Origin: an uncultured Clostridia bacterium
GTDB lineage: Bacteria > Bacillota > Clostridia > Oscillospirales > Ruminococcaceae
Direction of reading: 5' to 3'
Assembly: GCA_947627045.1 (NCBI GenBank)
Contig: CANQUM010000007.1
Location: forward strand, 1-64,000
DNA: 64,000 nucleotides
Each line of letters starts with the position of its first letter. The first letter of the stretch is position 1. The notes under the pieces were generated by a model. The model was not told where the DNA came from and ran no database searches. It saw only the letters and a program-made list of their open reading frames with translations. Shown here piece by piece: positions 1 to 64,000 of the stretch. The translations under genes and the position numbers were made by a program.

Positions 1-537
1 AAATATCAGGACAAACAGATTCCGAGAGAGGATTTGGAGAAAATAATTGAGGCAGGTATTTATGCTTCAAATGCAGGTGGCGGTCAACGGAGTATGATTG
101 TAGGAATACGAAATGCGAAGCTTGTAGATATGCTCGGCAAAATGAATATGTCGCATTTTGACCGCAGTCGGCTCATTGGCTCGTATGTTTCAAAAAAGCA
201 GCCGAGCGTTATCGACGACCCAAATATCAAGAGTGGTTTTTATGGTGCGCCTGCACTATGCATTGTGTTTGCACAAAAGGATTTTATGTTCGGAATTCCC
301 GACGCTTTTTGTTGTGCAGAAACAATGCTTATGGAAGCATTTGATCTCGGCATATCTTCATGCATTGTTTCCCGAGCAGAGGAAACTTTTGATAATGAAA
401 TCTGTGCTAAGCTATTAAAAGAATGGGAAATACCTGAGAATTATATTGCACGGTGCTTTGTTACGCTCGGTTACTGTGATGGAGAATATCCTAAGCCTAA
501 ACCGAGAAAAGCAAACAGAAGTAAAATTATTGAATGA
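1..537 (+). CDS. Nitroreductase family protein, 5' end cut by window
   Basis: Flavin-dependent NAD(P)H oxidoreductase of the nitroreductase family; substrate unknown. The frame is open from base 1 (KYQDKQIPREDLEKI), matching the family's usual 'RRSxRxYxxxxIxxexLexIleA' start, so the true start lies upstream and the ORF-track start at 34 is internal. The segment EAGIYASNAGGGQRS corresponds to the 'A-a-aPSagnxQ' flavin-binding region, and the C-terminal part (AMLMEAFDLGISSCIVSR, GYCDGEYP) matches the conserved 'A a-s-GLg-ciig' region. It ends 9 bases before the PPOX-ferredoxin gene, so the two are probably one operon with the macrodomain and sirtuin genes. Family call is firm; physiological role is not. 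Confidence 0.82.
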   Translation, partial: KYQDKQIPREDLEKIIEAGIYASNAGGGQRSMIVGIRNAKLVDMLGKMNMSHFDRSRLIGSYVSKKQPSVIDDPNIKSGFYGAPALCIVFAQKDFMFGIPDAFCCAETMLMEAFDLGISSCIVSRAEETFDNEICAKLLKEWEIPENYIARCFVTLGYCDGEYPKPKPRKANRSKIIE

Positions 538-546
538 GGGTAGATT

Positions 547-1164
547 ATGGACGCAAAAATTTGTTTACAAAAACTTCAATATGTAGGGGTTCTGGCGTTT
601 GCAACAGTTGACGAATTTGGAAATCCACAAATACGCAATATAAGTGCTATTCACTATGAGCCTGAAGCAATGTATTTCTTTACTGCAAAGGGTAAAGCGT
701 TTTGCAAAGAGCTTTTAACAGACGGACGTGTTCAGGTTTTGGGATATACGAAGTATAAAGAGATGATTCGTCTTTCTGCGAGGGCAAAGCCTGTTAAAGA
801 AGATGAGCAGGAACACTGGATTAATACAATATTTGACGAGCAGCCTTATCTTTATAATGTATATCCTGATGATACACGAAAATTGGCAGGTATAGTTTTT
901 CAGATTACCGATGCTGAAATTGAGTACTTCAATCTTGGCGTCAAGCCTATTTTTCGGGAAAGCTACACCATAGGAAACGGACGAATTTCATTCAGGGGTT
1001 ATGAGATTACAGAATCCTGCATAGGCTGCGGAAGATGCTTAAAAAGCTGTCCTCAGCGATGTATTGAGTCGGGAAACCCTTATTGTATACAGCAAGAGCA
1101 TTGTCTGCATTGCGGAAATTGCTATGAGGTATGTCCAGCAAATGCGATAGAGAAACGAGGTTAG
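547..1164 (+). CDS. PPOX-type flavin protein fused to 2x[4Fe-4S] ferredoxin domain
   Basis: About 205 residues. Residues 1-140 look like the pyridoxamine 5'-phosphate oxidase-like split-barrel flavin-binding fold (GVLAFATVDEFGNPQIRNIS near the start). Residues 155-203 hold two ferredoxin motifs: CIGCGRCLKSCP and CLHCGNCYEVCP. The likely role is electron transfer between an iron-sulfur module and a flavin, cytosolic. It follows the nitroreductase gene by 9 bases and its stop is 1 base from the macrodomain start, so translation is likely coupled. The partner and substrate cannot be read from sequence. Confidence 0.85.
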   Translation: MDAKICLQKLQYVGVLAFATVDEFGNPQIRNISAIHYEPEAMYFFTAKGKAFCKELLTDGRVQVLGYTKYKEMIRLSARAKPVKEDEQEHWINTIFDEQPYLYNVYPDDTRKLAGIVFQITDAEIEYFNLGVKPIFRESYTIGNGRISFRGYEITESCIGCGRCLKSCPQRCIESGNPYCIQQEHCLHCGNCYEVCPANAIEKRG

Positions 1165-1165
1165 T

Positions 1166-1945
1166 ATGACCCAAAAAGAAAGACTTTTTTATTTGATAGA
1201 ATATCTGCTTATAGAGAATTCTGCTTTTAGTAATATGGTAATTCCCTATAATGAGACAGAACAGTTTAAGCTGTTTAGAAGTCTGGTAAATATCCGTCCG
1301 CCGAAACCTGCCAGCAATGAATTTCTGACAGTGCAGGACGAATATCTGAAAGAGGAAATCGCAAATAAAGGTATAACTGATATTGCAGTGCTTAAGCCGA
1401 TTAAGAACAATATATATTTATGGCAGGGAGATATTACAACGCTGAAATGCGGTGCAATCGTAAATGCTGCCAACAGCGGCATGACAGGCTGTTATTCTCC
1501 TTGTCATGGGTGTATAGATAATGCTATTCATACCTATGCAGGAGTACAGCTTCGGCTTGAATGTTCTGAAATAATGAAAAAGCAGGGTTATGCCGAGCCG
1601 ATTGGAAATGCTAAGATCACAAAAGCATATAATTTGCCGTGTGATTATGTAATTCACACAGTAGGACCGATTGTATCGGGACGGCTTGGCGAAAAACATT
1701 GCAGAATGCTTGAGTCATGCTATCGTTCTTGCTTGGAAGTTGCAGAGGAAAACGGAGTAAAAAGCATAGCCTTTTGCTGTATTTCAACAGGGGAGTTTCA
1801 TTTTCCAAACGATAAGGCAGCGGAAATTGCGGTACAGACGGTCAAAGATTATATGGAACAGTCAAACAGTGATATAAAGGTGATATTCAATGTTTTCAAA
1901 GATTACGATTACCAAATCTACCGAGACTTACTCAGAAAATATTAA
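1166..1945 (+). CDS. Zinc-type macrodomain ADP-ribose hydrolase
   Basis: 259 residues. The macrodomain occupies about residues 85-259: GDITTLKCGAIVNAAN is the adenosine/ribose-binding start, VIHTVGP is the classic central strand, and FCCISTGEFHFP is the phosphate loop. The insertion GCYSPCHGCIDNAIH is the Cys/His-rich segment typical of the zinc-containing macrodomains found beside class M sirtuins. The N-terminal ~80 residues are an extension also seen in that subfamily. Expected reaction: removal of ADP-ribose from protein side chains, reversing the neighbouring sirtuin. Its 3' end overlaps the sirtuin start by 56 bases. Confidence 0.88.
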   Translation: MTQKERLFYLIEYLLIENSAFSNMVIPYNETEQFKLFRSLVNIRPPKPASNEFLTVQDEYLKEEIANKGITDIAVLKPIKNNIYLWQGDITTLKCGAIVNAANSGMTGCYSPCHGCIDNAIHTYAGVQLRLECSEIMKKQGYAEPIGNAKITKAYNLPCDYVIHTVGPIVSGRLGEKHCRMLESCYRSCLEVAEENGVKSIAFCCISTGEFHFPNDKAAEIAVQTVKDYMEQSNSDIKVIFNVFKDYDYQIYRDLLRKY

Positions 1946-2759
1946 TGGTCTTAAAAATGCTATAAAGTCGGCAGACGCTGTGATAATTGGAGCAGGTGCA
2001 GGGCTTTCTACTTCGGCAGGACTTATTTATTCAGGCGAGCGATTTAAGCGTTATTTTTCTGATTTTGCCGAAAAATACGGTATTTCTGATATGTATACGG
2101 GAGGCTTCTATTCGTTTGAAACGAAAGAGGAGTATTGGGCTTGGTGGAGCAGGCACATATATGTAAACCGTTATATGAATGCGCCTAAGCCTGTTTATGA
2201 GGAATTATTTGAATTAGTAAAAGACAAAGACTATTTTGTAATTACAACAAATGTTGACCACTGTTTTCAGAAAGCTGGTTTTGATAAGAAACGGCTGTTT
2301 TACACGCAAGGAGATTATGGTCTGTTTCAATGCAGTGAGCCATGCTGTCAAGAAACCTTTGAAAATGAGGATATTATACGCCAAATGGTTGAGAAGCAAA
2401 GTGATATGCGTATTCCTGAAAAGCTGCTGCCGATTTGTCCGCATTGCGGAAAGCCTATGACAATGAATCTGCGCTCAGATAACAAGTTTGTGGAAGATGA
2501 AGGCTGGCATAAAGCGAGCGAGAGATATTCTGAATTCTTACGCAGGCACAGAAATATGAAAGTTTTGTTCTTTGAGTTGGGTGTTGGTATGAATACCCCT
2601 GTGATAATTAAATATCCATTTTGGCAGATGACATTAAAAAATCCGCAGGCAGTATATGCCTGTGTCAATTATGGTGAGGCATTCTGTTTGCAGGAAATAC
2701 AGAAACAGTCAATTTGCATTGACAGTGATATCGGAAGAGTACTTAAAGATTTAAAATGA
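1890..2759 (+). CDS. Class M sirtuin (SirTM), protein ADP-ribosyltransferase-like
   Basis: 289 residues, Sir2 Rossmann fold: GAGAGLSTSAGL is the NAD loop, TTNVDHCFQKAG the ribose-binding motif, and CSEPCC plus CPHCGKP the four-cysteine zinc site. Where canonical sirtuins have the catalytic His, this has Gln (YTQGDYG), a hallmark of class M sirtuins that ADP-ribosylate rather than deacetylate. ATG 1890 is preceded by AAAGGTGAT at good spacing although it lies inside the macrodomain gene, so the 56-base overlap is judged real and indicates coupling. In staphylococci and streptococci this pair sits with GcvH-L and lipoate ligase; here the partners are redox genes, so the target protein may differ. 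Confidence 0.87.
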   Translation: MFSKITITKSTETYSENINGLKNAIKSADAVIIGAGAGLSTSAGLIYSGERFKRYFSDFAEKYGISDMYTGGFYSFETKEEYWAWWSRHIYVNRYMNAPKPVYEELFELVKDKDYFVITTNVDHCFQKAGFDKKRLFYTQGDYGLFQCSEPCCQETFENEDIIRQMVEKQSDMRIPEKLLPICPHCGKPMTMNLRSDNKFVEDEGWHKASERYSEFLRRHRNMKVLFFELGVGMNTPVIIKYPFWQMTLKNPQAVYACVNYGEAFCLQEIQKQSICIDSDIGRVLKDLK

Positions 2760-2775
2760 AGATATATTAATTTTG

Positions 2776-2802
2776 GCACATAGAAATCTATGTGCTTTTT
2801 TT
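2776..2802 (+). terminator. Intrinsic terminator after sirtuin operon
   Basis: Perfect 9-bp stem GCACATAGA/TCTATGTGC with a 2-base loop, followed by a run of seven T. Placed 16 bases after the sirtuin stop, it closes the redox/ADP-ribosylation operon. Confidence 0.9.
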
Positions 2803-2847
2803 ATTTATTGCTTACCGGATTTAATTGCACCCTTTTCAGACAAGATA

Positions 2848-2876
2848 TTGAAATTAATGAGAAATAGTGATATAAT
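2848..2876 (+). promoter_or_regulatory. Sigma-A-type promoter of recJ-rel
   Basis: TTGAAA and TATAAT separated by 17 bases, ending about 30 bases before the recJ start. No operator-like palindrome is visible around it. Confidence 0.75.
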
Positions 2877-2907
2877 AAATTGTTAATAAAACTGAAAGGA
2901 AAGTTGT

Positions 2908-4923
2908 ATGAAGCGCTGGGAAATTAAAAAACCTGACCCTTTGAAGGTTGATGAGATTCTGAGAAAAAGTGATTTAACATCACTTTGTGCGGAAGTTTTA
3001 GTGTCAAGAGGATATGACAATATGGAAATGCTCGTTGATTTTTTCAATAACGACGAGCTTTCAGACCCGATGACGCTAAAAGATATGCCTCAGGCAGTAG
3101 AGGTGATTTCCCGGGCAATAAACAACGGCGAATTGATTTGTGTTTACGGCGATTATGACTGCGACGGCATTACTTCAACTACTATTTTGGTGAAATATCT
3201 CGATTTCAGCGGAGCGAACGTTATGTATTACATTCCGCATCGTGATGAGGGATACGGAATAAATAAAAATGCAGTGGATAAACTGAAAGAGCAGGGAGTT
3301 TCGCTTATAATCACAGTTGATAATGGAATTCTAGCGATAGATGAGGCAGAATATATAAAGGAACTTGGTATTAAGCTGGTTATTACAGACCATCATCAGC
3401 CGGGCGATGTGCTTCCCATAGCAGATGCGGTTGTAAACCCTCACCGTGAAGATTGCCCGTCTACGTTTAAAGATTTAGCGGGTGTTGGAGTAACTTTCAA
3501 GCTCTGTGCAGCATTAGATGGAGATTACTCAATTGTTTCAGAGCAGTTTTCCGATCTTGCAGCTTTGGGAACTATTGCGGATATTGTTCCGCTGAAGGGC
3601 GAAAACAGAACTCTTGTCAAGAACGGACTGGATATGTTTAAAAACAGCGAGAATTACGGTCTGCTGTATCTTCTTGAAAAGTGCGGTATAAATAAGAACA
3701 GAGTAACTTCAAACTCTGTGTCATTTGGAATAGCACCGAGAATCAATGCCGCAGGAAGATTTGGTTCTGCATCAACTGCGGTTGATGCTTTGCTATCGGA
3801 GGATGAAAGCGCTAAATTTGAAATTGATGATCTGTTAATGCTCAATAATCGCAGAAAAGAAACTGAGATTATGATTTTAAGGGATATTTTTGAATATATA
3901 GACGAAAATCCAAATATATTAAATGAAAAGGTGTTGGTAATAAGCGGTAAAGGCTGGCATCACGGAGTAATAGGTATAGTTTCTGCGAAAATAATGGAGC
4001 TTTACGGCAAGCCCAACTTTATAATTTCCGTAGACGAAAACGGAATAGGCAGGGGTTCCGCACGGAGTTTTGAAGGGTTTAACGTTTATAAATGCTTGAG
4101 ATACTGTGAGGATACCTTGATAAGGTTCGGAGGACATAAATTTGCAGGGGGACTGACCGTAAAGGATGATAATATTCCCCGGTTTATAAAAAAGGTATCG
4201 GAGTTTGCCGGTAAATGCGATAAATTAAGCGGAATGATAATAAAAGCAGATAAACTTCTTGAGGCTAAGGATTTTGACATATCTATGGCGGAAAGCCTGA
4301 GTCTTCTTGAGCCTTTCGGCGAGGGAAATAAAATGCCGGTATTCGCTGTTATCGGAGCGGAAGTGAGAAAGATTATTCCGCTGTCGCAGGGGAAACATTC
4401 AAAGATCGAGTTTTTCTACGAAGGAGTTTGCCGTACAGCACTTTTCTTTTCAAAACCTCCTGAGTCTCTTCCGTTTAATGCAGGTGATAAGATTGATATG
4501 CTTGTCAATATGGAGGTCAACGAATATAAGGGAGAAAAACAGCTTTCGTTAAGAGTTGTTGATTTTAGAAATCACGGAATTTCAGGGCAAAAGTATTTTG
4601 CGGCTAAGTTATGTTATGAAGCGTATAAACGTGGAGAAGCAGTACCGCAGAATGTTATTCACCGTGTTAAGCCGACAAGAAATGAGCTTGTCAGAATTTA
4701 TAAGTATATAATGACTGTAAGGCGAGTTTCAATAGATAAGCTGTTTATGAAGTTCAATTCCCAGTCGATGAATTATTTTAAGCTGCGCATTGCTTTAGAC
4801 GCTTTTAATGAGATGGGTTTGATAAAACTTATAGCGTCAAGGCAAGCGGTACATATAGTTGAAGTTTCAAAGAGGGTTGACCTTTCTGAGTCAACGGTTT
4901 TAAAAAATATATATTCCTTATAA
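2908..4923 (+). CDS. recJ: Single-stranded-DNA-specific exonuclease RecJ
   Basis: 671 residues; 5'-3' single-strand exonuclease acting in recombination repair and mismatch excision. DHH phosphoesterase motifs are clear: DYDCDG (about residue 83), ITVDNG, ITDHHQPG, and the DHHA1 motif GGHKFAGG near residue 412 with GRGSAR before it. An OB-fold and a Clostridia-type C-terminal extension follow. The ATG is preceded by GAAAGGAAAG. It is followed by rel after 21 bases, probably the same transcript, an arrangement common in Firmicutes. Confidence 0.95.
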   Translation: MKRWEIKKPDPLKVDEILRKSDLTSLCAEVLVSRGYDNMEMLVDFFNNDELSDPMTLKDMPQAVEVISRAINNGELICVYGDYDCDGITSTTILVKYLDFSGANVMYYIPHRDEGYGINKNAVDKLKEQGVSLIITVDNGILAIDEAEYIKELGIKLVITDHHQPGDVLPIADAVVNPHREDCPSTFKDLAGVGVTFKLCAALDGDYSIVSEQFSDLAALGTIADIVPLKGENRTLVKNGLDMFKNSENYGLLYLLEKCGINKNRVTSNSVSFGIAPRINAAGRFGSASTAVDALLSEDESAKFEIDDLLMLNNRRKETEIMILRDIFEYIDENPNILNEKVLVISGKGWHHGVIGIVSAKIMELYGKPNFIISVDENGIGRGSARSFEGFNVYKCLRYCEDTLIRFGGHKFAGGLTVKDDNIPRFIKKVSEFAGKCDKLSGMIIKADKLLEAKDFDISMAESLSLLEPFGEGNKMPVFAVIGAEVRKIIPLSQGKHSKIEFFYEGVCRTALFFSKPPESLPFNAGDKIDMLVNMEVNEYKGEKQLSLRVVDFRNHGISGQKYFAAKLCYEAYKRGEAVPQNVIHRVKPTRNELVRIYKYIMTVRRVSIDKLFMKFNSQSMNYFKLRIALDAFNEMGLIKLIASRQAVHIVEVSKRVDLSESTVLKNIYSL

Positions 4924-4944
4924 GGGGCAAGGACTGAAGTTATT

Positions 4945-7140
4945 ATGGCAAATTCAAAAAACTATTCAATTGATCTGCTGATAGAGAAAATAACCAGCGA
5001 GGATAAAAAGTACGATCTTGATAAAATAACTCGTGCATATGAGCTTGCTGAGAAAAAGCACGAGGGGCAGACCCGTGATTCGGGAGAGCCGTATATTACT
5101 CACCCTATAGCTGTTGCTCTTATAGCAATAGAGCTTGGAATGGATACTGATTCTATTGCTGCTGCGCTTTTGCACGATGTTGTTGAGGATACGGATTTCA
5201 CGATTGAGCAGGTGAGAAACGAGCTGGGTTCTGATGTTGCTATGCTTGTTGACGGACTTACAAAGCTGAGAAAAATTCCTCTTGCGACAAGAGAGGAACA
5301 GCAGGCTGAGAATGTTAGAAAGATAATACTGGCTACAAGTCAGGATTTGAGAGTTATTATCATAAAGCTTTGCGACAGACTTCATAATATGAGAACTCTG
5401 CAATACAGAACAGATGCAAAAAGAAGAACTACCGCTCTTGAGACTATGAATATCTATGCTCCTATTGCTCACAGGCTGGGAATACAGTCAATAAAAGAGG
5501 AAATAGAGGATTTGTCATTCCAGTATCTTGATCCATACGCATATGAAGAGATCGACAAGCAGATGAATATGCGTAAGGAAAAGCGCATAGAGCTTATTGA
5601 AAAGATAAAGGACAGAATAAGAGAAAGGCTTAAAAAGGATTTTGATCCTGTTCCCGAAATTGAGGGAAGAGTAAAAAGCAACTATGGTATTTATAAAAAG
5701 ATTTTCCGTGACGGAAAGGATATTGACCAGATATATGATAAGTACGCAGTGAGAATTATTGTAAACACTGTTGCCGAATGTTATGGGATCTTGGGAATAA
5801 TACACGAGATGTTCAATCCTATTCCTAACAGGTTTAAAGATTACATTTCAACTCCGAAGCCTAATATGTATCAATCTTTGCATACTACGGTTATCGGTCG
5901 TGAAGGTATACCCTTTGAGGTTCAGATAAGAACGTGGGATATGCACCATACTGCAGAATACGGAATCGCCGCACACTGGAAATACAAAGAGGGTATTACA
6001 AAAAAAGACAAGAATGATGAACGTCTTGCATGGATAAGGAAGATTCTCGAGGCTCAAAAGGAAGCCGACGACGTTGAGGAGATAGTCAGAACAATAAAAA
6101 GCGACCTTGCTCCTGAGGACGTATTTGCATACACACCGAAAGGCGATATGATTTCGCTTCCTATTGATTCTACTGTTATTGATTTTGCATATGCTATTCA
6201 CACTCAGGTGGGACACAAAATGATAGGCGCTAAGGCTGACAATAAGATGGTTTCCATTGACCATAAGATCCAAACAGGCGAGATAATAGAAATTTTGACC
6301 ACCAGTAATGAAAATCACGGTCCCAGCAGGTCGTGGCTTGAAATTGCAAAGACAAATCAGGCAAAGTCAAAAATCCGTTCGTGGTTCAAGAAAGAACGCA
6401 GAGAGGAGAACATTGCCGAGGGTAAGGCGGAGCTTGAACGTGAGTTTAAGCGTAACTTTATTCATATTCCTGAAAGTGATTTAGAGGAGTTTCTTGCTGC
6501 AGATATGAAGCGTCATAACTGCGATAGTCTGGACAGCTTTTATGCTGCTATTGGATACGGAGGAGTTCAGCTTCACAAGGTTATCAGGAGATTAAAAGAC
6601 GAATATACAAAAAAATACGAAAAGAATATTAATATTGATAAATCTGATATTGATGTTTCTATTAGTTCAGGCAAGAGCAATTCTTCCGGAATTATTGTAG
6701 ACGGAATCGGCGATTGTTTGGTTAAGTTTGCAGCCTGCTGTTCTCCGCTTCCTGGAGACGACGTAATAGGTTTTATAACAAAAGGTCATGGTATTTCGGT
6801 TCACAAGAGAGACTGTATTAACTTTTTAAATCAAATTAAGGGAAAGGAAAACAGCCAAAGATGGGTTGCTGTACATTGGGCTGAGGATAGAAACACTTCC
6901 TATTTCAGAGCTATTCTCGATGTGGTTGCTCATAACAGAATAGGTCTGCTTGCTGATATTTCAAATGTTCTTGCAGCAATTAAGATACCTATGCACGAGG
7001 CTGTTGCAAGAGAGCTTAAAAACGGTAACGCAAATGTTATTGTTACAATAAGCGTTGCGGGCAAGGAGCAGCTTGACAATGTAATTACACGGCTTTTGAA
7101 AATAGATAGTGTTATTTCGGTTGACAGAACAGGAAAATAG
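4945..7140 (+). CDS. rel: Bifunctional (p)ppGpp synthetase/hydrolase Rel
   Basis: 731 residues, full length. HD hydrolase domain at about residues 45-150 (HDVVEDT), synthetase domain at about 230-350 with RFKDYIS and YQSLHTTV, TGS domain at about 395-455 (DVFAYTPKGD), a zinc-finger/helical region (CCSPLPGDD) and a C-terminal ACT domain. RFKD is the RXKD form found in hydrolase-competent bifunctional enzymes, not the EXDD form of monofunctional RelA. It makes and degrades the stringent-response alarmone on starved ribosomes. Cotranscribed with recJ. Confidence 0.96.
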   Translation: MANSKNYSIDLLIEKITSEDKKYDLDKITRAYELAEKKHEGQTRDSGEPYITHPIAVALIAIELGMDTDSIAAALLHDVVEDTDFTIEQVRNELGSDVAMLVDGLTKLRKIPLATREEQQAENVRKIILATSQDLRVIIIKLCDRLHNMRTLQYRTDAKRRTTALETMNIYAPIAHRLGIQSIKEEIEDLSFQYLDPYAYEEIDKQMNMRKEKRIELIEKIKDRIRERLKKDFDPVPEIEGRVKSNYGIYKKIFRDGKDIDQIYDKYAVRIIVNTVAECYGILGIIHEMFNPIPNRFKDYISTPKPNMYQSLHTTVIGREGIPFEVQIRTWDMHHTAEYGIAAHWKYKEGITKKDKNDERLAWIRKILEAQKEADDVEEIVRTIKSDLAPEDVFAYTPKGDMISLPIDSTVIDFAYAIHTQVGHKMIGAKADNKMVSIDHKIQTGEIIEILTTSNENHGPSRSWLEIAKTNQAKSKIRSWFKKERREENIAEGKAELEREFKRNFIHIPESDLEEFLAADMKRHNCDSLDSFYAAIGYGGVQLHKVIRRLKDEYTKKYEKNINIDKSDIDVSISSGKSNSSGIIVDGIGDCLVKFAACCSPLPGDDVIGFITKGHGISVHKRDCINFLNQIKGKENSQRWVAVHWAEDRNTSYFRAILDVVAHNRIGLLADISNVLAAIKIPMHEAVARELKNGNANVIVTISVAGKEQLDNVITRLLKIDSVISVDRTGK

Positions 7141-7332
7141 AAACAGCGATGTTGCATTCTCTAATGCCTATTATAATTTTATTAATGAGAAACATAGCAT
7201 AACGTCAGGCTTTATCAAAGCTAAGAGTTTCAAAGATTTACCGAGAGTTTTTGAGAATCGGTTATAGTGTTACTGCTGCGTTTTGAAAAATTGATATTAT
7301 AATTAATAAGAAAAAAGGAGAAAGTTTGGCTA

Positions 7333-7956
7333 ATGAAAATAATAAAACTTAAACCGCTTAGCGAAATAGGTACTAACTCTTATATTGTTGAAACAGATAA
7401 AAAGAATGCGGTCTTAATTGACGCACCTGCTGATGCGGATTATATTATTTCTCAGCTTAAATTAAACGGACTAACCTTAAAAAAGGTGTTGCTGACGCAT
7501 GGTCATATTGACCACACAGGGGCTGTATATGATTTGGCTGAAAAAACAGGCTGCGAGGTTTATATTCATCTTGCTGACAATGCTAAGCTGTATGACGACG
7601 ATCTTAGTTTGTCAAATTATTTAGGAATACCTTTAAAGCCTTACAGAGATGCAAAAGTTTCGTCAGACGGAGATACAATATCACAAGACGAAATAAAATT
7701 AAAAGTCATATCAACTCCTGGTCATACTAGCGGGTCTGTTTGTTATGTATGCGGAGATGTAATGTTTTCGGGAGATACTATTTTTTACAGGTCGGTCGGA
7801 AGAACAGATATGGTTGACGGAGATCCTGAAACGCTTATCAAGTCGCTTAAAAGGCTTAAAGAAATTGATTTTGATTACACTGTATACTCCGGGCATGGCA
7901 CACCCACCAGCTTAGAAGACGAAAAAGCGTTTAATCCTTATATGAGGGAACTGTAA
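7333..7956 (+). CDS. MBL-fold metallo-hydrolase (glyoxalase II-like)
   Basis: 207 residues, single metallo-beta-lactamase domain. Metal ligands: THGHIDHTG (HxHxDH), STPGHTSGS, FSGDTIF and YSGHGTPT. This set is typical of the YcbL/hydroxyacylglutathione hydrolase-like zinc enzymes found beside hemZ in Clostridia. SD AAAAGGAGAA precedes ATG 7333 at slightly long spacing. One base separates it from hemZ. Thioester hydrolase is the default guess; substrate unknown. Confidence 0.88.
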   Translation: MKIIKLKPLSEIGTNSYIVETDKKNAVLIDAPADADYIISQLKLNGLTLKKVLLTHGHIDHTGAVYDLAEKTGCEVYIHLADNAKLYDDDLSLSNYLGIPLKPYRDAKVSSDGDTISQDEIKLKVISTPGHTSGSVCYVCGDVMFSGDTIFYRSVGRTDMVDGDPETLIKSLKRLKEIDFDYTVYSGHGTPTSLEDEKAFNPYMREL

Positions 7957-7957
7957 A

Positions 7958-9439
7958 ATGACATTGATTTTCAGCGGAAATGATTTTAAATATGAACTTG
8001 AAAGCGTAGTTAAGCTGTTTATTCCTGCTACGCTTTTTGACATTTTCTATGAAGTAAAGACTGAATATTTCAGCAATGATTTTTGCTTTATAAGACGTAA
8101 AAAAGGAAAACAAAAAACATATCTTTACACTGTTTGCAGAATTGGTGAAAACATAAAATATAAAATTAATTGTATTTTAAATTCAGCAGACAACTATGAG
8201 GGAAATTGTGAAATAATACTTGCAAGGCTTTTGTTTCAATGTCTTACCGAACTTACAGGGAAGTCGGCAAAATGGGGGATATTAACAGGTATACGTCCAG
8301 TTAAGCGTGTCAATAAAATGCTGGACAGGGGAATGTCAAAAGAGGCAATCGAGAAAGAGCTTTCTGAGAAATTTCTTTGTGAAAAATCTAAGATAGATTT
8401 AGCATACAAAACTGCGCTTACACAAAAAAGAGCTCTTGAAAATATGAGCAGTAAATCCTTCAGTTTATATATTTCCATACCTTTTTGCCCATCGAGATGC
8501 TCGTATTGTTCGTTTGTTTCGCAGTCGGCAGAGAGCAGTATAAGGCTTATTCCCGAGTATGTTGAACGTCTTTGCGACGAGATTTCTTACACTGCAGATG
8601 TAATTTCAAGTAAAGGTCTAAGACTTGACACGATTTATTTCGGCGGCGGAACTCCGACGTCTCTCTACGCACATCAGCTTGAAAAGATAATGAAGACTAT
8701 TTCCCGACATTTTGATCTATCAGCTTTGCGGGAATACACCGTAGAAGCAGGAAGAGCAGACACAATAACAAGAGAAAAGCTGGAGGTCATTAAGAACTTC
8801 GGTGCAGACAGAATTTCTATAAATCCGCAGACTATGAACGACAGCGTACTTGAGACTATAGGCAGACGTCATACTGTAAAGCAGTTTATAGAAAGTTTTA
8901 AACTTGCTAAAGAGATCGGATTTAAAATAATTAATACCGATTTAATAGCAGGCTTGCCGACGGACACAGTAGAGAGTTTTAAGAAAACAGTAGAAGATAT
9001 AATAGCTCTTGAGCCTGAAAATGTTACGGTTCACACACTGTCGATAAAGCGTGCAGCTGATTTGAACCGCAGAAGCGATACAGTTATTGACAATCCGGCT
9101 GAGCAGATGGTTGACTATGCATCAAAAAGGCTGTCGGAGAGCGGATATGATCCTTATTATTTATACAGGCAGAAAAATATGCTTGAGAATTTAGAAAACA
9201 TAGGCTGGTCAAAGCCCGGCAAGGAAAGCTTGTACAACATTTATATTATGGAGGAAAATCAGTCTATAATTGCGCTAGGAGCAGGAGCGTCTACAAAGCT
9301 GGTTGCAAGTAACGGACACTTAAAGAGGATATTTAACTATAAATTCCCGCTTGAATATATAAAGCATTTTGATTTAATGCTTGATAAGAAAAATGAAGCT
9401 AAGGAATTTATTGAGAAAAATATATTAGGTTCAGAGTGA
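7958..9439 (+). CDS. hemZ: Radical SAM HemZ, coproporphyrinogen III dehydrogenase-like
   Basis: 493 residues. Radical SAM cluster motif CPSRCSYC (CX3CX2C) near residue 177, SAM-binding YFGGGTPTSL, and a ~160-residue N-terminal domain typical of HemZ rather than HemN. It belongs to oxygen-independent coproporphyrinogen oxidases, although many Clostridia with hemZ lack a full heme pathway, so the true substrate may differ. Sits between the MBL gene (1 base) and rlmD (4 bases), so one operon. Confidence 0.9.
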   Translation: MTLIFSGNDFKYELESVVKLFIPATLFDIFYEVKTEYFSNDFCFIRRKKGKQKTYLYTVCRIGENIKYKINCILNSADNYEGNCEIILARLLFQCLTELTGKSAKWGILTGIRPVKRVNKMLDRGMSKEAIEKELSEKFLCEKSKIDLAYKTALTQKRALENMSSKSFSLYISIPFCPSRCSYCSFVSQSAESSIRLIPEYVERLCDEISYTADVISSKGLRLDTIYFGGGTPTSLYAHQLEKIMKTISRHFDLSALREYTVEAGRADTITREKLEVIKNFGADRISINPQTMNDSVLETIGRRHTVKQFIESFKLAKEIGFKIINTDLIAGLPTDTVESFKKTVEDIIALEPENVTVHTLSIKRAADLNRRSDTVIDNPAEQMVDYASKRLSESGYDPYYLYRQKNMLENLENIGWSKPGKESLYNIYIMEENQSIIALGAGASTKLVASNGHLKRIFNYKFPLEYIKHFDLMLDKKNEAKEFIEKNILGSE

Positions 9440-9443
9440 AATT

Positions 9444-10793
9444 ATGAGAAAAAATGATATTATAAAACTTATAATAGACAGCATTACAAACGAAGGCAAC
9501 GGAGTGGGCAGATATGAGGGAATGGCAGTTTTTGTTCCCTATACTGCAATTGGTGATGAAATAGATTGTCGAATCGTCAAGCTGAAAAAGACCTACGCTT
9601 ACGGTATCGTTGATAGAATACTAACTTCGTCTAAAGATAGAATATCGGCTGAATGCTCTACATATAAAAAGTGCGGAGGGTGTTCGTTTAGGCATTTAAA
9701 ATACGAAGCGGAGCTTGAATCTAAGCAGAACTTTGTAAAGGATTCATTTGAGCGTATAGGAAAGCTGTCAATTGACTTTGATAATATACTCGGCTGTGAT
9801 GAAACTCTGCATTACCGCAATAAAGCGCAGTATCCTGTATGTGAGAAAGACGGCAGTTTAGAGTGCGGATTTTATTCAAAGCGTTCGCACAGGGTAGTTG
9901 ATAACAAAGACTGTCTTTTACAGCCAGAGATTTTCAATAAAATTGCAGATTACACGGTAAAGCTGTTAGGAAAGAACGGATTTATGGCTTACAATGAGGA
10001 AACGGGAAAGGGTCAGATCCGTCATATTTATTTAAGGCAGGGTTTTCACACTAAAGAAATAATGCTTTGCATTGTGGTTACTAAGCGTGATGACAGATTT
10101 AAAAATATTTCCGAGGAAATAATAAAAGAATTTTCGGAAATAAAGAGCATAGTTCTGAATATCAATCCTGATAAAACCAATGTCATTCTTGGGAAACACA
10201 GCGAGGTTCTTTTCGGTAAAGAATACATTTCAGACATTATGTGCGGAGACAAAGTGAGGATTTCTCCGCATTCATTTTATCAAATTAACACTGCACAGGC
10301 TGAGAAGCTTTACGGGATAATAAAAGAATATGCAGATTTAAAAGGAAATGAGACTATTCTTGATTTATACTGCGGAATAGGAACGATAGGTTTTTCGCTT
10401 GCAGGTAATGTGAAAAAGCTGATAGGAGTAGAAATTATTCCCGACGCTGTAGAAAATGCAAAGCTCAATGCCCAATTAAACGGCATTCAAAATGCTGAAT
10501 TTATCTGCGGAGATGCAGGAGAAGTCGCAAACAGACTGATTGAGCGTGGTGAAACGCCTGACATTATTATTGCCGACCCTGCAAGAAAGGGCTGTGATAG
10601 TGTATCGCTTAACGCAATGCTAAAAATGTCTCCTCAAAAAATAATAATGGTTTCCTGCAATCCGTCAACAGCGGCTAGAGACGTAAAATATTTGTATGAG
10701 AACGGTTACAAGGCAGTTAAAGGACAAGCTGTTGATATGTTTCCGAGAACGACGCATGTAGAGTGCGTAATATTGATGTCAAGGGATAAATAA
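9444..10793 (+). CDS. rlmD: 23S rRNA (uracil-C5)-methyltransferase RlmD/RumA family
   Basis: 449 residues. N-terminal TRAM domain, a [4Fe-4S] motif CSTYKKCGGCSF, SAM motif LDLYCGIGTIGFSLA, ADPARKGC and the catalytic cysteine motif MVSCNPSTAARD. Acts on 23S rRNA in the cytosol. The last 23 bases of the gene are part of a 35-bp direct repeat found again at 32049-32083; 3' ends of rum genes are known integration sites for integrative elements in Firmicutes, so the terminal codons here may come from the element. The protein itself is intact. Confidence 0.93.
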   Translation: MRKNDIIKLIIDSITNEGNGVGRYEGMAVFVPYTAIGDEIDCRIVKLKKTYAYGIVDRILTSSKDRISAECSTYKKCGGCSFRHLKYEAELESKQNFVKDSFERIGKLSIDFDNILGCDETLHYRNKAQYPVCEKDGSLECGFYSKRSHRVVDNKDCLLQPEIFNKIADYTVKLLGKNGFMAYNEETGKGQIRHIYLRQGFHTKEIMLCIVVTKRDDRFKNISEEIIKEFSEIKSIVLNINPDKTNVILGKHSEVLFGKEYISDIMCGDKVRISPHSFYQINTAQAEKLYGIIKEYADLKGNETILDLYCGIGTIGFSLAGNVKKLIGVEIIPDAVENAKLNAQLNGIQNAEFICGDAGEVANRLIERGETPDIIIADPARKGCDSVSLNAMLKMSPQKIIMVSCNPSTAARDVKYLYENGYKAVKGQAVDMFPRTTHVECVILMSRDK

Positions 10794-10805
10794 TTTTTTT
10801 CAGAG
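10771..10805 (+). repeat. 35-bp direct repeat, left copy (putative attL)
   Basis: Covers the last codons and stop of rlmD plus TAATTTTTTTCAGAG. Identical over 35 bases to 32049-32083. Upstream the two copies continue to match with mainly third-codon-position differences (here THVECV, there AYVECV), so both derive from rlmD genes. Together they bracket the accessory region. Confidence 0.8.
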
Positions 10806-10826
10806 AAAAACAAAATGTCTGGTATG

Positions 10827-10964
10827 GTGAATATTATTCTGCTTGGAAAGTTCATAAAGTAAACAGGTATAATCTCATTTGACACTTTGCATAAAGCATT
10901 TGAAAAGGCAATTTTCCCCAAAAAGGCAAATCTTATTGACGTTAATATGAAGGCGATACAGTAG
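10827..10964 (+). pseudogene. Remnant of 2-oxoacid:acceptor oxidoreductase gamma subunit
   Basis: Reading from GTG 10827 gives VNIILLGKFIK, a stop, then TGIISFDTLHKAFEKAIF and NLIDVNMKAIQ. This resembles the C-terminal part of PorG/IorB-type gamma subunits ('N-alGa-ie-tGi---e-l-eal----kk--li-lN-kAi'). An internal TAA and the absence of the N-terminal two thirds mark it as a dead fragment. It lies directly inside the left repeat. Family call by pattern memory only. Confidence 0.5.
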
Positions 10965-10972
10965 CAGGTTAA

Positions 10973-11026
10973 GCGGAAAATCGCTGCTGGCTTTCCGCCT
11001 TTGGGATGCAGTTTGTTAAACGGCAG
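10973..11026 (+). repeat. Dispersed intergenic element, variant copy
   Basis: Hairpin GCGGAAA...TTTCCGC followed by CCTTTGGGATGCAG and GTTTGTTAAACGGCAG. The second part matches the element seen after htpG (42692) and after the glutamate synthase gene (51443), where a GC-rich hairpin precedes CTGCCTTTGG and the unit ends AAACGGCAG. Confidence 0.5.
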
Positions 11027-11097
11027 GTCGAAATTGATAATGGACATTTTATAATTTACAATTTACAATGCACAATACTATCGGAATAACCGAGATT

Positions 11098-11131
11098 AGA
11101 AGTAAGAGATTGTTTTCTCTTGCTTCTTTTT
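11098..11131 (+). terminator. Intrinsic terminator-like hairpin
   Basis: 12-bp stem AGAAGTAAGAGA/TCTCTTGCTTCT with one G-T pair, followed by TTTT. The AAGTAAGAGA stem recurs in hairpins at 42806 and 43420, so it is a reused terminator sequence of this genome. No intact gene ends just upstream; it may once have closed rlmD or the decayed gene. Confidence 0.6.
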
Positions 11132-11170
11132 ATTATAGATATAAAAAAATAAAATAAATTTTATAGTATG

Positions 11171-11199
11171 TTGACAAATTATAATATATCATGTATAAT
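11171..11199 (+). promoter_or_regulatory. Orphan sigma-A-type promoter
   Basis: TTGACA and TATAAT with 17-base spacing, a near-consensus promoter. It points into a 420-base stretch with no convincing gene and then the island's broken AIM24 gene; a second TTGACA lies at 11211. It may be left from a gene displaced by the insertion or may drive an unrecognised RNA. Confidence 0.6.
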
Positions 11200-11622
11200 T
11201 TTAGTGTTTATTGACATAACTTGTAATAATAATTTCGCAGAGTAGGCAACTCAACGAAAAAGGAACCTAAAATATATGGCTTATTTTAGTATATGCTGCT
11301 TAATTCATATTTATTTAGGTAATTGTTAAATGATTTTTACCTTTGAAGTGGATAACTTTCCGCTATATAAGGAGAGAAAAACTGGTCATTATTCAGAATT
11401 GTTTCTGAAATGACATAGAACATCAGATTTTAGTAGCACTGTAATAAGCTCATAAGATAACTATGATAATTGAATACTTTTTCAGGCAATCAAAGGTTTC
11501 AGACTCCGGATATATTGCGGACAAATCATGCTGTGCGCAACAAATGTTTCTCAAGGAGCTGGAAAAAGGAGGGGTATCGTCCATGAACATATCCCTGCAT
11601 TCTAAAAAGGTATCTTTTAAGG
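11200..11622 (+). other. Gene-poor AT-rich stretch left of the island
   Basis: No supported gene. A 55-codon frame opens at ATG 11463 and ends at 11630 (MIIEYFFRQSKVSDSGYIAD...), but it has no clear ribosome site and no recognised family. A short hairpin GAGT-AGGCA-ACTC lies near 11241. Base composition turns sharply GC-rich at about 11620, which I take as the left island boundary. Confidence 0.4.
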
Positions 11623-11643
11623 AAATTTGAGCGGGGAGAAAAG

Positions 11644-12069
11644 ATGATCACAGAGGGAGGCGGCATGTCCTGGATGTCTCCGAATATGAACATGGAAACG
11701 ACGTCGAACGGCGGGATTGGAAAAGCGCTCGGCAGAGCTTTCTCGGGTGAGAAGATGTTCCAGAATATCTACACCGCACAGGGCGGTCCCGGCATGATTG
11801 CTTTCGCGTCATCTTTCCCAGGCTCCATCGTACCTTTTGAGATCGCTTCGGGCAATGAGATGATCTTCCAGAAGAGCTCGTACCTGGCGGGAGAGAGCGG
11901 CGTGACGCTGTCCGTACACTTCCGCAAGAAGGTTGCCACGGGCCTGTTCGGCGGCGAAGGCTTCTTCAACACCGTGATCACCGGACCGGGCCATGTATGG
12001 CTGCAGACGCTTCCGCTGTCCAACGTGGCGGGCGTTCTGAGAGCATATCTGCCCACCTCGAATTCATAA
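11644..12069 (+). pseudogene. AIM24/TIGR00266 family protein, truncated and internally deleted
   Basis: 141 codons. MSWMSPNM, FSGE..FQN, GGPGMIAFASSFPGSI and TGPGHVWLQT..SNVAG are family signatures, but the usual length is about 220-250. The family carries two FGGEG(F) repeats; here KKVATGLFGGEGF runs straight into FNTVITGPG, which normally follows the second one, so about 70 residues appear lost by recombination between the two. Similarity extends upstream of the ATG (FERGEK) with no start codon, so the 5' end is also missing. Role of intact homologues is poorly known. Confidence 0.75.
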
Positions 12070-12126
12070 TTCTCGGCGAGACAGAGACATATCTTATTGT
12101 TAAGGGATACATCAATAAAAAGAAAA

Positions 12127-12229
12127 GTGATTGCACTGCTTCCGAACTTCAATGAGTTCTACGAGACTTACGGCGTCACCAAAGGCGATGGAATGTGTCG
12201 CCCCTGAGGATCGAGTATCCATCTGGTAA
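12127..12229 (+). pseudogene. Frameshifted C-terminal remnant of M13 (PepO-like) metallopeptidase
   Basis: VIALLPNFNEFYETYG..KGDGM in one frame, then VAPEDRVSIW and TAA in a frame offset by a 2-base loss. The pattern 'F-eFyetY-v--gDgMyvaPedRv-iW-stop' is the extreme C-terminus of M13 peptidases. Only about 35 codons remain, with no catalytic HExxH region. It marks DNA carried over from the donor next to the operon. Confidence 0.65.
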
Positions 12230-12245
12230 GAAGCTGCCCATCCAT

Positions 12246-12289
12246 TGACCCTGACAGAGATTTATGCGCGTAAAAATCTGCCGGGGTCA
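12246..12289 (+). terminator. Long inverted repeat after peptidase remnant
   Basis: TGACCCTGACAGAGATTTA against TAAAAATCTGCCGGGGTCA, a long imperfect hairpin 17 bases after the remnant's stop. There is no strong T run after it, so it is a weak or Rho-independent-like terminator at best; it separates the dead gene from the transporter operon. Confidence 0.45.
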
Positions 12290-12340
12290 TTGGCGGGATA
12301 AGAATCCATAAATTCTAAGAAATATTTGGGAGGGAAACAA

Positions 12341-14170
12341 ATGTACAACAGAAGAGAGTTGAAACATAAGGCGAGACAGTCGCTGAAGAAGCACTATTTT
12401 ATCTTCGTGATAGTCTGCCTGGTTGCCTGGTTCTTAGGATCTGGGGGAGGCGGCTCGACCAGTCAGAAGGGCAGAACCTATCAGCCCGTCCAGACCTCGG
12501 CCGAGCTGACGGGAAGCGATACATCGACGCTGAACACCGGTTTTCAGGGACTGCTGGAAGGAAAATCAATGGAGAAGCTCTTAGGCGGTCTGATGGAGTC
12601 CGGACTTGAGAAGATTGGTTCCAGCACGAAGGAATTCGCGGGGACTACGAAGGGAGTCTTCGCCTCTGTGGTGAAGGAGATCTCCTCGGGAACCTTCATT
12701 GAGACCATCGTATCGGCGGTCGTGTCCATGACGGGGGCGAACAGCATTCTACTTCTGCTTTTCATCCTGCTCAGCACGGCGGGCCTGCTGCTGGTGTGGT
12801 TCTATGTGGCGAACGTCTATACGGCGGTCTCCGCGCGTATGTTCCTGGAAGGGCGCACCTACGAGGAAGTGCCGGTGCACAGGTTTCTGCATTTTTACCG
12901 CATCCGCAAGTGGACGAAGGTGGCGTTTGCGATGCTGCGCTGCACGATCTATGAGACGCTGTGGTGGCTCACGATTGTGGGCGGAATAATCAAATCCTAC
13001 TCCTACCGCATGGTGCCGTACATCGTAGCGGAGAATCCGGGGATTTCCTCGAAGGAGGCAATCGCACTTTCGAGGAAGATGATGGACGGACACAAGTGGG
13101 AATGCTTCGTGCTGAACCTTACGTTCATCGGCTGGAGGATACTGGACGCCGTGACGATGGGCATTGTGGGCAAGCTCTACTCCGAGCCCTACCGTCAGGC
13201 GACCTTCGCGGAATACTACGCCTACGTGCGCGCTCTGGTGAAGGAAAAATCCATCGAGGGCAGCGAGCTGCTGAACGATACCTACCTGTTTGAGAAAGCG
13301 GATCGCATGGATCTGCTGTTTGCTTATGAGAAGGAGATCGACGCGATCGGCGAGCCGAAGCCGCCGAAGAAAGTGCGCACGGGAATCCTCGGATTCATCG
13401 CGGACGTCTTTGGCGTGACCCTTGTGAACGACAAGACGGAGCAGGATTACGACGAGTTCATGGCGAAGCACGACGTATACCTGTCGATGCGCGGCGAGAT
13501 GTCCGGAAAGGCTTATCCGGTTCGGCTCGGGCAGTACCAGAGGAAGGGCAAGGAGAAGAAGTTCCGCGGTATCTACTGCGAGCGTCATTACTCCATCTGG
13601 TCCCTGATTATGCTGTTTTTCATCTTCGCGCTCATCGGCTGGCTGTGGGAAGTAAGCCTGCATCTGGTCTCCGACGGCGAGTTCGTCAACCGCGGCGTCC
13701 TGTACGGCCCGTGGCTTCCGATCTACGGAACGGGCGGCGTGCTGATTCTCGTCGTGCTGAACAAGCTTCGCAGCAAGCCGCTTGCGGAGTTCTGCGCGAC
13801 CATCTTGCTCTGCGGCTGCGTGGAGTACTTCACCGCCTGGTACTTAGAGGCGACCCACGGCGGACAGAAGTGGTGGGATTACAGCGGATATTTCCTGAAT
13901 CTGCACGGAAGGATCTGTGCAGAGGGCCTGTTGGTGTTCGGACTTGGCGGCATGGCGATTGTCTACGTGGCCGCACCGTTTTTGGATAACTTTCTGCGAA
14001 AGATCAAGCTACAAATCATAGTTCCGCTCTGCGTGGTGCTGCTGGTGGCATTCACTGCCGACCAAATCTACTCGGGCAAACACCCGAACACCGGCAAGGG
14101 AATCACGGACTATGCGGTGCAGCTGCCGGAGCAGTTCTATTCAGGCCAAAGCATAAATACCCGATGCTGA
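12341..14170 (+). CDS. DUF975 / CmpB-type putative ABC transporter permease, multi-pass membrane protein
   Basis: 609 residues from ATG 12341; the ORF-track TTG at 12326 overlaps the ribosome site GGGAGG, so it is rejected. The N-terminal half resembles DUF975 (RRELKHKARQSLKKHYFIF, membrane segments near 20-35, 130-150 and beyond). The C-terminal third (FFIFALIGWLWEVSLH, GPWLPIYGTGGV, GQKWWDYSGYFLNLHGRIC) resembles the CmpB-like 'putative ABC transporter type IV' membrane family. It carries no ATPase domain. It is the first gene of a run with the ABC pair, 22 bases upstream of it. Function unknown; the joint domain layout is unusual. Confidence 0.75.
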   Translation: MYNRRELKHKARQSLKKHYFIFVIVCLVAWFLGSGGGGSTSQKGRTYQPVQTSAELTGSDTSTLNTGFQGLLEGKSMEKLLGGLMESGLEKIGSSTKEFAGTTKGVFASVVKEISSGTFIETIVSAVVSMTGANSILLLLFILLSTAGLLLVWFYVANVYTAVSARMFLEGRTYEEVPVHRFLHFYRIRKWTKVAFAMLRCTIYETLWWLTIVGGIIKSYSYRMVPYIVAENPGISSKEAIALSRKMMDGHKWECFVLNLTFIGWRILDAVTMGIVGKLYSEPYRQATFAEYYAYVRALVKEKSIEGSELLNDTYLFEKADRMDLLFAYEKEIDAIGEPKPPKKVRTGILGFIADVFGVTLVNDKTEQDYDEFMAKHDVYLSMRGEMSGKAYPVRLGQYQRKGKEKKFRGIYCERHYSIWSLIMLFFIFALIGWLWEVSLHLVSDGEFVNRGVLYGPWLPIYGTGGVLILVVLNKLRSKPLAEFCATILLCGCVEYFTAWYLEATHGGQKWWDYSGYFLNLHGRICAEGLLVFGLGGMAIVYVAAPFLDNFLRKIKLQIIVPLCVVLLVAFTADQIYSGKHPNTGKGITDYAVQLPEQFYSGQSINTRC

Positions 14171-14192
14171 GGCCGCAAGAAAGGAGAATGCT

Positions 14193-15938
14193 ATGTTTAG
14201 TTTTTTTGGAAAACAGATCAAGCCGTATCGCAAAATCATCTGCTGCGTGTTGCTTTTGCAGATAGGACAGACGCTGCTGTCTCTGTATCTGCCGAGGATC
14301 AACGCGGGGATCATCGACTACGGCGTAGCAAACGGCGATACGGGCTACATAATCAACAAGGGCATCATCATGGTGGTGCTGTCCATACTTCAGTTCGGCT
14401 GCGCCGTGGGCGCAAGCATACTGGGCGCGAAGGCCGCGCTGTCGGTCGGCCGCGACCTGAGGGAGAAGATATACACGAAGATCCTGTCCTACTCGCAGAG
14501 AGAGATTGCGAGCTTCGGAGCGCCGACGCTCATCACGCGCGCGACCAACGACGTCGAGCAGGTGGTTCGTTTCCTGACAATCCTGCTGACGGTGCTGATT
14601 ACCGCACCAGTCATGTTCGTGGTCGGCATTATCATGGCGATTGCGCAGAGCGTATCGCTCTCGGTCGTCATATTGGTTACCGTGCCGATGCTTGTGATTA
14701 TATCAGTCATATTCCTGATGAAAATGCTTCCGTACTACAAGGCGCAGCAGGAGCATATTGATGGATTGAACGTCATCCTCCGGGACCAGATCTCGGGCGT
14801 GCGTGTGGCGAAGGCGTTCACGCGCGAGCCGTTTGAGATTAAGCGCTTTGGAGTAGTCAACAAGGATCTCTCCGAGATCAACCTGGCTATCACCAGACTG
14901 AACTCCCTGATGAGCCCACTGTTCATGTTTATCGTGAATGCCGCTACAATCGCCATATTGTGGTTCGGCGGGTATTTGTCGGAGCAGGGTTCGGTGCAGG
15001 TCGGTGAGATCATCGCTTTCATTACCTATCTGTCATTTATCATGACGGCCACGCTCTCCGCGGCGATGGTGTTCATCCTGATGCCGAGAGCGGCGGTGGC
15101 GACGGACCGTATCATAGAGGTGCTGGACGCGGAAAGCTCGGTGGAGGACACCGAGAGTCCGGCCGCAACGAAATCCCTGCGCGGCGAGGTACGCTTCGAG
15201 GACGTGAGCTATTCCTACGCGCCGGATCATCCAGAGGTGGAGCCGGTTCTTCAGCATCTGTCCTTTACCGCGAAGCCGGGGACGACGACGGCGATTATCG
15301 GTTCCACGGGCAGTGGCAAGACGACGCTGCTGAACCTGATTCCGAGGCTTACCGACGCGACCGGCGGCGCCGTCTATTTCGATGGGATCAACGTGAAGGA
15401 TCTCAAGCAGGCGGAGCTGCGCTCCGCAATCGGCATGGTACCGCAGAAGGCCTTCCTCTTCGCAGGTTCGCTCGCGGATAATATGCGTTACGCAAGGAGC
15501 GACGCGACCGACGAGGAAATCTGGGAGGCACTCCGTGTGGCGCAGGCGGATGGATTTATAAAAGAGAACAAAGATGGGATCCATATGCGCGTGTCCGAGG
15601 GCGGCTCGAACTTCTCGGGCGGTCAGAGACAGCGTCTGGCGATTGCGCGGGCGATCGTCCGCAGACCGAAGGTCTACCTTTTTGACGACTCGTTCTCTGC
15701 ACTCGATTACGCGACGGACAAGAAACTGCGCGGCGAGCTCAAAGGCGTGACAGCCGACGCGGCGGTCATCGTGGTTGCACAGCGCATCAGCTCGGTGATC
15801 GATGCGGATAATATCATTGTTTTGAACAACGGAATGATCGAGGACATGGGGACGCACGACGAGCTGATCGAGCGCTGCGCGACCTATCAGGAAATCGCCT
15901 CGACCCAGCCGACGGAAGAATCGGAGGTGAGCGCATGA
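14193..15938 (+). CDS. ABC exporter half, degenerate-site subunit
   Basis: 581 residues, six-helix type I exporter domain then an ATPase domain. Walker A is GSTGSGKTT, signature FSGGQRQR, Walker B YLFDDSFSALD. The residue after Walker B is Asp where the catalytic Glu should be, as in the non-catalytic subunits of heterodimeric exporters (TM287/BmrC type). Good SD AAGGAG. The stop overlaps the next gene's start by 4 bases (ATGA), supporting a fixed 1:1 partner. Substrate unknown; context suggests the product of the adjacent ligases. Confidence 0.9.
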   Translation: MFSFFGKQIKPYRKIICCVLLLQIGQTLLSLYLPRINAGIIDYGVANGDTGYIINKGIIMVVLSILQFGCAVGASILGAKAALSVGRDLREKIYTKILSYSQREIASFGAPTLITRATNDVEQVVRFLTILLTVLITAPVMFVVGIIMAIAQSVSLSVVILVTVPMLVIISVIFLMKMLPYYKAQQEHIDGLNVILRDQISGVRVAKAFTREPFEIKRFGVVNKDLSEINLAITRLNSLMSPLFMFIVNAATIAILWFGGYLSEQGSVQVGEIIAFITYLSFIMTATLSAAMVFILMPRAAVATDRIIEVLDAESSVEDTESPAATKSLRGEVRFEDVSYSYAPDHPEVEPVLQHLSFTAKPGTTTAIIGSTGSGKTTLLNLIPRLTDATGGAVYFDGINVKDLKQAELRSAIGMVPQKAFLFAGSLADNMRYARSDATDEEIWEALRVAQADGFIKENKDGIHMRVSEGGSNFSGGQRQRLAIARAIVRRPKVYLFDDSFSALDYATDKKLRGELKGVTADAAVIVVAQRISSVIDADNIIVLNNGMIEDMGTHDELIERCATYQEIASTQPTEESEVSA

Positions 15939-17725
15939 GTACCGGAGAAGCGAAAAAGCCGAAAAAGAAAGTAAAGAAGGGCATGTTCCGAAAGCTGCTC
16001 GGACTCTTCGGGGAATACAAGGCAGCGTGCGTGCTGATGCTTGTGATGCTGATAGTGGCCGGCATCTTCACGGCGATAGGACCGCGCATCATGGGCAGCG
16101 CCACGGACGCGATCGTGGACGGGCTCGCTGCGGGAGGCATACACTGGAAGACGTTCATCTTTTGGGCGTGCGCGTCGATGGCAGTCTATATTCTTCAATT
16201 TGTCGCAAAATGGGTGGCGGGCCGAACCTCCGCAGGGATTACCTCGCGCATCGCGATGGACCTGCGCAGCAAGGTCGAAGAAAAGCTGTGGACCCTGCCC
16301 CTCAATTTCTACGATACGAACCAGCGCGGCGACATCATGAGCCGGACGTCCAACGATGTGGACAACGTGGTCCAGACGCTGAACCAGACCGGCGGTGATT
16401 TCGTCTACTACCTGCTGATGCTGATCGGCATGGTCGCTATGATGTTCATGCTGTCCTGGCAGCTGGCGCTTGTTACTGCTCTGCTAATCCCGCTCTCGGG
16501 CGTGCTCGTGAAGAAAATCACGACGGTCTCGAAGCCGGCGTTCCAGAGACAGTGGCAGTACATGGGCAGGATTAACGCAAACGTGGAGGAGAGCTTCAAC
16601 GGCCACAACATCATCAAGGCGTACGACCAGGAGGATCCGTTCAGCGAGACGTTCCGCGCTCAGAACACGGAGCTCTACAACACGACGATGAAGGCGACGA
16701 TTATCTCGAACCTGATCCAGCCGCTGTCGCGTCTGCTCACGAATCTGAACTACGTCATCGTGGCGCTGGTCGGTGCGTTCAAGATCATAGGCGGACAGAT
16801 GAGCGTGGGCGACGTGCAGGCGTTCATCCAGTACGCGAGACAGTTCCAGCAGCCGTTCAGCAACCTGGCGCAGATGATCAGTACTCTGCAGTCGGGCCTT
16901 GCCTCTTTGGAGCGCATCTACGACATGCTCGAGAGCGAGGACGAACTGGCGGACGCGGACGACGCATACGATGAGTACGAGCTCAAGGGTCAGATCGAAT
17001 TCCGCGACGTGTCATTCAGCTATACGCCTGAGAAGAAGCTTATCGAGCACATGAACCTCACCGTGAAGCCCGGACAGACCGTGGCGATTGTGGGCGGTAC
17101 GGGCGCAGGCAAGACCACGCTCGTCAACCTCATCGAGCGCTTCTATGAAATCAACAGCGGACAGATCATACTGGACGGAAACATTGAGCTGCACAAGCTG
17201 AGCCGCAAGGCGCTGCGCCGCAACATCGGCATGGTGCTTCAGGATACCTGGCTGTACAACGCTACGCTTGCAGAGAATATTATATACGGAGTACCGAAGC
17301 TGAAAGAGATCACGCGTGAAGACTTCTTCGGCGCCTGCGAGGCGACCTTTGTGGACAAATTCGTGAAATCACTGCCTCTGGGCTACGGGACGATTCTGAA
17401 CAACGAGCAGACGGCGGTATCCGCAGGCGAGAAACAGCTCGTGACGATTGCCAGGGCATTCCTCACGAAGCCGAACATCCTGATTCTCGACGAGGCGACG
17501 AGCTCGGTCGACACCAAGACCGAGGCGCAGATTCAGGAGGCCGTGAACCGGCTGCGCGAGGGCAGGACCAGCTTCATCATCGCCCACCGTCTATCCACGA
17601 TCCGCGGCGCGGATATAATCCTCGTCATGCAAAACGGACACATCGTGGAGCAGGGCAACCACGAGGAACTCTTAAAGCTCGGCGGCGAGTACGCAAGACT
17701 TTATCGCGCACAGTTCGCGAACTAA
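15935..17725 (+). CDS. ABC exporter half, catalytic-site subunit
   Basis: 596 residues, with a lysine-rich N-terminus (KKPKKKVKKG) before the membrane domain. Walker A GGTGAGKTT, Walker B ILILDEATSSVD with the catalytic Glu, but signature VSAGEKQ in place of LSGGQ. This complements the preceding subunit: each composite site mixes one canonical and one degenerate half, as in heterodimeric multidrug/lipid exporters. SD GGAGG immediately before ATG 15935 within the upstream gene. Confidence 0.9.
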   Translation: MSTGEAKKPKKKVKKGMFRKLLGLFGEYKAACVLMLVMLIVAGIFTAIGPRIMGSATDAIVDGLAAGGIHWKTFIFWACASMAVYILQFVAKWVAGRTSAGITSRIAMDLRSKVEEKLWTLPLNFYDTNQRGDIMSRTSNDVDNVVQTLNQTGGDFVYYLLMLIGMVAMMFMLSWQLALVTALLIPLSGVLVKKITTVSKPAFQRQWQYMGRINANVEESFNGHNIIKAYDQEDPFSETFRAQNTELYNTTMKATIISNLIQPLSRLLTNLNYVIVALVGAFKIIGGQMSVGDVQAFIQYARQFQQPFSNLAQMISTLQSGLASLERIYDMLESEDELADADDAYDEYELKGQIEFRDVSFSYTPEKKLIEHMNLTVKPGQTVAIVGGTGAGKTTLVNLIERFYEINSGQIILDGNIELHKLSRKALRRNIGMVLQDTWLYNATLAENIIYGVPKLKEITREDFFGACEATFVDKFVKSLPLGYGTILNNEQTAVSAGEKQLVTIARAFLTKPNILILDEATSSVDTKTEAQIQEAVNRLREGRTSFIIAHRLSTIRGADIILVMQNGHIVEQGNHEELLKLGGEYARLYRAQFAN

Positions 17726-17770
17726 AAGATACCGAATATCCTATAAGAAAAATAGCAGGAGGAAAATATT

Positions 17771-19126
17771 ATGAAAATCGTATTCTACAACACATCGTCA
17801 TCTGTTATGGAAAACCGCAAGCTGTCGCTGCTCTATCCGAAGCGCGCCGAGTTGTGGGACGGCCTTGCGGCGCAGTATCCGGAGCATGAGATCTGCTTCG
17901 TGGCGACCAAGGGCGGCGACATCCTTATGGACGCCGACAACGGCGGAGAGCTTCCGCGCCCGCAGAACGTGCAGTACGTGCTCACCGAGGTAACGGACAG
18001 CGCGGATCAGATCGTCGATATCATCGCTGCCCAGAAGCCTGACGTGGTCATGGGGATTTCGACCGGCAACTATCCGATTGACTGGAACTTCATCAATGAC
18101 GCGGTGATTGCCGAGAAGCTTCGCGAGAAGGGAATTCGCACGATCGCACACCCCGTATCCACGGCTATGGCGTTCTACGACAAGTGGCGTTCGTCCATGG
18201 CACTGCGCTACTACGGCTTTAAGGTCGCAAAGAGCATCTTTGTTCACAACGACCAGTTCTGGGCAGAGCAGGTCATCGGGAACATTAAGTGCAACATTTA
18301 CAAGGAGTACATTTTATACAGAGTGAGCCAGTTCAACTACCCGGTCATCATCAAGGAAACGGTCAGCGCCGGCTCGATTGGGATTCAGACCGCGGACACT
18401 TTCGAGGAGGCCGCTGCTATTCTGACCTCCGAGAACAACAAGTCTGACGTGATCGTGGAAGAGCTCATCAAGGGCGAGGATTTCAGCGCGGAGGTTTACG
18501 GGGCGGACGGCGTGTACCATGTCTCCTACCCGATTCGCCTGTACATGGGCGACTCCACCCCGTTCGCGGGCGCGACAGACTCCTTCCAGAGCGTGAAGTT
18601 CGGCCCGATCACATCGGAAAAGTACCATGTGAAGGAGCTGCGTGAGACGCTGCTCAAGATGGCGAAGGATTATCAGTTCGGCGGTGGAGCCAACCTCGAC
18701 CTGATGTTCAAGGACGGCGAGTGGTACGTCATTGAGGTGAACCCGAGGTTCTCCGGTCTGACGAACACGGTGGCCGGGATTATGGACAGGAACCCGCTGA
18801 TTACCTACGCAGAGGGTATTTTCGGCGGCCCGAAGGAAGATTTTTCGGATCCGGCGAACCTCAAGTACGTGCTCAACTTCAAGATTCGCAAGATCGACGA
18901 GGAGATGTTCAAAAAGATCAGCGAGCGCAAGAGCGTGAAGCATATGTACTTAAGCGTGTCACAGTACGGCGAGAAGCTCTCGGAGTACTTTGAGGTAGTC
19001 ATCGGAGGCTTCGCTACGGGCGAGGAGCTCCTTGCAGAGCTCAAGAGCATAGCCGAGGAGTTCCCGGACGCCGTGTCTGAGAACACGATAAAGAATACGG
19101 CTTATCTGGTGGAGCAGTGCAAATAA
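17771..19126 (+). CDS. ATP-grasp carboxylate-amine ligase
   Basis: 451 residues. An N-terminal pre-ATP-grasp Rossmann-like domain (IVFYNTSSSVMENR at the start) is followed by ATP-grasp motifs: YPVIIKETVSAGSIG (nucleotide-binding loop), VEELIKGEDFSAE, and YVIEVNPRFSG (metal-binding Glu/Asn). Such enzymes activate a carboxylate as acyl phosphate and join it to an amine. SD GGAGG is 9 bases before ATG. It lies between the exporter pair and a second ATP-grasp gene, pointing to multi-step amide-bond formation. Substrates not inferable. Confidence 0.87.
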   Translation: MKIVFYNTSSSVMENRKLSLLYPKRAELWDGLAAQYPEHEICFVATKGGDILMDADNGGELPRPQNVQYVLTEVTDSADQIVDIIAAQKPDVVMGISTGNYPIDWNFINDAVIAEKLREKGIRTIAHPVSTAMAFYDKWRSSMALRYYGFKVAKSIFVHNDQFWAEQVIGNIKCNIYKEYILYRVSQFNYPVIIKETVSAGSIGIQTADTFEEAAAILTSENNKSDVIVEELIKGEDFSAEVYGADGVYHVSYPIRLYMGDSTPFAGATDSFQSVKFGPITSEKYHVKELRETLLKMAKDYQFGGGANLDLMFKDGEWYVIEVNPRFSGLTNTVAGIMDRNPLITYAEGIFGGPKEDFSDPANLKYVLNFKIRKIDEEMFKKISERKSVKHMYLSVSQYGEKLSEYFEVVIGGFATGEELLAELKSIAEEFPDAVSENTIKNTAYLVEQCK

Positions 19127-19147
19127 GGTTTGAAGGAGGTTTTTGCT

Positions 19148-20074
19148 ATGCGTGATTTTAAACAGCCATGGATGCTGTGTGCGAACGTGGACGATCTGGT
19201 CGAAAAGTACGGGATCGAGATGCTCAAGATGGACACCCCGGTCTTCAAGGTGCGCGGAAAGGACGGCAAGGAATATGTTCACAAGATGGACGCACCAATC
19301 TTTAAGAGGGTCATCCTCGAATATCTGGATCTCAGCATCGATCCGGGCAATCAGCTCAGGGCGCACTATCTGGGTGAGGAAGTGAAGCTGCCGGAGTACT
19401 TCCTTCCGGCAATCTCGAATACGGACGCGCTCGTGGCCGAGCATCTTCTGATCCAGGCGGGGTGCAAGTGCATCCTGAATCTGGAGGAGTTCGCCGCCGC
19501 GCGCAGCAAGATCATCACCTACGGCCGCCTTGCTGCGAACGGGGTTCGCGTGCCGCGCACGATTGTGATCTTCAAGCACAGCGACAGGGATTCGATTGAG
19601 AAGGAAATGGGCTTCCCGTTTGTCATCAAGCCGGACAATGGGTACGGCGGCGTTGGTGTGGAGTTGATCCATTCGCGGGAGGAGCTTGACGCATATCTGG
19701 ATCATCAGGATCCTGGCGTATCCTATATGGCGCAGGAGTACATCAGTACCTCCTTCGGACGCGACCTGCGCGTCGTCATGCTGAAGGGCAAGTACTTCTA
19801 TTCCGCTACGAGGAATTCCAACAATACCGAGGAGTTCCGCTCGAACGTCCATCAGGGCGGCTCGATTACGGAGTGTCCCATCGACGACAAGGTGCTCGCG
19901 CTTTGCGAGAAGGTCGCGGGACTGTTCGACCTGCCGCTTCTGGGACTCGACCTGCTCTTTGGGGACGGCGAGTACGTCGTCGTCGAGGTAAACGCGATGC
20001 CGGGTCTCGACAATGAGCGCACGGCGCAGGTTCACCAGATACTTCTGGACGATTTTATGAAAAAGAATCAATAA
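19148..20074 (+). CDS. RimK-like ATP-grasp ligase
   Basis: 308 residues from ATG 19148, preceded by GAAGGAGG; the track start at 19130 overlaps this site. Motifs: FPFVIKPDNGYGGVGV, AQEYISTSFGRDLRVV, EFRSNVHQGGS and VVEVNAMPGL, the RimK/lysX-like set used to add amino acids to carboxylates. It differs from the previous ATP-grasp in fold details, so it is not a simple duplicate. Gap of 18 bases to the GH3 gene. A role in ligating an amino acid to the same product is inference. Confidence 0.87.
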   Translation: MRDFKQPWMLCANVDDLVEKYGIEMLKMDTPVFKVRGKDGKEYVHKMDAPIFKRVILEYLDLSIDPGNQLRAHYLGEEVKLPEYFLPAISNTDALVAEHLLIQAGCKCILNLEEFAAARSKIITYGRLAANGVRVPRTIVIFKHSDRDSIEKEMGFPFVIKPDNGYGGVGVELIHSREELDAYLDHQDPGVSYMAQEYISTSFGRDLRVVMLKGKYFYSATRNSNNTEEFRSNVHQGGSITECPIDDKVLALCEKVAGLFDLPLLGLDLLFGDGEYVVVEVNAMPGLDNERTAQVHQILLDDFMKKNQ

Positions 20075-20092
20075 AGGCAGAGGGGGAGACAA

Positions 20093-21799
20093 ATGCTCCA
20101 GAAACGAAACATTCCCAAAGACATTGATCCGAAGGATCCTTTGTATACGGCGTACCAGGTGTTCAACGAGACAGTGGACATGTGTATGGACGCGCGTCGT
20201 TACAGCCACGAGCTGCTGATGCAGCTCGTGCGCGACAATGAGGAGACCGAGTTTGGGAAGAAATACGGCTTCAAAGAGATCCGTTCGGTGGAAGATTACA
20301 AGAAGCGTGTACCGTTTTCCTCGTACGACGACTACGCCGTGGCGATTGAGCGGATGGTGAAGGGGGAGAAGAACCTCATCACCGCTTATCCCGTCGTGCA
20401 CTACGCACTGACGTCCGGAAGCGTGGACAATCCCAAGAACATTCCGGTGAGCAGCCGTACGATGGAGGCGTATATGAAATACGCATCCAACCTTTCCAGC
20501 TGCATCTACGATTTTGCCATACGCGAGAGGAAGGGACGTTCCCCGAAGCAGGGCAAGCAGTTCCTCACTGCGGTCGTCAAGACTGACTACACGCCGGACG
20601 GGACGCTGCGCGGTCCGATCTCATCGGCGATCTACCTGCAGAACAAAGCGTTTATGCACTATATTCTGCCTTGGCCGGTGGAAGTGATGTACCCGGAGGG
20701 GCACTCGCTGAACCAGAAATACCTGCGCGCGTTTTACGCCTTGAAGGAGAGGGGCATCACGCGCATGGTCGCGCCGTTTATGACGGCTCTGGTGGACAGC
20801 ATGTACTACATAGAGATCAACTGGCGCTCGCTTGTCGGCGACATCGAGGCCGGGAAACTGGACGACGACGTCGATATGGACGAGGAACTCCGGGAAAGAT
20901 TCAACGCACAGCTTGCACCGGATCCCGAGCGGGCCGCCGAGCTGAGGGCGATCTTTGAGCAGGGCTTTGAGGAGCCTGTGATTCCGAAGATCTGGCCGGA
21001 CTGCGACTTTATCGCATCGATTGGCGGCGGCGGATTTGCCGCATACACCAAGAAAATGAAACGCTATTCCGGGGATATCCCTATGTACTTTAACTGTTAT
21101 GGGGCGTCCGAGGGTCCAATCGCGACGATCATGGACTTCGAGTCCTTCGAGAACACGCTGATTCCGGCAAACGGCTTCTTCGAGTTCATTCCGGTGGAGG
21201 AGGACGGCAGCGATCCCACGAGGACACTCGGCCTCGACGAGCTGGAGGTCGGACACGAGTACGAGATTATCGTCACTAACCTCACGGGCTTCTACCGCTA
21301 CCGCATCGGCGACGTGATAGAGGTGGCCGGCTATGACGGTCAGTCCCCGCGGCTTCTGTTCAAGTACCGCAAGAACCAGATGATCAGCATCGCCGGAGAG
21401 AAGACGAACGAGGCGGGCGTCGCCTGGGTTGTGCACGAGTTTGAGAAGGAGACCGGGGAGTCGATTACGGACTTCAGCATCTACGCGGACACGGACGACC
21501 TTCCGGGGCGCTACGTGCTGTTTTTGGAACCTGAGCGACATCTGCCGCTCGAGGAGTATGAGCGGTACCGGACCATCTGCGACGAAAAGATGGGAATTGC
21601 GAACCCGTCCTACGGCTCAAAGGTGAAGGAAAAGCTGCTGCTGTCTCTGAAGCTGAACTTCCTACAGCAGGAGACCTACTATCTCTATCGCGATATGATG
21701 GTGATGAGGGGTATTTCCGAGAACCAGATCAAGCCGGTGCGGGTGATTGACACGCCGCGGAAGGAAAAATTCTTCTTCGGTCTGATCGACAAGGAATAG
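20093..21799 (+). CDS. GH3-family acyl-acid amido synthetase
   Basis: 568 residues, the usual length for GH3 enzymes. ANL-type adenylation motifs: HYALTSGSVDNPKNIP (phosphate loop), CYGASEG (adenine/acid site), YRYRIGDV (hinge region) and a C-terminal domain. Plant GH3 proteins adenylate a small carboxylic acid and conjugate it to an amino acid; bacterial members are mostly uncharacterised. Placement after two ATP-grasp ligases and an exporter suggests synthesis of an acyl-amino-acid or peptide-like conjugate. SD GAGGGGGAG precedes the ATG. Confidence 0.87.
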   Translation: MLQKRNIPKDIDPKDPLYTAYQVFNETVDMCMDARRYSHELLMQLVRDNEETEFGKKYGFKEIRSVEDYKKRVPFSSYDDYAVAIERMVKGEKNLITAYPVVHYALTSGSVDNPKNIPVSSRTMEAYMKYASNLSSCIYDFAIRERKGRSPKQGKQFLTAVVKTDYTPDGTLRGPISSAIYLQNKAFMHYILPWPVEVMYPEGHSLNQKYLRAFYALKERGITRMVAPFMTALVDSMYYIEINWRSLVGDIEAGKLDDDVDMDEELRERFNAQLAPDPERAAELRAIFEQGFEEPVIPKIWPDCDFIASIGGGGFAAYTKKMKRYSGDIPMYFNCYGASEGPIATIMDFESFENTLIPANGFFEFIPVEEDGSDPTRTLGLDELEVGHEYEIIVTNLTGFYRYRIGDVIEVAGYDGQSPRLLFKYRKNQMISIAGEKTNEAGVAWVVHEFEKETGESITDFSIYADTDDLPGRYVLFLEPERHLPLEEYERYRTICDEKMGIANPSYGSKVKEKLLLSLKLNFLQQETYYLYRDMMVMRGISENQIKPVRVIDTPRKEKFFFGLIDKE

Positions 21800-21829
21800 C
21801 TGCCGAATGTTAATATTTGGCGGCAAAAA
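21800..21829 (+). terminator. Possible weak terminator after GH3 gene
   Basis: TGCCG..AAT and ATTTGGCGGCA can pair with a 2-base bulge and are followed by AAAA rather than T. Position after the GH3 stop fits a transcript end, but the structure is weak. Confidence 0.3.
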
Positions 21830-22318
21830 GCGGATATTCTGTGATAAAATTAAATAGGAAAAAAGTAATTGAATTTTGAGTCCTTATCGTGTGAATGGGG
21901 AGCGGACACCTGTACCCTGGAGGACGGGAGTTGTCTGCTGCTCTCCGTGCGGCACAGCGCTGGGATCCGCGCACCTACGGCAACTATGTGTTCGACCGGT
22001 TGTCCCGGCGGAAAGGATTACAATAAAAAGTAAGAAGACCCGTCATGGTGACCTATCTGCAGCTGGAGTTTTTTATCCTGATCTTTTCGATGCTGCTCTT
22101 TGTTACCGTGACGTTCTACTGTGACAAGATCACCGGAAGCCATTATATTTAGAGACGCTCGTGCAGCTGCGGAGCTTTCTGATGCTGGTCATTCTGGTGG
22201 ATCAGGTCGTTTGACTGAACATACTGGAGTAAATGAGCCGTGCCGAACGGCGGCGGACGCGTGTCAAAGCGCACGGTTTATCAAATAAAAGCAAAAACAA
22301 AAAATGGAGGATACTGCT
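21830..22318 (+). pseudogene. Degenerate stretch with remnants of a membrane protein
   Basis: No intact gene. A frame ending at 22025 reads ALRAAQRWDPRTYGNYVFD and RLSRRKGLQ, protein-like but without a start. ATG 22045 opens 35 codons (MVTYLQLEFFILIFSMLLFV..) forming one membrane helix, and a shifted frame continues (LVQLRSFLMLVILVDQVV), as if a membrane protein was broken by frameshifts. It separates the ligase/export genes from the partner-switch genes, so the two halves may once have been joined by another gene. Family unknown. Confidence 0.4.
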
Positions 22319-22615
22319 ATGACAATCAACAAAAAACAAGAGGGAACTACACTTGAGATTGCGGTCGAGGGACGTCTCGACACGACGACCGCGCCCCAGC
22401 TCGAGGCGGAGCTGAAGCACAGCATCGACGGTATCACGGCCCTGACGATGGATTTCGCGAATCTGGAGTACATCTCATCCGCAGGACTGCGCGTGCTGCT
22501 GTCCGTACAGAAGGTGATGAACAAGCAGGGCAGCATGGTGGTTCGCCATGTCAACGAGATGATCAGCGAGATCTTTGAGGTAACCGGCTTCGTCGATATC
22601 CTGACGATTGAGTAA
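22319..22615 (+). CDS. STAS-domain anti-sigma-factor antagonist-like protein
   Basis: 98 residues from ATG 22319; the track start 22304 is inside the SD (TGGAGG). Single STAS domain: IAVEGRLDTTTAPQLE, then LEYISSAGLRVLL, where the Ser pair is the site phosphorylated in SpoIIAA/RsbV. Expected to bind the HATPase kinase at 28778 when unphosphorylated and to be reset by the PP2C phosphatase next door. First gene of the second half of the island. Confidence 0.92.
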   Translation: MTINKKQEGTTLEIAVEGRLDTTTAPQLEAELKHSIDGITALTMDFANLEYISSAGLRVLLSVQKVMNKQGSMVVRHVNEMISEIFEVTGFVDILTIE

Positions 22616-22659
22616 AAGCATTTATTTAAAGAAATGGCACAGAGAAAGGAATGAACCGC

Positions 22660-24819
22660 ATGAATGATGCTAACAAACCGATGGTACCGCTGGAAAAAAA
22701 GGTGTTCCGGGCGATACTTCGACTTTTGCTGGTTACATTGCTGGTGGTGGGAGCCGTGATCGTTTTCCAGCTTCTTCAGCTGCGAAGAGGCATGATCACC
22801 GCGAACGTGGAGACCGGGCAGGAGGTGGAATCGATTTCCTCACAGGCGATGGAAGAGATGATGGAGGAAAATCTCCTGCGCCTGACTGCGGAAAAAGCAT
22901 CGGCGGCGGATAAGGTATTCTCGGATCTGGGTCAGACGGTCTCTATTCTAGCGAAGAACGCGGAGTATCTGTATGAGAACGACGCGAAGATCGATGGGGT
23001 CGAGGTTCATCTGCCCGACCGGAAGAACGGAGACGCATTGGATGTGTACGTTACTTACTCGGATAAGGCGGATCAGTCTTCCAAAAAGTTTCAGACCGAG
23101 CAGGAGCTGCTCGGCAATCTGCAGTGGGATCTTCTGGCGGTTACCTCGGAGCATGAGGAAGTCAATTCAGACTATTTCGCTGCCGAATCCGGCTTCATGC
23201 TCCAGGCGGACAATGTTTATCAGGAACAGTTTGACGATGAGGGAAACCTGCTCACGTTTGAGGCGAAGGAGCGTCCATGGTATCAGGGAGCGGTCGAAGC
23301 GAACGGGCTCTATTTTACGGAACCTACACATGACGCGTCCACCGGGGATTTCGCCGTCATGTGCAGCATTCCGGTCTATGACCGTAAGGAGCTGAAGGGC
23401 GTCGCAGGGGCAGGCATGTATCTGACCAGCCTGAAGGAAACTGTGTCGGAGGCCGTGATCGGAGAATCCGGCTCCGCCTGCCTGCTGGACGGGAACGGAA
23501 ACGTCATCTTTTCCACCAGAAACTCCGGGGAACTCTCGGCCGGCGCTGAGGACCTGGCGAACGCCCTCGATACGACTAAGGGGGATCTGAAGCAGTTCCT
23601 CATCGAAGCGGTCGGCGGCACGCAGGCGGTCTCGCTGACTGCGGTCGACGGAGAGAATGCGTACGTATCCTGCTCGCCGCTCGGCACGGTGGGATGGACG
23701 CTGATCTCGGTGCTGCCGGAGGATATCGTAACCGCGCCGACCCAGAGTTTGACAGGTGCGCTGGCGACGAAGAACGATGAGATGCTGCAGCAGTCCGACC
23801 GGAGGTTTCTGACTGCGTTTATCACACTGCTGGTGGCGGTGGTAGTTCTGATGCTGGTTGCGAACCTGGTATCCAAGAGGCTGTCCTCGCGGCTTACACA
23901 GCCGATCGTGGCGCTCACCGACAAAGTGAGGGAGATCGAGGGAGACAATCTGTCTTTTACCTGGGATCAGCATACGAATGATGAGATCGATGTGCTGGCG
24001 AATTCCTTCGGCACCATGACGAAGCGCATCGAGCAGTACATTGCAGATATCACGGCAATCACGGCGGAGAAGGAGCGCATCGGTGCGGAGCTTTCCGTGG
24101 CGACGCAGATCCAAGCGGATATGCTGCCCTGTATCTTCCCGGCATTTCCGGAGCGCGAGGATTTCGATATCTACGCTTCCATGTGTCCGGCCAAGGAGGT
24201 GGGAGGAGACTTCTATGACTTCTTCCTTATGGATGACGATCATCTTGTGATGGTGATGGCGGACGTGTCGGGCAAGGGAGTTCCGGCCGCGCTGTTCATG
24301 GTTATCTCTAAGACGATCATCAATAACCAGGCGCAGTTCTCGGATTCACCGAAGCAGATCCTGGAGACGGCAAACAATCTGCTGCAGGAGAACAATGCGG
24401 AGGATATGTTCGTGACGGTCTGGCTGGGTATCCTGGAGATATCAACCGGCAAGCTCAAGGCGGTGAACGCTGGACATGAGTATCCGGTGATCCGCGGGAC
24501 AGACGGGAAGTTTGAGATTCTGAAAGATAAGCACGGCATGGTACTCGGGACGATTCCGGGTTTGAAATACAGAGAATACGATGCCGAGATTGAGGAGGGC
24601 GGCTGCCTGTTCCTGTACACGGACGGTGTGGCGGAGGCGACCGACGCGAAGAACGAGTTGTACGGCACCGAGCGGATGCTGGAGGCTTTGAACCGCGATC
24701 CGTTGGCGAATCCGCAGCAGCTGCTCGTCAACGTGAGGGCGGACATTGACGCGTTTGTGGGCGACGCGCCGCAGTTTGACGATATCACGATGATGGCGAT
24801 GGAGAGAAAAAAACAGTGA
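22660..24819 (+). CDS. Cache-HAMP-SpoIIE (PP2C) sensor phosphatase
   Basis: 719 residues from ATG 22660; AAAGGA abuts the ATG at 22651, so the second ATG has the better spacing. Membrane helix near 20-40, an extracellular region of about 340 residues resembling a double Cache sensor (PWYQGAVEANG, FTEPTHDASTGD), a second helix (LTAFITLLVAVVVLMLV), HAMP, a short coiled coil, then PP2C: ATQIQADMLPCIFP, GGDFYDFF, ADVSGKGVPAALFM and DDITMMAM with the metal-binding Asp residues. It should dephosphorylate the STAS protein in response to an outside ligand. Confidence 0.92.
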   Translation: MNDANKPMVPLEKKVFRAILRLLLVTLLVVGAVIVFQLLQLRRGMITANVETGQEVESISSQAMEEMMEENLLRLTAEKASAADKVFSDLGQTVSILAKNAEYLYENDAKIDGVEVHLPDRKNGDALDVYVTYSDKADQSSKKFQTEQELLGNLQWDLLAVTSEHEEVNSDYFAAESGFMLQADNVYQEQFDDEGNLLTFEAKERPWYQGAVEANGLYFTEPTHDASTGDFAVMCSIPVYDRKELKGVAGAGMYLTSLKETVSEAVIGESGSACLLDGNGNVIFSTRNSGELSAGAEDLANALDTTKGDLKQFLIEAVGGTQAVSLTAVDGENAYVSCSPLGTVGWTLISVLPEDIVTAPTQSLTGALATKNDEMLQQSDRRFLTAFITLLVAVVVLMLVANLVSKRLSSRLTQPIVALTDKVREIEGDNLSFTWDQHTNDEIDVLANSFGTMTKRIEQYIADITAITAEKERIGAELSVATQIQADMLPCIFPAFPEREDFDIYASMCPAKEVGGDFYDFFLMDDDHLVMVMADVSGKGVPAALFMVISKTIINNQAQFSDSPKQILETANNLLQENNAEDMFVTVWLGILEISTGKLKAVNAGHEYPVIRGTDGKFEILKDKHGMVLGTIPGLKYREYDAEIEEGGCLFLYTDGVAEATDAKNELYGTERMLEALNRDPLANPQQLLVNVRADIDAFVGDAPQFDDITMMAMERKKQ

Positions 24820-25988
24820 GAGTATTATTACATACCAGGGGTCTTGTCGCGCTCGCGGCGGCCGCCCTTCTAGCCGTGGGCACGCTCACGAACTGCAAAG
24901 CGGCGAATGAACCGGAGCGCGTGGCGCGGAATGATGTGAAGATCGGCTGCATCATCGCGGAGGAGTACGGAAGCTTTTCCGAGCAGCTCTCGGCGGCGAC
25001 GGAGAGCTTAAGCCGGCAGGGACTCATAGGGGAATACGATCCTCCTGCGGGCGTACGCCCGGCACAGGATGTATGGGACGACATCTGCGAGGTGCAGCAG
25101 ATCGAGAACGCCGAGTTTGTGAGAGAGAGCTTCTACAACACGGATCAGATGGAAGAAAGTGAGATGGAGGACGTCTTTTTCCACGAGAGCGACGTCGACC
25201 TTATGCTGGTCTTCGGGACGGCGGCGGGCGTATGGCTCACCGAGAACGCCTCGAAGCTTTCGTTTGAATATATGGTCTTTGCGAGCGCCGACCCGATTTC
25301 GGGTGGAATCGTGAAGAGCGAGACGGAGCGCTTCAACGACATCTCGTTTGCCCATGTGGATCCGGGGCGGCTCGGCAGACAGACCGAGCTGGCCTACGAG
25401 ATCATGCCGTTTGACTCGATCGGAGTGGTCTATGAGGATTCCGATGCTGCCTACAGCTATTCGGGAATTGCCCAGCTCGAAGCCCTGAGTGAAAAGAACG
25501 GGTTTGAGATTCACAGGCTGCATGTTGATGAGCCAAGCAAGGACAACAATTACACCCGCTATTACAATGAGCTGAAGGCTGCGTACCACGAGTTGCTCCC
25601 AGACATTGACGTTCTGTATATCACAACGGGAATGATCGAGGACAATATGTTGCCGTGGCTGCTTGAAGAGGTGCACGAAGCAGGGATCATCACGGTGGCG
25701 GAGACCGCGGAGAGCCAGGTGGAATACGGGGCACTGATGCACATTACGATGTCGGACGCGTCGGAGGAGGGAGGCTTCCTCGCGCAAACGCTGATAGACT
25801 ACCTGGACGGTACCCCAATCGACGAGCTGGATCAGGTATTTCTGATCACGCCGCATATTTCCCTGAATCTGGAAACAATAGAAAAAGTAGGGGCGAAGAT
25901 CCCGATGAGCATATACCTGATCGCAGACAAGATCTACGGACAGGAGACAGACGCGGCGACCGGGACGGAAACGGGAAATGAATCGTAA
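24816..25988 (+). CDS. ABC-type substrate-binding lipoprotein (ABC_sub_bind-like)
   Basis: 390 residues, GTG start overlapping the phosphatase stop by 4 bases (GTGA). Signal peptide with lipobox LTNC near residue 27. The mature part has two periplasmic-binding lobes resembling the PF04392/TrpX-like family (VKIGCIIAEEYGSFSEQL, DLMLVFGTAAGVW, YITTGMIEDN). No matching permease or ATPase of an importer is encoded here, so it may pass ligand occupancy to the Cache phosphatase or to the next membrane protein. That link is inference. Confidence 0.8.
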   Translation: MRVLLHTRGLVALAAAALLAVGTLTNCKAANEPERVARNDVKIGCIIAEEYGSFSEQLSAATESLSRQGLIGEYDPPAGVRPAQDVWDDICEVQQIENAEFVRESFYNTDQMEESEMEDVFFHESDVDLMLVFGTAAGVWLTENASKLSFEYMVFASADPISGGIVKSETERFNDISFAHVDPGRLGRQTELAYEIMPFDSIGVVYEDSDAAYSYSGIAQLEALSEKNGFEIHRLHVDEPSKDNNYTRYYNELKAAYHELLPDIDVLYITTGMIEDNMLPWLLEEVHEAGIITVAETAESQVEYGALMHITMSDASEEGGFLAQTLIDYLDGTPIDELDQVFLITPHISLNLETIEKVGAKIPMSIYLIADKIYGQETDAATGTETGNES

Positions 25989-26004
25989 GATTGGAAGAGG
26001 AAAC

Positions 26005-26967
26005 ATGCACAACAAACAACGACTCATGATAGAACTTCTGGCGCTGCTGCTGACGGTGATCACGCTGGTTCTGGGCGGGCTGATGTATTTCAGCAACCTC
26101 AAGAATACCAGGCAGAATCTTATCGGAGTGGAGCTGGCGGATTTTATCTACAATACCGATTACAGTATGAAATTTGGCAAGAGGATTGAGACGTTCTACG
26201 GGATGCAGGAAGACCTGCTTGAGCTGCGTGACTCGTTCGACGACGTGGATGAGCTGCACATTCTCTCTGTGAGGAACCGGCTGCTGTTTTCCACGGAACC
26301 GGCGATGCTGACGGAACGCGCGTATTCCATGCCAGCGGGGAACAATATGAGCGACGGGAATCATCTCTACTGTATGTACGCGGTGGGCGACGACGCGCGC
26401 ATCCTGACGGTCAGCAAGATTTCAGACATACATCGGGAGATGGGTAGCTATCTTCTGAAGCTCGTGGGAATCGCGGCGGTCGGTCTTGTCCTTGTGCTGC
26501 TGTTGATACATCTGGTCTGGAGGCTGCTCCTGGAGGGGAAGAGTGCGTACCGTATCGCGGCGGTCGTGCCCCTGATCTGGATCGCGGCATTCAGCGTGAT
26601 GACAGGTGTGGACGCATACCGCGATTACGCCGGGAGTTCCCGGGAACTCTGCGAGTCCATCGGGGAATCGGTGCAGGCGGACATCGCGAATGTGGAGGCA
26701 CTCGGCGTCGCGCGGGAGGACTTTTACGAGGTGGAGGCTTATCTGCAGCGCTACACGGATCTAATACCGGAGGTGGAGGAGCTGTCCATCGGGGAGGACG
26801 ACGAGATATCCTACAAGATGTCGGCGGATTACCTCCGCAAGATGGCGCTGGACTATGTCCTGCAGGCGGTGCTGCTTCTGACCTTTTCGATTTTGATCTT
26901 GGCGGAGTATCAGTTATTTGTTACAAATACGGGAACACTAACGGAGGGGCAAAATGGAACAGACTGA
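26005..26967 (+). CDS. Membrane protein with extracytoplasmic sensor-like domain
   Basis: 320 residues from ATG 26005 (GGAAGAGGAAAC upstream); an in-frame ATG at 25978 overlaps the previous gene. One helix near 10-30, a 120-residue outside domain, two helices near 150-210, a second outside segment, and a final helix. No known enzymatic motif; no kinase or cyclase domain. The layout resembles an extracytoplasmic sensor or scaffold and its place between the lipoprotein and the MFS gene suggests a joint role. Family not recognised. Confidence 0.65.
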   Translation: MHNKQRLMIELLALLLTVITLVLGGLMYFSNLKNTRQNLIGVELADFIYNTDYSMKFGKRIETFYGMQEDLLELRDSFDDVDELHILSVRNRLLFSTEPAMLTERAYSMPAGNNMSDGNHLYCMYAVGDDARILTVSKISDIHREMGSYLLKLVGIAAVGLVLVLLLIHLVWRLLLEGKSAYRIAAVVPLIWIAAFSVMTGVDAYRDYAGSSRELCESIGESVQADIANVEALGVAREDFYEVEAYLQRYTDLIPEVEELSIGEDDEISYKMSADYLRKMALDYVLQAVLLLTFSILILAEYQLFVTNTGTLTEGQNGTD

Positions 26968-28120
26968 ATTTATGAAACAGAATGCGTTTGTCCGCCTGAT
27001 CTTCGTGTTTGCCTTCTTCGCCGCGTCGATCGGCGACTCGTTCAACGTCGTCTATATCCGGCAGATGACGATGGCAGTACCGGGAGGAAACGTGGATCTG
27101 CTGGTGAGTCTTCCGATCACCTTTCTCTCGGCGATGACGGTGTTGGGCGTGATCGTCTCCGGCGGGATATGCAGGCGGACGAAACGCTTCGGCTCTTTTC
27201 TGAGTGTCGGAGTGCTCGCCCTGATGCTCGGTCTGATCGTAAGGGGAGCTGCGACGGATTATCGCATGCTATTCCTCGGCTTCGGCATATCCGGTTTCGG
27301 GAGCGGCTGTCTCTTTATCGGCATACGCTACTATTCGTTCCTCTTTGCGGACGACAGGCAGAGGATGCGTGCACTCGTGTATGTGAACGGCGGTGCGTTT
27401 GCCGGACAGTGCATGGGCACGATCCTGGGCGGTATACTGGCAAATCAGCTGGCTTACTCCCACATTTATCTGGGCTCCGCTGTGATTTTGCTGGTGCCAT
27501 TAGTTATGTCGCTGAGGGTACGGGTCGAGGGGAGAGTGGAGGCGGGAAGCTACGCGGACATTTTCCGGGTGCTGAAGAATGTGCGCGCCCTGAAATTTCT
27601 GCTGTTCCTGCTACTGCCGGTCTACACTAGCTCGGTATTCATATCGTACATTGTGCCGCTCTTTGTCAACGAATACGGGTATTCCGCGACGGTAACCTCG
27701 GTGCTGATGCTGTCGAATTACCTGCTCTGCGCGTATGTGGGGCCGTTCATGACCGACTTTGTATCCGACCGTATGTCGTCTCTTAAGGCCACATACCTCT
27801 ACATGGTGGCGAGCGCGGTGCTAATCATACTGTACGGCTGGATTGCGGTGATGCCTCTGTTGGTGCTGGCCGTGTTGCTCTGCGGAGTGCTGGACTCGTT
27901 CGGTCTTTCTGTGATTATGGACGCGTTTACGAAGACGAAGACCACACAGAGCTATTCCGACAACGACGCGCTGATCATCTTCATCCTGGTGTCAAGGGTG
28001 GGGCAGATGATCGGACCGACGCTGATCCTGGTGTCCGGCGGCGTGATGTTCCTGGGACTGTTTCTGCTTGTCGGGTTCGGGGTGTATCTCGCGCTGGCGA
28101 GAATTCCAAAAAAGTCCTGA
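26954..28120 (+). CDS. MFS transporter
   Basis: 388 residues with about 12 hydrophobic segments. RRTKRFGSFLS fits the loop 2-3 region and GFGSGCLFIGIRYYSF the helix 4 region of major facilitator proteins. SD ACGGAGGGG precedes ATG 26954, 14 bases inside the previous gene. Likely exports or takes up a small molecule linked to the island's pathway; a second route beside the ABC pair. Confidence 0.85.
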   Translation: MEQTEFMKQNAFVRLIFVFAFFAASIGDSFNVVYIRQMTMAVPGGNVDLLVSLPITFLSAMTVLGVIVSGGICRRTKRFGSFLSVGVLALMLGLIVRGAATDYRMLFLGFGISGFGSGCLFIGIRYYSFLFADDRQRMRALVYVNGGAFAGQCMGTILGGILANQLAYSHIYLGSAVILLVPLVMSLRVRVEGRVEAGSYADIFRVLKNVRALKFLLFLLLPVYTSSVFISYIVPLFVNEYGYSATVTSVLMLSNYLLCAYVGPFMTDFVSDRMSSLKATYLYMVASAVLIILYGWIAVMPLLVLAVLLCGVLDSFGLSVIMDAFTKTKTTQSYSDNDALIIFILVSRVGQMIGPTLILVSGGVMFLGLFLLVGFGVYLALARIPKKS

Positions 28121-28176
28121 CGGGAATGTTTCGTACGGAAAATAATAAGGACGATCTACAGGGGGGGTAGCGAGAC

Positions 28177-28764
28177 ATGGATTATGTGAAGGAATCGAAT
28201 ATCCCGTTTCTGATGAAAATGTTTGACGAGAATTTCGGTGAGCGTTATATGTCGGAGGATGAGATTCGCTGGCATATCAACGATGAAAACGAATTCTTTT
28301 ACGCAGCGAGGAGGGAGGACGGCCGCCTTGCGGGGATTGCGCTGTTCGGGGTGGAATCGGAGCAGAAGCTGCACGAGGAGACGAAGATTCCGCGCGAGGA
28401 GCTGAAGCGGCTGGCGCACGGGAAGCAGCTGGTCAAGTTCCGGAGCATGTGTATATCCTCGGACTGCCAGGGGCAAGGGATAGGCTCGAAACTTCTGGCC
28501 GACGCAATCGCGGATCTGAATAGTCGTGGAAAATTCGGGGCTGTCACCTCGCTGATCTGGACGTACGACGACAAGGTCCCGGCGCGGGGAGCGCACCTGA
28601 AAAATGGCTTCCGCTATCTGCACAGGGTTTCCCGGCCCTGGTACCATATGAAGGATTATTACTGCGTCTTCTGCAAGGGCCGCTGCAAATGCGACGGCGT
28701 GCAGTATGTTCTGGAACTGGAGGATGAACATGTGGGCGATGCCCCAGACGGCGAGGCAGGATGA
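28177..28764 (+). CDS. GNAT-family N-acetyltransferase
   Basis: 195 residues. MCISSDCQGQGIGSKLL contains the acetyl-CoA pyrophosphate loop (QGxGIGskL). Upstream FFYAARREDGRLAGIALFG is the usual GNAT beta strand region; the end carries CVFCKGRCKC, a cysteine cluster of unknown use. SD AGGGGGGG precedes the ATG. It lies between the transporter and the kinase gene; it could acetylate the exported compound or a protein of the switch. Confidence 0.85.
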   Translation: MDYVKESNIPFLMKMFDENFGERYMSEDEIRWHINDENEFFYAARREDGRLAGIALFGVESEQKLHEETKIPREELKRLAHGKQLVKFRSMCISSDCQGQGIGSKLLADAIADLNSRGKFGAVTSLIWTYDDKVPARGAHLKNGFRYLHRVSRPWYHMKDYYCVFCKGRCKCDGVQYVLELEDEHVGDAPDGEAG

Positions 28765-28777
28765 AGGAGGGATTCAG

Positions 28778-29185
28778 ATGAAAGAAATGACAATCGAGGC
28801 GAAAGTGGAAAACATCCCTGTAGTCACGGAGTTTGTGGACGGACAGCTCGAGGCACACGGCTGTTCCATGAAAGCACAGATGCAGATCAACATCGCAATC
28901 GACGAGCTGTTCGGCAACATCGCGAATTACGCTTACGAGACAGGCGATGGTGCGGTTACGGTGCGCGTGGAGCTGAAGGAGGATCCGCTTTCGGTGGTGA
29001 TCACCTTCATCGACAACGGCATGCCCTACGATCCGCTTAAGAAAGAGGATCCTGACGTTACGCTCTTTGCGGAGGATAGAGAGATCGGCGGACTCGGCAT
29101 CTACATGGTCAAGAAGATCATGGACGGCATGAACTACGAGTACAGGAACGGACAGAACATTCTGAAGATAACAAAGAATATATAA
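28778..29185 (+). CDS. RsbW/SpoIIAB-like serine kinase (anti-sigma type HATPase)
   Basis: 135 residues from ATG 28778 (GAAGGAGG upstream); the track start at 28706 lies inside the GNAT gene. GHKL motifs: N box AIDELFGNIANYAY, G1 IDNGMPYDPL, G2 GGLGIYMVKK. Expected to phosphorylate the STAS protein. No sigma factor gene is present in the window, so the client released by the switch is unknown; it could be an enzyme or transporter of this cluster or a sigma factor elsewhere. Last gene of the island. Confidence 0.92.
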   Translation: MKEMTIEAKVENIPVVTEFVDGQLEAHGCSMKAQMQINIAIDELFGNIANYAYETGDGAVTVRVELKEDPLSVVITFIDNGMPYDPLKKEDPDVTLFAEDREIGGLGIYMVKKIMDGMNYEYRNGQNILKITKNI

Positions 29186-29305
29186 TCTAAAACAGGAAAC
29201 GGGAGGAAAAATCTATTTCTTATTAGGTGATTATCCAATTTTTCAACTAATTCCTGTATTGAAAACATACTTAATAATCGCTTAAGGTTATAAGCGATAC
29301 AGTCT

Positions 29306-29345
29306 AAACTGCCGTTTTTACTTTTTACGTATAAACGGCAGTTTT
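29306..29345 (+). terminator. Intrinsic terminator at right edge of island
   Basis: AAACTGCCGTTTTTAC pairs with GTATAAACGGCAGTTT with one mismatch and is followed by TTTT on the plus strand. It is AT-richer than the island and about 120 bases past the last island gene, so it may belong to the recipient DNA. Confidence 0.7.
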
Positions 29346-29540
29346 CACGTTTATACAACACTTGATTTTCTACCTGACCCACGGTAGACTTTAATATAAG
29401 CAGCATATATAAAATAGTATATCGCTGGTTTGTAAACTGCTTGCCAGGATAACGGCGTTATATTATAATAAAACATTTTTATTTTTAATCATTGAGAACC
29501 GCGGTCGCTTAACAGAGTAAGTAGCCGTAGTTAAATTTTT
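29346..29540. other. AT-rich spacer between island and WYL block
   Basis: No gene seen on either strand. It holds a short CTACC..GGTAG inverted repeat near 29372 and otherwise low-complexity AT-rich sequence. Confidence 0.4.
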
Positions 29541-29569
29541 TTGACAAACACACGCATTGCGTGTAAAAT
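29541..29569 (+). promoter_or_regulatory. Promoter with palindromic operator in the spacer
   Basis: TTGACA and TAAAAT with 17-base spacing. The spacer holds the perfect 15-base palindrome ACACGCATTGCGTGT (29550-29564), which ends in the first base of the -10 box: a classic repressor site. The downstream gene is broken; the WYL regulator at 30088 is the nearest candidate to bind it. Confidence 0.65.
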
Positions 29570-29638
29570 ATAAATAAAGAAATTTAGGGATAGATATACA
29601 GGAATTATAGAAAATCAGTAAGAAATGGAGGAGTATTT

Positions 29639-30060
29639 ATGGAAAAAAGTGAGGCAGATTATATTGGAACGCTTCGAGAAGAGGCGGTAATATGGCGTGA
29701 ATATCTTAATAAAACCAAAGGGGGATAAATATATTTATGCGATACCATTTGAACAATTCATAGAGCCATTTGTGTGTGATATGGATTTGTTTAAGCAACG
29801 CTGCAGTGAGTTTTTGTCATTCATAGAAAACTTACGGAGCGACAGTGTGCAGGGATTGAATATATTAACCATATGGTTTATTATGTAATAAATTAAAATG
29901 GTTTTCAATAAAAGATTTGATTGAAGTTGTACCTGAAATGCCGTATTCTGCACAATATGTCATTTCGCATTATGTGAAAATTGGAAAAGATAACGAAAAA
30001 CTTTATGCCGGTATTGCTACGGAGAGTGGAGTTACATTTTCGGAAATGCGAGAGTTTTGA
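29639..30060 (+). pseudogene. Broken gene of unknown family
   Basis: ATG 29639 follows ATGGAGGAG at good spacing and encodes MEKSEADYIGTLREEAVIWR before a stop at 29728. A shifted frame continues the protein-like sequence (GDKYIYAIPFEQFIEPFVCD) to 29888, and a third ends at 30060 (DLIEVVPEMPYSAQYVISHY). At least two frameshifts are needed to read it through. Family not recognised. It lies under the operator-bearing promoter and before the WYL regulator. Confidence 0.5.
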
Positions 30061-30087
30061 TGACAAAAAGATAGAAAGGATAAAAAC

Positions 30088-30990
30088 ATGAAGATAGACC
30101 GACTTATTGGGATAATTACAACTTTGCAGCAGAAAAAGAATGTTACCGCTCCTTACCTTGCTGAGAAATTCGAGGTATCTCGTCGTACTATCAATCGTGA
30201 TATTGAGGACATTTGTAAGGCCGGCATCCCTATTGTTACCACTCAGGGTGTGGGCGGCGGTATTTCAATCATGGAAGGCTTCTCTCTTGATACTACCGTG
30301 TTTACTGAGCAGGAGCTCGCGGCCATCTTTACGGGTCTCAAATCGCTTGACAGCGTTTCCAATTCTGCCTTGGCAGAAAAGCTCGTTCAGAAAATCGGCG
30401 GCAGTTCCGCAATCAGATTGGCAGATAACATGGTTATTGACCTGTCTTCGTTTTATAAGGATGACCTTGCCGCTAAAATTGATGAAATTAAAAAGGCAAT
30501 GAAAGGATTAAAATGTGTTACATTTCGTTATTGCTACAACAAGGGCGAAGCAGATAAGCTGATCGAACCGTACCTGATTGTTTTCAAGTGGTCAGACTGG
30601 TATGTATTCGGTTTTTGCAGGGAACGACAGGATTTTAGGATGTACAAGCTCCGCCGTATGTGGAACTTACAAATATCACAAGAATCCTTTACTGTCAGGA
30701 ACATTCCGGAGGAGAAAAAACAGTTCGGTTCGCATATTACGGATGATTATGTGATCACCGCTGTTTATGAACCTTGTGTAAAATACAGATTGATTGAAGA
30801 ATATGGACATGCCTGTTTTACGGAACATAAAGATGGAAGATTGTACACGGAGTGGGGATTTACTACACAAAAAGGCGCTGTGGAGTGGTTTCTGAGTTTT
30901 GGAGATAAGGTGAGAGTTCTTGGTCCTCCGGAAATGGTTGAAGTAATGAAATCCACCCTGGACTCTATAAAAAATTTATATGAAACATGA
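30088..30990 (+). CDS. WYL-domain HTH transcriptional regulator
   Basis: 300 residues. N-terminal winged helix (TAPYLAEKFEVSRRTINRDI) and a WYL ligand-binding domain at about 140-230 (SDWYVFGFCRERQDFRMYKLRRM) with the WCX-like C-terminus. Local YafY/DeoR-like regulators of this type often respond to small ligands or nucleic acid. It follows the broken gene by 27 bases and may be autoregulated through the 29550 palindrome. AT-rich like the host. Confidence 0.9.
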   Translation: MKIDRLIGIITTLQQKKNVTAPYLAEKFEVSRRTINRDIEDICKAGIPIVTTQGVGGGISIMEGFSLDTTVFTEQELAAIFTGLKSLDSVSNSALAEKLVQKIGGSSAIRLADNMVIDLSSFYKDDLAAKIDEIKKAMKGLKCVTFRYCYNKGEADKLIEPYLIVFKWSDWYVFGFCRERQDFRMYKLRRMWNLQISQESFTVRNIPEEKKQFGSHITDDYVITAVYEPCVKYRLIEEYGHACFTEHKDGRLYTEWGFTTQKGAVEWFLSFGDKVRVLGPPEMVEVMKSTLDSIKNLYET

Positions 30991-31047
30991 CATACTGTTG
31001 TCATGTTTGAAGTGATATAGTGAAAGAAAAAATTGGAGGTTATACAT

Positions 31048-31314
31048 ATGGTTGATTCAAGATGTGGTCTGCACTGTACCGAATGTGAATATAAGGAGAC
31101 TTGCGGTTGCGGGGGATGTATCGAAACAAACGGGCATCCTTTCCATGGGGAGTGTCCTGTTGCGATATGCTGCCAGAATAAAGTTATCATACATTGCGGC
31201 GAATGTGCTGATTTTCCCTGTGAGCTTCTGATGAAGTATTCTTGTGATTCTGAGCATGGTGATACACCTCATGGTGCACGAATCGAACAGTGTAAAAGGT
31301 GGGCAAATGTATGA
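31048..31314 (+). CDS. DUF3795-type cysteine-rich protein
   Basis: 88 residues from ATG 31048 (TTGGAGGTT upstream). Rich in cysteine pairs: CGLHCTEC, CGCGGC, CCQNK, HCGECADFPC, matching the DUF3795 family, probably a metal- or cluster-binding protein of unknown role. Its stop overlaps the next start (ATGA), so the two are coupled. Confidence 0.8.
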   Translation: MVDSRCGLHCTECEYKETCGCGGCIETNGHPFHGECPVAICCQNKVIIHCGECADFPCELLMKYSCDSEHGDTPHGARIEQCKRWANV

Positions 31315-32000
31315 TAAATAATTTTACGGATTTTTGCGATGAACTGATAAAATGCGGATTCTCTATGGGAGGAGGTAACCCAAAAGGTGTCTATGCTGTA
31401 ATTCCTTACGGATGGCAGGAACAGGACAGCATCTTATCTCCTATAAAGTGGCACACAGGAGACTTTGAAACAGATCCGTGGGAATGGCGGATGCGAGTTT
31501 TGGAAGAACGGGATGATATTGCTTATTCAAAGCTCTTTTTTCGTGCAAGCGGATATATCACAAAGGATTGGTATCCGTACTTTTATTCTGTTCGAAGAAA
31601 CGGCGAAACCTTTGATGAAGCCTATGTAAGCGGTACGATAAGCGAAATGGCAAAACGGATATACACCATTGTTTCTGCCGGAGAAATCCCTCTTCATGAA
31701 ATAAAGAAAAAAGGTGGATTTAGTCGAGAGGACAATGCAAAGTTTGAACGTGCGCTCGTTGAGCTTCAAATGCGTATGTTTATCACTATGTGTGGTACGG
31801 CTCAGAAAAAGAATAAATACGGCGAGGGTTATGGATGGAATAGTACTGTATTTACAACAGTAGAGAATTTTTGGTATACACGTTCATTTACCTTACCCCA
31901 CCTCGATCCCAACGAAAGCTATGCTTTGATTAAGAAGCAGATTCTAAAGCTGAACCCGCTAGCAAAGCAGAAAGTAATTGATAAGTTTATTCGTGGATAG
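31311..32000 (+). CDS. Conserved protein, possibly AlkZ-related
   Basis: 229 residues from ATG 31311. Distinctive motifs FSMGGGNPKGVYAVIPYGW, DPWEWRMRVLEERDDIAYSK and ASGYITKDWYPYF. From memory this resembles small Firmicutes proteins labelled AlkZ-related, i.e. a part of the winged-helix DNA glycosylase superfamily, but no catalytic motif can be pointed to. Coupled to the DUF3795 gene. Ends 22 bases before the remnant rlmD tail. Confidence 0.55.
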   Translation: MINNFTDFCDELIKCGFSMGGGNPKGVYAVIPYGWQEQDSILSPIKWHTGDFETDPWEWRMRVLEERDDIAYSKLFFRASGYITKDWYPYFYSVRRNGETFDEAYVSGTISEMAKRIYTIVSAGEIPLHEIKKKGGFSREDNAKFERALVELQMRMFITMCGTAQKKNKYGEGYGWNSTVFTTVENFWYTRSFTLPHLDPNESYALIKKQILKLNPLAKQKVIDKFIRG

Positions 32001-32021
32001 TAATGGGCGTGAAACTTCATG

Positions 32022-32071
32022 TGCGGACGGCATATGTCGAGTGTGTAGTATTGATGTCAAGGGATAAATAA
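32022..32071 (+). pseudogene. Displaced 3' end of an rlmD gene
   Basis: Reads R-T-A-Y-V-E-C-V-V-L-M-S-R-D-K-stop, against T-T-H-V-E-C-V-I-L-M-S-R-D-K-stop in the intact gene. The first codons differ mostly in third positions and the last part is identical. No upstream coding sequence is left. This is what remains when an element integrates at the 3' end of rlmD. Confidence 0.7.
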
Positions 32072-32083
32072 TTTTTTTCAGAG
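32049..32083 (+). repeat. 35-bp direct repeat, right copy (putative attR)
   Basis: Identical to 10771-10805 over 35 bases, ending in TTTTTTTCAGAG. It sits directly before the ribosome site of the TIGR04076 gene. Confidence 0.8.
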
Positions 32084-32094
32084 GAGATAGACCT

Positions 32095-32541
32095 ATGAAT
32101 AGATTTATACGAGAAAATGTTTCGTTTGTTATTATCGTTGTAGATGGAAAAAAGAATAACGAGGGTTATATTGACTGCCGTAACGGACACGAGATTAATG
32201 ATACATATGTTTGTGAATACGGCTGTCCCGCTGATTTTTGCCAGAAGTGTATGATTAAAGCCTTTCCCATTATGGAAGCCGTTCGAGCGGGTGATGATTT
32301 AAGAAATCTCGGCGGAGAAACCGAGAACAAGATTCGTTTTTGCTGCCCCGATGGGGTGGTAATCTTTAGGTTGGAGGCAAAACGAAAACAGTTAATTCCC
32401 GGCAGTCCAATGCCCGCTTTACTCTTGTCCTCATACATTACAATGGCAAAAACAAGGGAAGAAAGTCTTCAAAATATGATAAGATTATATATTTTTGCTG
32501 GTGGCAAAATACAAATTATCGAGGAGCAGGGACACAAATGA
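32095..32541 (+). CDS. TIGR04076 family protein
   Basis: 148 residues. GHEINDTYVCEYGCPADFCQKC and IRFCCPDGVVIFRLEA match the TIGR04076 family, small cysteine-containing proteins of unknown function. SD GAGGAG precedes the ATG. Its stop overlaps the methyltransferase start (ATGA). Confidence 0.7.
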   Translation: MNRFIRENVSFVIIVVDGKKNNEGYIDCRNGHEINDTYVCEYGCPADFCQKCMIKAFPIMEAVRAGDDLRNLGGETENKIRFCCPDGVVIFRLEAKRKQLIPGSPMPALLLSSYITMAKTREESLQNMIRLYIFAGGKIQIIEEQGHK

Positions 32542-33308
32542 ATCGAGATGAAATATTGAAAACAAACAAGCATTACTGGGATACATACGCGGACTTGTGG
32601 TTTGGGACTACGGCACTCCCCGATTACGGAGTACACTTTGTAACGGAGAATGAATTGCATCTGTTTGAAGATGTTTCAGGCAAGAGTATCCTTGAAATAT
32701 GTTGCGGCAACGGGCATTCCTTAAAGTATCTTGCGGACAGAAATGCCGGTGAATTATGGGGCGTAGATTTATCTCATAAACAGCTTGAAAATGCTGAGCG
32801 GTATTTGAGCTAAAACGGGTATCATGCGAAGCTCATCTGCTCTCCGATGGAAGCCGAGATGGACATCCCGAAAGACTATTTCGACTTTGTGTATTCGATT
32901 TACGGGATTGGTTGGACGACTGATCTTGATGGTACTTTCCAGAAAATAGCCTCATACCTGAAAAAAGACGGTATTTTCATTTTCAGCTGGCACCATACGC
33001 TTAATTACTGTATTGCCTGGTCTTGTGATGAACGGAAAGATGTCATTGAAAATGATACCCTTGTGATGAACAAGAGCTATTTTGACGAGTCATATTTCAG
33101 AATGCCGGTAGACGGTAGTGAGATCCTACTGTGCAATCGGAAAATATCCACCTATGTAAACGCTTTGGCGAAGGCGGGATTTGTTATCGAGCAAATGGTC
33201 GAGCAAACCGATGATGCGACATTGCAGACCGAAGGTGATATTAGTGCCAAAGCCAAAAAAGCGAAAATGCTTCCGATTTCGGTTTTGTTCAAGGCAAGAA
33301 AATTATAG
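32538..33308 (+). pseudogene. Class I SAM methyltransferase interrupted by one in-frame stop
   Basis: Frame 1 of 256 codons with a single TAA at 32811-32813. Before it: YWDTYADLWFGTTALPDY and the SAM motif ILEICCGNGHSLKYLA; after it in the same frame: NGYHAKLICSPMEAEMDIP, FDFVYSIYGIGWTTDL. The second half lacks its own ribosome site. Everything else looks functional, so this is a recent nonsense mutation, a sequencing error, or, less likely, readthrough. Substrate unknown. Confidence 0.85.
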
Positions 33309-33427
33309 AAAATCGGATGATCGTTGTGGTATATAAAGAAAATGGATTTTAGTAAACAGGTATTAGCATCAATTTTGGTGTATGAATACAAATATAAAAA
33401 AGAAAATTGAATTGCAGACATAATAAG

Positions 33428-33462
33428 AAAGGTGCACACCAAATTTTGATGTACACCCTTTA
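33428..33462. terminator. Bidirectional terminator between methyltransferase and recR
   Basis: AAAGGTGCACACC pairs with GATGTACACCCTTT with one bulge, flanked by A and T runs. It separates convergent transcription and probably ends the dnaX-ybaB-recR operon on the minus strand. Confidence 0.65.
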
Positions 33463-33478
33463 TATTAACTAACATAAA

Positions 33479-34081
33479 TCAAATCTCACTTCGGTTTTCA
33501 AGTGCCTTAAATAATGTAACTTCATCAGCGTATTCCAAAATTCCTCCGATGGGAAGCCCAAACGCAAGTCTTGTAACTTTTATTCCGAGAGGCTTTAGCA
33601 GTTTAGATATATACATAGCAGTAGCTTCACCCTCAACGGTTGGGTTGGTTGCCATTATTACCTCGGAAATTTCTTCGTTGTTTATCCTGTCTAACAGCTC
33701 TCTGATTTTAATATCGTCAGGGCTGACATTGTTGATAGGGGAGATAAGACCGTGCAAAACGTGATAAACACCCTTATATTCTCTAGTTCGCTCAAAGGCT
33801 GTAATATCTTTGGGACTTTCAACAACGCATATAGTTGTTTTATCACGCTCTAAATCGTCGCATATCGGACAAATCTCCTTGTCAGTAAGGTTCTGACATA
33901 TTCTGCACATATGAACTGTGCTGTGAGCACGGATTATCGCTTCAGAAAATTCTTTAGCTTCTTCCTTGCTCATAGACATAACAAAGTATGCAAGCCTTTG
34001 TGCTGTTTTCATACCTATTCCCGGAAGCTTTGCAAACTGTTCTGCAAGCTCAATCAACGGAAGTGCATTAGCCTCTGCCAT
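33479..34081 (-). CDS. recR: Recombination protein RecR
   Basis: 200 residues. Zinc-finger [16 protein letters not shown] (C4), Toprim domain starting [14 protein letters not shown], and the helix-hairpin-helix start [20 protein letters not shown]. Works with RecF/RecO to load RecA at gaps. Start overlaps the YbaB stop (ATGA), the usual dnaX-ybaB-recR operon order. Confidence 0.96.
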
Positions 34082-34428
34082 CAGAATAACCCAGGAAGGG
34101 AAACACCGCCCGTTATTTTGGACATTTCCTCTTCGCTTTCCTTTTCTATATTGTTGACCGCTTCGTTAAAGGCGCTCATAATGAGATCTTCAAGCATCTC
34201 TACATCATCAGGGTCAACGACCTCAGGCTTTATTTTAAGCGACTGTACAGTTCTGTTTCCCAGAACTTCTATTTCAACAGCTCCGCCGCCAACTGAAGCC
34301 TTGAATGTTTTTTCGTCAATCTCAGATTGTACTCTTTGAATGTCCTCCTGCATTTTTTGTGCTTGTTTTAGCATTTGGTTCATGTTTTGCGGTCCGCCGC
34401 CCATGCCGGCAGGTAATCTAGCTTTCAT
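34081..34428 (-). CDS. YbaB/EbfC family nucleoid-associated protein
   Basis: 115 residues; [20 protein letters not shown] start, then the compact YbaB core ([20 protein letters not shown]). DNA-binding dimer with a probable role in nucleoid or RecFOR-linked repair. SD GGAGGAATATT. Lies 13 bases after dnaX. Confidence 0.93.
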
Positions 34429-34441
34429 AATATTCCTCCGA

Positions 34442-36094
34442 TTATTTAATTTCTAAATCTATATTTGCACTTTTTGCTTTGTCAATAATTTTATCTATGG
34501 GGCTTGAAGCCTTAGTTTCAAAATGACTTTCTGTGTCGGGATTTGCGTCTGAAGTTTCAGTTGTATCCATCGCTTTTACCGAAACTGTAAACTTTCTTCC
34601 AAAGAAATCAGTTATGATTCTGTTTACATCTGTCAGCTGAAGTTTAAACATCTTTAAATCAAAAGCGTCCTTGACAATAATCAAAATCATATTTTCATAT
34701 ATAAATGCCTTTGAATTCGACAAAAAACCAACAGCCGAAGGACATTCGCTTTTGAATTTTTCAACAACCTCGTCCCAGCATTCAAGAGGTGCAAAATCCT
34801 TTGTTGTAACTCTTTTCTTAGGAATATTCGCAGACTGCCCTTTTACAGAAGGCTGAATGTTGTCCTGTTCTGTTTTTTCTTGACTATCAGTTGCAGTATT
34901 ATTATTTACTGATGTATTTTGTTCTAAGTTATTTGTTGTTTTTTCAATCTTTTGCTCGGGGGTTATATAACCCGTATGAGCAGTTACAGATGTGTTTGTA
35001 TAACTGCTAACAATACTTTTGTTTGAGCATAGCTTGACCATACACATTTCAAGCTCTATACGCTTTGAAGTTGCTTTAGTCAGATTTTCATTGCAGTCGC
35101 TTAAAACCTCGATTTTTTCAAGAATATCGCCTATATCGGTTTTATTGGCGATAGTTTCCAGCTGTTTATATTCATCAGGCAGACACATTACCATATCGTT
35201 ATTTGGAACTGCCTTTATTAGCATTAGATTTCTCATCTGTTCTAAAAGCTCGCTGCACAGCCTTGTCATATCCTTTGCCATATCGTAAAGATATGCTATG
35301 GTTTCCATAACTTTTGTTATATCACCGGCAAAAATGCTGTCAATAATATTAAAAAGATAATCTCTGCCTGCAATTCCCGCAGCGTCTGAAACAGTTTTTA
35401 AATCAACATTATCAGAAAATGCAATGCACTGGTCGAGCAAAGATAAAGCGTCTCTCATTCCGCCGTCGGATATTTTTGCTATAAGAGCAGCTGCGTCATT
35501 ATCAAGTATGATATTTTCCTGAGTTGCTATAAACTCAAGGCGTGAAACAATATCTTCAATTCGTATTCTTCTAAAATCAAAGCGCTGACATCTAGAGATA
35601 ATAGTCGCTGGAACCTTGTGTACTTCGGTCGTTGCCAGAATGAATATGACGTGCGAAGGAGGCTCCTCCATAATTTTGAGCAGTGCGTTGAACGCATTTA
35701 TAGAGAGCATATGGACTTCGTCTATAATATACACCTTGTATCTGCACTGTTCAGGAAGATACTCTGCAGATTCCTTTAATGCTCTTATATCGTCGACACC
35801 CGTGTTTGAAGCGGCGTCGATTTCAATAATATCAATAAGTGATTCATTGTCGGCACATCTGCATATTTCACATTCAAGGCAGGGATTTCCGCCATTTGAA
35901 TGCTGACAGTTCACAGACTTTGCAAAAATTCTTGCACAGGTTGTTTTTCCTGTGCCCCGTGAACCTGTGAAAAGATATGCGTGTGCGATTTTATTGCTTT
36001 GGATCTGGTTTTTGAGGGTGGTGGTGATATGCGGCTGAGAAACAACGTCGTCAAAGGTCATGGGACGCCATTTCCTGTAAAGAGCATGATACAT
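34442..36094 (-). CDS. dnaX: DNA polymerase III subunit gamma/tau
   Basis: 550 residues from ATG 36094 (MYHALYRKWRP); the track's ATG 36112 overlaps the SD GGGAGG. AAA+ clamp-loader motifs: GSRGTGKTT (Walker A), four zinc cysteines (CQHSNGGNPCLECEIC), IIDEVHMLS (Walker B), ATTEVHKVPATIISRCQRF (sensor 1/SRC). The C-terminal ~200 residues are tau-like with a low-complexity Thr/Gln/Asn linker. First protein gene of the operon, directly after the SRP RNA gene. Confidence 0.96.
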   Translation of the reverse strand: MYHALYRKWRPMTFDDVVSQPHITTTLKNQIQSNKIAHAYLFTGSRGTGKTTCARIFAKSVNCQHSNGGNPCLECEICRCADNESLIDIIEIDAASNTGVDDIRALKESAEYLPEQCRYKVYIIDEVHMLSINAFNALLKIMEEPPSHVIFILATTEVHKVPATIISRCQRFDFRRIRIEDIVSRLEFIATQENIILDNDAAALIAKISDGGMRDALSLLDQCIAFSDNVDLKTVSDAAGIAGRDYLFNIIDSIFAGDITKVMETIAYLYDMAKDMTRLCSELLEQMRNLMLIKAVPNNDMVMCLPDEYKQLETIANKTDIGDILEKIEVLSDCNENLTKATSKRIELEMCMVKLCSNKSIVSSYTNTSVTAHTGYITPEQKIEKTTNNLEQNTSVNNNTATDSQEKTEQDNIQPSVKGQSANIPKKRVTTKDFAPLECWDEVVEKFKSECPSAVGFLSNSKAFIYENMILIIVKDAFDLKMFKLQLTDVNRIITDFFGRKFTVSVKAMDTTETSDANPDTESHFETKASSPIDKIIDKAKSANIDLEIK

Positions 36095-36117
36095 AAAGTA
36101 AACCTCCCTCATATTTT

Positions 36118-36270
36118 AAAACAATCAATCCGACATATAGGCGAGCAGGCGAAACTGTGTCACATAAAACAAACTGCTTAATGCTGCTCGGTTCCCCGCC
36201 TGACATGGTTCACAGCGTTTCATTGCACAGGACCTGCACACCTATATCTCGGATCAATTGAACCTAAATC
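36118..36270 (-). ncRNA. ffs: Signal recognition particle RNA
   Basis: On the minus strand the ends pair (GATCCGAGATATAGG with CCTATATGTCGGATT) and the apical domain reads CCATGTCAGGCGGGGAACC then GAGCAGCATTAAG: the conserved SRP helix 8 with a GGAA tetraloop and the AGCAG internal loop. About 150 nt. Position just upstream of dnaX is the same as scr in Bacillus. It guides membrane-protein targeting with Ffh. Exact ends are estimated from the promoter and the T run. Confidence 0.88.
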
Positions 36271-36276
36271 TTTTAT

Positions 36277-36305
36277 AGTATATCACAGTTTATTTGATTT
36301 TTCAA
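36277..36305 (-). promoter_or_regulatory. Promoter of SRP RNA gene
   Basis: TTGAAA and TATACT on the minus strand with 17-base spacing; predicted start about 7 bases downstream, at the SRP RNA 5' end. Confidence 0.8.
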
Positions 36306-36488
36306 GGGTATGTATAAATTTTACTACCAAATTTTATTCACCGTTTCAATATTGTTATCATCACTAATTACATCTTACGACAAAGAAATGCAGTATACGT
36401 CAGAATTCTTGATTATTCTAGGCAGATAATATATCCTGTACTTATGTGAACACAGAAAAAATTCACCGGAGTTTAGGAGGATAAGAAA

Positions 36489-38399
36489 ATGAAACTTAAA
36501 AAACTTTTATCATTTGCCGCATCGGCGGCAGTGGCGTTAACTGCACTGACAGGTGCAATGACAGTATCGGCTGATACTGTTGATTCAGGTACATGCGGAG
36601 ACTTAAGCTGGACGCTTGATTCAGACGGCGTTCTGACATTTTCGGGACAAGGTGATATGGATTCGCCTAAAGTTGATGATGGTAATGCTGAATCACAAGT
36701 TGGTGATTTCCCGAATATATACACATATAAGGAACACAAAGATGCTATAAAAGAAGTTAAAATTGAAGAGGGAGTAACATCAATAGGATTTTGTGCATTT
36801 TATCAAATGCCAAAGCTTGAAACGGTTACTTTGCCTTCAACCATTGCTGAATTTAAAGGCAGTACTGTTATGCTTCAAGCTGTAGAGAGCGGTCATCCAG
36901 GTGAAGAAGCGTATCACGTTATGTGTTATGCTTTTGCTGAATGTCCATTACTTAAAAACCTGACCCTAACTGAGGGTATCAAACATATTGGCGGCTATGC
37001 TTTCAGTGGATGTACATCTCTTGATAATGTAACAATTCCAAAATCACTTACAAAATGGGATGCTTATTCCTTCAGTGATTGTTCATCATTAAAGAATGTA
37101 ACGCTTACTGATGGATTAACTATTGTTGGAAGTTATGTGTTCTGTAACAGTGCATTACAAAGTATTTTTATTCCATCAAGTATTACAGATTGGATAATTT
37201 CCAGATCAAAATATCAAGTGTATAAAGGTAATACAAACTGTGCATTTGAAAACTGTAAAAAGTTATCATCTGTTACTTTTGAGGAAGGTATTAAAAGATT
37301 AGGACTTGTATCATTTCCTAACTGTTCGTCATTAAAGAAGATAGTTATACCTGCATCGGTAACTAATATTGATTATGCTTTTGAAAATTGCACCGGATTG
37401 CAGGAGGCATATATAGAGGAAGGTGCTCAGATATCGTCTGGTAATGTAAATTTTACGAATACCTTTGCATATTGCAGTAATCTTAAAAGAATAGAGATAC
37501 CTGCAGGTATTGATATTGCATATGGTAATCCGCAGTGGATTGCAGAGTGCAGTTTGTTAACAGATATTTATATTCACGGAAAAGATTATACTTTGCCTCT
37601 TCCTGACGGGGGAGGAACGCCAAAATTCCATTGTTATTTTGATACAAAAACATATGAAACTCTAACTAATCCTTACAAGAGCAATATTCCGGTGGAAAGA
37701 ATGGTTAATCTTGCAGATGATATATCAACATATAAAGAATTACTGCAAACAAGAGTTGACGACGCTAAATCATATGACGAGGCACAATATACACCTGAAA
37801 GCTACGGCGTATTAAAAGCATTAATTGAAAAAGCAGAAAAATACGGCGATGATTCAAATATAATGGCAATGGAAGATACAGCTTCAGATATAAAAGCAGC
37901 AATTAAAGGCTTAGAGAAAAAGTCTGACGAACCTATAACAGACCCAACATCAGATGATAAGTCAGACCCGACAGATAATTCAAACAATACATCTAACGAT
38001 ACACCAACACCGCCTAAAACAACTGAACCAACAACGGCAAAGACACCTGTAAACAGCAATAAAGAAATAAATAAGCCTGCAAATAAAGTGCCGAGTGCAA
38101 CTAAAGTAACTGCTAAAAAACCAGCTAAAGTAAAAGCAGTGAAAGCAAAAGCCAAGAAAAAGAAGCTAAATGTTTCTTGGAAAAAGGTAAACGGAGCAAC
38201 TGGCTATGAGGTAATGTATGCAACAAACAACAAGTTTACAAAGAACAAAAAGACAGTTAAAGTCAAGAAAAACAAAGTAACAATAAAGAGACTTAAATCA
38301 AAGAAGAAATACTTTGTAAAGGTAAGAGCATATAAAAAGGCAAACGGCACTACATATTATGGCAAGTGGAGTAAAGCTGTTAAGAAAAAAGTTAAATGA
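36489..38399 (+). CDS. Secreted BspA-like leucine-rich-repeat protein
   Basis: 636 residues. Signal peptide (LLSFAASAAVALTALTGAMTVSA). From about residue 30 a run of BspA-type LRRs (ITSIGFCAFYQMPKLETVTLP-like units, e.g. IGGYAFSGCTSLDNVTIP). Around 415-480 a FIVAR-like helical module (YKELLQTRVDDAKSYDEAQY), then a Thr/Pro/Asn linker and a Lys-rich fibronectin III-like C-terminus (VSWKKVNGATGYEVMYA). Likely a cell-surface adhesion or substrate-binding protein. No dockerin or LPxTG; the basic C-terminus may bind the cell wall. SD GGAGGATAAG. Confidence 0.85.
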   Translation: MKLKKLLSFAASAAVALTALTGAMTVSADTVDSGTCGDLSWTLDSDGVLTFSGQGDMDSPKVDDGNAESQVGDFPNIYTYKEHKDAIKEVKIEEGVTSIGFCAFYQMPKLETVTLPSTIAEFKGSTVMLQAVESGHPGEEAYHVMCYAFAECPLLKNLTLTEGIKHIGGYAFSGCTSLDNVTIPKSLTKWDAYSFSDCSSLKNVTLTDGLTIVGSYVFCNSALQSIFIPSSITDWIISRSKYQVYKGNTNCAFENCKKLSSVTFEEGIKRLGLVSFPNCSSLKKIVIPASVTNIDYAFENCTGLQEAYIEEGAQISSGNVNFTNTFAYCSNLKRIEIPAGIDIAYGNPQWIAECSLLTDIYIHGKDYTLPLPDGGGTPKFHCYFDTKTYETLTNPYKSNIPVERMVNLADDISTYKELLQTRVDDAKSYDEAQYTPESYGVLKALIEKAEKYGDDSNIMAMEDTASDIKAAIKGLEKKSDEPITDPTSDDKSDPTDNSNNTSNDTPTPPKTTEPTTAKTPVNSNKEINKPANKVPSATKVTAKKPAKVKAVKAKAKKKKLNVSWKKVNGATGYEVMYATNNKFTKNKKTVKVKKNKVTIKRLKSKKKYFVKVRAYKKANGTTYYGKWSKAVKKKVK

Positions 38400-38405
38400 T
38401 AAAAG

Positions 38406-38440
38406 AAGCGTTCAGGTCAATTAATGACTTGAACGCTTTT
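38406..38440. terminator. Terminator after LRR gene
   Basis: AAGCGTTCAGGTC/GACTTGAACGCTT, 13-bp stem with one G-T pair, followed by TTTTG. Only 7 bases after the LRR stop; faces the convergent CPBP gene. Confidence 0.88.
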
Positions 38441-38476
38441 GTAGTATTTTGTCTGTTTTTAGGGAAAACTCAGCAG

Positions 38477-39538
38477 TTAATTAGCTTTAATAATGCTCAC
38501 AATTATTGAATAAACCATTATGCCTATATATATAACGATTATGGGATTTAAAAATATTTCAATACGTTTCTTTGATTCAGAAAGTGATGATTTTTCTGAT
38601 TCCGTTTCTGCTTTCAGATTTAAAAGCTGTCTGCCTTTCAGCATTGTAATAGTTATACCAACGATGACAATTGCATAGATAAGAGCGTAGTATAATATAG
38701 TAATTAAAGTTGAATTAACACTCGAGTTGATATTTAAAAGGCATGGCAGTAAGTTATTGAGCGAGTGCATAATAATTGAAGGTACGATAGAATTCGCTTT
38801 TGTATCAACAGTCGCAAATAAAATTCCTATAGCAAAGGCTCCGATTGCCTGAGGAATGTTTTTGTGCATAAGTGCAAATAAAAGAGCAGATAAGATTATT
38901 GCATTCTTTTTACCGAAGGGAGACAAAGTCTTTAGAATGAGTCCTCTGAAAACTATTTCCTCAGAAATTGGAGCAACAACTACAAGGTATAATATAGTTG
39001 TTATTATAGCTAATGCACTTGCCTTATCAACAGAAAAGTCGGCAGTAGGGATATTAGTTCCGCCGGAGCTAAATAGTTTTGTTATGATCGACGTAATAGT
39101 CGTCATAATGGTATTGACTAAAAGCCCGATAGGGTACATTAACAGTCCCATATGAATATTCTTTTTGCTTACCTTAACAGTCGTTAAAGTTTTTATACCC
39201 ATTATGCGTGCAGTTATAAGTACTAGAGTTAAAGAAAGTACAATTACAAAGCAGGAAAATGACATTTTAAAGGCGCTTGAATTAATAATATCTGTCTTGC
39301 TTTGAAGAAATTTGTTTATAACAGCGGGGTCAAAGTTATGGCTTTTAGCAAAAATTGCATAGTAAAGATAGAGAAAAATCTGTCTTCCCAGCTGCAAAAA
39401 AACAAAATCATAAAGTATAAAAAGTACTCCCAGCTTTGTTACGTTTCTTCTTAAAGCATATTTTTCACTCTGCTGTGCAGACATCAGTTCAGTAGATGTA
39501 TATTCGTTCATATGTTCAACCATCTCTGCAAGGAACAT
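38477..39538 (-). CDS. CPBP family intramembrane metalloprotease
   Basis: 353 residues, about eight membrane segments. Abi/CPBP motifs: EEIVFRGLILK (EExxxR), LMHKNIPQ (helix with catalytic His) and MHSLNNLLP (HxxN). Rce1-like glutamic/metallo-protease fold; substrate unknown, members mature peptides or act in immunity to bacteriocins. The start is uncertain: ATG 39538 lies only a base after GGAGG, and ATGs at 39523 and 39511 are alternatives. Confidence 0.87.
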   Translation of the reverse strand: MFLAEMVEHMNEYTSTELMSAQQSEKYALRRNVTKLGVLFILYDFVFLQLGRQIFLYLYYAIFAKSHNFDPAVINKFLQSKTDIINSSAFKMSFSCFVIVLSLTLVLITARIMGIKTLTTVKVSKKNIHMGLLMYPIGLLVNTIMTTITSIITKLFSSGGTNIPTADFSVDKASALAIITTILYLVVVAPISEEIVFRGLILKTLSPFGKKNAIILSALLFALMHKNIPQAIGAFAIGILFATVDTKANSIVPSIIMHSLNNLLPCLLNINSSVNSTLITILYYALIYAIVIVGITITMLKGRQLLNLKAETESEKSSLSESKKRIEIFLNPIIVIYIGIMVYSIIVSIIKAN

Positions 39539-39567
39539 TCCTCCAATAAAAGTATTTTAGAAAATCT

Positions 39568-40431
39568 TTATCTTAAATTATCAATAGCCTCAAATATCCT
39601 TTTTGCAACATACGGATTATTCATAGTGTAGATGTGAATACCGTCAACGCCGTTAGTAATTAGATCTACTATCTGATCGATTGCATATGCTATACCTGCA
39701 TCGCGTATTGCTTCAGGATTATCACCAAATCGACTCATCATCTTAGCAAATTTAGGAGGTATGCTTGCTCCGCAAAGCGAAACCATACGCTCTATCTGAC
39801 CTTTGTTTACAATAGGCATAATTCCTGCTTCTATTGGCACATTTATGCCTGCAAGCCTTGCTTTTTCAACGAAGTCGTAAAAGCACTTGTTGTCAAAGAA
39901 AAGCTGAGAGATAAGATGTTCAGCGCCTATATCTACTTTTGCTTTTAGGTGCATAATATCTTCAAAAAGTGAGTTGCATTCAGGATGACACTCAGGATAA
40001 CATACTGATGAAATGGAAAAGTCCCAGTCTTTTTTGATGTATTCGATCAGTTCATACGCATAGCTGAATTCTTTTTTAGGTTCAACATCAGGAGTTTTGT
40101 CTCCCCTAAGGGCAAGAATATTTTCTATGCCCTTGTTTTTCAGACTTGCAAGTATATAGTCGATGTCAGTTTTTAAAGAGTTCACGCAGGTGAGGTGTGC
40201 AAGGGGAGTTATGTTGTATTTTTCCTGAATTATTGAGCATATGTCAACAGTCGAGGAATCAGCAATGTTTCCTCCAGCTCCATATGTACATGAAATAAAA
40301 TCGGGTTTCACCTCAGAGAGACCGTCAAGCGTTTTATATATAGTGTCAATTCCGCCCTGAGATTTCTTAGGCGGAAAAATCTCAAGTGAAAATACTGTTT
40401 TACCTTTTCCAAAAAGTGAGCTTATTTGCAT
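39568..40431 (-). CDS. metF: Methylenetetrahydrofolate reductase
   Basis: 287 residues from ATG 40431 (AAAGGAAA upstream); the longer track start lacks support. TIM-barrel flavoprotein: VFSLEIFPPKK start, ISCTYGAGGN, LALRGD, QLFFDNKCFYDF, GIMPIVN. Reduces 5,10-methylene-THF to 5-methyl-THF for methionine synthesis or one-carbon flow. Single gene with its own promoter. Confidence 0.94.
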   Translation of the reverse strand: MQISSLFGKGKTVFSLEIFPPKKSQGGIDTIYKTLDGLSEVKPDFISCTYGAGGNIADSSTVDICSIIQEKYNITPLAHLTCVNSLKTDIDYILASLKNKGIENILALRGDKTPDVEPKKEFSYAYELIEYIKKDWDFSISSVCYPECHPECNSLFEDIMHLKAKVDIGAEHLISQLFFDNKCFYDFVEKARLAGINVPIEAGIMPIVNKGQIERMVSLCGASIPPKFAKMMSRFGDNPEAIRDAGIAYAIDQIVDLITNGVDGIHIYTMNNPYVAKRIFEAIDNLR

Positions 40432-40466
40432 TATTATATTTCCTTTCAATCTGTAATACAAATTAT

Positions 40467-40496
40467 AGTATAACACATTTATATGCAGTATTTCAA
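40467..40496 (-). promoter_or_regulatory. Promoter of metF
   Basis: TTGAAA and TATACT on the minus strand, 18-base spacing, 36 bases before the metF start. The leader is too short for a SAM riboswitch or T-box; the rest of 40500-40680 shows nothing I recognise. Confidence 0.6.
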
Positions 40497-40686
40497 GTAG
40501 AAAAAAGGAAAATTCGTTAGTTGTATTGCGTGCAGAGGTCAATTCTGTCGGTTTGGCTATTTATTATAACACAATAATAGCATTCAGCTCAACAAAACGA
40601 ATACATTTTACAAACTTAACAAATGCAGAGAACCATCGACGTCTCGACAAATTTGTAAATAAAGTATTAACAAATATATTCCGTAC

Positions 40687-40714
40687 TTGATTTTTGTTTT
40701 AGCGGTGATATAAT
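40687..40714 (+). promoter_or_regulatory. Promoter of htpG
   Basis: TTGATT and TATAAT, 16-base spacing, immediately before the CIRCE operator. Confidence 0.75.
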
Positions 40715-40718
40715 ACTG

Positions 40719-40745
40719 TTAGCACTCAAACGATTAGAGTGCTAA
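40719..40745 (+). promoter_or_regulatory. CIRCE operator (HrcA site)
   Basis: TTAGCACTC, nine bases, GAGTGCTAA: an exact 9-9-9 CIRCE inverted repeat overlapping the predicted transcription start of htpG. HrcA should repress htpG until heat or misfolding titrates GroE. In Bacillus subtilis htpG is not in the CIRCE regulon, so this is a regulon difference. Confidence 0.95.
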
Positions 40746-40787
40746 CAATACTAAAATTTTTCAAGACGCAGAAAGGAATGACCGATT

Positions 40788-42692
40788 TTGGGAACAAAAC
40801 AATTTAAAGCAGAATCTAAACGACTTTTAGAAATGATGATCAACTCTATCTATACGCATAAGGAGATATTTTTACGAGAGCTTATTTCAAATGCGTCAGA
40901 CGCTATAGATAAGCTGTATTTTAAATCGCTTACCGACACGAGTATAGGACTAAATAAGGACGATTTTGAAATAAATATAGAGATTGATAAGGAAAAAAGA
41001 ATTCTAACCATATCTGATAACGGTATAGGTATGACAAAAGATGAACTGGAAAATAATCTTGGCACTATTGCAAAGAGCGGTTCGCTTGCATTTAAGAATG
41101 ATAATAATCTTGACGGAGATGTTGATATAATCGGACAGTTCGGTGTTGGATTTTATTCGGCATTTATGGTGGCAAAGAAGGTTACTGTAGTTTCTAAGGC
41201 TTACGGCGAGGATAAGGCACATATCTGGAAATCTTCGGGTGTATCGGGTTATACAATTGATGAATGCGATTCAGATATGAAAGCAGGAACGGTAATTACC
41301 TTAGAAATAAAGGAGAATACTGATGAGGAGAACTATGACGAATTCTTAGAGCAGTATAGAATCCAGTCGCTTGTAAAGAAATATTCAGACTACATTCGTT
41401 TTCCAATCAAAATGGAAATGGAGAGAACGGAGTATCCTGAGAAAAAGGAAGGCGAGGATAAAGAGCCTGAGTCTATTACTGTAAAAGAAATCGTTACACT
41501 TAACAGTATGGTTCCAATCTGGAAGAAGAACAAGAGCGAGCTTAAAGATGAGGATTACAACAGCTTCTATACCGATAAGTTTGCTGATTATGAAGCTCCT
41601 ATCACGCATATTCATTCTAAGAATGAGGGCATCGCAACCTATGACGCTTTGCTGTTTATTCCTTCAAAAGCACCTTTTGACTACTATACAAAGAACTATA
41701 AAAAGGGTTTGCAGCTATATTCAAGCGGAGTTATGATTATGGACTGCTGTGAGGATCTGCTGCCTGATTATTTTAACTTTGTAAAAGGTCTTGTAGATTC
41801 GCAGGATCTGTCTTTGAATATTTCAAGAGAAATGCTCCAACACGACAGACAGGTTAAAATTATTGCCAAGAACATTGAAAAATCAATAAAAAACGAGCTT
41901 TCCAAAATGCTTAAAAATAAAAGGGAAGACTATGAAAAGTTTTTCAAGGCATTCGGTCTTAATCTGAAATTCGGCATATATCAAAGCTACGGAATGGCTA
42001 AGGATACCTTGCAGGATCTGCTTTTGTTTAAGTCGTCTTTTGAGGGTAAAATGGTTACGCTTGATGAGTATGTAAGCCGTATGAAGGACGACCAGAAATA
42101 CATTTACTATGCCTGCGGCGAGAGCGAAGCACGCATTGATATGCTTCCTCAGACGGAGGCTGTTAAAGATAAGGGCTATGAAATTCTTTACTTTACCGAC
42201 GACGTGGACGAGTTTACGATCAAGATGATTATGAACTATAAGGAAAAGGAATTCAAATCAATTTCGGCAAGCGATCTTGACCTTACCACCGATGAGGAAA
42301 AAGAAGAGGTCAAAAAGAAAACTGAGGACAGCAAGGGTATGTTCGACTATATGAAAGAGGCTCTTGGTGATAAGGTTTCAGAGGTAAGACTTTCTTCAAA
42401 GCTGAAAACACATCCTGTTTGTCTTTCAAGCGACGGTCAGGTTTCAATAGAGATGGAAAAGGTGTTAAATTCAATGCCTCAGAACGGAGATAATAAGGTG
42501 AAGTCTGAAAAGGCTCTGGAGATAAATGCTTCGCACCCTATATATGATAAGCTGACAAGTCTTTATGATAGCGATAAAGATAAGCTGAAAATCTATGCAG
42601 AGCTTTTATATAATCAGGCTCTGCTGATTGAGGGAATGAGTATCGAAAATCCGCTTGAGTTTTCTAATCAGATTTGTGATTTGATGGTTTAG
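40788..42692 (+). CDS. htpG: Molecular chaperone HtpG (Hsp90)
   Basis: 634 residues. GHKL ATPase N-domain ([41 protein letters not shown]), middle domain ([15 protein letters not shown]) and C-terminal dimerisation domain. The frame that encodes [12 protein letters not shown] opens at TTG 40788; a nearby ATG at 40777 is out of frame, so a TTG start is used, with AAAGGA about 11 bases upstream. Its stop codon is the first part of a GC-rich hairpin element. Confidence 0.95.
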
Positions 42693-42764
42693 CAGGGGTA
42701 GACCCCTGCACGCTTTGCTGCCTTTGGTTAGTTTGCAAAGTGTGTTTACTTTGCAAAACGGCAG
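42692..42764 (+). repeat. Stop-codon-linked hairpin element, htpG copy
   Basis: GCAGGGG-TAGA-CCCCTGC starts at the G of the htpG TAG stop, then CACGCTTTGCTGCCTTTGG, an internal stem TTTGCAAAGT/ACTTTGCAAA, and a closing GGCAG that pairs with CTGCC. The same plan recurs after the glutamate synthase gene, after amt and in the 43.5-44.1 kb array. May end transcription, but there is no T run. Confidence 0.6.
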
Positions 42765-42805
42765 GCTTGCCACTTATAATAAATGGGCTAGTATTAAATA
42801 TTAAC

Positions 42806-42842
42806 AAAAAAGTAAGAGATCAGTTTTTCTCTTACTTTTTTT
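42806..42842. terminator. Bidirectional terminator between htpG and XRE gene
   Basis: AAAAAAGTAAGAGA/TCTCTTACTTTTTT, 14-bp stem with A and T runs on both sides, suited to both strands. Same stem as the hairpins at 11098 and 43420. Confidence 0.85.
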
Positions 42843-42881
42843 GTTGAACATCTGTCAAGGAAAAATTAAACCTTGACAGTT

Positions 42882-43103
42882 TTATTTCTGTCTAGTATCT
42901 TCTTCTGTTTTGGAAAACAAATAGTTTGCATCAACTTTATATAGATTCATAAATAAATTTATTAATTTTAAATTAGGTTCTAATTCACCATTTTCATATT
43001 TTGATATATTACTTTGTGAAATACTCAAAATTTCTGCCACATACTCCTGTGATAGTCCAGCTTTTTTTCTTGCCATTCTTAATCTTTCTGCAAAATGGTT
43101 CAC
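42882..43103 (-). CDS. XRE-family HTH regulator
   Basis: 73 residues, essentially one Cro/CI-type helix-turn-helix: FAERLRMARKKAGLSQEYVA, LSISQSNISKYENGELEP. Divergent from a small ribbon-helix-helix gene; two palindromes lie between. Likely represses that pair, possibly a plasmid- or phage-derived switch. No catalytic or ligand domain. Confidence 0.9.
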   Translation of the reverse strand: MNHFAERLRMARKKAGLSQEYVAEILSISQSNISKYENGELEPNLKLINLFMNLYKVDANYLFSKTEEDTRQK

Positions 43104-43150
43104 TTAATCACATCCTTTGTTTAATTGTAACATATTTTACATTAAAATAT

Positions 43151-43167
43151 TATTCTATTTTAGAATA
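43151..43167. promoter_or_regulatory. Palindromic operator upstream of RHH promoter
   Basis: TATTCTATTTTAGAATA, a perfect 17-base palindrome between the divergent XRE and RHH genes, just before the RHH -35 box. Confidence 0.65.
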
Positions 43168-43175
43168 TTTAACTA

Positions 43176-43204
43176 TTTACATTAATTAAATACTGTGATA
43201 TAAT
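43176..43204 (+). promoter_or_regulatory. Promoter of RHH gene
   Basis: TTTACA and TATAAT, 17-base spacing. It is bracketed by the palindrome at 43151 and a second one just downstream (ATTATTC-N7-GAATAAT, 43208-43228) that contains the same AGAATA half-site, so repression by bound regulator is likely. Confidence 0.7.
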
Positions 43205-43241
43205 GCAATTATTCCAAAACAGAATAATAGGAGCGAAAATA

Positions 43242-43427
43242 ATGGATAAGAATTTTAAGCGTATTCAATTTAGAGCAGACCCTGAAACGCTCGAAAAAAT
43301 TAATTACATAGCCGAACATTACGGACGCACTGTAAAAGAGCAGATAATACATTTAATAGAAAACTGCGTTTGTGAGTATGAAGCAAAGATAGGTCCGATT
43401 GATGATGACCCAAAAAAAGAAAAGTAA
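43242..43427 (+). CDS. Small ribbon-helix-helix (Arc-like) protein
   Basis: 61 residues from ATG 43242 with SD TAGGAGCG; the track start 43203 lies within the promoter/operator. KRIQFRADPETLEKINYIAE is a beta strand followed by helix as in Arc/MetJ proteins, then a second helix (VKEQIIHLIENCVCEYEA). A DNA-binding dimer is expected, either an antitoxin without its toxin or a plasmid-type copy control protein. Confidence 0.75.
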   Translation: MDKNFKRIQFRADPETLEKINYIAEHYGRTVKEQIIHLIENCVCEYEAKIGPIDDDPKKEK

Positions 43428-43450
43428 GAGAAATTCAATCTCTTACTTTT
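43420..43450 (+). terminator. Terminator overlapping RHH stop
   Basis: AAAAGTAAGAGA/TCTCTTACTTTT; the stop codon TAA of the RHH gene is inside the left arm. Confidence 0.8.
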
Positions 43451-43454
43451 AATA

Positions 43455-44150
43455 TTTAATATCTTGCTTCTTGCTTCTAAATTTCTTGCTTTTAGACGCC
43501 CAAAGGCAGAACTGCGTGCAGTGGTTTACCCTAAACTAACTTTAATTTTTTTCAAAGTAAAGCCTGCCCGATTAGAGTCAAGAGACTAGAGACAAGATGC
43601 AAGACCTAATTTTCCACAAAGGTTCTGAAAGTAATATCTTGCTTCTTGCTTCTAAATTTCTTGCTTCTAGACGCCCAAAGGCAGAACTGCGTGCAGTGGT
43701 TTACCCTAAACTAATTTTCAATTTTTTCAAAGTAAAGCCTGCCCGATTAGAGTCAAGAGACTAGAGACAAGATGCAAGACCTAATTTTCCACAAAGGTTC
43801 TGAAAGTAATATCTTGCTTCTTGCTTCTAAATTTCTTGCTTCTAGACGCCCAAAGGCAGCAGAGCGTGCAGGGGTTTACCCCTGCCAAAACGCACCCAAG
43901 CTAATTAAAGCCTGAGTGCGTTTTGCAAATAATTTATAAGTGGGATGGGGGCAAAGTAAAATATTTGGGAGGTTGCTCTCATCACTCATAATCTAAATTT
44001 CATTTTTCCTAGTAAAGTCCGCCTATTAGTGGCAAGTAACCAGAGACAAGATGCAAGACCTAATTTTCCACAAAAGTTCTGATAACAATATCTTGTTTCT
44101 TGCTACTAAATTTCTTGCTTCTAGTCGCTAAAGGCAGCAGAGCCACCGGC
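43455..44150. repeat. 175-bp tandem repeat array (two full, two partial copies)
   Basis: The phrase ATCTTGCTTCTTGCTTCTAA starts at 43461, 43636 and 43811, exactly 175 bases apart, with a diverged copy near 44100. Units contain, on the minus strand, the CTGCCTTTGGG motif and a degenerate or intact (43868-43885, GCAGGGG-TTTA-CCCCTGC) hairpin of the stop-linked element. A longer inverted repeat AAAACGCAC..GTGCGTTTT lies at about 43888-43924. No gene was found in the 733-base gap. Confidence 0.85.
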
Positions 44151-44160
44151 GGTTCGCCGG

Positions 44161-45921
44161 TTAGTCGTCTTGAAGAGCGTCATAGCCCTGCTCACCGGTA
44201 CGAACCTTTACTACGTTTTCAATATCATAAATAAAGATCTTACCATCACCGATATGACCTGTATAAAGAGCCGATTTAGCGGCGTCAACAACGGTGTTTA
44301 CAGGAACTTTGCATACAACCACTTCTGCTTTTACCTTAGGAAGCAGGTTAGCTTCGACCTCAACTCCACGATAGAATTCTGCCTGACCCTTCTGCATACC
44401 GCAGCCGAGTACGTTTGTAACAGTAATACCAGTTACGTTGATGTTTTCCATAGCGGCGATAAAGTCTTGCAGTTTTTGTTGCTTGAATACAACAACGATT
44501 TTTGTTATCTTAGAATCGCCGACTGTGTAATTTTCAACCTCTACAGCCTTGTTTACAGGAACAGCAGGTGTAGGAGGCGGTGTGATTTTTTCTACGCTTT
44601 GTGCGTCGTCTGATGTGTATGCAGATATAGCCGAAACTGCAGGAGCAAAGTCAGCGTAAGATGATACAAGACCGTGCTCTGTAGTGTCAAGACCGATGAT
44701 TTCCTCCTGTCTTGTTGCTCTTAGACCTACAATTTTCTTAATAAGGAAGAATACGATGGTCATAGTAACTGCTGTCCAAGCGGCTACAGAAACAAAACCT
44801 GTTAGCTGCTTGCCGAGAAGTGAAAATCCTCCGCCGTAGAAAAGACCGACTAAATCATTTCCCGGAACAGAATCTGTAGCGAACAGACCGACAGCGAGCG
44901 TTCCCCAAATACCGTTGAACATATGAACTGCAACAGCACCTACAGGGTCGTCAATGTGAAGAACGTAGTCTAAGAACCAAACTCCGAATACAACTAAAAG
45001 TCCTGCGACAAGACCGATTATAATAGCACCTGTGCAGTCGACAACATCGCAGCCTGCCGTAATACCGACAAGTCCTGCAAGTGAAGCATTCAAGCACATT
45101 GATACGTCAGGCTTGCCGTATTTAATCCAAGTGAAAATCATACAAGCTACAGTTGCAACAGCAGGAGCAACTGTTGTTGTCAGGAAGATAGAGCCTAACT
45201 GTTCAACGCTTGTTGCGGCAGCACCGTTGAACCCATACCAGCCAAGCCAGAGAATGAATACACCCAAAGCACCGATAGTGAGGTTGTGTCCTGGGATAGC
45301 GTGAACTTTGATCTTACCGTCTTTTGTTTTTGTGAATTTTCCGATACGGGCACCGAGTATTTTAGCACCAATAAGAGCCGAGATACCACCGACCATATGA
45401 ATAGCACAAGAACCTGCGAAATCGTGGAAGCCGAGTTGTGAAAGCCAGCCACCGCCCCAGATCCAGTGAGCCTCGATAGGGTAGATAAGAGCGGAAATGA
45501 CTCCTGAGTAGATACAGTAAGAAAGGAATTTAGTTCTTTCAGCCATAGCGCCCGAAACGATAGTTGCGGTCGTAGCGCAGAACACTAGATTGAATACGAA
45601 GTTTGACCAGTCAAAGCTCTCATAGGCAGTGAGAATATCCAATCCCGGCTTGCCTATAAAGCCGACTAGATCCTCGCCTAATAAGAGGCTGAAACCGATG
45701 AAGATGAACATTACCGTACCGATACAGAAGTCCATCAGGTTTTTCATAATGATGTTACCGGCATTCTTTGCTCTTGTAAAGCCTGTTTCGACCATTGCAA
45801 AGCCTGCCTGCATCCAGAATACTAAAGCCGCACCAATCAGAAACCATACTCCGAAAATCAGACCGTTAGTTTCAGACATTACCGTTTCCAGAATGCTGCT
45901 GCTTTCAGCTAAAGTTAACAT
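44161..45921 (-). CDS. amt: Ammonium transporter fused to PII regulator domain
   Basis: 586 residues. Residues 1-430 are Amt/Mep: 11 membrane segments, FWMQAGFAMVETGFTRAKN, GAMAERTKF, HMVGGISALIGA and HMFNGIWGTLAVG with the twin pore histidines. After a Pro-rich linker, residues 475-586 form a PII (GlnB/GlnK) domain: KITKIVVVFKQQKLQDFI, T-loop region AEFYRGVEVEANLLPKVK, and TGHIGDGKIFIYDIE, the ATP-binding B-loop. A tethered PII could gate its own channel. Downstream of glnN with an attenuator between. Confidence 0.95.
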   Translation of the reverse strand: MLTLAESSSILETVMSETNGLIFGVWFLIGAALVFWMQAGFAMVETGFTRAKNAGNIIMKNLMDFCIGTVMFIFIGFSLLLGEDLVGFIGKPGLDILTAYESFDWSNFVFNLVFCATTATIVSGAMAERTKFLSYCIYSGVISALIYPIEAHWIWGGGWLSQLGFHDFAGSCAIHMVGGISALIGAKILGARIGKFTKTKDGKIKVHAIPGHNLTIGALGVFILWLGWYGFNGAAATSVEQLGSIFLTTTVAPAVATVACMIFTWIKYGKPDVSMCLNASLAGLVGITAGCDVVDCTGAIIIGLVAGLLVVFGVWFLDYVLHIDDPVGAVAVHMFNGIWGTLAVGLFATDSVPGNDLVGLFYGGGFSLLGKQLTGFVSVAAWTAVTMTIVFFLIKKIVGLRATRQEEIIGLDTTEHGLVSSYADFAPAVSAISAYTSDDAQSVEKITPPPTPAVPVNKAVEVENYTVGDSKITKIVVVFKQQKLQDFIAAMENINVTGITVTNVLGCGMQKGQAEFYRGVEVEANLLPKVKAEVVVCKVPVNTVVDAAKSALYTGHIGDGKIFIYDIENVVKVRTGEQGYDALQDD

Positions 45922-45958
45922 AATAATCTCTCCTTTATTTGTTGGTGTTTATTAATAT

Positions 45959-46014
45959 AAAAAGGTACAAATTCTGTAGGGCAGTAAGCCTTTGGAATTT
46001 GTACCTCTTTGTAC
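45959..46014 (-). promoter_or_regulatory. amt leader: terminator overlapped by A1/G4 hexaloop hairpin
   Basis: On the minus strand GGTACAAATTC pairs with GAATTTGTACC followed by TTTTT: an intrinsic terminator between glnN and amt. Just upstream GTAC-AAAGAG-GTAC forms a hairpin with a six-base loop having A at 1 and G at 4, and its right arm is part of the terminator's left arm, so the two exclude each other. This is the logic of ANTAR-protein antitermination. Confidence 0.6.
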
Positions 46015-46037
46015 GATATTATTTATTTTTCTTGTTT

Positions 46038-48119
46038 TTATACGTAGAAAAGCATTTTTCCGTAAGTTGGATATGGCCAGTATTTTTCTCCTACAAGCGT
46101 TTCAAGCTGATCGGCAGGAGCTCTTAGCATACCCATTGCAGTAAGGACTTCATCGTGATAGAAGGTTGCTGCTTCTTTCATATCTTCAATGCCTGAAGCC
46201 TTAACAGTAATATCCTCAAGATTTTGAAGGTTCTTGTAGGTTTCTTTTTCTAAGTCAGTCAGCTTCTTGACTAAATCCATTTCATAAGCAGGATCAGCGC
46301 CGCATTCTTTTGCAAGCTTTGCAGTTTGACTTAGCTTTCTTACATATGATGAAACAGCAGGCAGAATATCTTTCTTTGCCATATCTATCATAGTCAGCGC
46401 TTCAATGTTTATGATCTTTACGTATTCCTCTAAGAGAATTTCAACTCTTGAGCGAATTTCGGTTTCGGTGTAAACACCGTGCTTTTCAAAAACTTCTATG
46501 TTCTTTGGATCAGCCATATGAGGGATAGCTTCAGGAGTTGATCTTAGGTTCAACAGACCTCTCTTTTCAGCCTCCTTAGGCCACTCAGCACTGTAGCCGT
46601 CGCCGTTAAAGATTATGTTCTGATTTTCCTTGATTGTTTCCTTAATAAGCTCGTGAAGCGTGCCTTGAAAATCGTCAGCGCCTGTGAGCTTCTCAGCAAA
46701 CTCGTCTAATACATCTGCAACAATTGTGTTAAGTACTGTGTTAGGTCCGGCAACTGAAAGTCTTGAGCCCGGCATTCTGAATTCAAATCTGTTACCTGTA
46801 AAAGCAAAAGGCGAGGTTCTGTTTCTGTCAGTGTTATCCTTAGGGAATGACGGCAGAACGTCAACACCTATCTGTAAATCAGCTACGCCGTCGTTGTCGT
46901 AATCTACATCGTTGCAGATAGCGTCTAAGATAGCTGTCAGCTCGTCGCCTAAAAAGATTGAAATTATAGCAGGCGGTGCCTCGTTAGCTCCAAGTCTGTG
47001 GTCATTTCCGGCTGTTGCAACTGAAAGTCTGAGCAGATCCTGATACTTGTTCACTGCCTTTATAACTGCTGTCAAAAAGAGCAGGAACTGCGCATTTTCA
47101 GAAGGAGTTTTACCCGGATCTAAAAGGTTGATACCTGTATCTGTTGAAAGCGACCAGTTGTTGTGCTTTCCGCTTCCGTTAACGCCTGCGAAAGGCTTTT
47201 CGTGAAGAAGACATTTAAAGCCATGCTTTTTAGCTGTCTTTCTCATAGCCTCCATAGTAAGCTGGTTATGGTCTGACGCTATATTTGTTGTTGAGAAAAT
47301 AGGAGCAAGCTCGTGCTGTGCAGGAGCAACCTCGTTATGCTTTGTTTTAGCTGTGATTCCGAGTTTCCATAATTCCTCGTCTAAATCTTTCATATATGCT
47401 GAAACTCTCATCTTCACAGAACCGAAGTAGTGATCTTCAAGTTCCTGACCCTTAGGAGCAGGAGCACCGAACAATGTTCTGCCTGTATAGATAAGGTCTT
47501 TTCTCTTTGCATAATCCTCTCTCTCAATCAGGAAGTATTCCTGCTCAGGTCCGACAGTAGATGAAACTCTGTTAGCTTTTACGCCGAACAAATCGAGAAT
47601 TTTAAGTGCTGATTTTGAAACAGCGTCCATTGAACGAAGCAAAGGAGTTTTCTTGTCAAGTGCTTCACCTGTGTAAGAACAGAATGCTGTAGGAATACAA
47701 AGAGAACCGTCCTTAATAAATGCAAATGAAGTAGGATCCCATGCAGTATAGCCTCTTGCCTCGAATGTAGCTCTCAATCCGCCGGAAGGGAATGATGAAG
47801 CGTCAGGTTCACCCTTGATAAGCTCTTTTCCGCTTAACTCCATTATTACTCCGCCGTCAGCGGTAGGTGAAATAAAGCTATCGTGCTTTTCAGCGGTCAA
47901 ACCAGTCATCGGCTGGAACCAGTGAGTAAAGTGTGTCGCACCCTTTTCAACAGCCCAGTCTTTCATTGCGTTTGCCACAACATTTGCAACAGACAAGTCT
48001 AAGGGTTCAGCGTTGTCGATTGTTTTCTTCAAAGCCTTGAATGTTTCTTTCGGCAGTCTCTGTTTCATAACTCTTAGGTTAAAAACATCTTCTCCGAACA
48101 GTTCAGGAATATTGCTCAT
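46038..48119 (-). CDS. glnN: Glutamine synthetase type III
   Basis: 693 residues from ATG 48119 (GGAGGAAATTCAC upstream); the track start overlaps the SD. Large GSIII form: [56 protein letters not shown] and [19 protein letters not shown]-dependent glutamine synthesis in the cytosol. Upstream of amt on the same strand, with a promoter and attenuator in front. Confidence 0.96.
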
Positions 48120-48146
48120 GTGAATTTCCTCCATTTCAATTATAAA

Positions 48147-48193
48147 TTAAAAAGGCACTGCGAACGTTAAAACGTCCACAGCGCCTTTGCTGT
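48147..48193 (-). promoter_or_regulatory. glnN leader: attenuator with A1/G4 hexaloop antiterminator
   Basis: On the minus strand ACAGC-AAAGGC-GCTGT (48193-48178) is a hairpin with a six-base loop, A at position 1 and G at 4. The loop and right arm start the terminator AAAGGCGCTGTGGACG...TTCGCAGTGCCTTTTTAA, so only one can form. Only one hexaloop is visible, whereas known ANTAR targets have two, so this is a candidate. Confidence 0.6.
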
Positions 48194-48203
48194 TTACACT
48201 GTT

Positions 48204-48232
48204 AGTATATTCTTTTATTTTTAATTTGTCAA
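48204..48232 (-). promoter_or_regulatory. Promoter of glnN
   Basis: TTGACA and TATACT on the minus strand with 17-base spacing; predicted start only a few bases before the hexaloop hairpin. Confidence 0.85.
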
Positions 48233-48476
48233 GTGCTTTTTATATTTTTCTTGATATTTGTATGTTTTTTCAATTAAGAAAGGTCTTTTATAAAAAGTTT
48301 TAGTCATTTTGATAACAAATCATACAGTATAAATTCAAATAGTATATATTTAATATAGTATAGCAATGATTGCAAGATTTAATTATAAAACTTGCAAATT
48401 TTATTAAAAATCAAGTTAATTATAAGTTTAAAATTTATAAAAATGAATTTTTATTAAAAAATTTCTGCAAAAATGC

Positions 48477-48505
48477 TTGACAAGGAATTAGTGATATGAT
48501 AAAAT
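48477..48505 (+). promoter_or_regulatory. Promoter of glutamate synthase operon
   Basis: TTGACA and TAAAAT with 17-base spacing, reading into the attenuator-like hairpin at 48532. The 48240-48470 stretch between the divergent promoters is very AT-rich with no other feature seen. Confidence 0.75.
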
Positions 48506-48531
48506 AATTTAGGTTAATATTCGGGACAATG

Positions 48532-48584
48532 GTGTTCACTAAAGCTGCAGGGTGCGCTGCGGCTGTTTTGTGAATACTTTTTTT
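48532..48584 (+). terminator. Leader terminator before glutamate synthase operon
   Basis: GTGTTCAC pairs with GTGAATAC around an inner GCAG/CTGC hairpin, followed by seven T. It sits 76 bases before the first gene, after the promoter, so it is a conditional attenuator. The inner hairpin has a six-base loop (GGTGCG) with G at 4 but not A at 1. Confidence 0.7.
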
Positions 48585-48660
48585 GTATGTTTGATTATTA
48601 ACCGTTTAAACGATGAATATTATTATACATTAATAATTTATAAGTTAGGAGGAAGCTTGT

Positions 48661-49761
48661 ATGCTGAAAGAGGGAGAGATCAGAATTCCATCAGGCTGTG
48701 CGATTTCCGGAATGATTTCAAAGAGCGGAAAGAATATTAACGGCTCAAAGATCGTTCAGTCAATATCAACGATGCACGACCGTTCCAACGGATTGGGCGG
48801 AGGCTTTGCAGGATACGGAATATATCCGCAGTATAAAGACCTTTATGCCTTTCATGTTTTCTATGACTCAAACAAGTCGAGAGAGGAATGTGAAAGATTT
48901 TTAGACAGGCACTTTGATATTATCAATCTGTCTAAGATTCCTGTTAAGCCCAACCAGACTATTACGGCAGAACCGCTTATTTGGAGGTACTTTGTAAATC
49001 CGCTGCCGACAAAACTTACTGACAGTCAGCTTGATGAAAAGGAATTTGTTACAAGAAGCGTTATAAATATAAACTCCAATATAGAAGGGGCATATGTTTT
49101 CTCCTGCGGAAAGAATATGGGAGTATTCAAAGCAGTTGGTTTTCCTGAAGACGTAGGAGATTATTTCAGGCTTGACGAGTATGAGGGATATGCGTGGACT
49201 GCGCACGGAAGATACCCTACAAACACTCCGGGCTGGTGGGGAGGAGCTCACCCGTTTGCAATGCTTGACTATTCTATAGTACACAACGGCGAGATTTCGA
49301 GCTACGATGCTAACAGACGCGATATTGAGATGTACGGCTACAAGTGTACTCTTCAGACAGATACAGAAGTTATTACATATATAATAGATTATCTTTTAAG
49401 AAAACAAAAGCTATCCTTAGAGGACGCTGCAAATGTTATAGCGGCACCTTTCTGGTCTACGATAGAGAGTATGCCTAAGAAAGAAAGAGATAAACTCAAC
49501 TATTTAAGAAATGCATTTCCCGGACTTCTTATAACAGGACCGTTCTCGATCATTCTCGGTTTTGAGGGCGGGCTTATGGCTCTTAACGACAGATTGAAAC
49601 TCAGGTCGATGGTAGTCGGTGAAAAGGACGATATGGTTTATATGGCAAGTGAAGAATGCGCTATAAGAATCATTGAACCTGAGCTTGACAAAATATGGTC
49701 GCCTAAGGGCGGAGAGCCTGTTATAGCTGCTTTGCAGCCAAAGGCAATGGCAGAGCTTTAG
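48661..49761 (+). CDS. Glutamate synthase class II glutamine amidotransferase subunit
   Basis: 366 residues. N-terminal nucleophile hydrolase: the catalytic Cys follows a 12-residue leader (IPSGCAISGMI), probably cut off. GATase motifs WTAHGRYPTNTPG and DYSIVHNGEISSY. Corresponds to the first domain of bacterial GltB, encoded separately as in archaea. Supplies ammonia from glutamine to the FMN subunit that follows. SD TAGGAGGAAG. Confidence 0.9.
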   Translation: MLKEGEIRIPSGCAISGMISKSGKNINGSKIVQSISTMHDRSNGLGGGFAGYGIYPQYKDLYAFHVFYDSNKSREECERFLDRHFDIINLSKIPVKPNQTITAEPLIWRYFVNPLPTKLTDSQLDEKEFVTRSVININSNIEGAYVFSCGKNMGVFKAVGFPEDVGDYFRLDEYEGYAWTAHGRYPTNTPGWWGGAHPFAMLDYSIVHNGEISSYDANRRDIEMYGYKCTLQTDTEVITYIIDYLLRKQKLSLEDAANVIAAPFWSTIESMPKKERDKLNYLRNAFPGLLITGPFSIILGFEGGLMALNDRLKLRSMVVGEKDDMVYMASEECAIRIIEPELDKIWSPKGGEPVIAALQPKAMAEL

Positions 49762-49892
49762 AAACAGCTATACCGGCTGACCGCCGGAGGTTGTATGCTT
49801 TTGCAAGAAGTCAAGCGGCAAGAGTTCATTAGATTTAAAACTATATGTTAGAAGTCTGAAAAAAATAAACTCCAGTCTCTTGCAGCTAGCTT

Positions 49893-49924
49893 CTAATATC
49901 TAATATCTAATATCTAATATCTAA
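49893..49924 (+). repeat. 7-base microsatellite (CTAATAT)
   Basis: Four tandem CTAATAT units then CTAA, directly before the ribosome site of the next gene. Upstream at 49783 lies CCGGC-TGACC-GCCGG, a short hairpin after the GATase gene stop. Confidence 0.8.
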
Positions 49925-49937
49925 ACGGAGGTTTATT

Positions 49938-51443
49938 ATGGCGATAGATTTTTTATATCCCGAATATGAAGTCGTAAGGGATAAAGATAAATGTATAGGC
50001 TGCCGTGTATGCGAACGCCAATGTGCAAATGAAGTTCATAAATATGATGAAGATTTAGATTGTATGACAGCAGACAATTCAAGATGTGTATGCTGTCACA
50101 GATGTGTTTCTCTTTGTCCTACCAGGGCTTTGAAGATCGTAAAGACTAATCATACATTCAGAGAAAATGCAAACTGGAAAAGTGAGAATATCACTGAAAT
50201 ATACAGGCAGGCAGGAACAGGCGGAGTTTTGCTTTCATCAATGGGAAATCCTAAGGAGTACCCCATTTACTGGGATAAGATGCTTATAAATGCGTCTCAG
50301 GTTACAAACCCGTCAATAGACCCTCTTCGTGAGCCAATGGAGACAAGAGTTTTCTTAGGTGCAAAGCCTGAAAAAGTTGAGTTTAACTCAAAGGGTGAGA
50401 TAAAGAACAATCTCACGCCGCAGTTAAAGCTTGATATTCCTATAATGTTCTCGGCTATGTCATATGGTTCAATAAGCTACAACGCACACGAGAGCCTTGC
50501 AAGAGCCGCTGAAGAGCTTGGTACATATTACAATACCGGCGAGGGAGGACTTCACAAGGATTTCTACAAGTACGGTCCTCATACTATTGTACAGGTTGCG
50601 TCTGGACGTTTTGGAGTTCACAAGGATTATCTGAATGCAGGCGCTGCTATTGAGATCAAAATGGGACAGGGTGCAAAACCGGGTATCGGCGGACATCTTC
50701 CGGGAATTAAGGTCGGCGATGACATTTCAAAGACGAGAATGATTCCCGAAGGTTCAGACGCTATTTCTCCTGCACCTCACCATGATATTTACTCTATTGA
50801 GGATTTGAGACAGCTTGTTTATTCGCTTAAAGAGGCTTCAGACTATAAAAAGCCGGTTATTGTAAAAATTGCGGCGGTACACAATGTTGCGGCGATAGCT
50901 TCCGGTATTGCAAGAGGCGGAGCTGATATAATTGCAATAGACGGTTACAGAGGAGGAACGGGAGCTGCTCCTACTCGAATCAGAGACAATGTGGGTATTC
51001 CTATCGAGCTTGCATTAGCGAGCGTTGACCAAAGGCTTCGTGAAGAGGGAATAAGAAACAAGGTATCCATTGTTGTAGGCGGTTCTATTCGTTCATCGGC
51101 AGATATTGTAAAAGCAATTGCACTTGGCGCTGATGCAGTTTATATTGGAACCTCTGCACTTTTGGCACTTGGCTGTCATTTATGCAGGAGCTGTCAGCAG
51201 GGTAAATGCAACTGGGGAATTGCAACACAGAGAGAGGACTTAGTCAGACGTCTGAACCCTGATATAGGTTACAAGAGACTTGTAAATCTTCTTACGGCTT
51301 GGAATCATGAAATCAAAGAGATAATGGGCGGTATGGGTATCAACTCTATTGAGTCGCTGCGTGGTAACAGGTTAATGCTCAGGGGCATCGGTTTAACCGA
51401 GAAGGAGTTACAAATTCTCGGTATAAAACACGCCGGTGAATAG
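49938..51443 (+). CDS. Glutamate synthase FMN-binding synthase subunit with ferredoxin domain
   Basis: 501 residues. N-terminal ferredoxin motifs CIGCRVCERQC and CVCCHRCVSLCP, then the FMN TIM barrel (SAMSYGSISYNAHESLA, GEGGLHKD, GQGAKPGIGGHLPG, GGTGAAPTRI, IGTSALLALGC) with the 3Fe-4S motif CHLCRSCQQGKC. Converts 2-oxoglutarate plus ammonia to glutamate with electrons from the reductase below. SD ACGGAGG. Confidence 0.94.
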   Translation: MAIDFLYPEYEVVRDKDKCIGCRVCERQCANEVHKYDEDLDCMTADNSRCVCCHRCVSLCPTRALKIVKTNHTFRENANWKSENITEIYRQAGTGGVLLSSMGNPKEYPIYWDKMLINASQVTNPSIDPLREPMETRVFLGAKPEKVEFNSKGEIKNNLTPQLKLDIPIMFSAMSYGSISYNAHESLARAAEELGTYYNTGEGGLHKDFYKYGPHTIVQVASGRFGVHKDYLNAGAAIEIKMGQGAKPGIGGHLPGIKVGDDISKTRMIPEGSDAISPAPHHDIYSIEDLRQLVYSLKEASDYKKPVIVKIAAVHNVAAIASGIARGGADIIAIDGYRGGTGAAPTRIRDNVGIPIELALASVDQRLREEGIRNKVSIVVGGSIRSSADIVKAIALGADAVYIGTSALLALGCHLCRSCQQGKCNWGIATQREDLVRRLNPDIGYKRLVNLLTAWNHEIKEIMGGMGINSIESLRGNRLMLRGIGLTEKELQILGIKHAGE

Positions 51444-51459
51444 CAGGGCTGAGCCCTGC
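51443..51459 (+). repeat. Stop-codon-linked hairpin, glutamate synthase copy
   Basis: GCAGGGC-TGA-GCCCTGC starting at the G of the TAG stop, then ACGCAGTCTGCCTTTGG. Compared with the htpG copy the last base pair of the stem changed from G-C to C-G on both arms, a compensated change. Confidence 0.65.
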
Positions 51460-51467
51460 ACGCAGTC

Positions 51468-51900
51468 TGCCTTTGGTAAGCTAGAACAAGGTTATAGTTT
51501 GATAAACGGCAGGTTCTACAAAGTGGAAATGTAAAAAACTATGCTGATGTTAGTTCTGCTGCCTTTGGTAAGCTTGAACAAGGTTATAGTTTGAGAAACG
51601 GCAGGTTCTACAAAGTGGAAATGTAAAAAACTATGCTGATGTTAGTTCTGCTGATTTTGGTAAATTTGAACAAGGTTATAGTTTGCGAAACGGCAGGTTC
51701 TACAAAGTGAAAATGTAAAAAACTATGCTGATGTTAGTTCTGCTGTCTTTGGTAAGCTTGAACAAGGTTATAGTTTGCGAAACGGCAGGTTCTACAAAGT
51801 GGAAATGTAAAAAATATGCTGATGTTAGTTCTGCTGATTTTGGTAAATTTGAACAAGGTTATAGTTAGAGAAACGGCAGACTGTACAAATGGAAATGGTA
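51468..51900 (+). repeat. 92-bp tandem repeat array, five copies
   Basis: GAACAAGGTTATAG occurs at 51484, 51576, 51668, 51760 and 51851. Each unit runs CTGCCTTTGGTAAG, then this phrase, AAACGGCAGGTTCTACAAAG, GGAAATGTAAAAAACTATGC. CTGCC and GGCAG can pair, so each unit forms a small stem. Neighbouring units differ by a few bases. No open frame spans it. Not CRISPR: there are no unique spacers. Confidence 0.92.
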
Positions 51901-51973
51901 TAGGTGCAATGGATAATAGATTATCCATTGTCAATTATCAATTATCAATTGATTTATTGCGGAGGGTAGATTT

Positions 51974-52405
51974 ATGAAGCGGATATATGTAGATGAAAAA
52001 TGGTGCTTAGGCTGTCATTTATGCGAATATAATTGTGCTTTTGCAAATTCAGGGAAGGACGATATGTCAAAGGCACTGAAGAATGTAAAGATCAATCCCA
52101 GAATTCAAATAGAGGAAAAAGACGGAATATCCTTTGCGGTTTCATGCCGCCACTGCGAGGAACCGCTGTGCGTTAAAGGCTGTATAACGGGGGCATTGTC
52201 AGTAGTTGACGGGGTAATTGAGATCGACAAGGATAAATGTGTGGGTTGTTATACCTGTATTATGTCCTGTCCATACGGTGCAATAATGCCGTCTGATGAC
52301 GGAGTTGTGCAGAAATGCGAGCTTTGTCTTAAAAATTCTAACGGAAAGCCAGCGTGTGTTGAGGGCTGTCCGAACCGAGCTATAATTTTTGAAGAGAAAG
52401 AATAG
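51974..52405 (+). CDS. Four-cluster ferredoxin subunit (4Fe-4S dicluster type)
   Basis: 143 residues with cysteine motifs CLGCHLCEYNC, CRHCEEPLCVKGC, CVGCYTCIMSC, CELCLKNSNGKPACVEGC, a HycB/DmsB-like electron-transfer layout. Lies 12 bases before the FAD subunit. It probably carries electrons to the glutamate synthase FMN subunit. SD GGAGGG. Confidence 0.88.
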   Translation: MKRIYVDEKWCLGCHLCEYNCAFANSGKDDMSKALKNVKINPRIQIEEKDGISFAVSCRHCEEPLCVKGCITGALSVVDGVIEIDKDKCVGCYTCIMSCPYGAIMPSDDGVVQKCELCLKNSNGKPACVEGCPNRAIIFEEKE

Positions 52406-52417
52406 GAGGCGGTAAAA

Positions 52418-53644
52418 ATGAGCAAGTATGTAATTATCGGAAACTCGGCAGGAGCTATCGGCTGTGTTGAGGGAATAAGAAGCGTTGATAAAGACGGTGA
52501 GATAACACTTATTGCGTCCGAACCACATCACACATATTCTAGACCGCTTATCTCATATCTTCTCTATGGAAAGACCGATGAGCAGAAAATGAAATATCGG
52601 CCCGACAGCTTTTACAAGGATAATAAGGTCAAAAAAATGCTGGGCAGGACGGTTATTTCAATAGATAAAAAATCTAAGAAGGTTTTGCTTTCTGACGGCA
52701 GGGAAGTGCCTTATGAAAAGCTTATGGTAGCAACGGGTTCTGTACCATTTGTTCCTCCTATGGACGGTCTTGACAAGGTAAAGAAAAAATTCAGCTTTAT
52801 GACTCTTGACGACGCTCATAAGCTGGAAAAGGCAATTACACCGCAGAGTAAGGTACTCATTGTCGGAGCTGGATTGATTGGATTAAAGTGTGCAGAGGGA
52901 ATTAACGACAAGGTAGAAAGTATTACAGTTGTTGATTTGGCAGACCGAATTCTTCCGTCTATACTTGATTCTGACGGTTCGGCTGTTGTCCGTGAGCATA
53001 TTGAATCAAAGGGTGTTAAATTCTATTTAAGCGACAGTGTAAATTCATTTGAGAAAAACAAAGCAACGCTTGTCAGCGGAGCTGAGATAGATTTTGATAT
53101 ATTGGTGCTTGCGGTCGGAGTTCGTCCGTGCGTTTCGCTTATTGCCGATATTGGCGGCAATGTGAACAGGGGAATAGTTACAGATGATAAGTGCAGAACA
53201 TCAATAAAGGATATTTACGCAGCAGGCGACTGTACAGAATCGCATGATGTTTCAAGCAATACGAATAAGGTTATGGCATTGCTGCCTAACGCATATATGC
53301 AGGGTGAGACTGCAGGTATAAATATGGCAGGCGGAGACGCCGCTTATGATAATGCTATACCAATGAATGCAATTGGCTTCTTTGGTCTTCACATAATCAC
53401 AGCAGGAACTTATGAAGGCGATTGTTATGTCAGCCGTGAGGGAGAAAGCTATAAAAAACTATTTTACAAATCAAACAGGCTTAAAGGTTACATAATGATA
53501 GGTGATGTCAAGAGAGCAGGAATTTATACTAGTCTTATCAAGAAGCGTATTCCGCTCAGCTCTATTGACTTTGACTTGATAAAAGAAAAGCCGCAGCTTA
53601 TGGCATTTTCAAGAAAAAGCAGAAATGAATTTTTAGCAAAGTAA
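52418..53644 (+). CDS. NAD(P)/FAD-dependent oxidoreductase of glutamate synthase
   Basis: 408 residues. N-terminal IIGNSAGAIGC FAD loop (GNSAG), central GAGLIGLKCAEG NAD loop, ATGSVP and YAAGDCTES, as in nitrite-reductase/NADH-oxidase-type two-dinucleotide flavoproteins. Expected to take electrons from NAD(P)H or pass them via the ferredoxin subunit. Same operon, 12-base gap. Confidence 0.88.
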   Translation: MSKYVIIGNSAGAIGCVEGIRSVDKDGEITLIASEPHHTYSRPLISYLLYGKTDEQKMKYRPDSFYKDNKVKKMLGRTVISIDKKSKKVLLSDGREVPYEKLMVATGSVPFVPPMDGLDKVKKKFSFMTLDDAHKLEKAITPQSKVLIVGAGLIGLKCAEGINDKVESITVVDLADRILPSILDSDGSAVVREHIESKGVKFYLSDSVNSFEKNKATLVSGAEIDFDILVLAVGVRPCVSLIADIGGNVNRGIVTDDKCRTSIKDIYAAGDCTESHDVSSNTNKVMALLPNAYMQGETAGINMAGGDAAYDNAIPMNAIGFFGLHIITAGTYEGDCYVSREGESYKKLFYKSNRLKGYIMIGDVKRAGIYTSLIKKRIPLSSIDFDLIKEKPQLMAFSRKSRNEFLAK

Positions 53645-53682
53645 TTGAAAGGGGGAGGCTCCCGATTGGGGCGAAATAACTT

Positions 53683-54405
53683 ATGAATATTACGGCAGGG
53701 GATATGCATTTTCAGCTTCTTAATAAAAAGCTGAAGGCTTGCAAGGATAAAACAATTACGATAGATAAATGCTTAGGTCAGAGATATATCGGAGCGGGAC
53801 GCTCGAGCGGAAATATTGTGATAAATGGAACACCGGGAAATGCACTTGGGGCTTATCTTGACGGAAGCAATATCACTGTAAACGGAAGTGCTCAGGACGC
53901 AACCGGCGATACAATGAATGACGGCACAATAACTATCAACGGTTCATCCGGAGACGCAACAGGATACGCTATGAGAGGCGGAAAGATCTATGTTCGAGAC
54001 GATGCAGGCTACAGAGCAGGCATACATATGAAGTCATATATGAACAAGATACCGGTGCTTGTAATTGGCGGAAAGGCAGGCAGCTTTTTAGGCGAGTATC
54101 AGGCAGGAGGATATATTGTAGTACTCGGTTTAGGGTATGAAGACGAGCAGATAGTAGGTTATTTCTGCGGAACAGGAATGCACGGCGGAAAGATATTTTT
54201 AAGAACGGATAACTGTCCTGCTGATTTGCCTAAGCAGGTAAAGGCAGATGAAGCTACTAAGTCTGACCTTAAAGAAATTGACGGTTATATAAGCGAGTAC
54301 TGTAAAAAATTTGGAGTTGATAAGAAGAAGGTTATGGATCACAAATTCTATGTTTTAACTCCTGATACAAAAAATCCATATAAACGTCTTTACACAGCGA
54401 ATTAA
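53683..54405 (+). CDS. Glutamate synthase GXGXG-domain subunit
   Basis: 240 residues of the right-handed beta helix of the GltB C-terminus: IGAGRSSGNIVINGTPGNAL, NDGTITINGSSGDATGYAMR, GGKAGSFLGEYQAGG and GMHGGKIFLR. Structural domain that joins the amidotransferase and synthase sites. Completes the five-gene split enzyme. Ribosome site is weak (GGGGCG). Confidence 0.92.
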   Translation: MNITAGDMHFQLLNKKLKACKDKTITIDKCLGQRYIGAGRSSGNIVINGTPGNALGAYLDGSNITVNGSAQDATGDTMNDGTITINGSSGDATGYAMRGGKIYVRDDAGYRAGIHMKSYMNKIPVLVIGGKAGSFLGEYQAGGYIVVLGLGYEDEQIVGYFCGTGMHGGKIFLRTDNCPADLPKQVKADEATKSDLKEIDGYISEYCKKFGVDKKKVMDHKFYVLTPDTKNPYKRLYTAN

Positions 54406-54420
54406 ATAATGTATAATTTT

Positions 54421-54460
54421 AAGGAATAGTTCAGCAATTTGCTGTTTTATTCCTTAATTT
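54421..54460. terminator. Terminator after glutamate synthase operon
   Basis: AAGGAATA/TATTCCTT outer stem with an inner CAGCA/TGCTG stem and T-rich tail, 16 bases after the stop. Confidence 0.75.
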
Positions 54461-54534
54461 ATGTAAAGGTATTGTATAACACCATAAAATAAATTTAATT
54501 ATCAGGTCATTATATTCCGATAGGAGGATTAAAA

Positions 54535-55851
54535 ATGAAATATACCGAGAGAGATGTTTTGCAGTTTATTGAAGAAAATGACGTCAGATTTGTAAAGCTG
54601 GTATTTTCGGATATGTTCGGAAATCAGAAAAATATATCTATAAACAGCTGTGAACTCAGACGTGCTTTTGCGGACGGAATAAGATTTGATGCTTCTCATA
54701 TTGAGGGCTTTATGAACTTTAACCGTTCTGACCTTCTTTTGTTCCCAGATCCTGATACGCTTGCAATGCTGCCATGGAGACCTCAGCACGGAGGAGTTGC
54801 AAGGCTTTACTGTGATATAAAGAATATTGACGGAAGCGAGTTCGGCGGCGATGCAAGGGCTATTCTTAGAAATGCTGTTGACAAGGCTAAAAGTCTTGGT
54901 TACACTTTCAAATTCGGAACATCTTGCGAGTTTTATCTGTTCAAGTGCGATGACGACGGAAACCCAACAATGATACCGAATGACAATGCAGGATATCTTG
55001 ACGCTTCTCCTATCGACAAAGGGGAAAATGTACGCCGAGAAATTTGCCTTACTCTTGAGCAGATGGATATAATACCTGAATCTTCAAGGCACGAAAGCGG
55101 ACCGGGACAGAATGAGGTTTACTTTAAATACAGCGATCCTTTGAATGCGGCAGATAATTTACAGACCTTTCAGTCGGTCGTAAAAAATATGGCAGATAAA
55201 AACGGCTTATATGCATCATTTATGCCGAAGCCTATCAATGATAAAAGCGGAAACGGACTTCACTTTGGCATTTCTATGTCTAAAAACGGAAAGGAGCTTT
55301 TCGAGAATTTTTCTGATAAAGGCGGCGGCTTGGGAAGCAGTGCTGTGGCAGGTATTCTTAACAGAGTTGCAGATATGACGGTATTTTTAAATCCAACTGT
55401 AAACAGCTTTAAGAGGTTCGGCGAGTATCTTGCACCGAAATATATAACTTGGTCGCATCAAAACCATGCCCAGCTTATTCTGGTTCCAATGGACAAGGAT
55501 AATACTGCCCGTGTAATTCTGCGTTCTCCCGATTGCGCCTGCAATCCGTATCTTGCAATTGCTTTGCTTATTTATGCGTGTCTTGACGGCGTTGAGCATA
55601 ATGAGAAGCTGTGCAGTTCGGTCAATATAAATTTAAGCTGTGCAGATGAAAGTGAGTTAAAGGGAATAAGTACCCTTCCTTCAAATCTGAACGAAGCGGT
55701 CGATCTGGCACAAAACAGCAAGTTTTTATACACCTATATGCCAAAGGAAATTGTCGATTTCTTTCTGAAATCAAAAAAACAGCAGTATGAAAATTACAAT
55801 AAAACAGATGACAAAGACGCCTTCGAGAGAGTTTATTTTCTAACCATTTAG
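54535..55851 (+). CDS. glnA: Glutamine synthetase type I
   Basis: 438 residues, short GSI-alpha length without the adenylylation segment. Motifs: VFSDMFGNQKNISI, SCEFYLFKCDDDG, HESGPGQNEVYFKY (metal site), NGLHFGISMSKNG, and NSFKRFGEYLAP (glutamate site). Second glutamine synthetase in the window beside GlnN, followed by the ANTAR gene. SD TAGGAGG. Confidence 0.94.
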   Translation: MKYTERDVLQFIEENDVRFVKLVFSDMFGNQKNISINSCELRRAFADGIRFDASHIEGFMNFNRSDLLLFPDPDTLAMLPWRPQHGGVARLYCDIKNIDGSEFGGDARAILRNAVDKAKSLGYTFKFGTSCEFYLFKCDDDGNPTMIPNDNAGYLDASPIDKGENVRREICLTLEQMDIIPESSRHESGPGQNEVYFKYSDPLNAADNLQTFQSVVKNMADKNGLYASFMPKPINDKSGNGLHFGISMSKNGKELFENFSDKGGGLGSSAVAGILNRVADMTVFLNPTVNSFKRFGEYLAPKYITWSHQNHAQLILVPMDKDNTARVILRSPDCACNPYLAIALLIYACLDGVEHNEKLCSSVNINLSCADESELKGISTLPSNLNEAVDLAQNSKFLYTYMPKEIVDFFLKSKKQQYENYNKTDDKDAFERVYFLTI

Positions 55852-55995
55852 ATGTAATGGTGATGTTGTTTTTGATTTGCTTTTTGATGTTGTATAATTG
55901 ACGCTTTGTAAAACGGCAAGCAAAAATCGTCAAAAGGTAAGAGATTAAGAAAACAAATAATTGTTAATTATAAAACGAATGGGAGGTGAAACAGA

Positions 55996-56565
55996 TTGGA
56001 TAGTATTCTTATAGTATCTTCTAATGATAAGGCGACGTCGCTTATTGCGTCAATGTTCAAAGGGAATTCAACGCCGAGAATTACTATTTCAAAAAGCTCT
56101 TCTGAGGCAAAAAGACTTCTGTCAAATTCAGAATTTGATTTAACAGTGATAAACGCTCCTCTGAAAGATGAATACGGTCATAACTTAGCTGAGATATGCG
56201 TTGACTCGACAAATTCAAGCTGTCTTATGATAGTTAAAAGCGAACATTTTGAAAGTGTAAGTCAATCTGTTGAGCCTATTGGAGTTATGACTGTACAAAA
56301 GCCCATAAACAAGGCTTTATTTATACAAGCGATAAGATTTATTAATGCGTCAAGGAATCGGCTTTCGGGACTTAGGCTGGAGAATCAGAAACTTCACAAC
56401 AGAATCGAAGAGATGAAACTGGTAAACAGAGCGAAATTTGTGCTTATGCAGTATCTTGGATTTGATGAGAACCGTGCTCATAAGTATTTGGAGAAGCAGG
56501 CAATGGATAAAAGAATAACAAAGCGTGAGGTTGCTATTGAAATTATAAAAATTTATGAAAATTAA
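55996..56565 (+). CDS. ANTAR-domain response-regulator-like antiterminator
   Basis: 189 residues, TTG start after GGGAGGTG. Residues 1-115 resemble a receiver domain, but the acidic pocket is poor (ILIVSSNDKATSL; no clear phospho-Asp), suggesting a pseudo-receiver. Residues 120-185 are a coiled coil and ANTAR three-helix RNA-binding domain (RAKFVLMQYLGFDENRAHKYLEKQAMDKRITKREVA, in parts). Such proteins bind hexaloop hairpins to block terminators. No partner histidine kinase is seen. Likely acts on the glnN and amt leaders. Confidence 0.85.
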   Translation: MDSILIVSSNDKATSLIASMFKGNSTPRITISKSSSEAKRLLSNSEFDLTVINAPLKDEYGHNLAEICVDSTNSSCLMIVKSEHFESVSQSVEPIGVMTVQKPINKALFIQAIRFINASRNRLSGLRLENQKLHNRIEEMKLVNRAKFVLMQYLGFDENRAHKYLEKQAMDKRITKREVAIEIIKIYEN

Positions 56566-56570
56566 TATTT

Positions 56571-56598
56571 TTGACATAGACAAAATATTTATTATAGT
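56571..56598 (+). promoter_or_regulatory. Promoter of carA-carB/dapF-dapL
   Basis: TTGACA and TATAGT with 16-base spacing, 62 bases before carA. The short leader holds AACTAAA..TTTAGTT plus a T run near 56616-56636, a possible small attenuator; no PyrR-type structure is obvious. Confidence 0.55.
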
Positions 56599-56659
56599 GT
56601 ATACTTAATTAGATAACTAAAAAAAGTTTAGTTTTTATGCAGTGAATGGGAGGATTAAG

Positions 56660-57742
56660 ATGCAGAAAGCGTATCTGATGTTAGAAAACGGAACAATTTT
56701 CGAGGGTAAAAGCTTTGGGCAGACCGGTGAAACTGTTGGGGAAATTGTTTTCACAACGGCGATGACAGGCTATTTGGAAACTTTGACCGACCCAAGCTAT
56801 TATGGACAGATTGTTGTTCAGACTTTTCCTTTGATTGGTAATTATGGCGTTATTCCTTCTGATTTTGAAAGCTCGCACCCACATGTTAAGGGTTATATTG
56901 TTAGAGATTGGTGTCAAGAGCCCAGCAACTTTCGTTGTGAGGGTGATCTTGACACTTTTTTAAAGCAGGAAGGAATTATAGGGCTTTACGGGATAGATAC
57001 AAGAGCCCTGACGAAAATAGTACGAGAATCGGGAGTTATGAATGGTAAGATTTTTATGGAAGGTACAACAGATTTCGGGCTGACAGAGTTAAAGAACTAT
57101 AAGATAGTAGACGCTGTAAAGAACACAACTTGCAATAGCGAAGTTACATATAAGCCGGAGGGAGAAGTCAAGAAAAGAATATGTCTTCTTGACTTGGGAG
57201 CTAAAGCGAATATCTGCCGTGAACTTGTAAAGCGTGGCTGCGAGGTAACGGTTATGCCTGCATTTACAAAGGCAGAGAGGATATTTGAGCTTGACCCTGA
57301 CGGAGTTATGCTTTCAAACGGACCGGGAGATCCTGCTGAAAATGTAGACATAATTGAAGAGATAAAGAAAATCTGCGATAGAAAAATACCGATTTTTGGA
57401 ATTTGTTTAGGACATCAGCTTTTGGCATTATCACAGGGAGCAAGGACAGAAAAGCTCAAATACGGTCATAGAGGAGCAAACCAGCCTGCTAAAGACGAGA
57501 AAACAGGCAGAGTCTATATAACAAGTCAGAACCACGGATATGCAGTTGTTAATGATAGTCTGGGAGAAAATGCAACGCTCAGCTTTACAAATGCTAACGA
57601 TGGAACCTGCGAGGGTGTGGACTATAAAAATATGCCTGCGTTCTCGGTACAATTCCACCCGGAGGCTTGCGGAGGACCGCTTGACACAGGATTTTTGTTC
57701 GACAGGTTTATGAGGCTTATTGAGACAGGAAATCTGGATTAG
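56660..57742 (+). CDS. carA: Carbamoyl-phosphate synthase small subunit
   Basis: 360 residues from ATG 56660 (GGGAGG upstream). N-terminal CarA domain (LENGTIFEGKSFGQTGETVG, FTTAMTGYLETLTDPSY) and class I glutamine amidotransferase: PIFGICLGHQLLAL (catalytic Cys), SQNHGYAV and FHPEACGGP (His/Glu). Supplies ammonia to CarB. 57 bases before carB. Confidence 0.96.
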   Translation: MQKAYLMLENGTIFEGKSFGQTGETVGEIVFTTAMTGYLETLTDPSYYGQIVVQTFPLIGNYGVIPSDFESSHPHVKGYIVRDWCQEPSNFRCEGDLDTFLKQEGIIGLYGIDTRALTKIVRESGVMNGKIFMEGTTDFGLTELKNYKIVDAVKNTTCNSEVTYKPEGEVKKRICLLDLGAKANICRELVKRGCEVTVMPAFTKAERIFELDPDGVMLSNGPGDPAENVDIIEEIKKICDRKIPIFGICLGHQLLALSQGARTEKLKYGHRGANQPAKDEKTGRVYITSQNHGYAVVNDSLGENATLSFTNANDGTCEGVDYKNMPAFSVQFHPEACGGPLDTGFLFDRFMRLIETGNLD

Positions 57743-57799
57743 AAATAGTTTATAAGAACACAGTAAATAAAATCTTATAATTGAGAAAGGAAAATTTCT

Positions 57800-60700
57800 A
57801 TGCCTTTAAATAAAGATATAAAGAGAGTTCTGGTAATCGGTTCGGGTCCTATAGTTATCGGTCAGGCGGCTGAATTTGACTATGCAGGAACTCAGGCGTG
57901 CCGTGCATTAAAAGAGGAGGGTCTTGAAGTTATACTTATAAATTCAAACCCTGCAACGATAATGACAGATAAAGCAATGGCTGATAAGATTTACATAGAA
58001 CCGCTGACGCTTGAAACTGTAAAGAGGGTAATAAAGAAGGAAAGACCTGACAGTGTTCTTTCAACTCTGGGAGGACAGACGGGGCTTACATTATCAATGG
58101 AGCTTGCTAAAGAGGGATTTTTGGATAAATATAATGTAAAACTCTTAGGTGCAGACCCGGAGACTATTGACAAGGCTGAGGACAGACAGATGTTCAAGGA
58201 CACAATGGAGTCTATTGGTCAGCCGTGTATACCGTCTAAGGTGGTAAATACAGTCGAGGACGCTGTTGCCTTTGCAAATGAGGAGGGGATAGGCTATCCT
58301 CTTATAATCCGTCCTGCATTCACGCTTGGCGGAACAGGCGGAGGAATTGTAAATAATGAAGAAGAGCTTATTGATATAGCAAGAAACGGACTTTATCTCT
58401 CGCCGATAACGCAGGTTTTGGTTGAAAAGTGTATAGCCGGCTGGAAAGAGATAGAGTTTGAGGTTATGCGTGATAAAGAGGGAAATGTTATAACCGTCTG
58501 CTCAATGGAAAACTTTGACCCTGTAGGAGTACATACCGGAGATTCGATAGTTATTGCACCAACTGTTACTCTTGCTGATAAGGAGTATCAGATGCTGCGT
58601 TCGGCAGCTTTGAAAATAATAGACGCTCTAAAGGTAGAGGGCGGATGTAACTGTCAGTTTGCATTAAATCCTGATACTTTTGAATATGCAGTTATCGAGG
58701 TTAATCCGAGAGTATCACGTTCTTCGGCTCTTGCTTCAAAAGCGACAGGTTATCCGATAGCTAAGGTTGCTGCTAAAATAGCTATAGGTTACACTCTTGC
58801 TGAAATTAAAAACGCAGTTACAGGAAAGACATATGCTTGTTTTGAGCCTGCGCTTGACTATGTTGTAGTTAAGCTGCCTAAATGGCCTTTTGATAAGTTT
58901 GTGTATGCTAAGAGAACTCTCGGCACTCAGATGAAGGCAACAGGAGAGGTAATGGCTATCGGCACTACTTTTGAGCAGGCTATTATGAAGGCTGTAAGAG
59001 GTGCTGAAATAGGACTGAGCTCGCTTTTGTCAGAAAAGCATATTCAAATGAGCGATGAAAAGATTAGAGAGAAGATACACAGCTGTGATGATGAGAGGCT
59101 GTTCGTTGTATATGAGGCAATGAGAAGGGGAGTTTCGGTTGATGAAATTCATGAAATAACAAAGATAGATAAGTGGTTTTTAAATAAGCTGTATAAACTT
59201 ATAGATGTCGAAAAGGAACTCAGAAAAGGTGTTTTGACAAACGAGCTTTATTTAAGAGCAAAGAAGCTGGGGTATCTTGACAAGGTAATAGAAGAAATAT
59301 CAGGCTGTAAGATTCAAGAGAAAAAGTATGCTTCATTTAAAATGGTTGATACTTGTGCTGCTGAATTTGCCGCACAGACTCCGTATTTCTATTCGACCTT
59401 CGACGAGGACGACGAAGCAGAGCAGTTTATAAACTCAGCTAAAGAGGGAGACAGAAAAACCGTTATAGTTTTCGGCTCCGGACCTATAAGGATAGGTCAG
59501 GGAATTGAGTTTGACTATGCGTCTGTTCAGTGTGTATGGGCGCTAAAGAGGCAGGGCTTTGATGTTGTTATCGTAAACAACAATCCTGAAACAGTTTCAA
59601 CTGACTTTGATACGGCTGACAGGCTTTACTTTGAGCCTTTGACAAATGAAGATGTAATGAACATCATCAATGTAGAAAAGCCATACGGTGTAGTTGTAGC
59701 ATTCGGCGGTCAGACGGCTATCAAGCTGACAAAGCATATGGCTAAAAACGGTGTTAATATTTTGGGAACTCCGCCTGACAGCATTGATGCTGCTGAGGAC
59801 AGAGAGCGTTTTGACGAGCTTTTAGAGGAACATAAGATAAAGCGTCCTCAGGGATTTACCGTTATGACTACAAAGGAAGCTTTAGAGGTTGCTAACAGAA
59901 TACATTATCCTGTTCTTATGAGACCGTCTTATGTTTTGGGCGGGCAGAATATGATAATAGCCTTCAATGACGACGATATAAAAGAATATATGGCGATAAT
60001 TCTTGCACAGGAGATAGAAAATCCGATACTTATTGATAAATACCTAATGGGACCTGAGATAGAGGTCGACGCTATATGCGACGGCGAGGAAATTCTTATT
60101 CCGGGAATTATGGAGCATATAGAGAGAGCAGGTGTTCACTCGGGAGACTCTATTGCAGTTTACCCTGCGTGGAATGTTTCCGACAAGCTGATGGACAGAA
60201 TTGTTGACTGCTCTAAAAAGCTGGCGGTATCACTTAAAACAAAGGGTCTTGTAAATATTCAGTATCTCATTTATCATGACGAGCTTTATGTAATCGAGGT
60301 AAACCCACGTTCGTCGAGAACTATACCGTATATCTCAAAGGTTACGGGTGTGCCTATGGTTGAGCTTGCTACAAGGGCTATGCTGGGTGAAAAGCTGAGC
60401 AATATGGGTTATGGAACGGGACTTTATCCGAACTCTCCGTATATTGCGGTCAAGGTTCCTGTGTTCAGCTTTGAAAAGCTTATTGACGTTGACAACCATT
60501 TAGGTCCTGAGATGAAGTCTACAGGTGAGGTTCTGGCAGTTGCTAACACTCTTGAGGAATCGCTCTATAAGGGACTTATAGCGGCAGGTTATACACTTGA
60601 GAAAGAGGGCGGAGTATTTATAACTGTAAGGGATTCAGATAAGCCGGAAATTGCTGAGACTGCAAAGGCTTTTCAGGATCTGGGCTTTGAGATTTACGCT

Positions 60701-61852
60701 ACAAGGGGAACGGCTAAAACCTTAGAACAAAACGGCATAAAGGCTATAGTTGTAGACAAGATTCACGAGGGTGAGAACAACACCTTGAAACTTATTGAGA
60801 GCGGTAAAATACACTATGTTATTTCTACCTCCTCAAAGGGAAGAAACCCGGAGCGAGACAGCGTTAAGATAAGAAGAAAAACAGTTGACAGGAACATTCC
60901 GTGTCTGACATCTATTGATACGGCAAACGCTATTGCGTCCAGCTTAAAGAGTAAGTATTCAGAATTATCCACCGAGCTTGTTGACATAAACAATATGAGA
61001 AAAGAAAAACAAAAGCTGGAATTTTCCAAGATGCACGGCTGCGGAAACGACTATATATATTTCAACTGCTTTGACCAGCGGCTTGACAATCCTGAGGGAT
61101 TGAGCATACGCTTATCAGACAGACATTTCGGAATCGGCGGAGACGGAGTTATACTTATAAGGCGGTCAAAGGTTGCAGACGCAAAGATGCGAATGTTCAA
61201 TTTAGACGGTTCTGAGGGCAAGATGTGCGGAAACGGAATTCGCTGTGTTGCGAAGTTTATGAGGGATAACGGTCTTGTTGACAAGGACGAGATGGATATT
61301 GAAACTTTAAGCGGAATAATCCATGTTGAGCTTCAAAGGCATTACGGCGAAGTTGTTGGCGCAAAGGTAACAATGGGCAAGGCAGAACTTGATCCAAAGA
61401 AAATACCTGTTGCTTTAAGCGGCGACAGCATTATTGACAGAACGGTGAATATAGGCGGTAATGACTATAACATTACCTGTATTTCTATGGGAAATCCTCA
61501 CTGCGTAACATTTGTAAATAATGTAGATACATTCCCGCTTGAGGAAGTAGGAGCTAAGTTTGAAAGAAATGAAATTTTCCCTGAAAGAGTAAACGCAGAG
61601 TTTATTCAAGTTATTGACAAGAAAACTCTAAAGATGAGAGTGTGGGAAAGAGGTTCCGGCGAGACATGGGCTTGCGGAACTGGTGCTTGTGCGGCTGCTG
61701 TTGCGGCTGTTTTAAACGGATACTGCGAGAGAAATACTGATATTACAGTTAAGCTGCGCGGCGGAGATCTGATAATCAGATATACAGATGACGGAACAGT
61801 TTATATGACAGGCGAAGCTGTAACAGTATGCACGGGAACGGTTATAATATAA
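57800..61852 (+). CDS. carB-dapF: Fusion: carbamoyl-phosphate synthase large subunit + diaminopimelate epimerase
   Basis: 1350 residues in one frame. Residues 1-1065 are a full CarB: KRVLVIGSGPIVIGQAAEFD, both ATP-grasp halves (IRPAFTLGGTGGG and MRPSYVLGGQNM), and the MGS-like allosteric domain (FITVRDSDKP region to about 1060). After a charged linker, residues 1074-1350 are complete DapF: KMHGCGNDYIYFNC, GGDGVILI, GKMCGNGIRC (first catalytic Cys), GNPHCV, ERGSGETWACGTGACA (second Cys). No ribosome site or good start is visible at the joint (an ATG at 60995 lacks SD). The usual CarB ends near 1070 residues, so the fusion adds a whole enzyme of lysine/DAP synthesis. Confidence 0.94.
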   Translation: MPLNKDIKRVLVIGSGPIVIGQAAEFDYAGTQACRALKEEGLEVILINSNPATIMTDKAMADKIYIEPLTLETVKRVIKKERPDSVLSTLGGQTGLTLSMELAKEGFLDKYNVKLLGADPETIDKAEDRQMFKDTMESIGQPCIPSKVVNTVEDAVAFANEEGIGYPLIIRPAFTLGGTGGGIVNNEEELIDIARNGLYLSPITQVLVEKCIAGWKEIEFEVMRDKEGNVITVCSMENFDPVGVHTGDSIVIAPTVTLADKEYQMLRSAALKIIDALKVEGGCNCQFALNPDTFEYAVIEVNPRVSRSSALASKATGYPIAKVAAKIAIGYTLAEIKNAVTGKTYACFEPALDYVVVKLPKWPFDKFVYAKRTLGTQMKATGEVMAIGTTFEQAIMKAVRGAEIGLSSLLSEKHIQMSDEKIREKIHSCDDERLFVVYEAMRRGVSVDEIHEITKIDKWFLNKLYKLIDVEKELRKGVLTNELYLRAKKLGYLDKVIEEISGCKIQEKKYASFKMVDTCAAEFAAQTPYFYSTFDEDDEAEQFINSAKEGDRKTVIVFGSGPIRIGQGIEFDYASVQCVWALKRQGFDVVIVNNNPETVSTDFDTADRLYFEPLTNEDVMNIINVEKPYGVVVAFGGQTAIKLTKHMAKNGVNILGTPPDSIDAAEDRERFDELLEEHKIKRPQGFTVMTTKEALEVANRIHYPVLMRPSYVLGGQNMIIAFNDDDIKEYMAIILAQEIENPILIDKYLMGPEIEVDAICDGEEILIPGIMEHIERAGVHSGDSIAVYPAWNVSDKLMDRIVDCSKKLAVSLKTKGLVNIQYLIYHDELYVIEVNPRSSRTIPYISKVTGVPMVELATRAMLGEKLSNMGYGTGLYPNSPYIAVKVPVFSFEKLIDVDNHLGPEMKSTGEVLAVANTLEESLYKGLIAAGYTLEKEGGVFITVRDSDKPEIAETAKAFQDLGFEIYATRGTAKTLEQNGIKAIVVDKIHEGENNTLKLIESGKIHYVISTSSKGRNPERDSVKIRRKTVDRNIPCLTSIDTANAIASSLKSKYSELSTELVDINNMRKEKQKLEFSKMHGCGNDYIYFNCFDQRLDNPEGLSIRLSDRHFGIGGDGVILIRRSKVADAKMRMFNLDGSEGKMCGNGIRCVAKFMRDNGLVDKDEMDIETLSGIIHVELQRHYGEVVGAKVTMGKAELDPKKIPVALSGDSIIDRTVNIGGNDYNITCISMGNPHCVTFVNNVDTFPLEEVGAKFERNEIFPERVNAEFIQVIDKKTLKMRVWERGSGETWACGTGACAAAVAAVLNGYCERNTDITVKLRGGDLIIRYTDDGTVYMTGEAVTVCTGTVII

Positions 61853-61879
61853 AAATTAATAGAAAGGGAAATATATAAA

Positions 61880-63082
61880 ATGGCTTTAATGAACGACAAC
61901 TTTAACAATCTTGTTGCAAATTATCTGTTTGCGGAAATAGCAAAGAGGGTAAATGATTACACAAAGGCACACCCTGATGCTGATGTTATAAGGCTGGGAA
62001 TAGGTGATGTTACTTTGCCTTTAGCTCCAGCGGTAATCGATGCTATGCACAAGGGCGTTGATGAACTAGCAAACAAGGAGACTTTTAAAGGTTATCCCGA
62101 TTATGACGGGTATGAGTTTTTAAGAAAGGCGATTGCCGATTATTATAAAACAAAGAACAATGTAGATATTTCGCCGAATGAGGTTTTTGTATCTGACGGT
62201 GCAAAATCTGACTGCGGAAATATAGTTGATATTTTTGATAAAGATAATACCGTATTGGTAACAGACCCTGTTTATCCTGTATATGTAGATACAAATATTA
62301 TCAGCGGCAGAAAAATACTGTATGCAGATTCAACTGAAGAAAACGGCTTTGCCGCAATGCCTGACAAGAATGTAAAGGCTGATTTGATATACTTATGTTC
62401 ACCTAATAATCCTACCGGTTCTGCATATACTAAAGAGCAGTTAAGAGAGTGGATCGAATACGCAAAAAGCCAGAATGCCATAATTTTATATGACGCTGCA
62501 TACGAGGCATTCATAACAGAGGATAATATTCCTTGCAGCATCTATGAGGTTGAGGGTGCTAAGGAGTGTGCAATTGAATTTTGCTCGCTTTCCAAAACTG
62601 CTGGATTTACAGGAACCAGATGCGGATACACTATTATTCCTAAGGAACTCAAAATGAAAAATAAATCGGGAGAAGATGTTTCGGTTTATGATACATGGTA
62701 CAGACGTCAGGCAACCAAGTTTAACGGAGTTTCCTATCCTGTTCAGTGCGGAGCAGCCGCTGTATTTTCACAAGAGGGACAAAAGCAAATAAAAGAAAAT
62801 TTAAGCTATTATCATGAAAACGCAAAAATAATTGCAAACGCACTTGACGAGTTGGGAATTTATTATACTGGAGGTAAAAACTCGCCTTATATCTGGCTGA
62901 AGTGCCCAAATAATATGGGAAGCTGGGAGTTCTTTGATAAGCTTTTGAATGAGGCAAATGTTGTCGGAACGCCCGGTGCAGGTTTTGGAAAGAACGGCGA
63001 AGGCTATTTCAGGCTTACAGCCTTCGGCGACAGAGAAAAGACAAAAGAAGCTGTTGAAAGAATTAAAAAACTGAAATTTTAA
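61880..63082 (+). CDS. dapL: LL-diaminopimelate aminotransferase
   Basis: 400 residues, fold-type I PLP enzyme. RLGIGDVTLPLAPAVIDAM start, DPVYPVYVDTN, CSPNNPTGSAY, SLSKTAGFTGTRCGY (PLP Lys) and the final GFGKNGEGYFRLTAFG (substrate Arg). Makes LL-DAP in one step from tetrahydrodipicolinate; its product is the substrate of the fused DapF just upstream. SD GAAAGGGAA. Confidence 0.95.
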   Translation: MALMNDNFNNLVANYLFAEIAKRVNDYTKAHPDADVIRLGIGDVTLPLAPAVIDAMHKGVDELANKETFKGYPDYDGYEFLRKAIADYYKTKNNVDISPNEVFVSDGAKSDCGNIVDIFDKDNTVLVTDPVYPVYVDTNIISGRKILYADSTEENGFAAMPDKNVKADLIYLCSPNNPTGSAYTKEQLREWIEYAKSQNAIILYDAAYEAFITEDNIPCSIYEVEGAKECAIEFCSLSKTAGFTGTRCGYTIIPKELKMKNKSGEDVSVYDTWYRRQATKFNGVSYPVQCGAAAVFSQEGQKQIKENLSYYHENAKIIANALDELGIYYTGGKNSPYIWLKCPNNMGSWEFFDKLLNEANVVGTPGAGFGKNGEGYFRLTAFGDREKTKEAVERIKKLKF

Positions 63083-63094
63083 TAATATAGTTAA

Positions 63095-63126
63095 AAACCT
63101 CTCGCAGAATCACTGTGAGAGGTTTG
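63095..63126 (+). terminator. Terminator after dapL
   Basis: AAACCTCTC/GAGAGGTTT with inner CGCAG/CTGTG pairing and a T-rich tail; closes the carA-carB/dapF-dapL operon. Confidence 0.85.
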
Positions 63127-63136
63127 TTTATATCAA

Positions 63137-63835
63137 TTACTGTTTTCTTTTTTCATTTTTTGATTTAAAGTTTGCAAAAAGCACTCCTGCACCGACAATT
63201 ATCATTATACCGCCGACTATTAGTAAAACCATTTCTGATATGCCGTTATCATCTTGAATTGAGTTTGAAACTGCGTCTTCTGCTTCATTGTCAGTACTTT
63301 CAGTTTCAGACTGTATTTTATCGGTTTTAGCTTCCCCTTTGTCAGTATCAGAATTTATGTCTGTATTTTCTTCAATTCCGTCAGGAATATTTATTTCACA
63401 GGACTCTACAAGCCGGCTTAGTTCGTTGCCGTCGTTGTCTTTTAATGATGTAAATTCTATTGTAACTCCTGCGAGATCTTCATTAGAGTTTTTTATATCA
63501 AATTTCAGCGAACATATTTTCCCGCCGGCACTTAAATCATTGTCTGTTTTTCTGAATTTTACGTTTACTCGTCCTTCGTCAGTAAACTCCTCTGTTGTGA
63601 AGCCGTCAATTGCAAATTCATAGCCGTTAAGACCTATGATTGAAGAATTGTAAAGAATATTAAATTCTCCTTCTGATATTCCCGGATTTCGGTCGCAGAC
63701 CAAAATTACTTCAGCGGTGTTGTTTTCAACATCCTCAGCAGACAGGGTAAATCTTATTTCTTTCTCTGCAAAAGCTGTGAATGATGATAAGATACAGATA
63801 AAAATACAGTTTAATATTAAAAAAATCTTTTTCAT
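63137..63835 (-). CDS. Cohesin-like surface protein with C-terminal anchor helix
   Basis: 232 residues from ATG 63835 (AGGAGACTGAT upstream). Signal peptide (FLILNCIFICILSSFTAFA), a beta-rich domain of about 130 residues resembling cohesin/CBM-like folds (GISEGEFNILYNSSIIGL, GGKICSLKFDIKN), an acidic Asp/Glu/Thr linker and a C-terminal helix (MVLLIVGGIMIIVGAGVLFA) with a basic tail. It could display a dockerin partner or a carbohydrate-binding face; no catalytic motif. Confidence in cohesin identity is modest. Confidence 0.7.
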   Translation of the reverse strand: MKKIFLILNCIFICILSSFTAFAEKEIRFTLSAEDVENNTAEVILVCDRNPGISEGEFNILYNSSIIGLNGYEFAIDGFTTEEFTDEGRVNVKFRKTDNDLSAGGKICSLKFDIKNSNEDLAGVTIEFTSLKDNDGNELSRLVESCEINIPDGIEENTDINSDTDKGEAKTDKIQSETESTDNEAEDAVSNSIQDDNGISEMVLLIVGGIMIIVGAGVLFANFKSKNEKRKQ

Positions 63836-63903
63836 ATCAGTCTCCTGTTCCGGCATTTTTATATTACATATTACGCCGAGTTTTCTTTTTGTTTGTCTGA
63901 TTA

Positions 63904-63932
63904 AGTATATTAAATTGAGACAGGTTTGTCAA
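63904..63932 (-). promoter_or_regulatory. Promoter of cohesin-like gene
   Basis: TTGACA and TATACT on the minus strand with 17-base spacing, about 70 bases before the start codon. Confidence 0.8.
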
Positions 63933-63941
63933 CATTATTAA

Positions 63942-63970
63942 TTGACATAAGCAGTCGAATAAAGTATAAT
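63942..63970 (+). promoter_or_regulatory. Divergent promoter for a gene beyond the window
   Basis: TTGACA and TATAAT with 17-base spacing at the right edge. The -35 boxes of the two divergent promoters are only 9 bases apart, so they may be co-regulated. Confidence 0.75.
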
Positions 63971-64000
63971 TGTACTTAAATCAAAATAATATATAAGTAG

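Follow-up and report, generated by a model that had tools for sequence, protein, structure and literature searches.

Gene content of the island

The window, the 64,000-nucleotide stretch of DNA that was analysed, holds an island at ~11.6-29.2 kb with a GC content of 55%, within a contig of 39% GC. Seven genes of this island, all intact and on the + strand, encode a STAS protein (22319..22615), a PP2C phosphatase (22651..24819), a lipoprotein (LIPO, 24816..25988), a membrane protein (TM, 25978..26967), an MFS protein (26954..28120), a GNAT acyltransferase (28177..28764) and an RsbW-type serine kinase (28778..29185). The initial annotation had described intact STAS, kinase and phosphatase genes, the last with an outside sensor, bracketing the lipoprotein, membrane protein, MFS and GNAT genes. 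This arrangement was confirmed, and the motifs of the three switch proteins are preserved, with dN/dS values of 0.08-0.17.

The STAS protein, of the anti-sigma-antagonist type (Pfam match, E 1.7e-13), retains its phosphoacceptor serine within YISSAGL. Its start at 22319, as originally called, is preceded by a GGAGG ribosome site, which a longer ORF starting at 22304 would overlap. Domain matches define the neighboring protein as a dCache_1-HAMP-PP2C phosphatase of the SpoIIE/RsbU type with an extracytoplasmic sensor (dCache_1, 9.7e-19; HAMP; SpoIIE, 8.3e-49), and its metal-binding aspartates are present. The nearest solved relatives of its dCache domain are amino-acid chemoreceptors. The amino-acid motif of PctA-type dCache_1 domains comprises Tyr121, Arg126, Trp128, Tyr129 and Asp173 in PctA numbering (PMC10104139); the window domain keeps Arg126, Trp128 and Tyr129, whereas Tyr121 is replaced by Phe and Asp173 by Gly. 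With the motif incomplete at these two positions, a canonical amino-acid sensor role was rejected. Judged by its residues, the pocket has retained the carboxylate-binding side and lost the amine-contacting side; under the bolder self-sensing proposal given below, it would accommodate N-acylated amino acids of the sort that GNAT or GH3 might make.

Overlaps of 4 bases between LIPO and PP2C, 11 between LIPO and TM, and 14 between TM and MFS make the PP2C-LIPO-TM-MFS genes look translationally coupled. The unit reaches further upstream than initially annotated, as a gene for a GH3-family amide synthetase-like enzyme (20093..21799, +), outside the core seven, adjoins STAS and belongs to the same theme. 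Between the two (21800..22303, +) lies what is left of a decayed two-component pair, a LytTR response regulator with an AgrC-like histidine kinase, both of which are intact in the related loci L020, L021 and L025. The same island also encodes, on the + strand, a DUF975/CmpB membrane protein with two ABC exporter half-transporters (12326..17725) and two ATP-grasp ligases (17771-19126 and 19130-20074).

An assembly artefact or contamination was ruled out, since an independent congeneric assembly (L019) carries the identical gene set at the identical site. Nucleotide identity between the two is 95.5% in the downstream recR and 93-97% in the island genes. This shared site, the dN/dS values of 0.02-0.17 across all genes of the island set, and the retention of the set in distant Lachnospiraceae establish that the gene set is more than a chance assemblage.

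The kinase and the search for a sigma factor

The kinase (HATPase_c_2 match, 5.4e-22; solved relatives 1til, 1l0o and 6m36) has its true start at 28778 (GGAGGgattcagATG), as opposed to the ORF start at 28706. Its catalytic residues are kept, and the equivalents of Glu46, Asn50, Gly107 and Gly109 are invariant in 52 of 52 family kinases. The residues with which SpoIIAB contacts its sigma factor are Arg20 and Lys41 (PMC10345196); their equivalents in the window kinase are Thr and Asn. Both positions are basic in all of the sigma-binding controls, which number only three, and in none of the 52 family kinases. Arg20 also lies at the contact with SpoIIAA, and its loss is therefore not specific to sigma binding.

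No sigma factor is encoded in the island, in agreement with the initial annotation. A cognate factor elsewhere in the genome, the counter-explanation raised there, was sought with models of sigma regions 2 and 3, and no SigB-like sigma was found in the host genome, which is 99.8% complete. The host encodes RpoD, SigE, SigF, SigG, SigK, a SigH-like factor and seven ECF factors; only RpoD, SigF and SigG have region 3, and the best listed score of SigE, SigF and SigG against the SigB model TIGR02941 was 126.8, against a cut-off of 315.

We considered whether the kinase might hold a sigma encoded elsewhere (SigF, SigG, FliA or one of the ECF type), with the cluster a mere regulon member or sensor. 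The host does possess SigF, SigG and the seven ECF factors, and in four close relatives (L020, L021, L022 and L025) an ECF gene lies 5-7 kb downstream as part of a RiPP-type cluster. However, the same kind of ECF gene accompanies a RiPP-type cluster without any kinase in L037, L051 and L054, and the host SigF has its own SpoIIAA and SpoIIAB adjoining. Among the 45 kinase loci that were read in 150 Lachnospiraceae genomes, none had a gene for a SigB/F/G-type (group-3) sigma within 7 kb of the kinase, and the hosts that carry L027, L029 and L030, which are distant modules, have RpoD and one FliA/WhiG-type factor as their only region-3 sigmas. Together with the sigma-contact residues, which no family kinase keeps as a basic pair, these observations make a sigma factor acting in trans decidedly unlikely.

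The putative sensing/export unit, the changing enzyme and candidate clients

LIPO is a lipoprotein with a class I substrate-binding fold (ABC_sub_bind-like), as indicated by a match to PF04392 (score 25.8, cut-off 25.9) and to 6hni (4e-07); its nearest solved relative is the tyrosine-binding CD0873. No importer permease or ATPase of its own was recognised beside it in the window, nor by eye in relatives, and the MFS gene is found instead. TM is a four-helix membrane protein, and its structure model shows two extracytoplasmic alpha/beta domains resembling Cache/PAS sensors; the lead on these domains came from the model only, as sequence comparison of TM with solved structures gave nothing useful. 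Drug exporters are the nearest solved relatives of the MFS protein. TM and MFS form one polypeptide in most distant relatives, and in L098 TM, MFS and LIPO make up a single protein of 1147 aa.

The seven-gene set recurs in Lachnospiraceae down to ~46% identity; distant members have it with rearranged order and 41-65% identity of the main proteins, GNAT and TM being lower. The kinase subfamily occurs in about a quarter of the sampled Lachnospiraceae genomes, and the neighbors of the 45 kinases read include PP2C in 34 loci and STAS in 35. Loci in which STAS was not found include L027, L030, L098 and L103. A search for TM within the window's own taxonomic order found almost nothing, and a LIPO profile was used instead; one match of the TM search (G287) was due to chance, as the frame, inspected by eye, proved to be a DNA gyrase subunit A gene. 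LIPO-TM-MFS emerged as the constant partner. LIPO-MFS and the kinase lie within 10 kb of each other in 5 of 9 Lachnospiraceae loci, where chance would give ~0.2% for each locus (binomial 7e-12). In many cases, however, kinases of the subfamily adjoin nonribosomal peptide synthetases, RiPP exporters, contractile injection genes or nothing obvious, which makes a single shared client uncertain. We found no paper describing the module in the open-licence literature, which is weak evidence of novelty.

LIPO-TM-MFS, with or without GNAT, also occurs in many Bacillota lacking any switch. The switch is thus an add-on to LIPO-TM-MFS, and this unit might be merely its sensor. LIPO, TM and MFS would then signal to the phosphatase, with an unlinked protein or a second-messenger enzyme as output. 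The MFS protein UhpC acts in this way as the receptor for UhpB. In both cases the gene of an MFS protein accompanies that of a signalling protein, and the MFS protein may be a sensor and not a transporter, but UhpC/UhpB is a histidine-kinase system with no PP2C, STAS or RsbW. The two sensor-kinase-like ectodomains in the TM model, the predicted binding-protein nature of LIPO and the lack of an obvious output protein in the cluster all fit such an arrangement. The phosphatase, however, already has an ectodomain of its own, and the sister loci, where a MATE exporter stands in place of MFS and sometimes bears an RsbW-like domain, suggest that exporters are on the output side. A MATE exporter whose C-terminus is an RsbW-like HATPase_c_2 domain adjoins PP2C/RsbW in L114 and L115, and PP2C-RsbW/STAS/GH3 in L105. 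(Matches of the MATE model at distance 0 are an artefact of its RsbW-like tail and were left out of the counts.) A purely input role is, on balance, quite unlikely.

The initial annotation had proposed an enzyme or transporter of the cluster as the client. Gene content and fusions, as read from sequence, favor this; a general client role for GNAT is unlikely. Direct control of GNAT, GH3 or both by the kinase or STAS, in the way that SiaC controls the cyclase SiaD, would account for several associations. GNAT, which bears an unusual invariant C-terminal motif, C-x2-C-x-G-R-C-x-C, adjoins RsbW in the window, L019-L021, L024, L029 and L030. Besides its place next to STAS in the window, GH3 borders the module or switch in L101, L102, L105, L110 and L112, lying inside STAS/PP2C/RsbW clusters in L105, L110 and L112; it is commoner in LIPO-positive genomes (3/5 vs 9/145, p 0.004). 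The enzyme nevertheless changes by locus (GNAT, GH3, alanine racemase, aminomutase plus ligase, formyltransferase-like) whereas the switch is constant. In place of GNAT, L097 has an aminomutase and a D-Ala-D-Ala-ligase-like protein, L099 an alanine racemase and L100 a formyltransferase-like protein, all with the switch kept, which disfavors GNAT as a universal client; conversely, distant lineages have GNAT but no switch. We regard an enzyme client as rather unlikely.

The adjacency of exporters and amino-acid-modifying enzymes, and the absence of a sigma factor nearby, in dozens of relatives, suggest that the switch controls or reads small-molecule export directly. We give about even chances to a complete Rsb-type partner switch that serves no sigma factor and gates, or is driven by, a LIPO-TM-MFS sensing/export unit for a self-modified amino-acid-type compound. 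This reading builds on gene content, intact motifs, conservation, the absence of a SigB-type sigma, the loss of sigma-contact residues and the fusions within the unit; from these we infer the phosphorylation cycle, the ligand class, the direction of MFS transport and the place of LIPO-TM-MFS as client rather than extra input. A ligand from outside the cell, probably of the amino-acid type, would act on the dCache domain of the phosphatase, which would then dephosphorylate STAS, with the kinase rephosphorylating it. The LIPO-TM-MFS membrane unit would most likely be the partner that this cycle gains or releases, and export (or sensing) of the GNAT/GH3-modified compound would thus be switched after translation.

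A bolder and more doubtful proposal is that a membrane exporter, MFS or MATE, is the direct client of the widespread sigma-free switches of Lachnospiraceae. The kinase/STAS cycle would open or close the export route of an amino-acid derivative that a swappable neighboring enzyme produces, and the product would be read outside by PP2C, LIPO and TM in a self-sensing chemical signalling loop. With an exporter as client, transport would be switched post-translationally, and gut bacteria would have a new way of signalling chemically to one another. Cultured relatives include Lachnospiraceae MA2020 and [Eubacterium] cellulosolvens LD2006.

Comparison with known partner switches

The textbook role of partner switches is to regulate sigma factors, and the exceptions known so far mostly target second-messenger enzymes or secretion. 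With RsbU-RsbV-RsbW/sigmaB and SpoIIE-SpoIIAA-SpoIIAB/sigmaF of Bacillus, the window shares the PP2C phosphatase, the STAS phosphoacceptor serine and a Bergerat-fold serine kinase with N, G1 and G2 boxes. It differs in the absence of a SigB-type sigma from cluster and genome, in the replacement of the SpoIIAB residues Arg20 and Lys41, and in its linkage to LIPO-TM-MFS and amino-acid enzymes. The kinase belongs to a subfamily without SigB-type neighbors or sigma-contact residues, in the company of exporters and amino-acid-modifying enzymes.

The premise of the initial annotation, that the kinase of known systems holds a sigma factor, was too narrow: SiaABC of Pseudomonas acts on a cyclase (PMC7647112), and in Bordetella the partner-switch orthologues BtrUVW are linked to the regulation of a secretion machine (PMC8256260). 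The neighbors in the window are other than those of BtrU-BtrV-BtrW. SiaABC(D) of Pseudomonas aeruginosa, whose output is a diguanylate cyclase and no sigma factor (PMC7647112, PMC8457831), shares with the window a membrane PP2C with HAMP and ectodomain, a kinase and a STAS-like protein, and SiaA is the top NCBIfam match of the window phosphatase (1.4e-21, below the cut-off). No GGDEF domain was found in the part of the island at 12-29 kb; in place of a diguanylate cyclase, the window has exporter, binding-protein and enzyme neighbors. The window switch would follow SiaABC-like logic, with an exporter, its presumed client, in the place of the cyclase.

The island and its origin

The host genome (2.1 Mb, 99.8% complete) carries an island at window ~11.6-29.2 kb with a GC content of 55%, against 39% in its surroundings. 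Its seven 3'-most genes encode, in order, STAS (start 22319), a dCache-HAMP-PP2C phosphatase, a substrate-binding-type lipoprotein (LIPO), a four-helix sensor membrane protein (TM), MFS, GNAT and an RsbW-type kinase (start 28778), both starts being placed by ribosome sites. On the 5' side of the switch lie genes for a DUF975/CmpB membrane protein, two ABC exporter halves, two ATP-grasp ligases and a GH3 enzyme. Between GH3 and STAS (21800-22303), a LytTR response regulator and an AgrC-like histidine kinase survive as remnants; relatives L020, L021 and L025 have this pair intact, and in L110 a similar pair lies ahead of STAS. The GNAT (28177-28764) has a C-terminal C-x2-C-x-G-R-C-x-C motif, invariant in 9/9 relatives and a possible metal site.

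The same island occupies the same genomic position in a congeneric assembly, L019. Because the nucleotide identity of the island genes (93-97%) equals that of flanking recR (95.5%), the island was probably in place before the two species separated. The switch cluster is also found at ~87% nucleotide identity in Lachnospiraceae assemblies, mostly of one rabbit series, which points to transfer of this foreign-GC island from Lachnospiraceae, its apparent source. The island core (11600-29200) recurs across several assemblies of one rabbit series. In L020-L022 and L025, the switch is followed immediately downstream by RiPP-type export genes (HlyD-like, ABC transporters) together with an ECF sigma gene and a leader-like peptide; L022 has its kinase gene on the far side of all these. 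The gene set persists in a different order in more distant Lachnospiraceae (L027-L030, among them the isolates MA2020 and E. cellulosolvens LD2006), with protein identities of 41-65% for STAS, LIPO, MFS, kinase and PP2C and about 30-36% for TM and GNAT; no STAS was found near the cluster in L027 and L030.

The sigma factor question

The initial annotation described a complete partner switch without a sigma factor, and this observation is confirmed: all seven genes are present and are kept in relatives, and dN/dS is 0.02-0.17 across the ten genes compared. The host genome, searched for a cognate sigma, encodes 13 sigma-70 region-2 proteins (RpoD, SigE, SigF, SigG, SigK, one SigH-like and seven ECF-type). 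Region 3, a feature of SigB-type factors, occurs only in RpoD, SigF and SigG, and the SigF gene is adjoined by its own SpoIIAA/SpoIIAB. The only region-3 sigmas in the L027, L029 and L030 genomes are RpoD and one FliA/WhiG-type factor.

A profile built from cluster kinases gave 48 matches in 40 of 150 Lachnospiraceae genomes, and 45 kinase loci were then read. PP2C was present at 34 of these and STAS at 35; a SigB/F/G-type sigma lay within 7 kb at none of the 45, some contigs being shorter than 7 kb, and an ECF gene lay 5.7-6.1 kb from the kinase at three. SpoIIAB Arg20 and Lys41 are reported to mediate sigma contact (PMC10345196). When 52 kinases were aligned with three controls (SpoIIAB, 1til; RsbW, 6m36; SpoIIAB of the host itself), the catalytic residues were invariant. 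Both contact positions were basic in 3/3 controls and 0/52 kinases, with the caveat that Arg20 is part of the SpoIIAA contact as well. The client of the switch is very probably not a sigma factor.

Constant exporters and exchangeable enzymes

The accompanying suggestion of a cluster enzyme or transporter as client was supported in part and widened. LIPO-profile relatives occur in 12/399 genomes of the phylum and 10/397 Lachnospiraceae. Beyond Lachnospiraceae, the core consists of LIPO and TM-MFS fused in a single chain of about 740-820 residues, often accompanied by GNAT (alignment A5 matches solved GNATs) and usually without STAS/PP2C/RsbW. Some of these loci stand by themselves, some lie close to RiPP-type clusters (an assignment by eye), and some belong to contractile injection clusters, identified by Pfam Baseplate_J, Pvc16_N and eCIS_core. 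LIPO/TM-MFS units or STAS-RsbW genes lie within such eCIS-like clusters in L056, L058, L064, L101, L148 and L152, and an MFS domain forms the C-terminal part of ~1000-aa proteins encoded in L146 and L148. In Lachnospiraceae the switch joins the core: wherever the contig is adequate, a LIPO-MFS locus has a PP2C gene (degenerate in L101), and the kinase lies within 10 kb at 5/9 loci (chance ~0.2% each). Two further Lachnospiraceae loci, L095 and L096, have LIPO-TM without MFS and without the switch.

The enzyme partner of the core differs between loci. GNAT is one of several, others being alanine racemase (L099, L103), an aminomutase with a D-Ala-D-Ala-ligase-like enzyme (L097, L098), a formyltransferase-like enzyme (L100, L063) and GH3 (L101, L102). 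At GH3-centred loci without LIPO (L105, L110, L112), the switch is present and a MATE exporter replaces MFS. The constant elements are the switch and the exporter, and the variable element is the enzyme. On the simplest reading, control runs between the switch and the exporter/sensor unit, in one direction or the other. Beside PP2C/RsbW, several MATE proteins bear a C-terminal RsbW-like HATPase_c_2 domain (L105:10508-12247, L114:3076-4836, L115:4465-6219; also L113:3080-4852; weak in L110 and L117), placed directly on the exporter. We give about even chances to the export/sensor unit being the client. PP2C and RsbW-type kinase are themselves fused in one polypeptide in L105 (5343-7934), L126, L140, L143, L152 and L153.

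Ligand class and known systems

The nearest relatives of the PP2C dCache domain are the amino-acid receptors PctA/PctC; Arg126, Trp128 and Tyr129 are kept while Tyr121 and Asp173 are changed, so that only carboxylate-side residues remain. The nearest solved relatives are tyrosine-binding CD0873 for LIPO and drug exporters for MFS, and a structure model of the TM ectodomain resembles WalK/KinD sensor domains at low similarity. GH3 best matches, below cut-off, the NCBIfam model OlsH, which acts in formation of ornithine lipids (PMC12493201). A signal or cargo compatible with all of these likenesses, and inferred from them, would be an N-acylated amino acid.

In SiaABC, a PP2C/kinase/STAS trio can act on a non-sigma client, with further cases listed by the authors (PMC7647112), and BtrUVW acts on secretion (PMC8256260). 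The window module shares the trio with SiaABC but, with no cyclase among the island genes of 12-29 kb, falls outside SiaABCD. Unlike RsbW/sigmaB systems, which have a SigB-type sigma gene and sigma-contact residues, it has neither, and it probably works like a sigma-independent switch with a putative non-sigma client.
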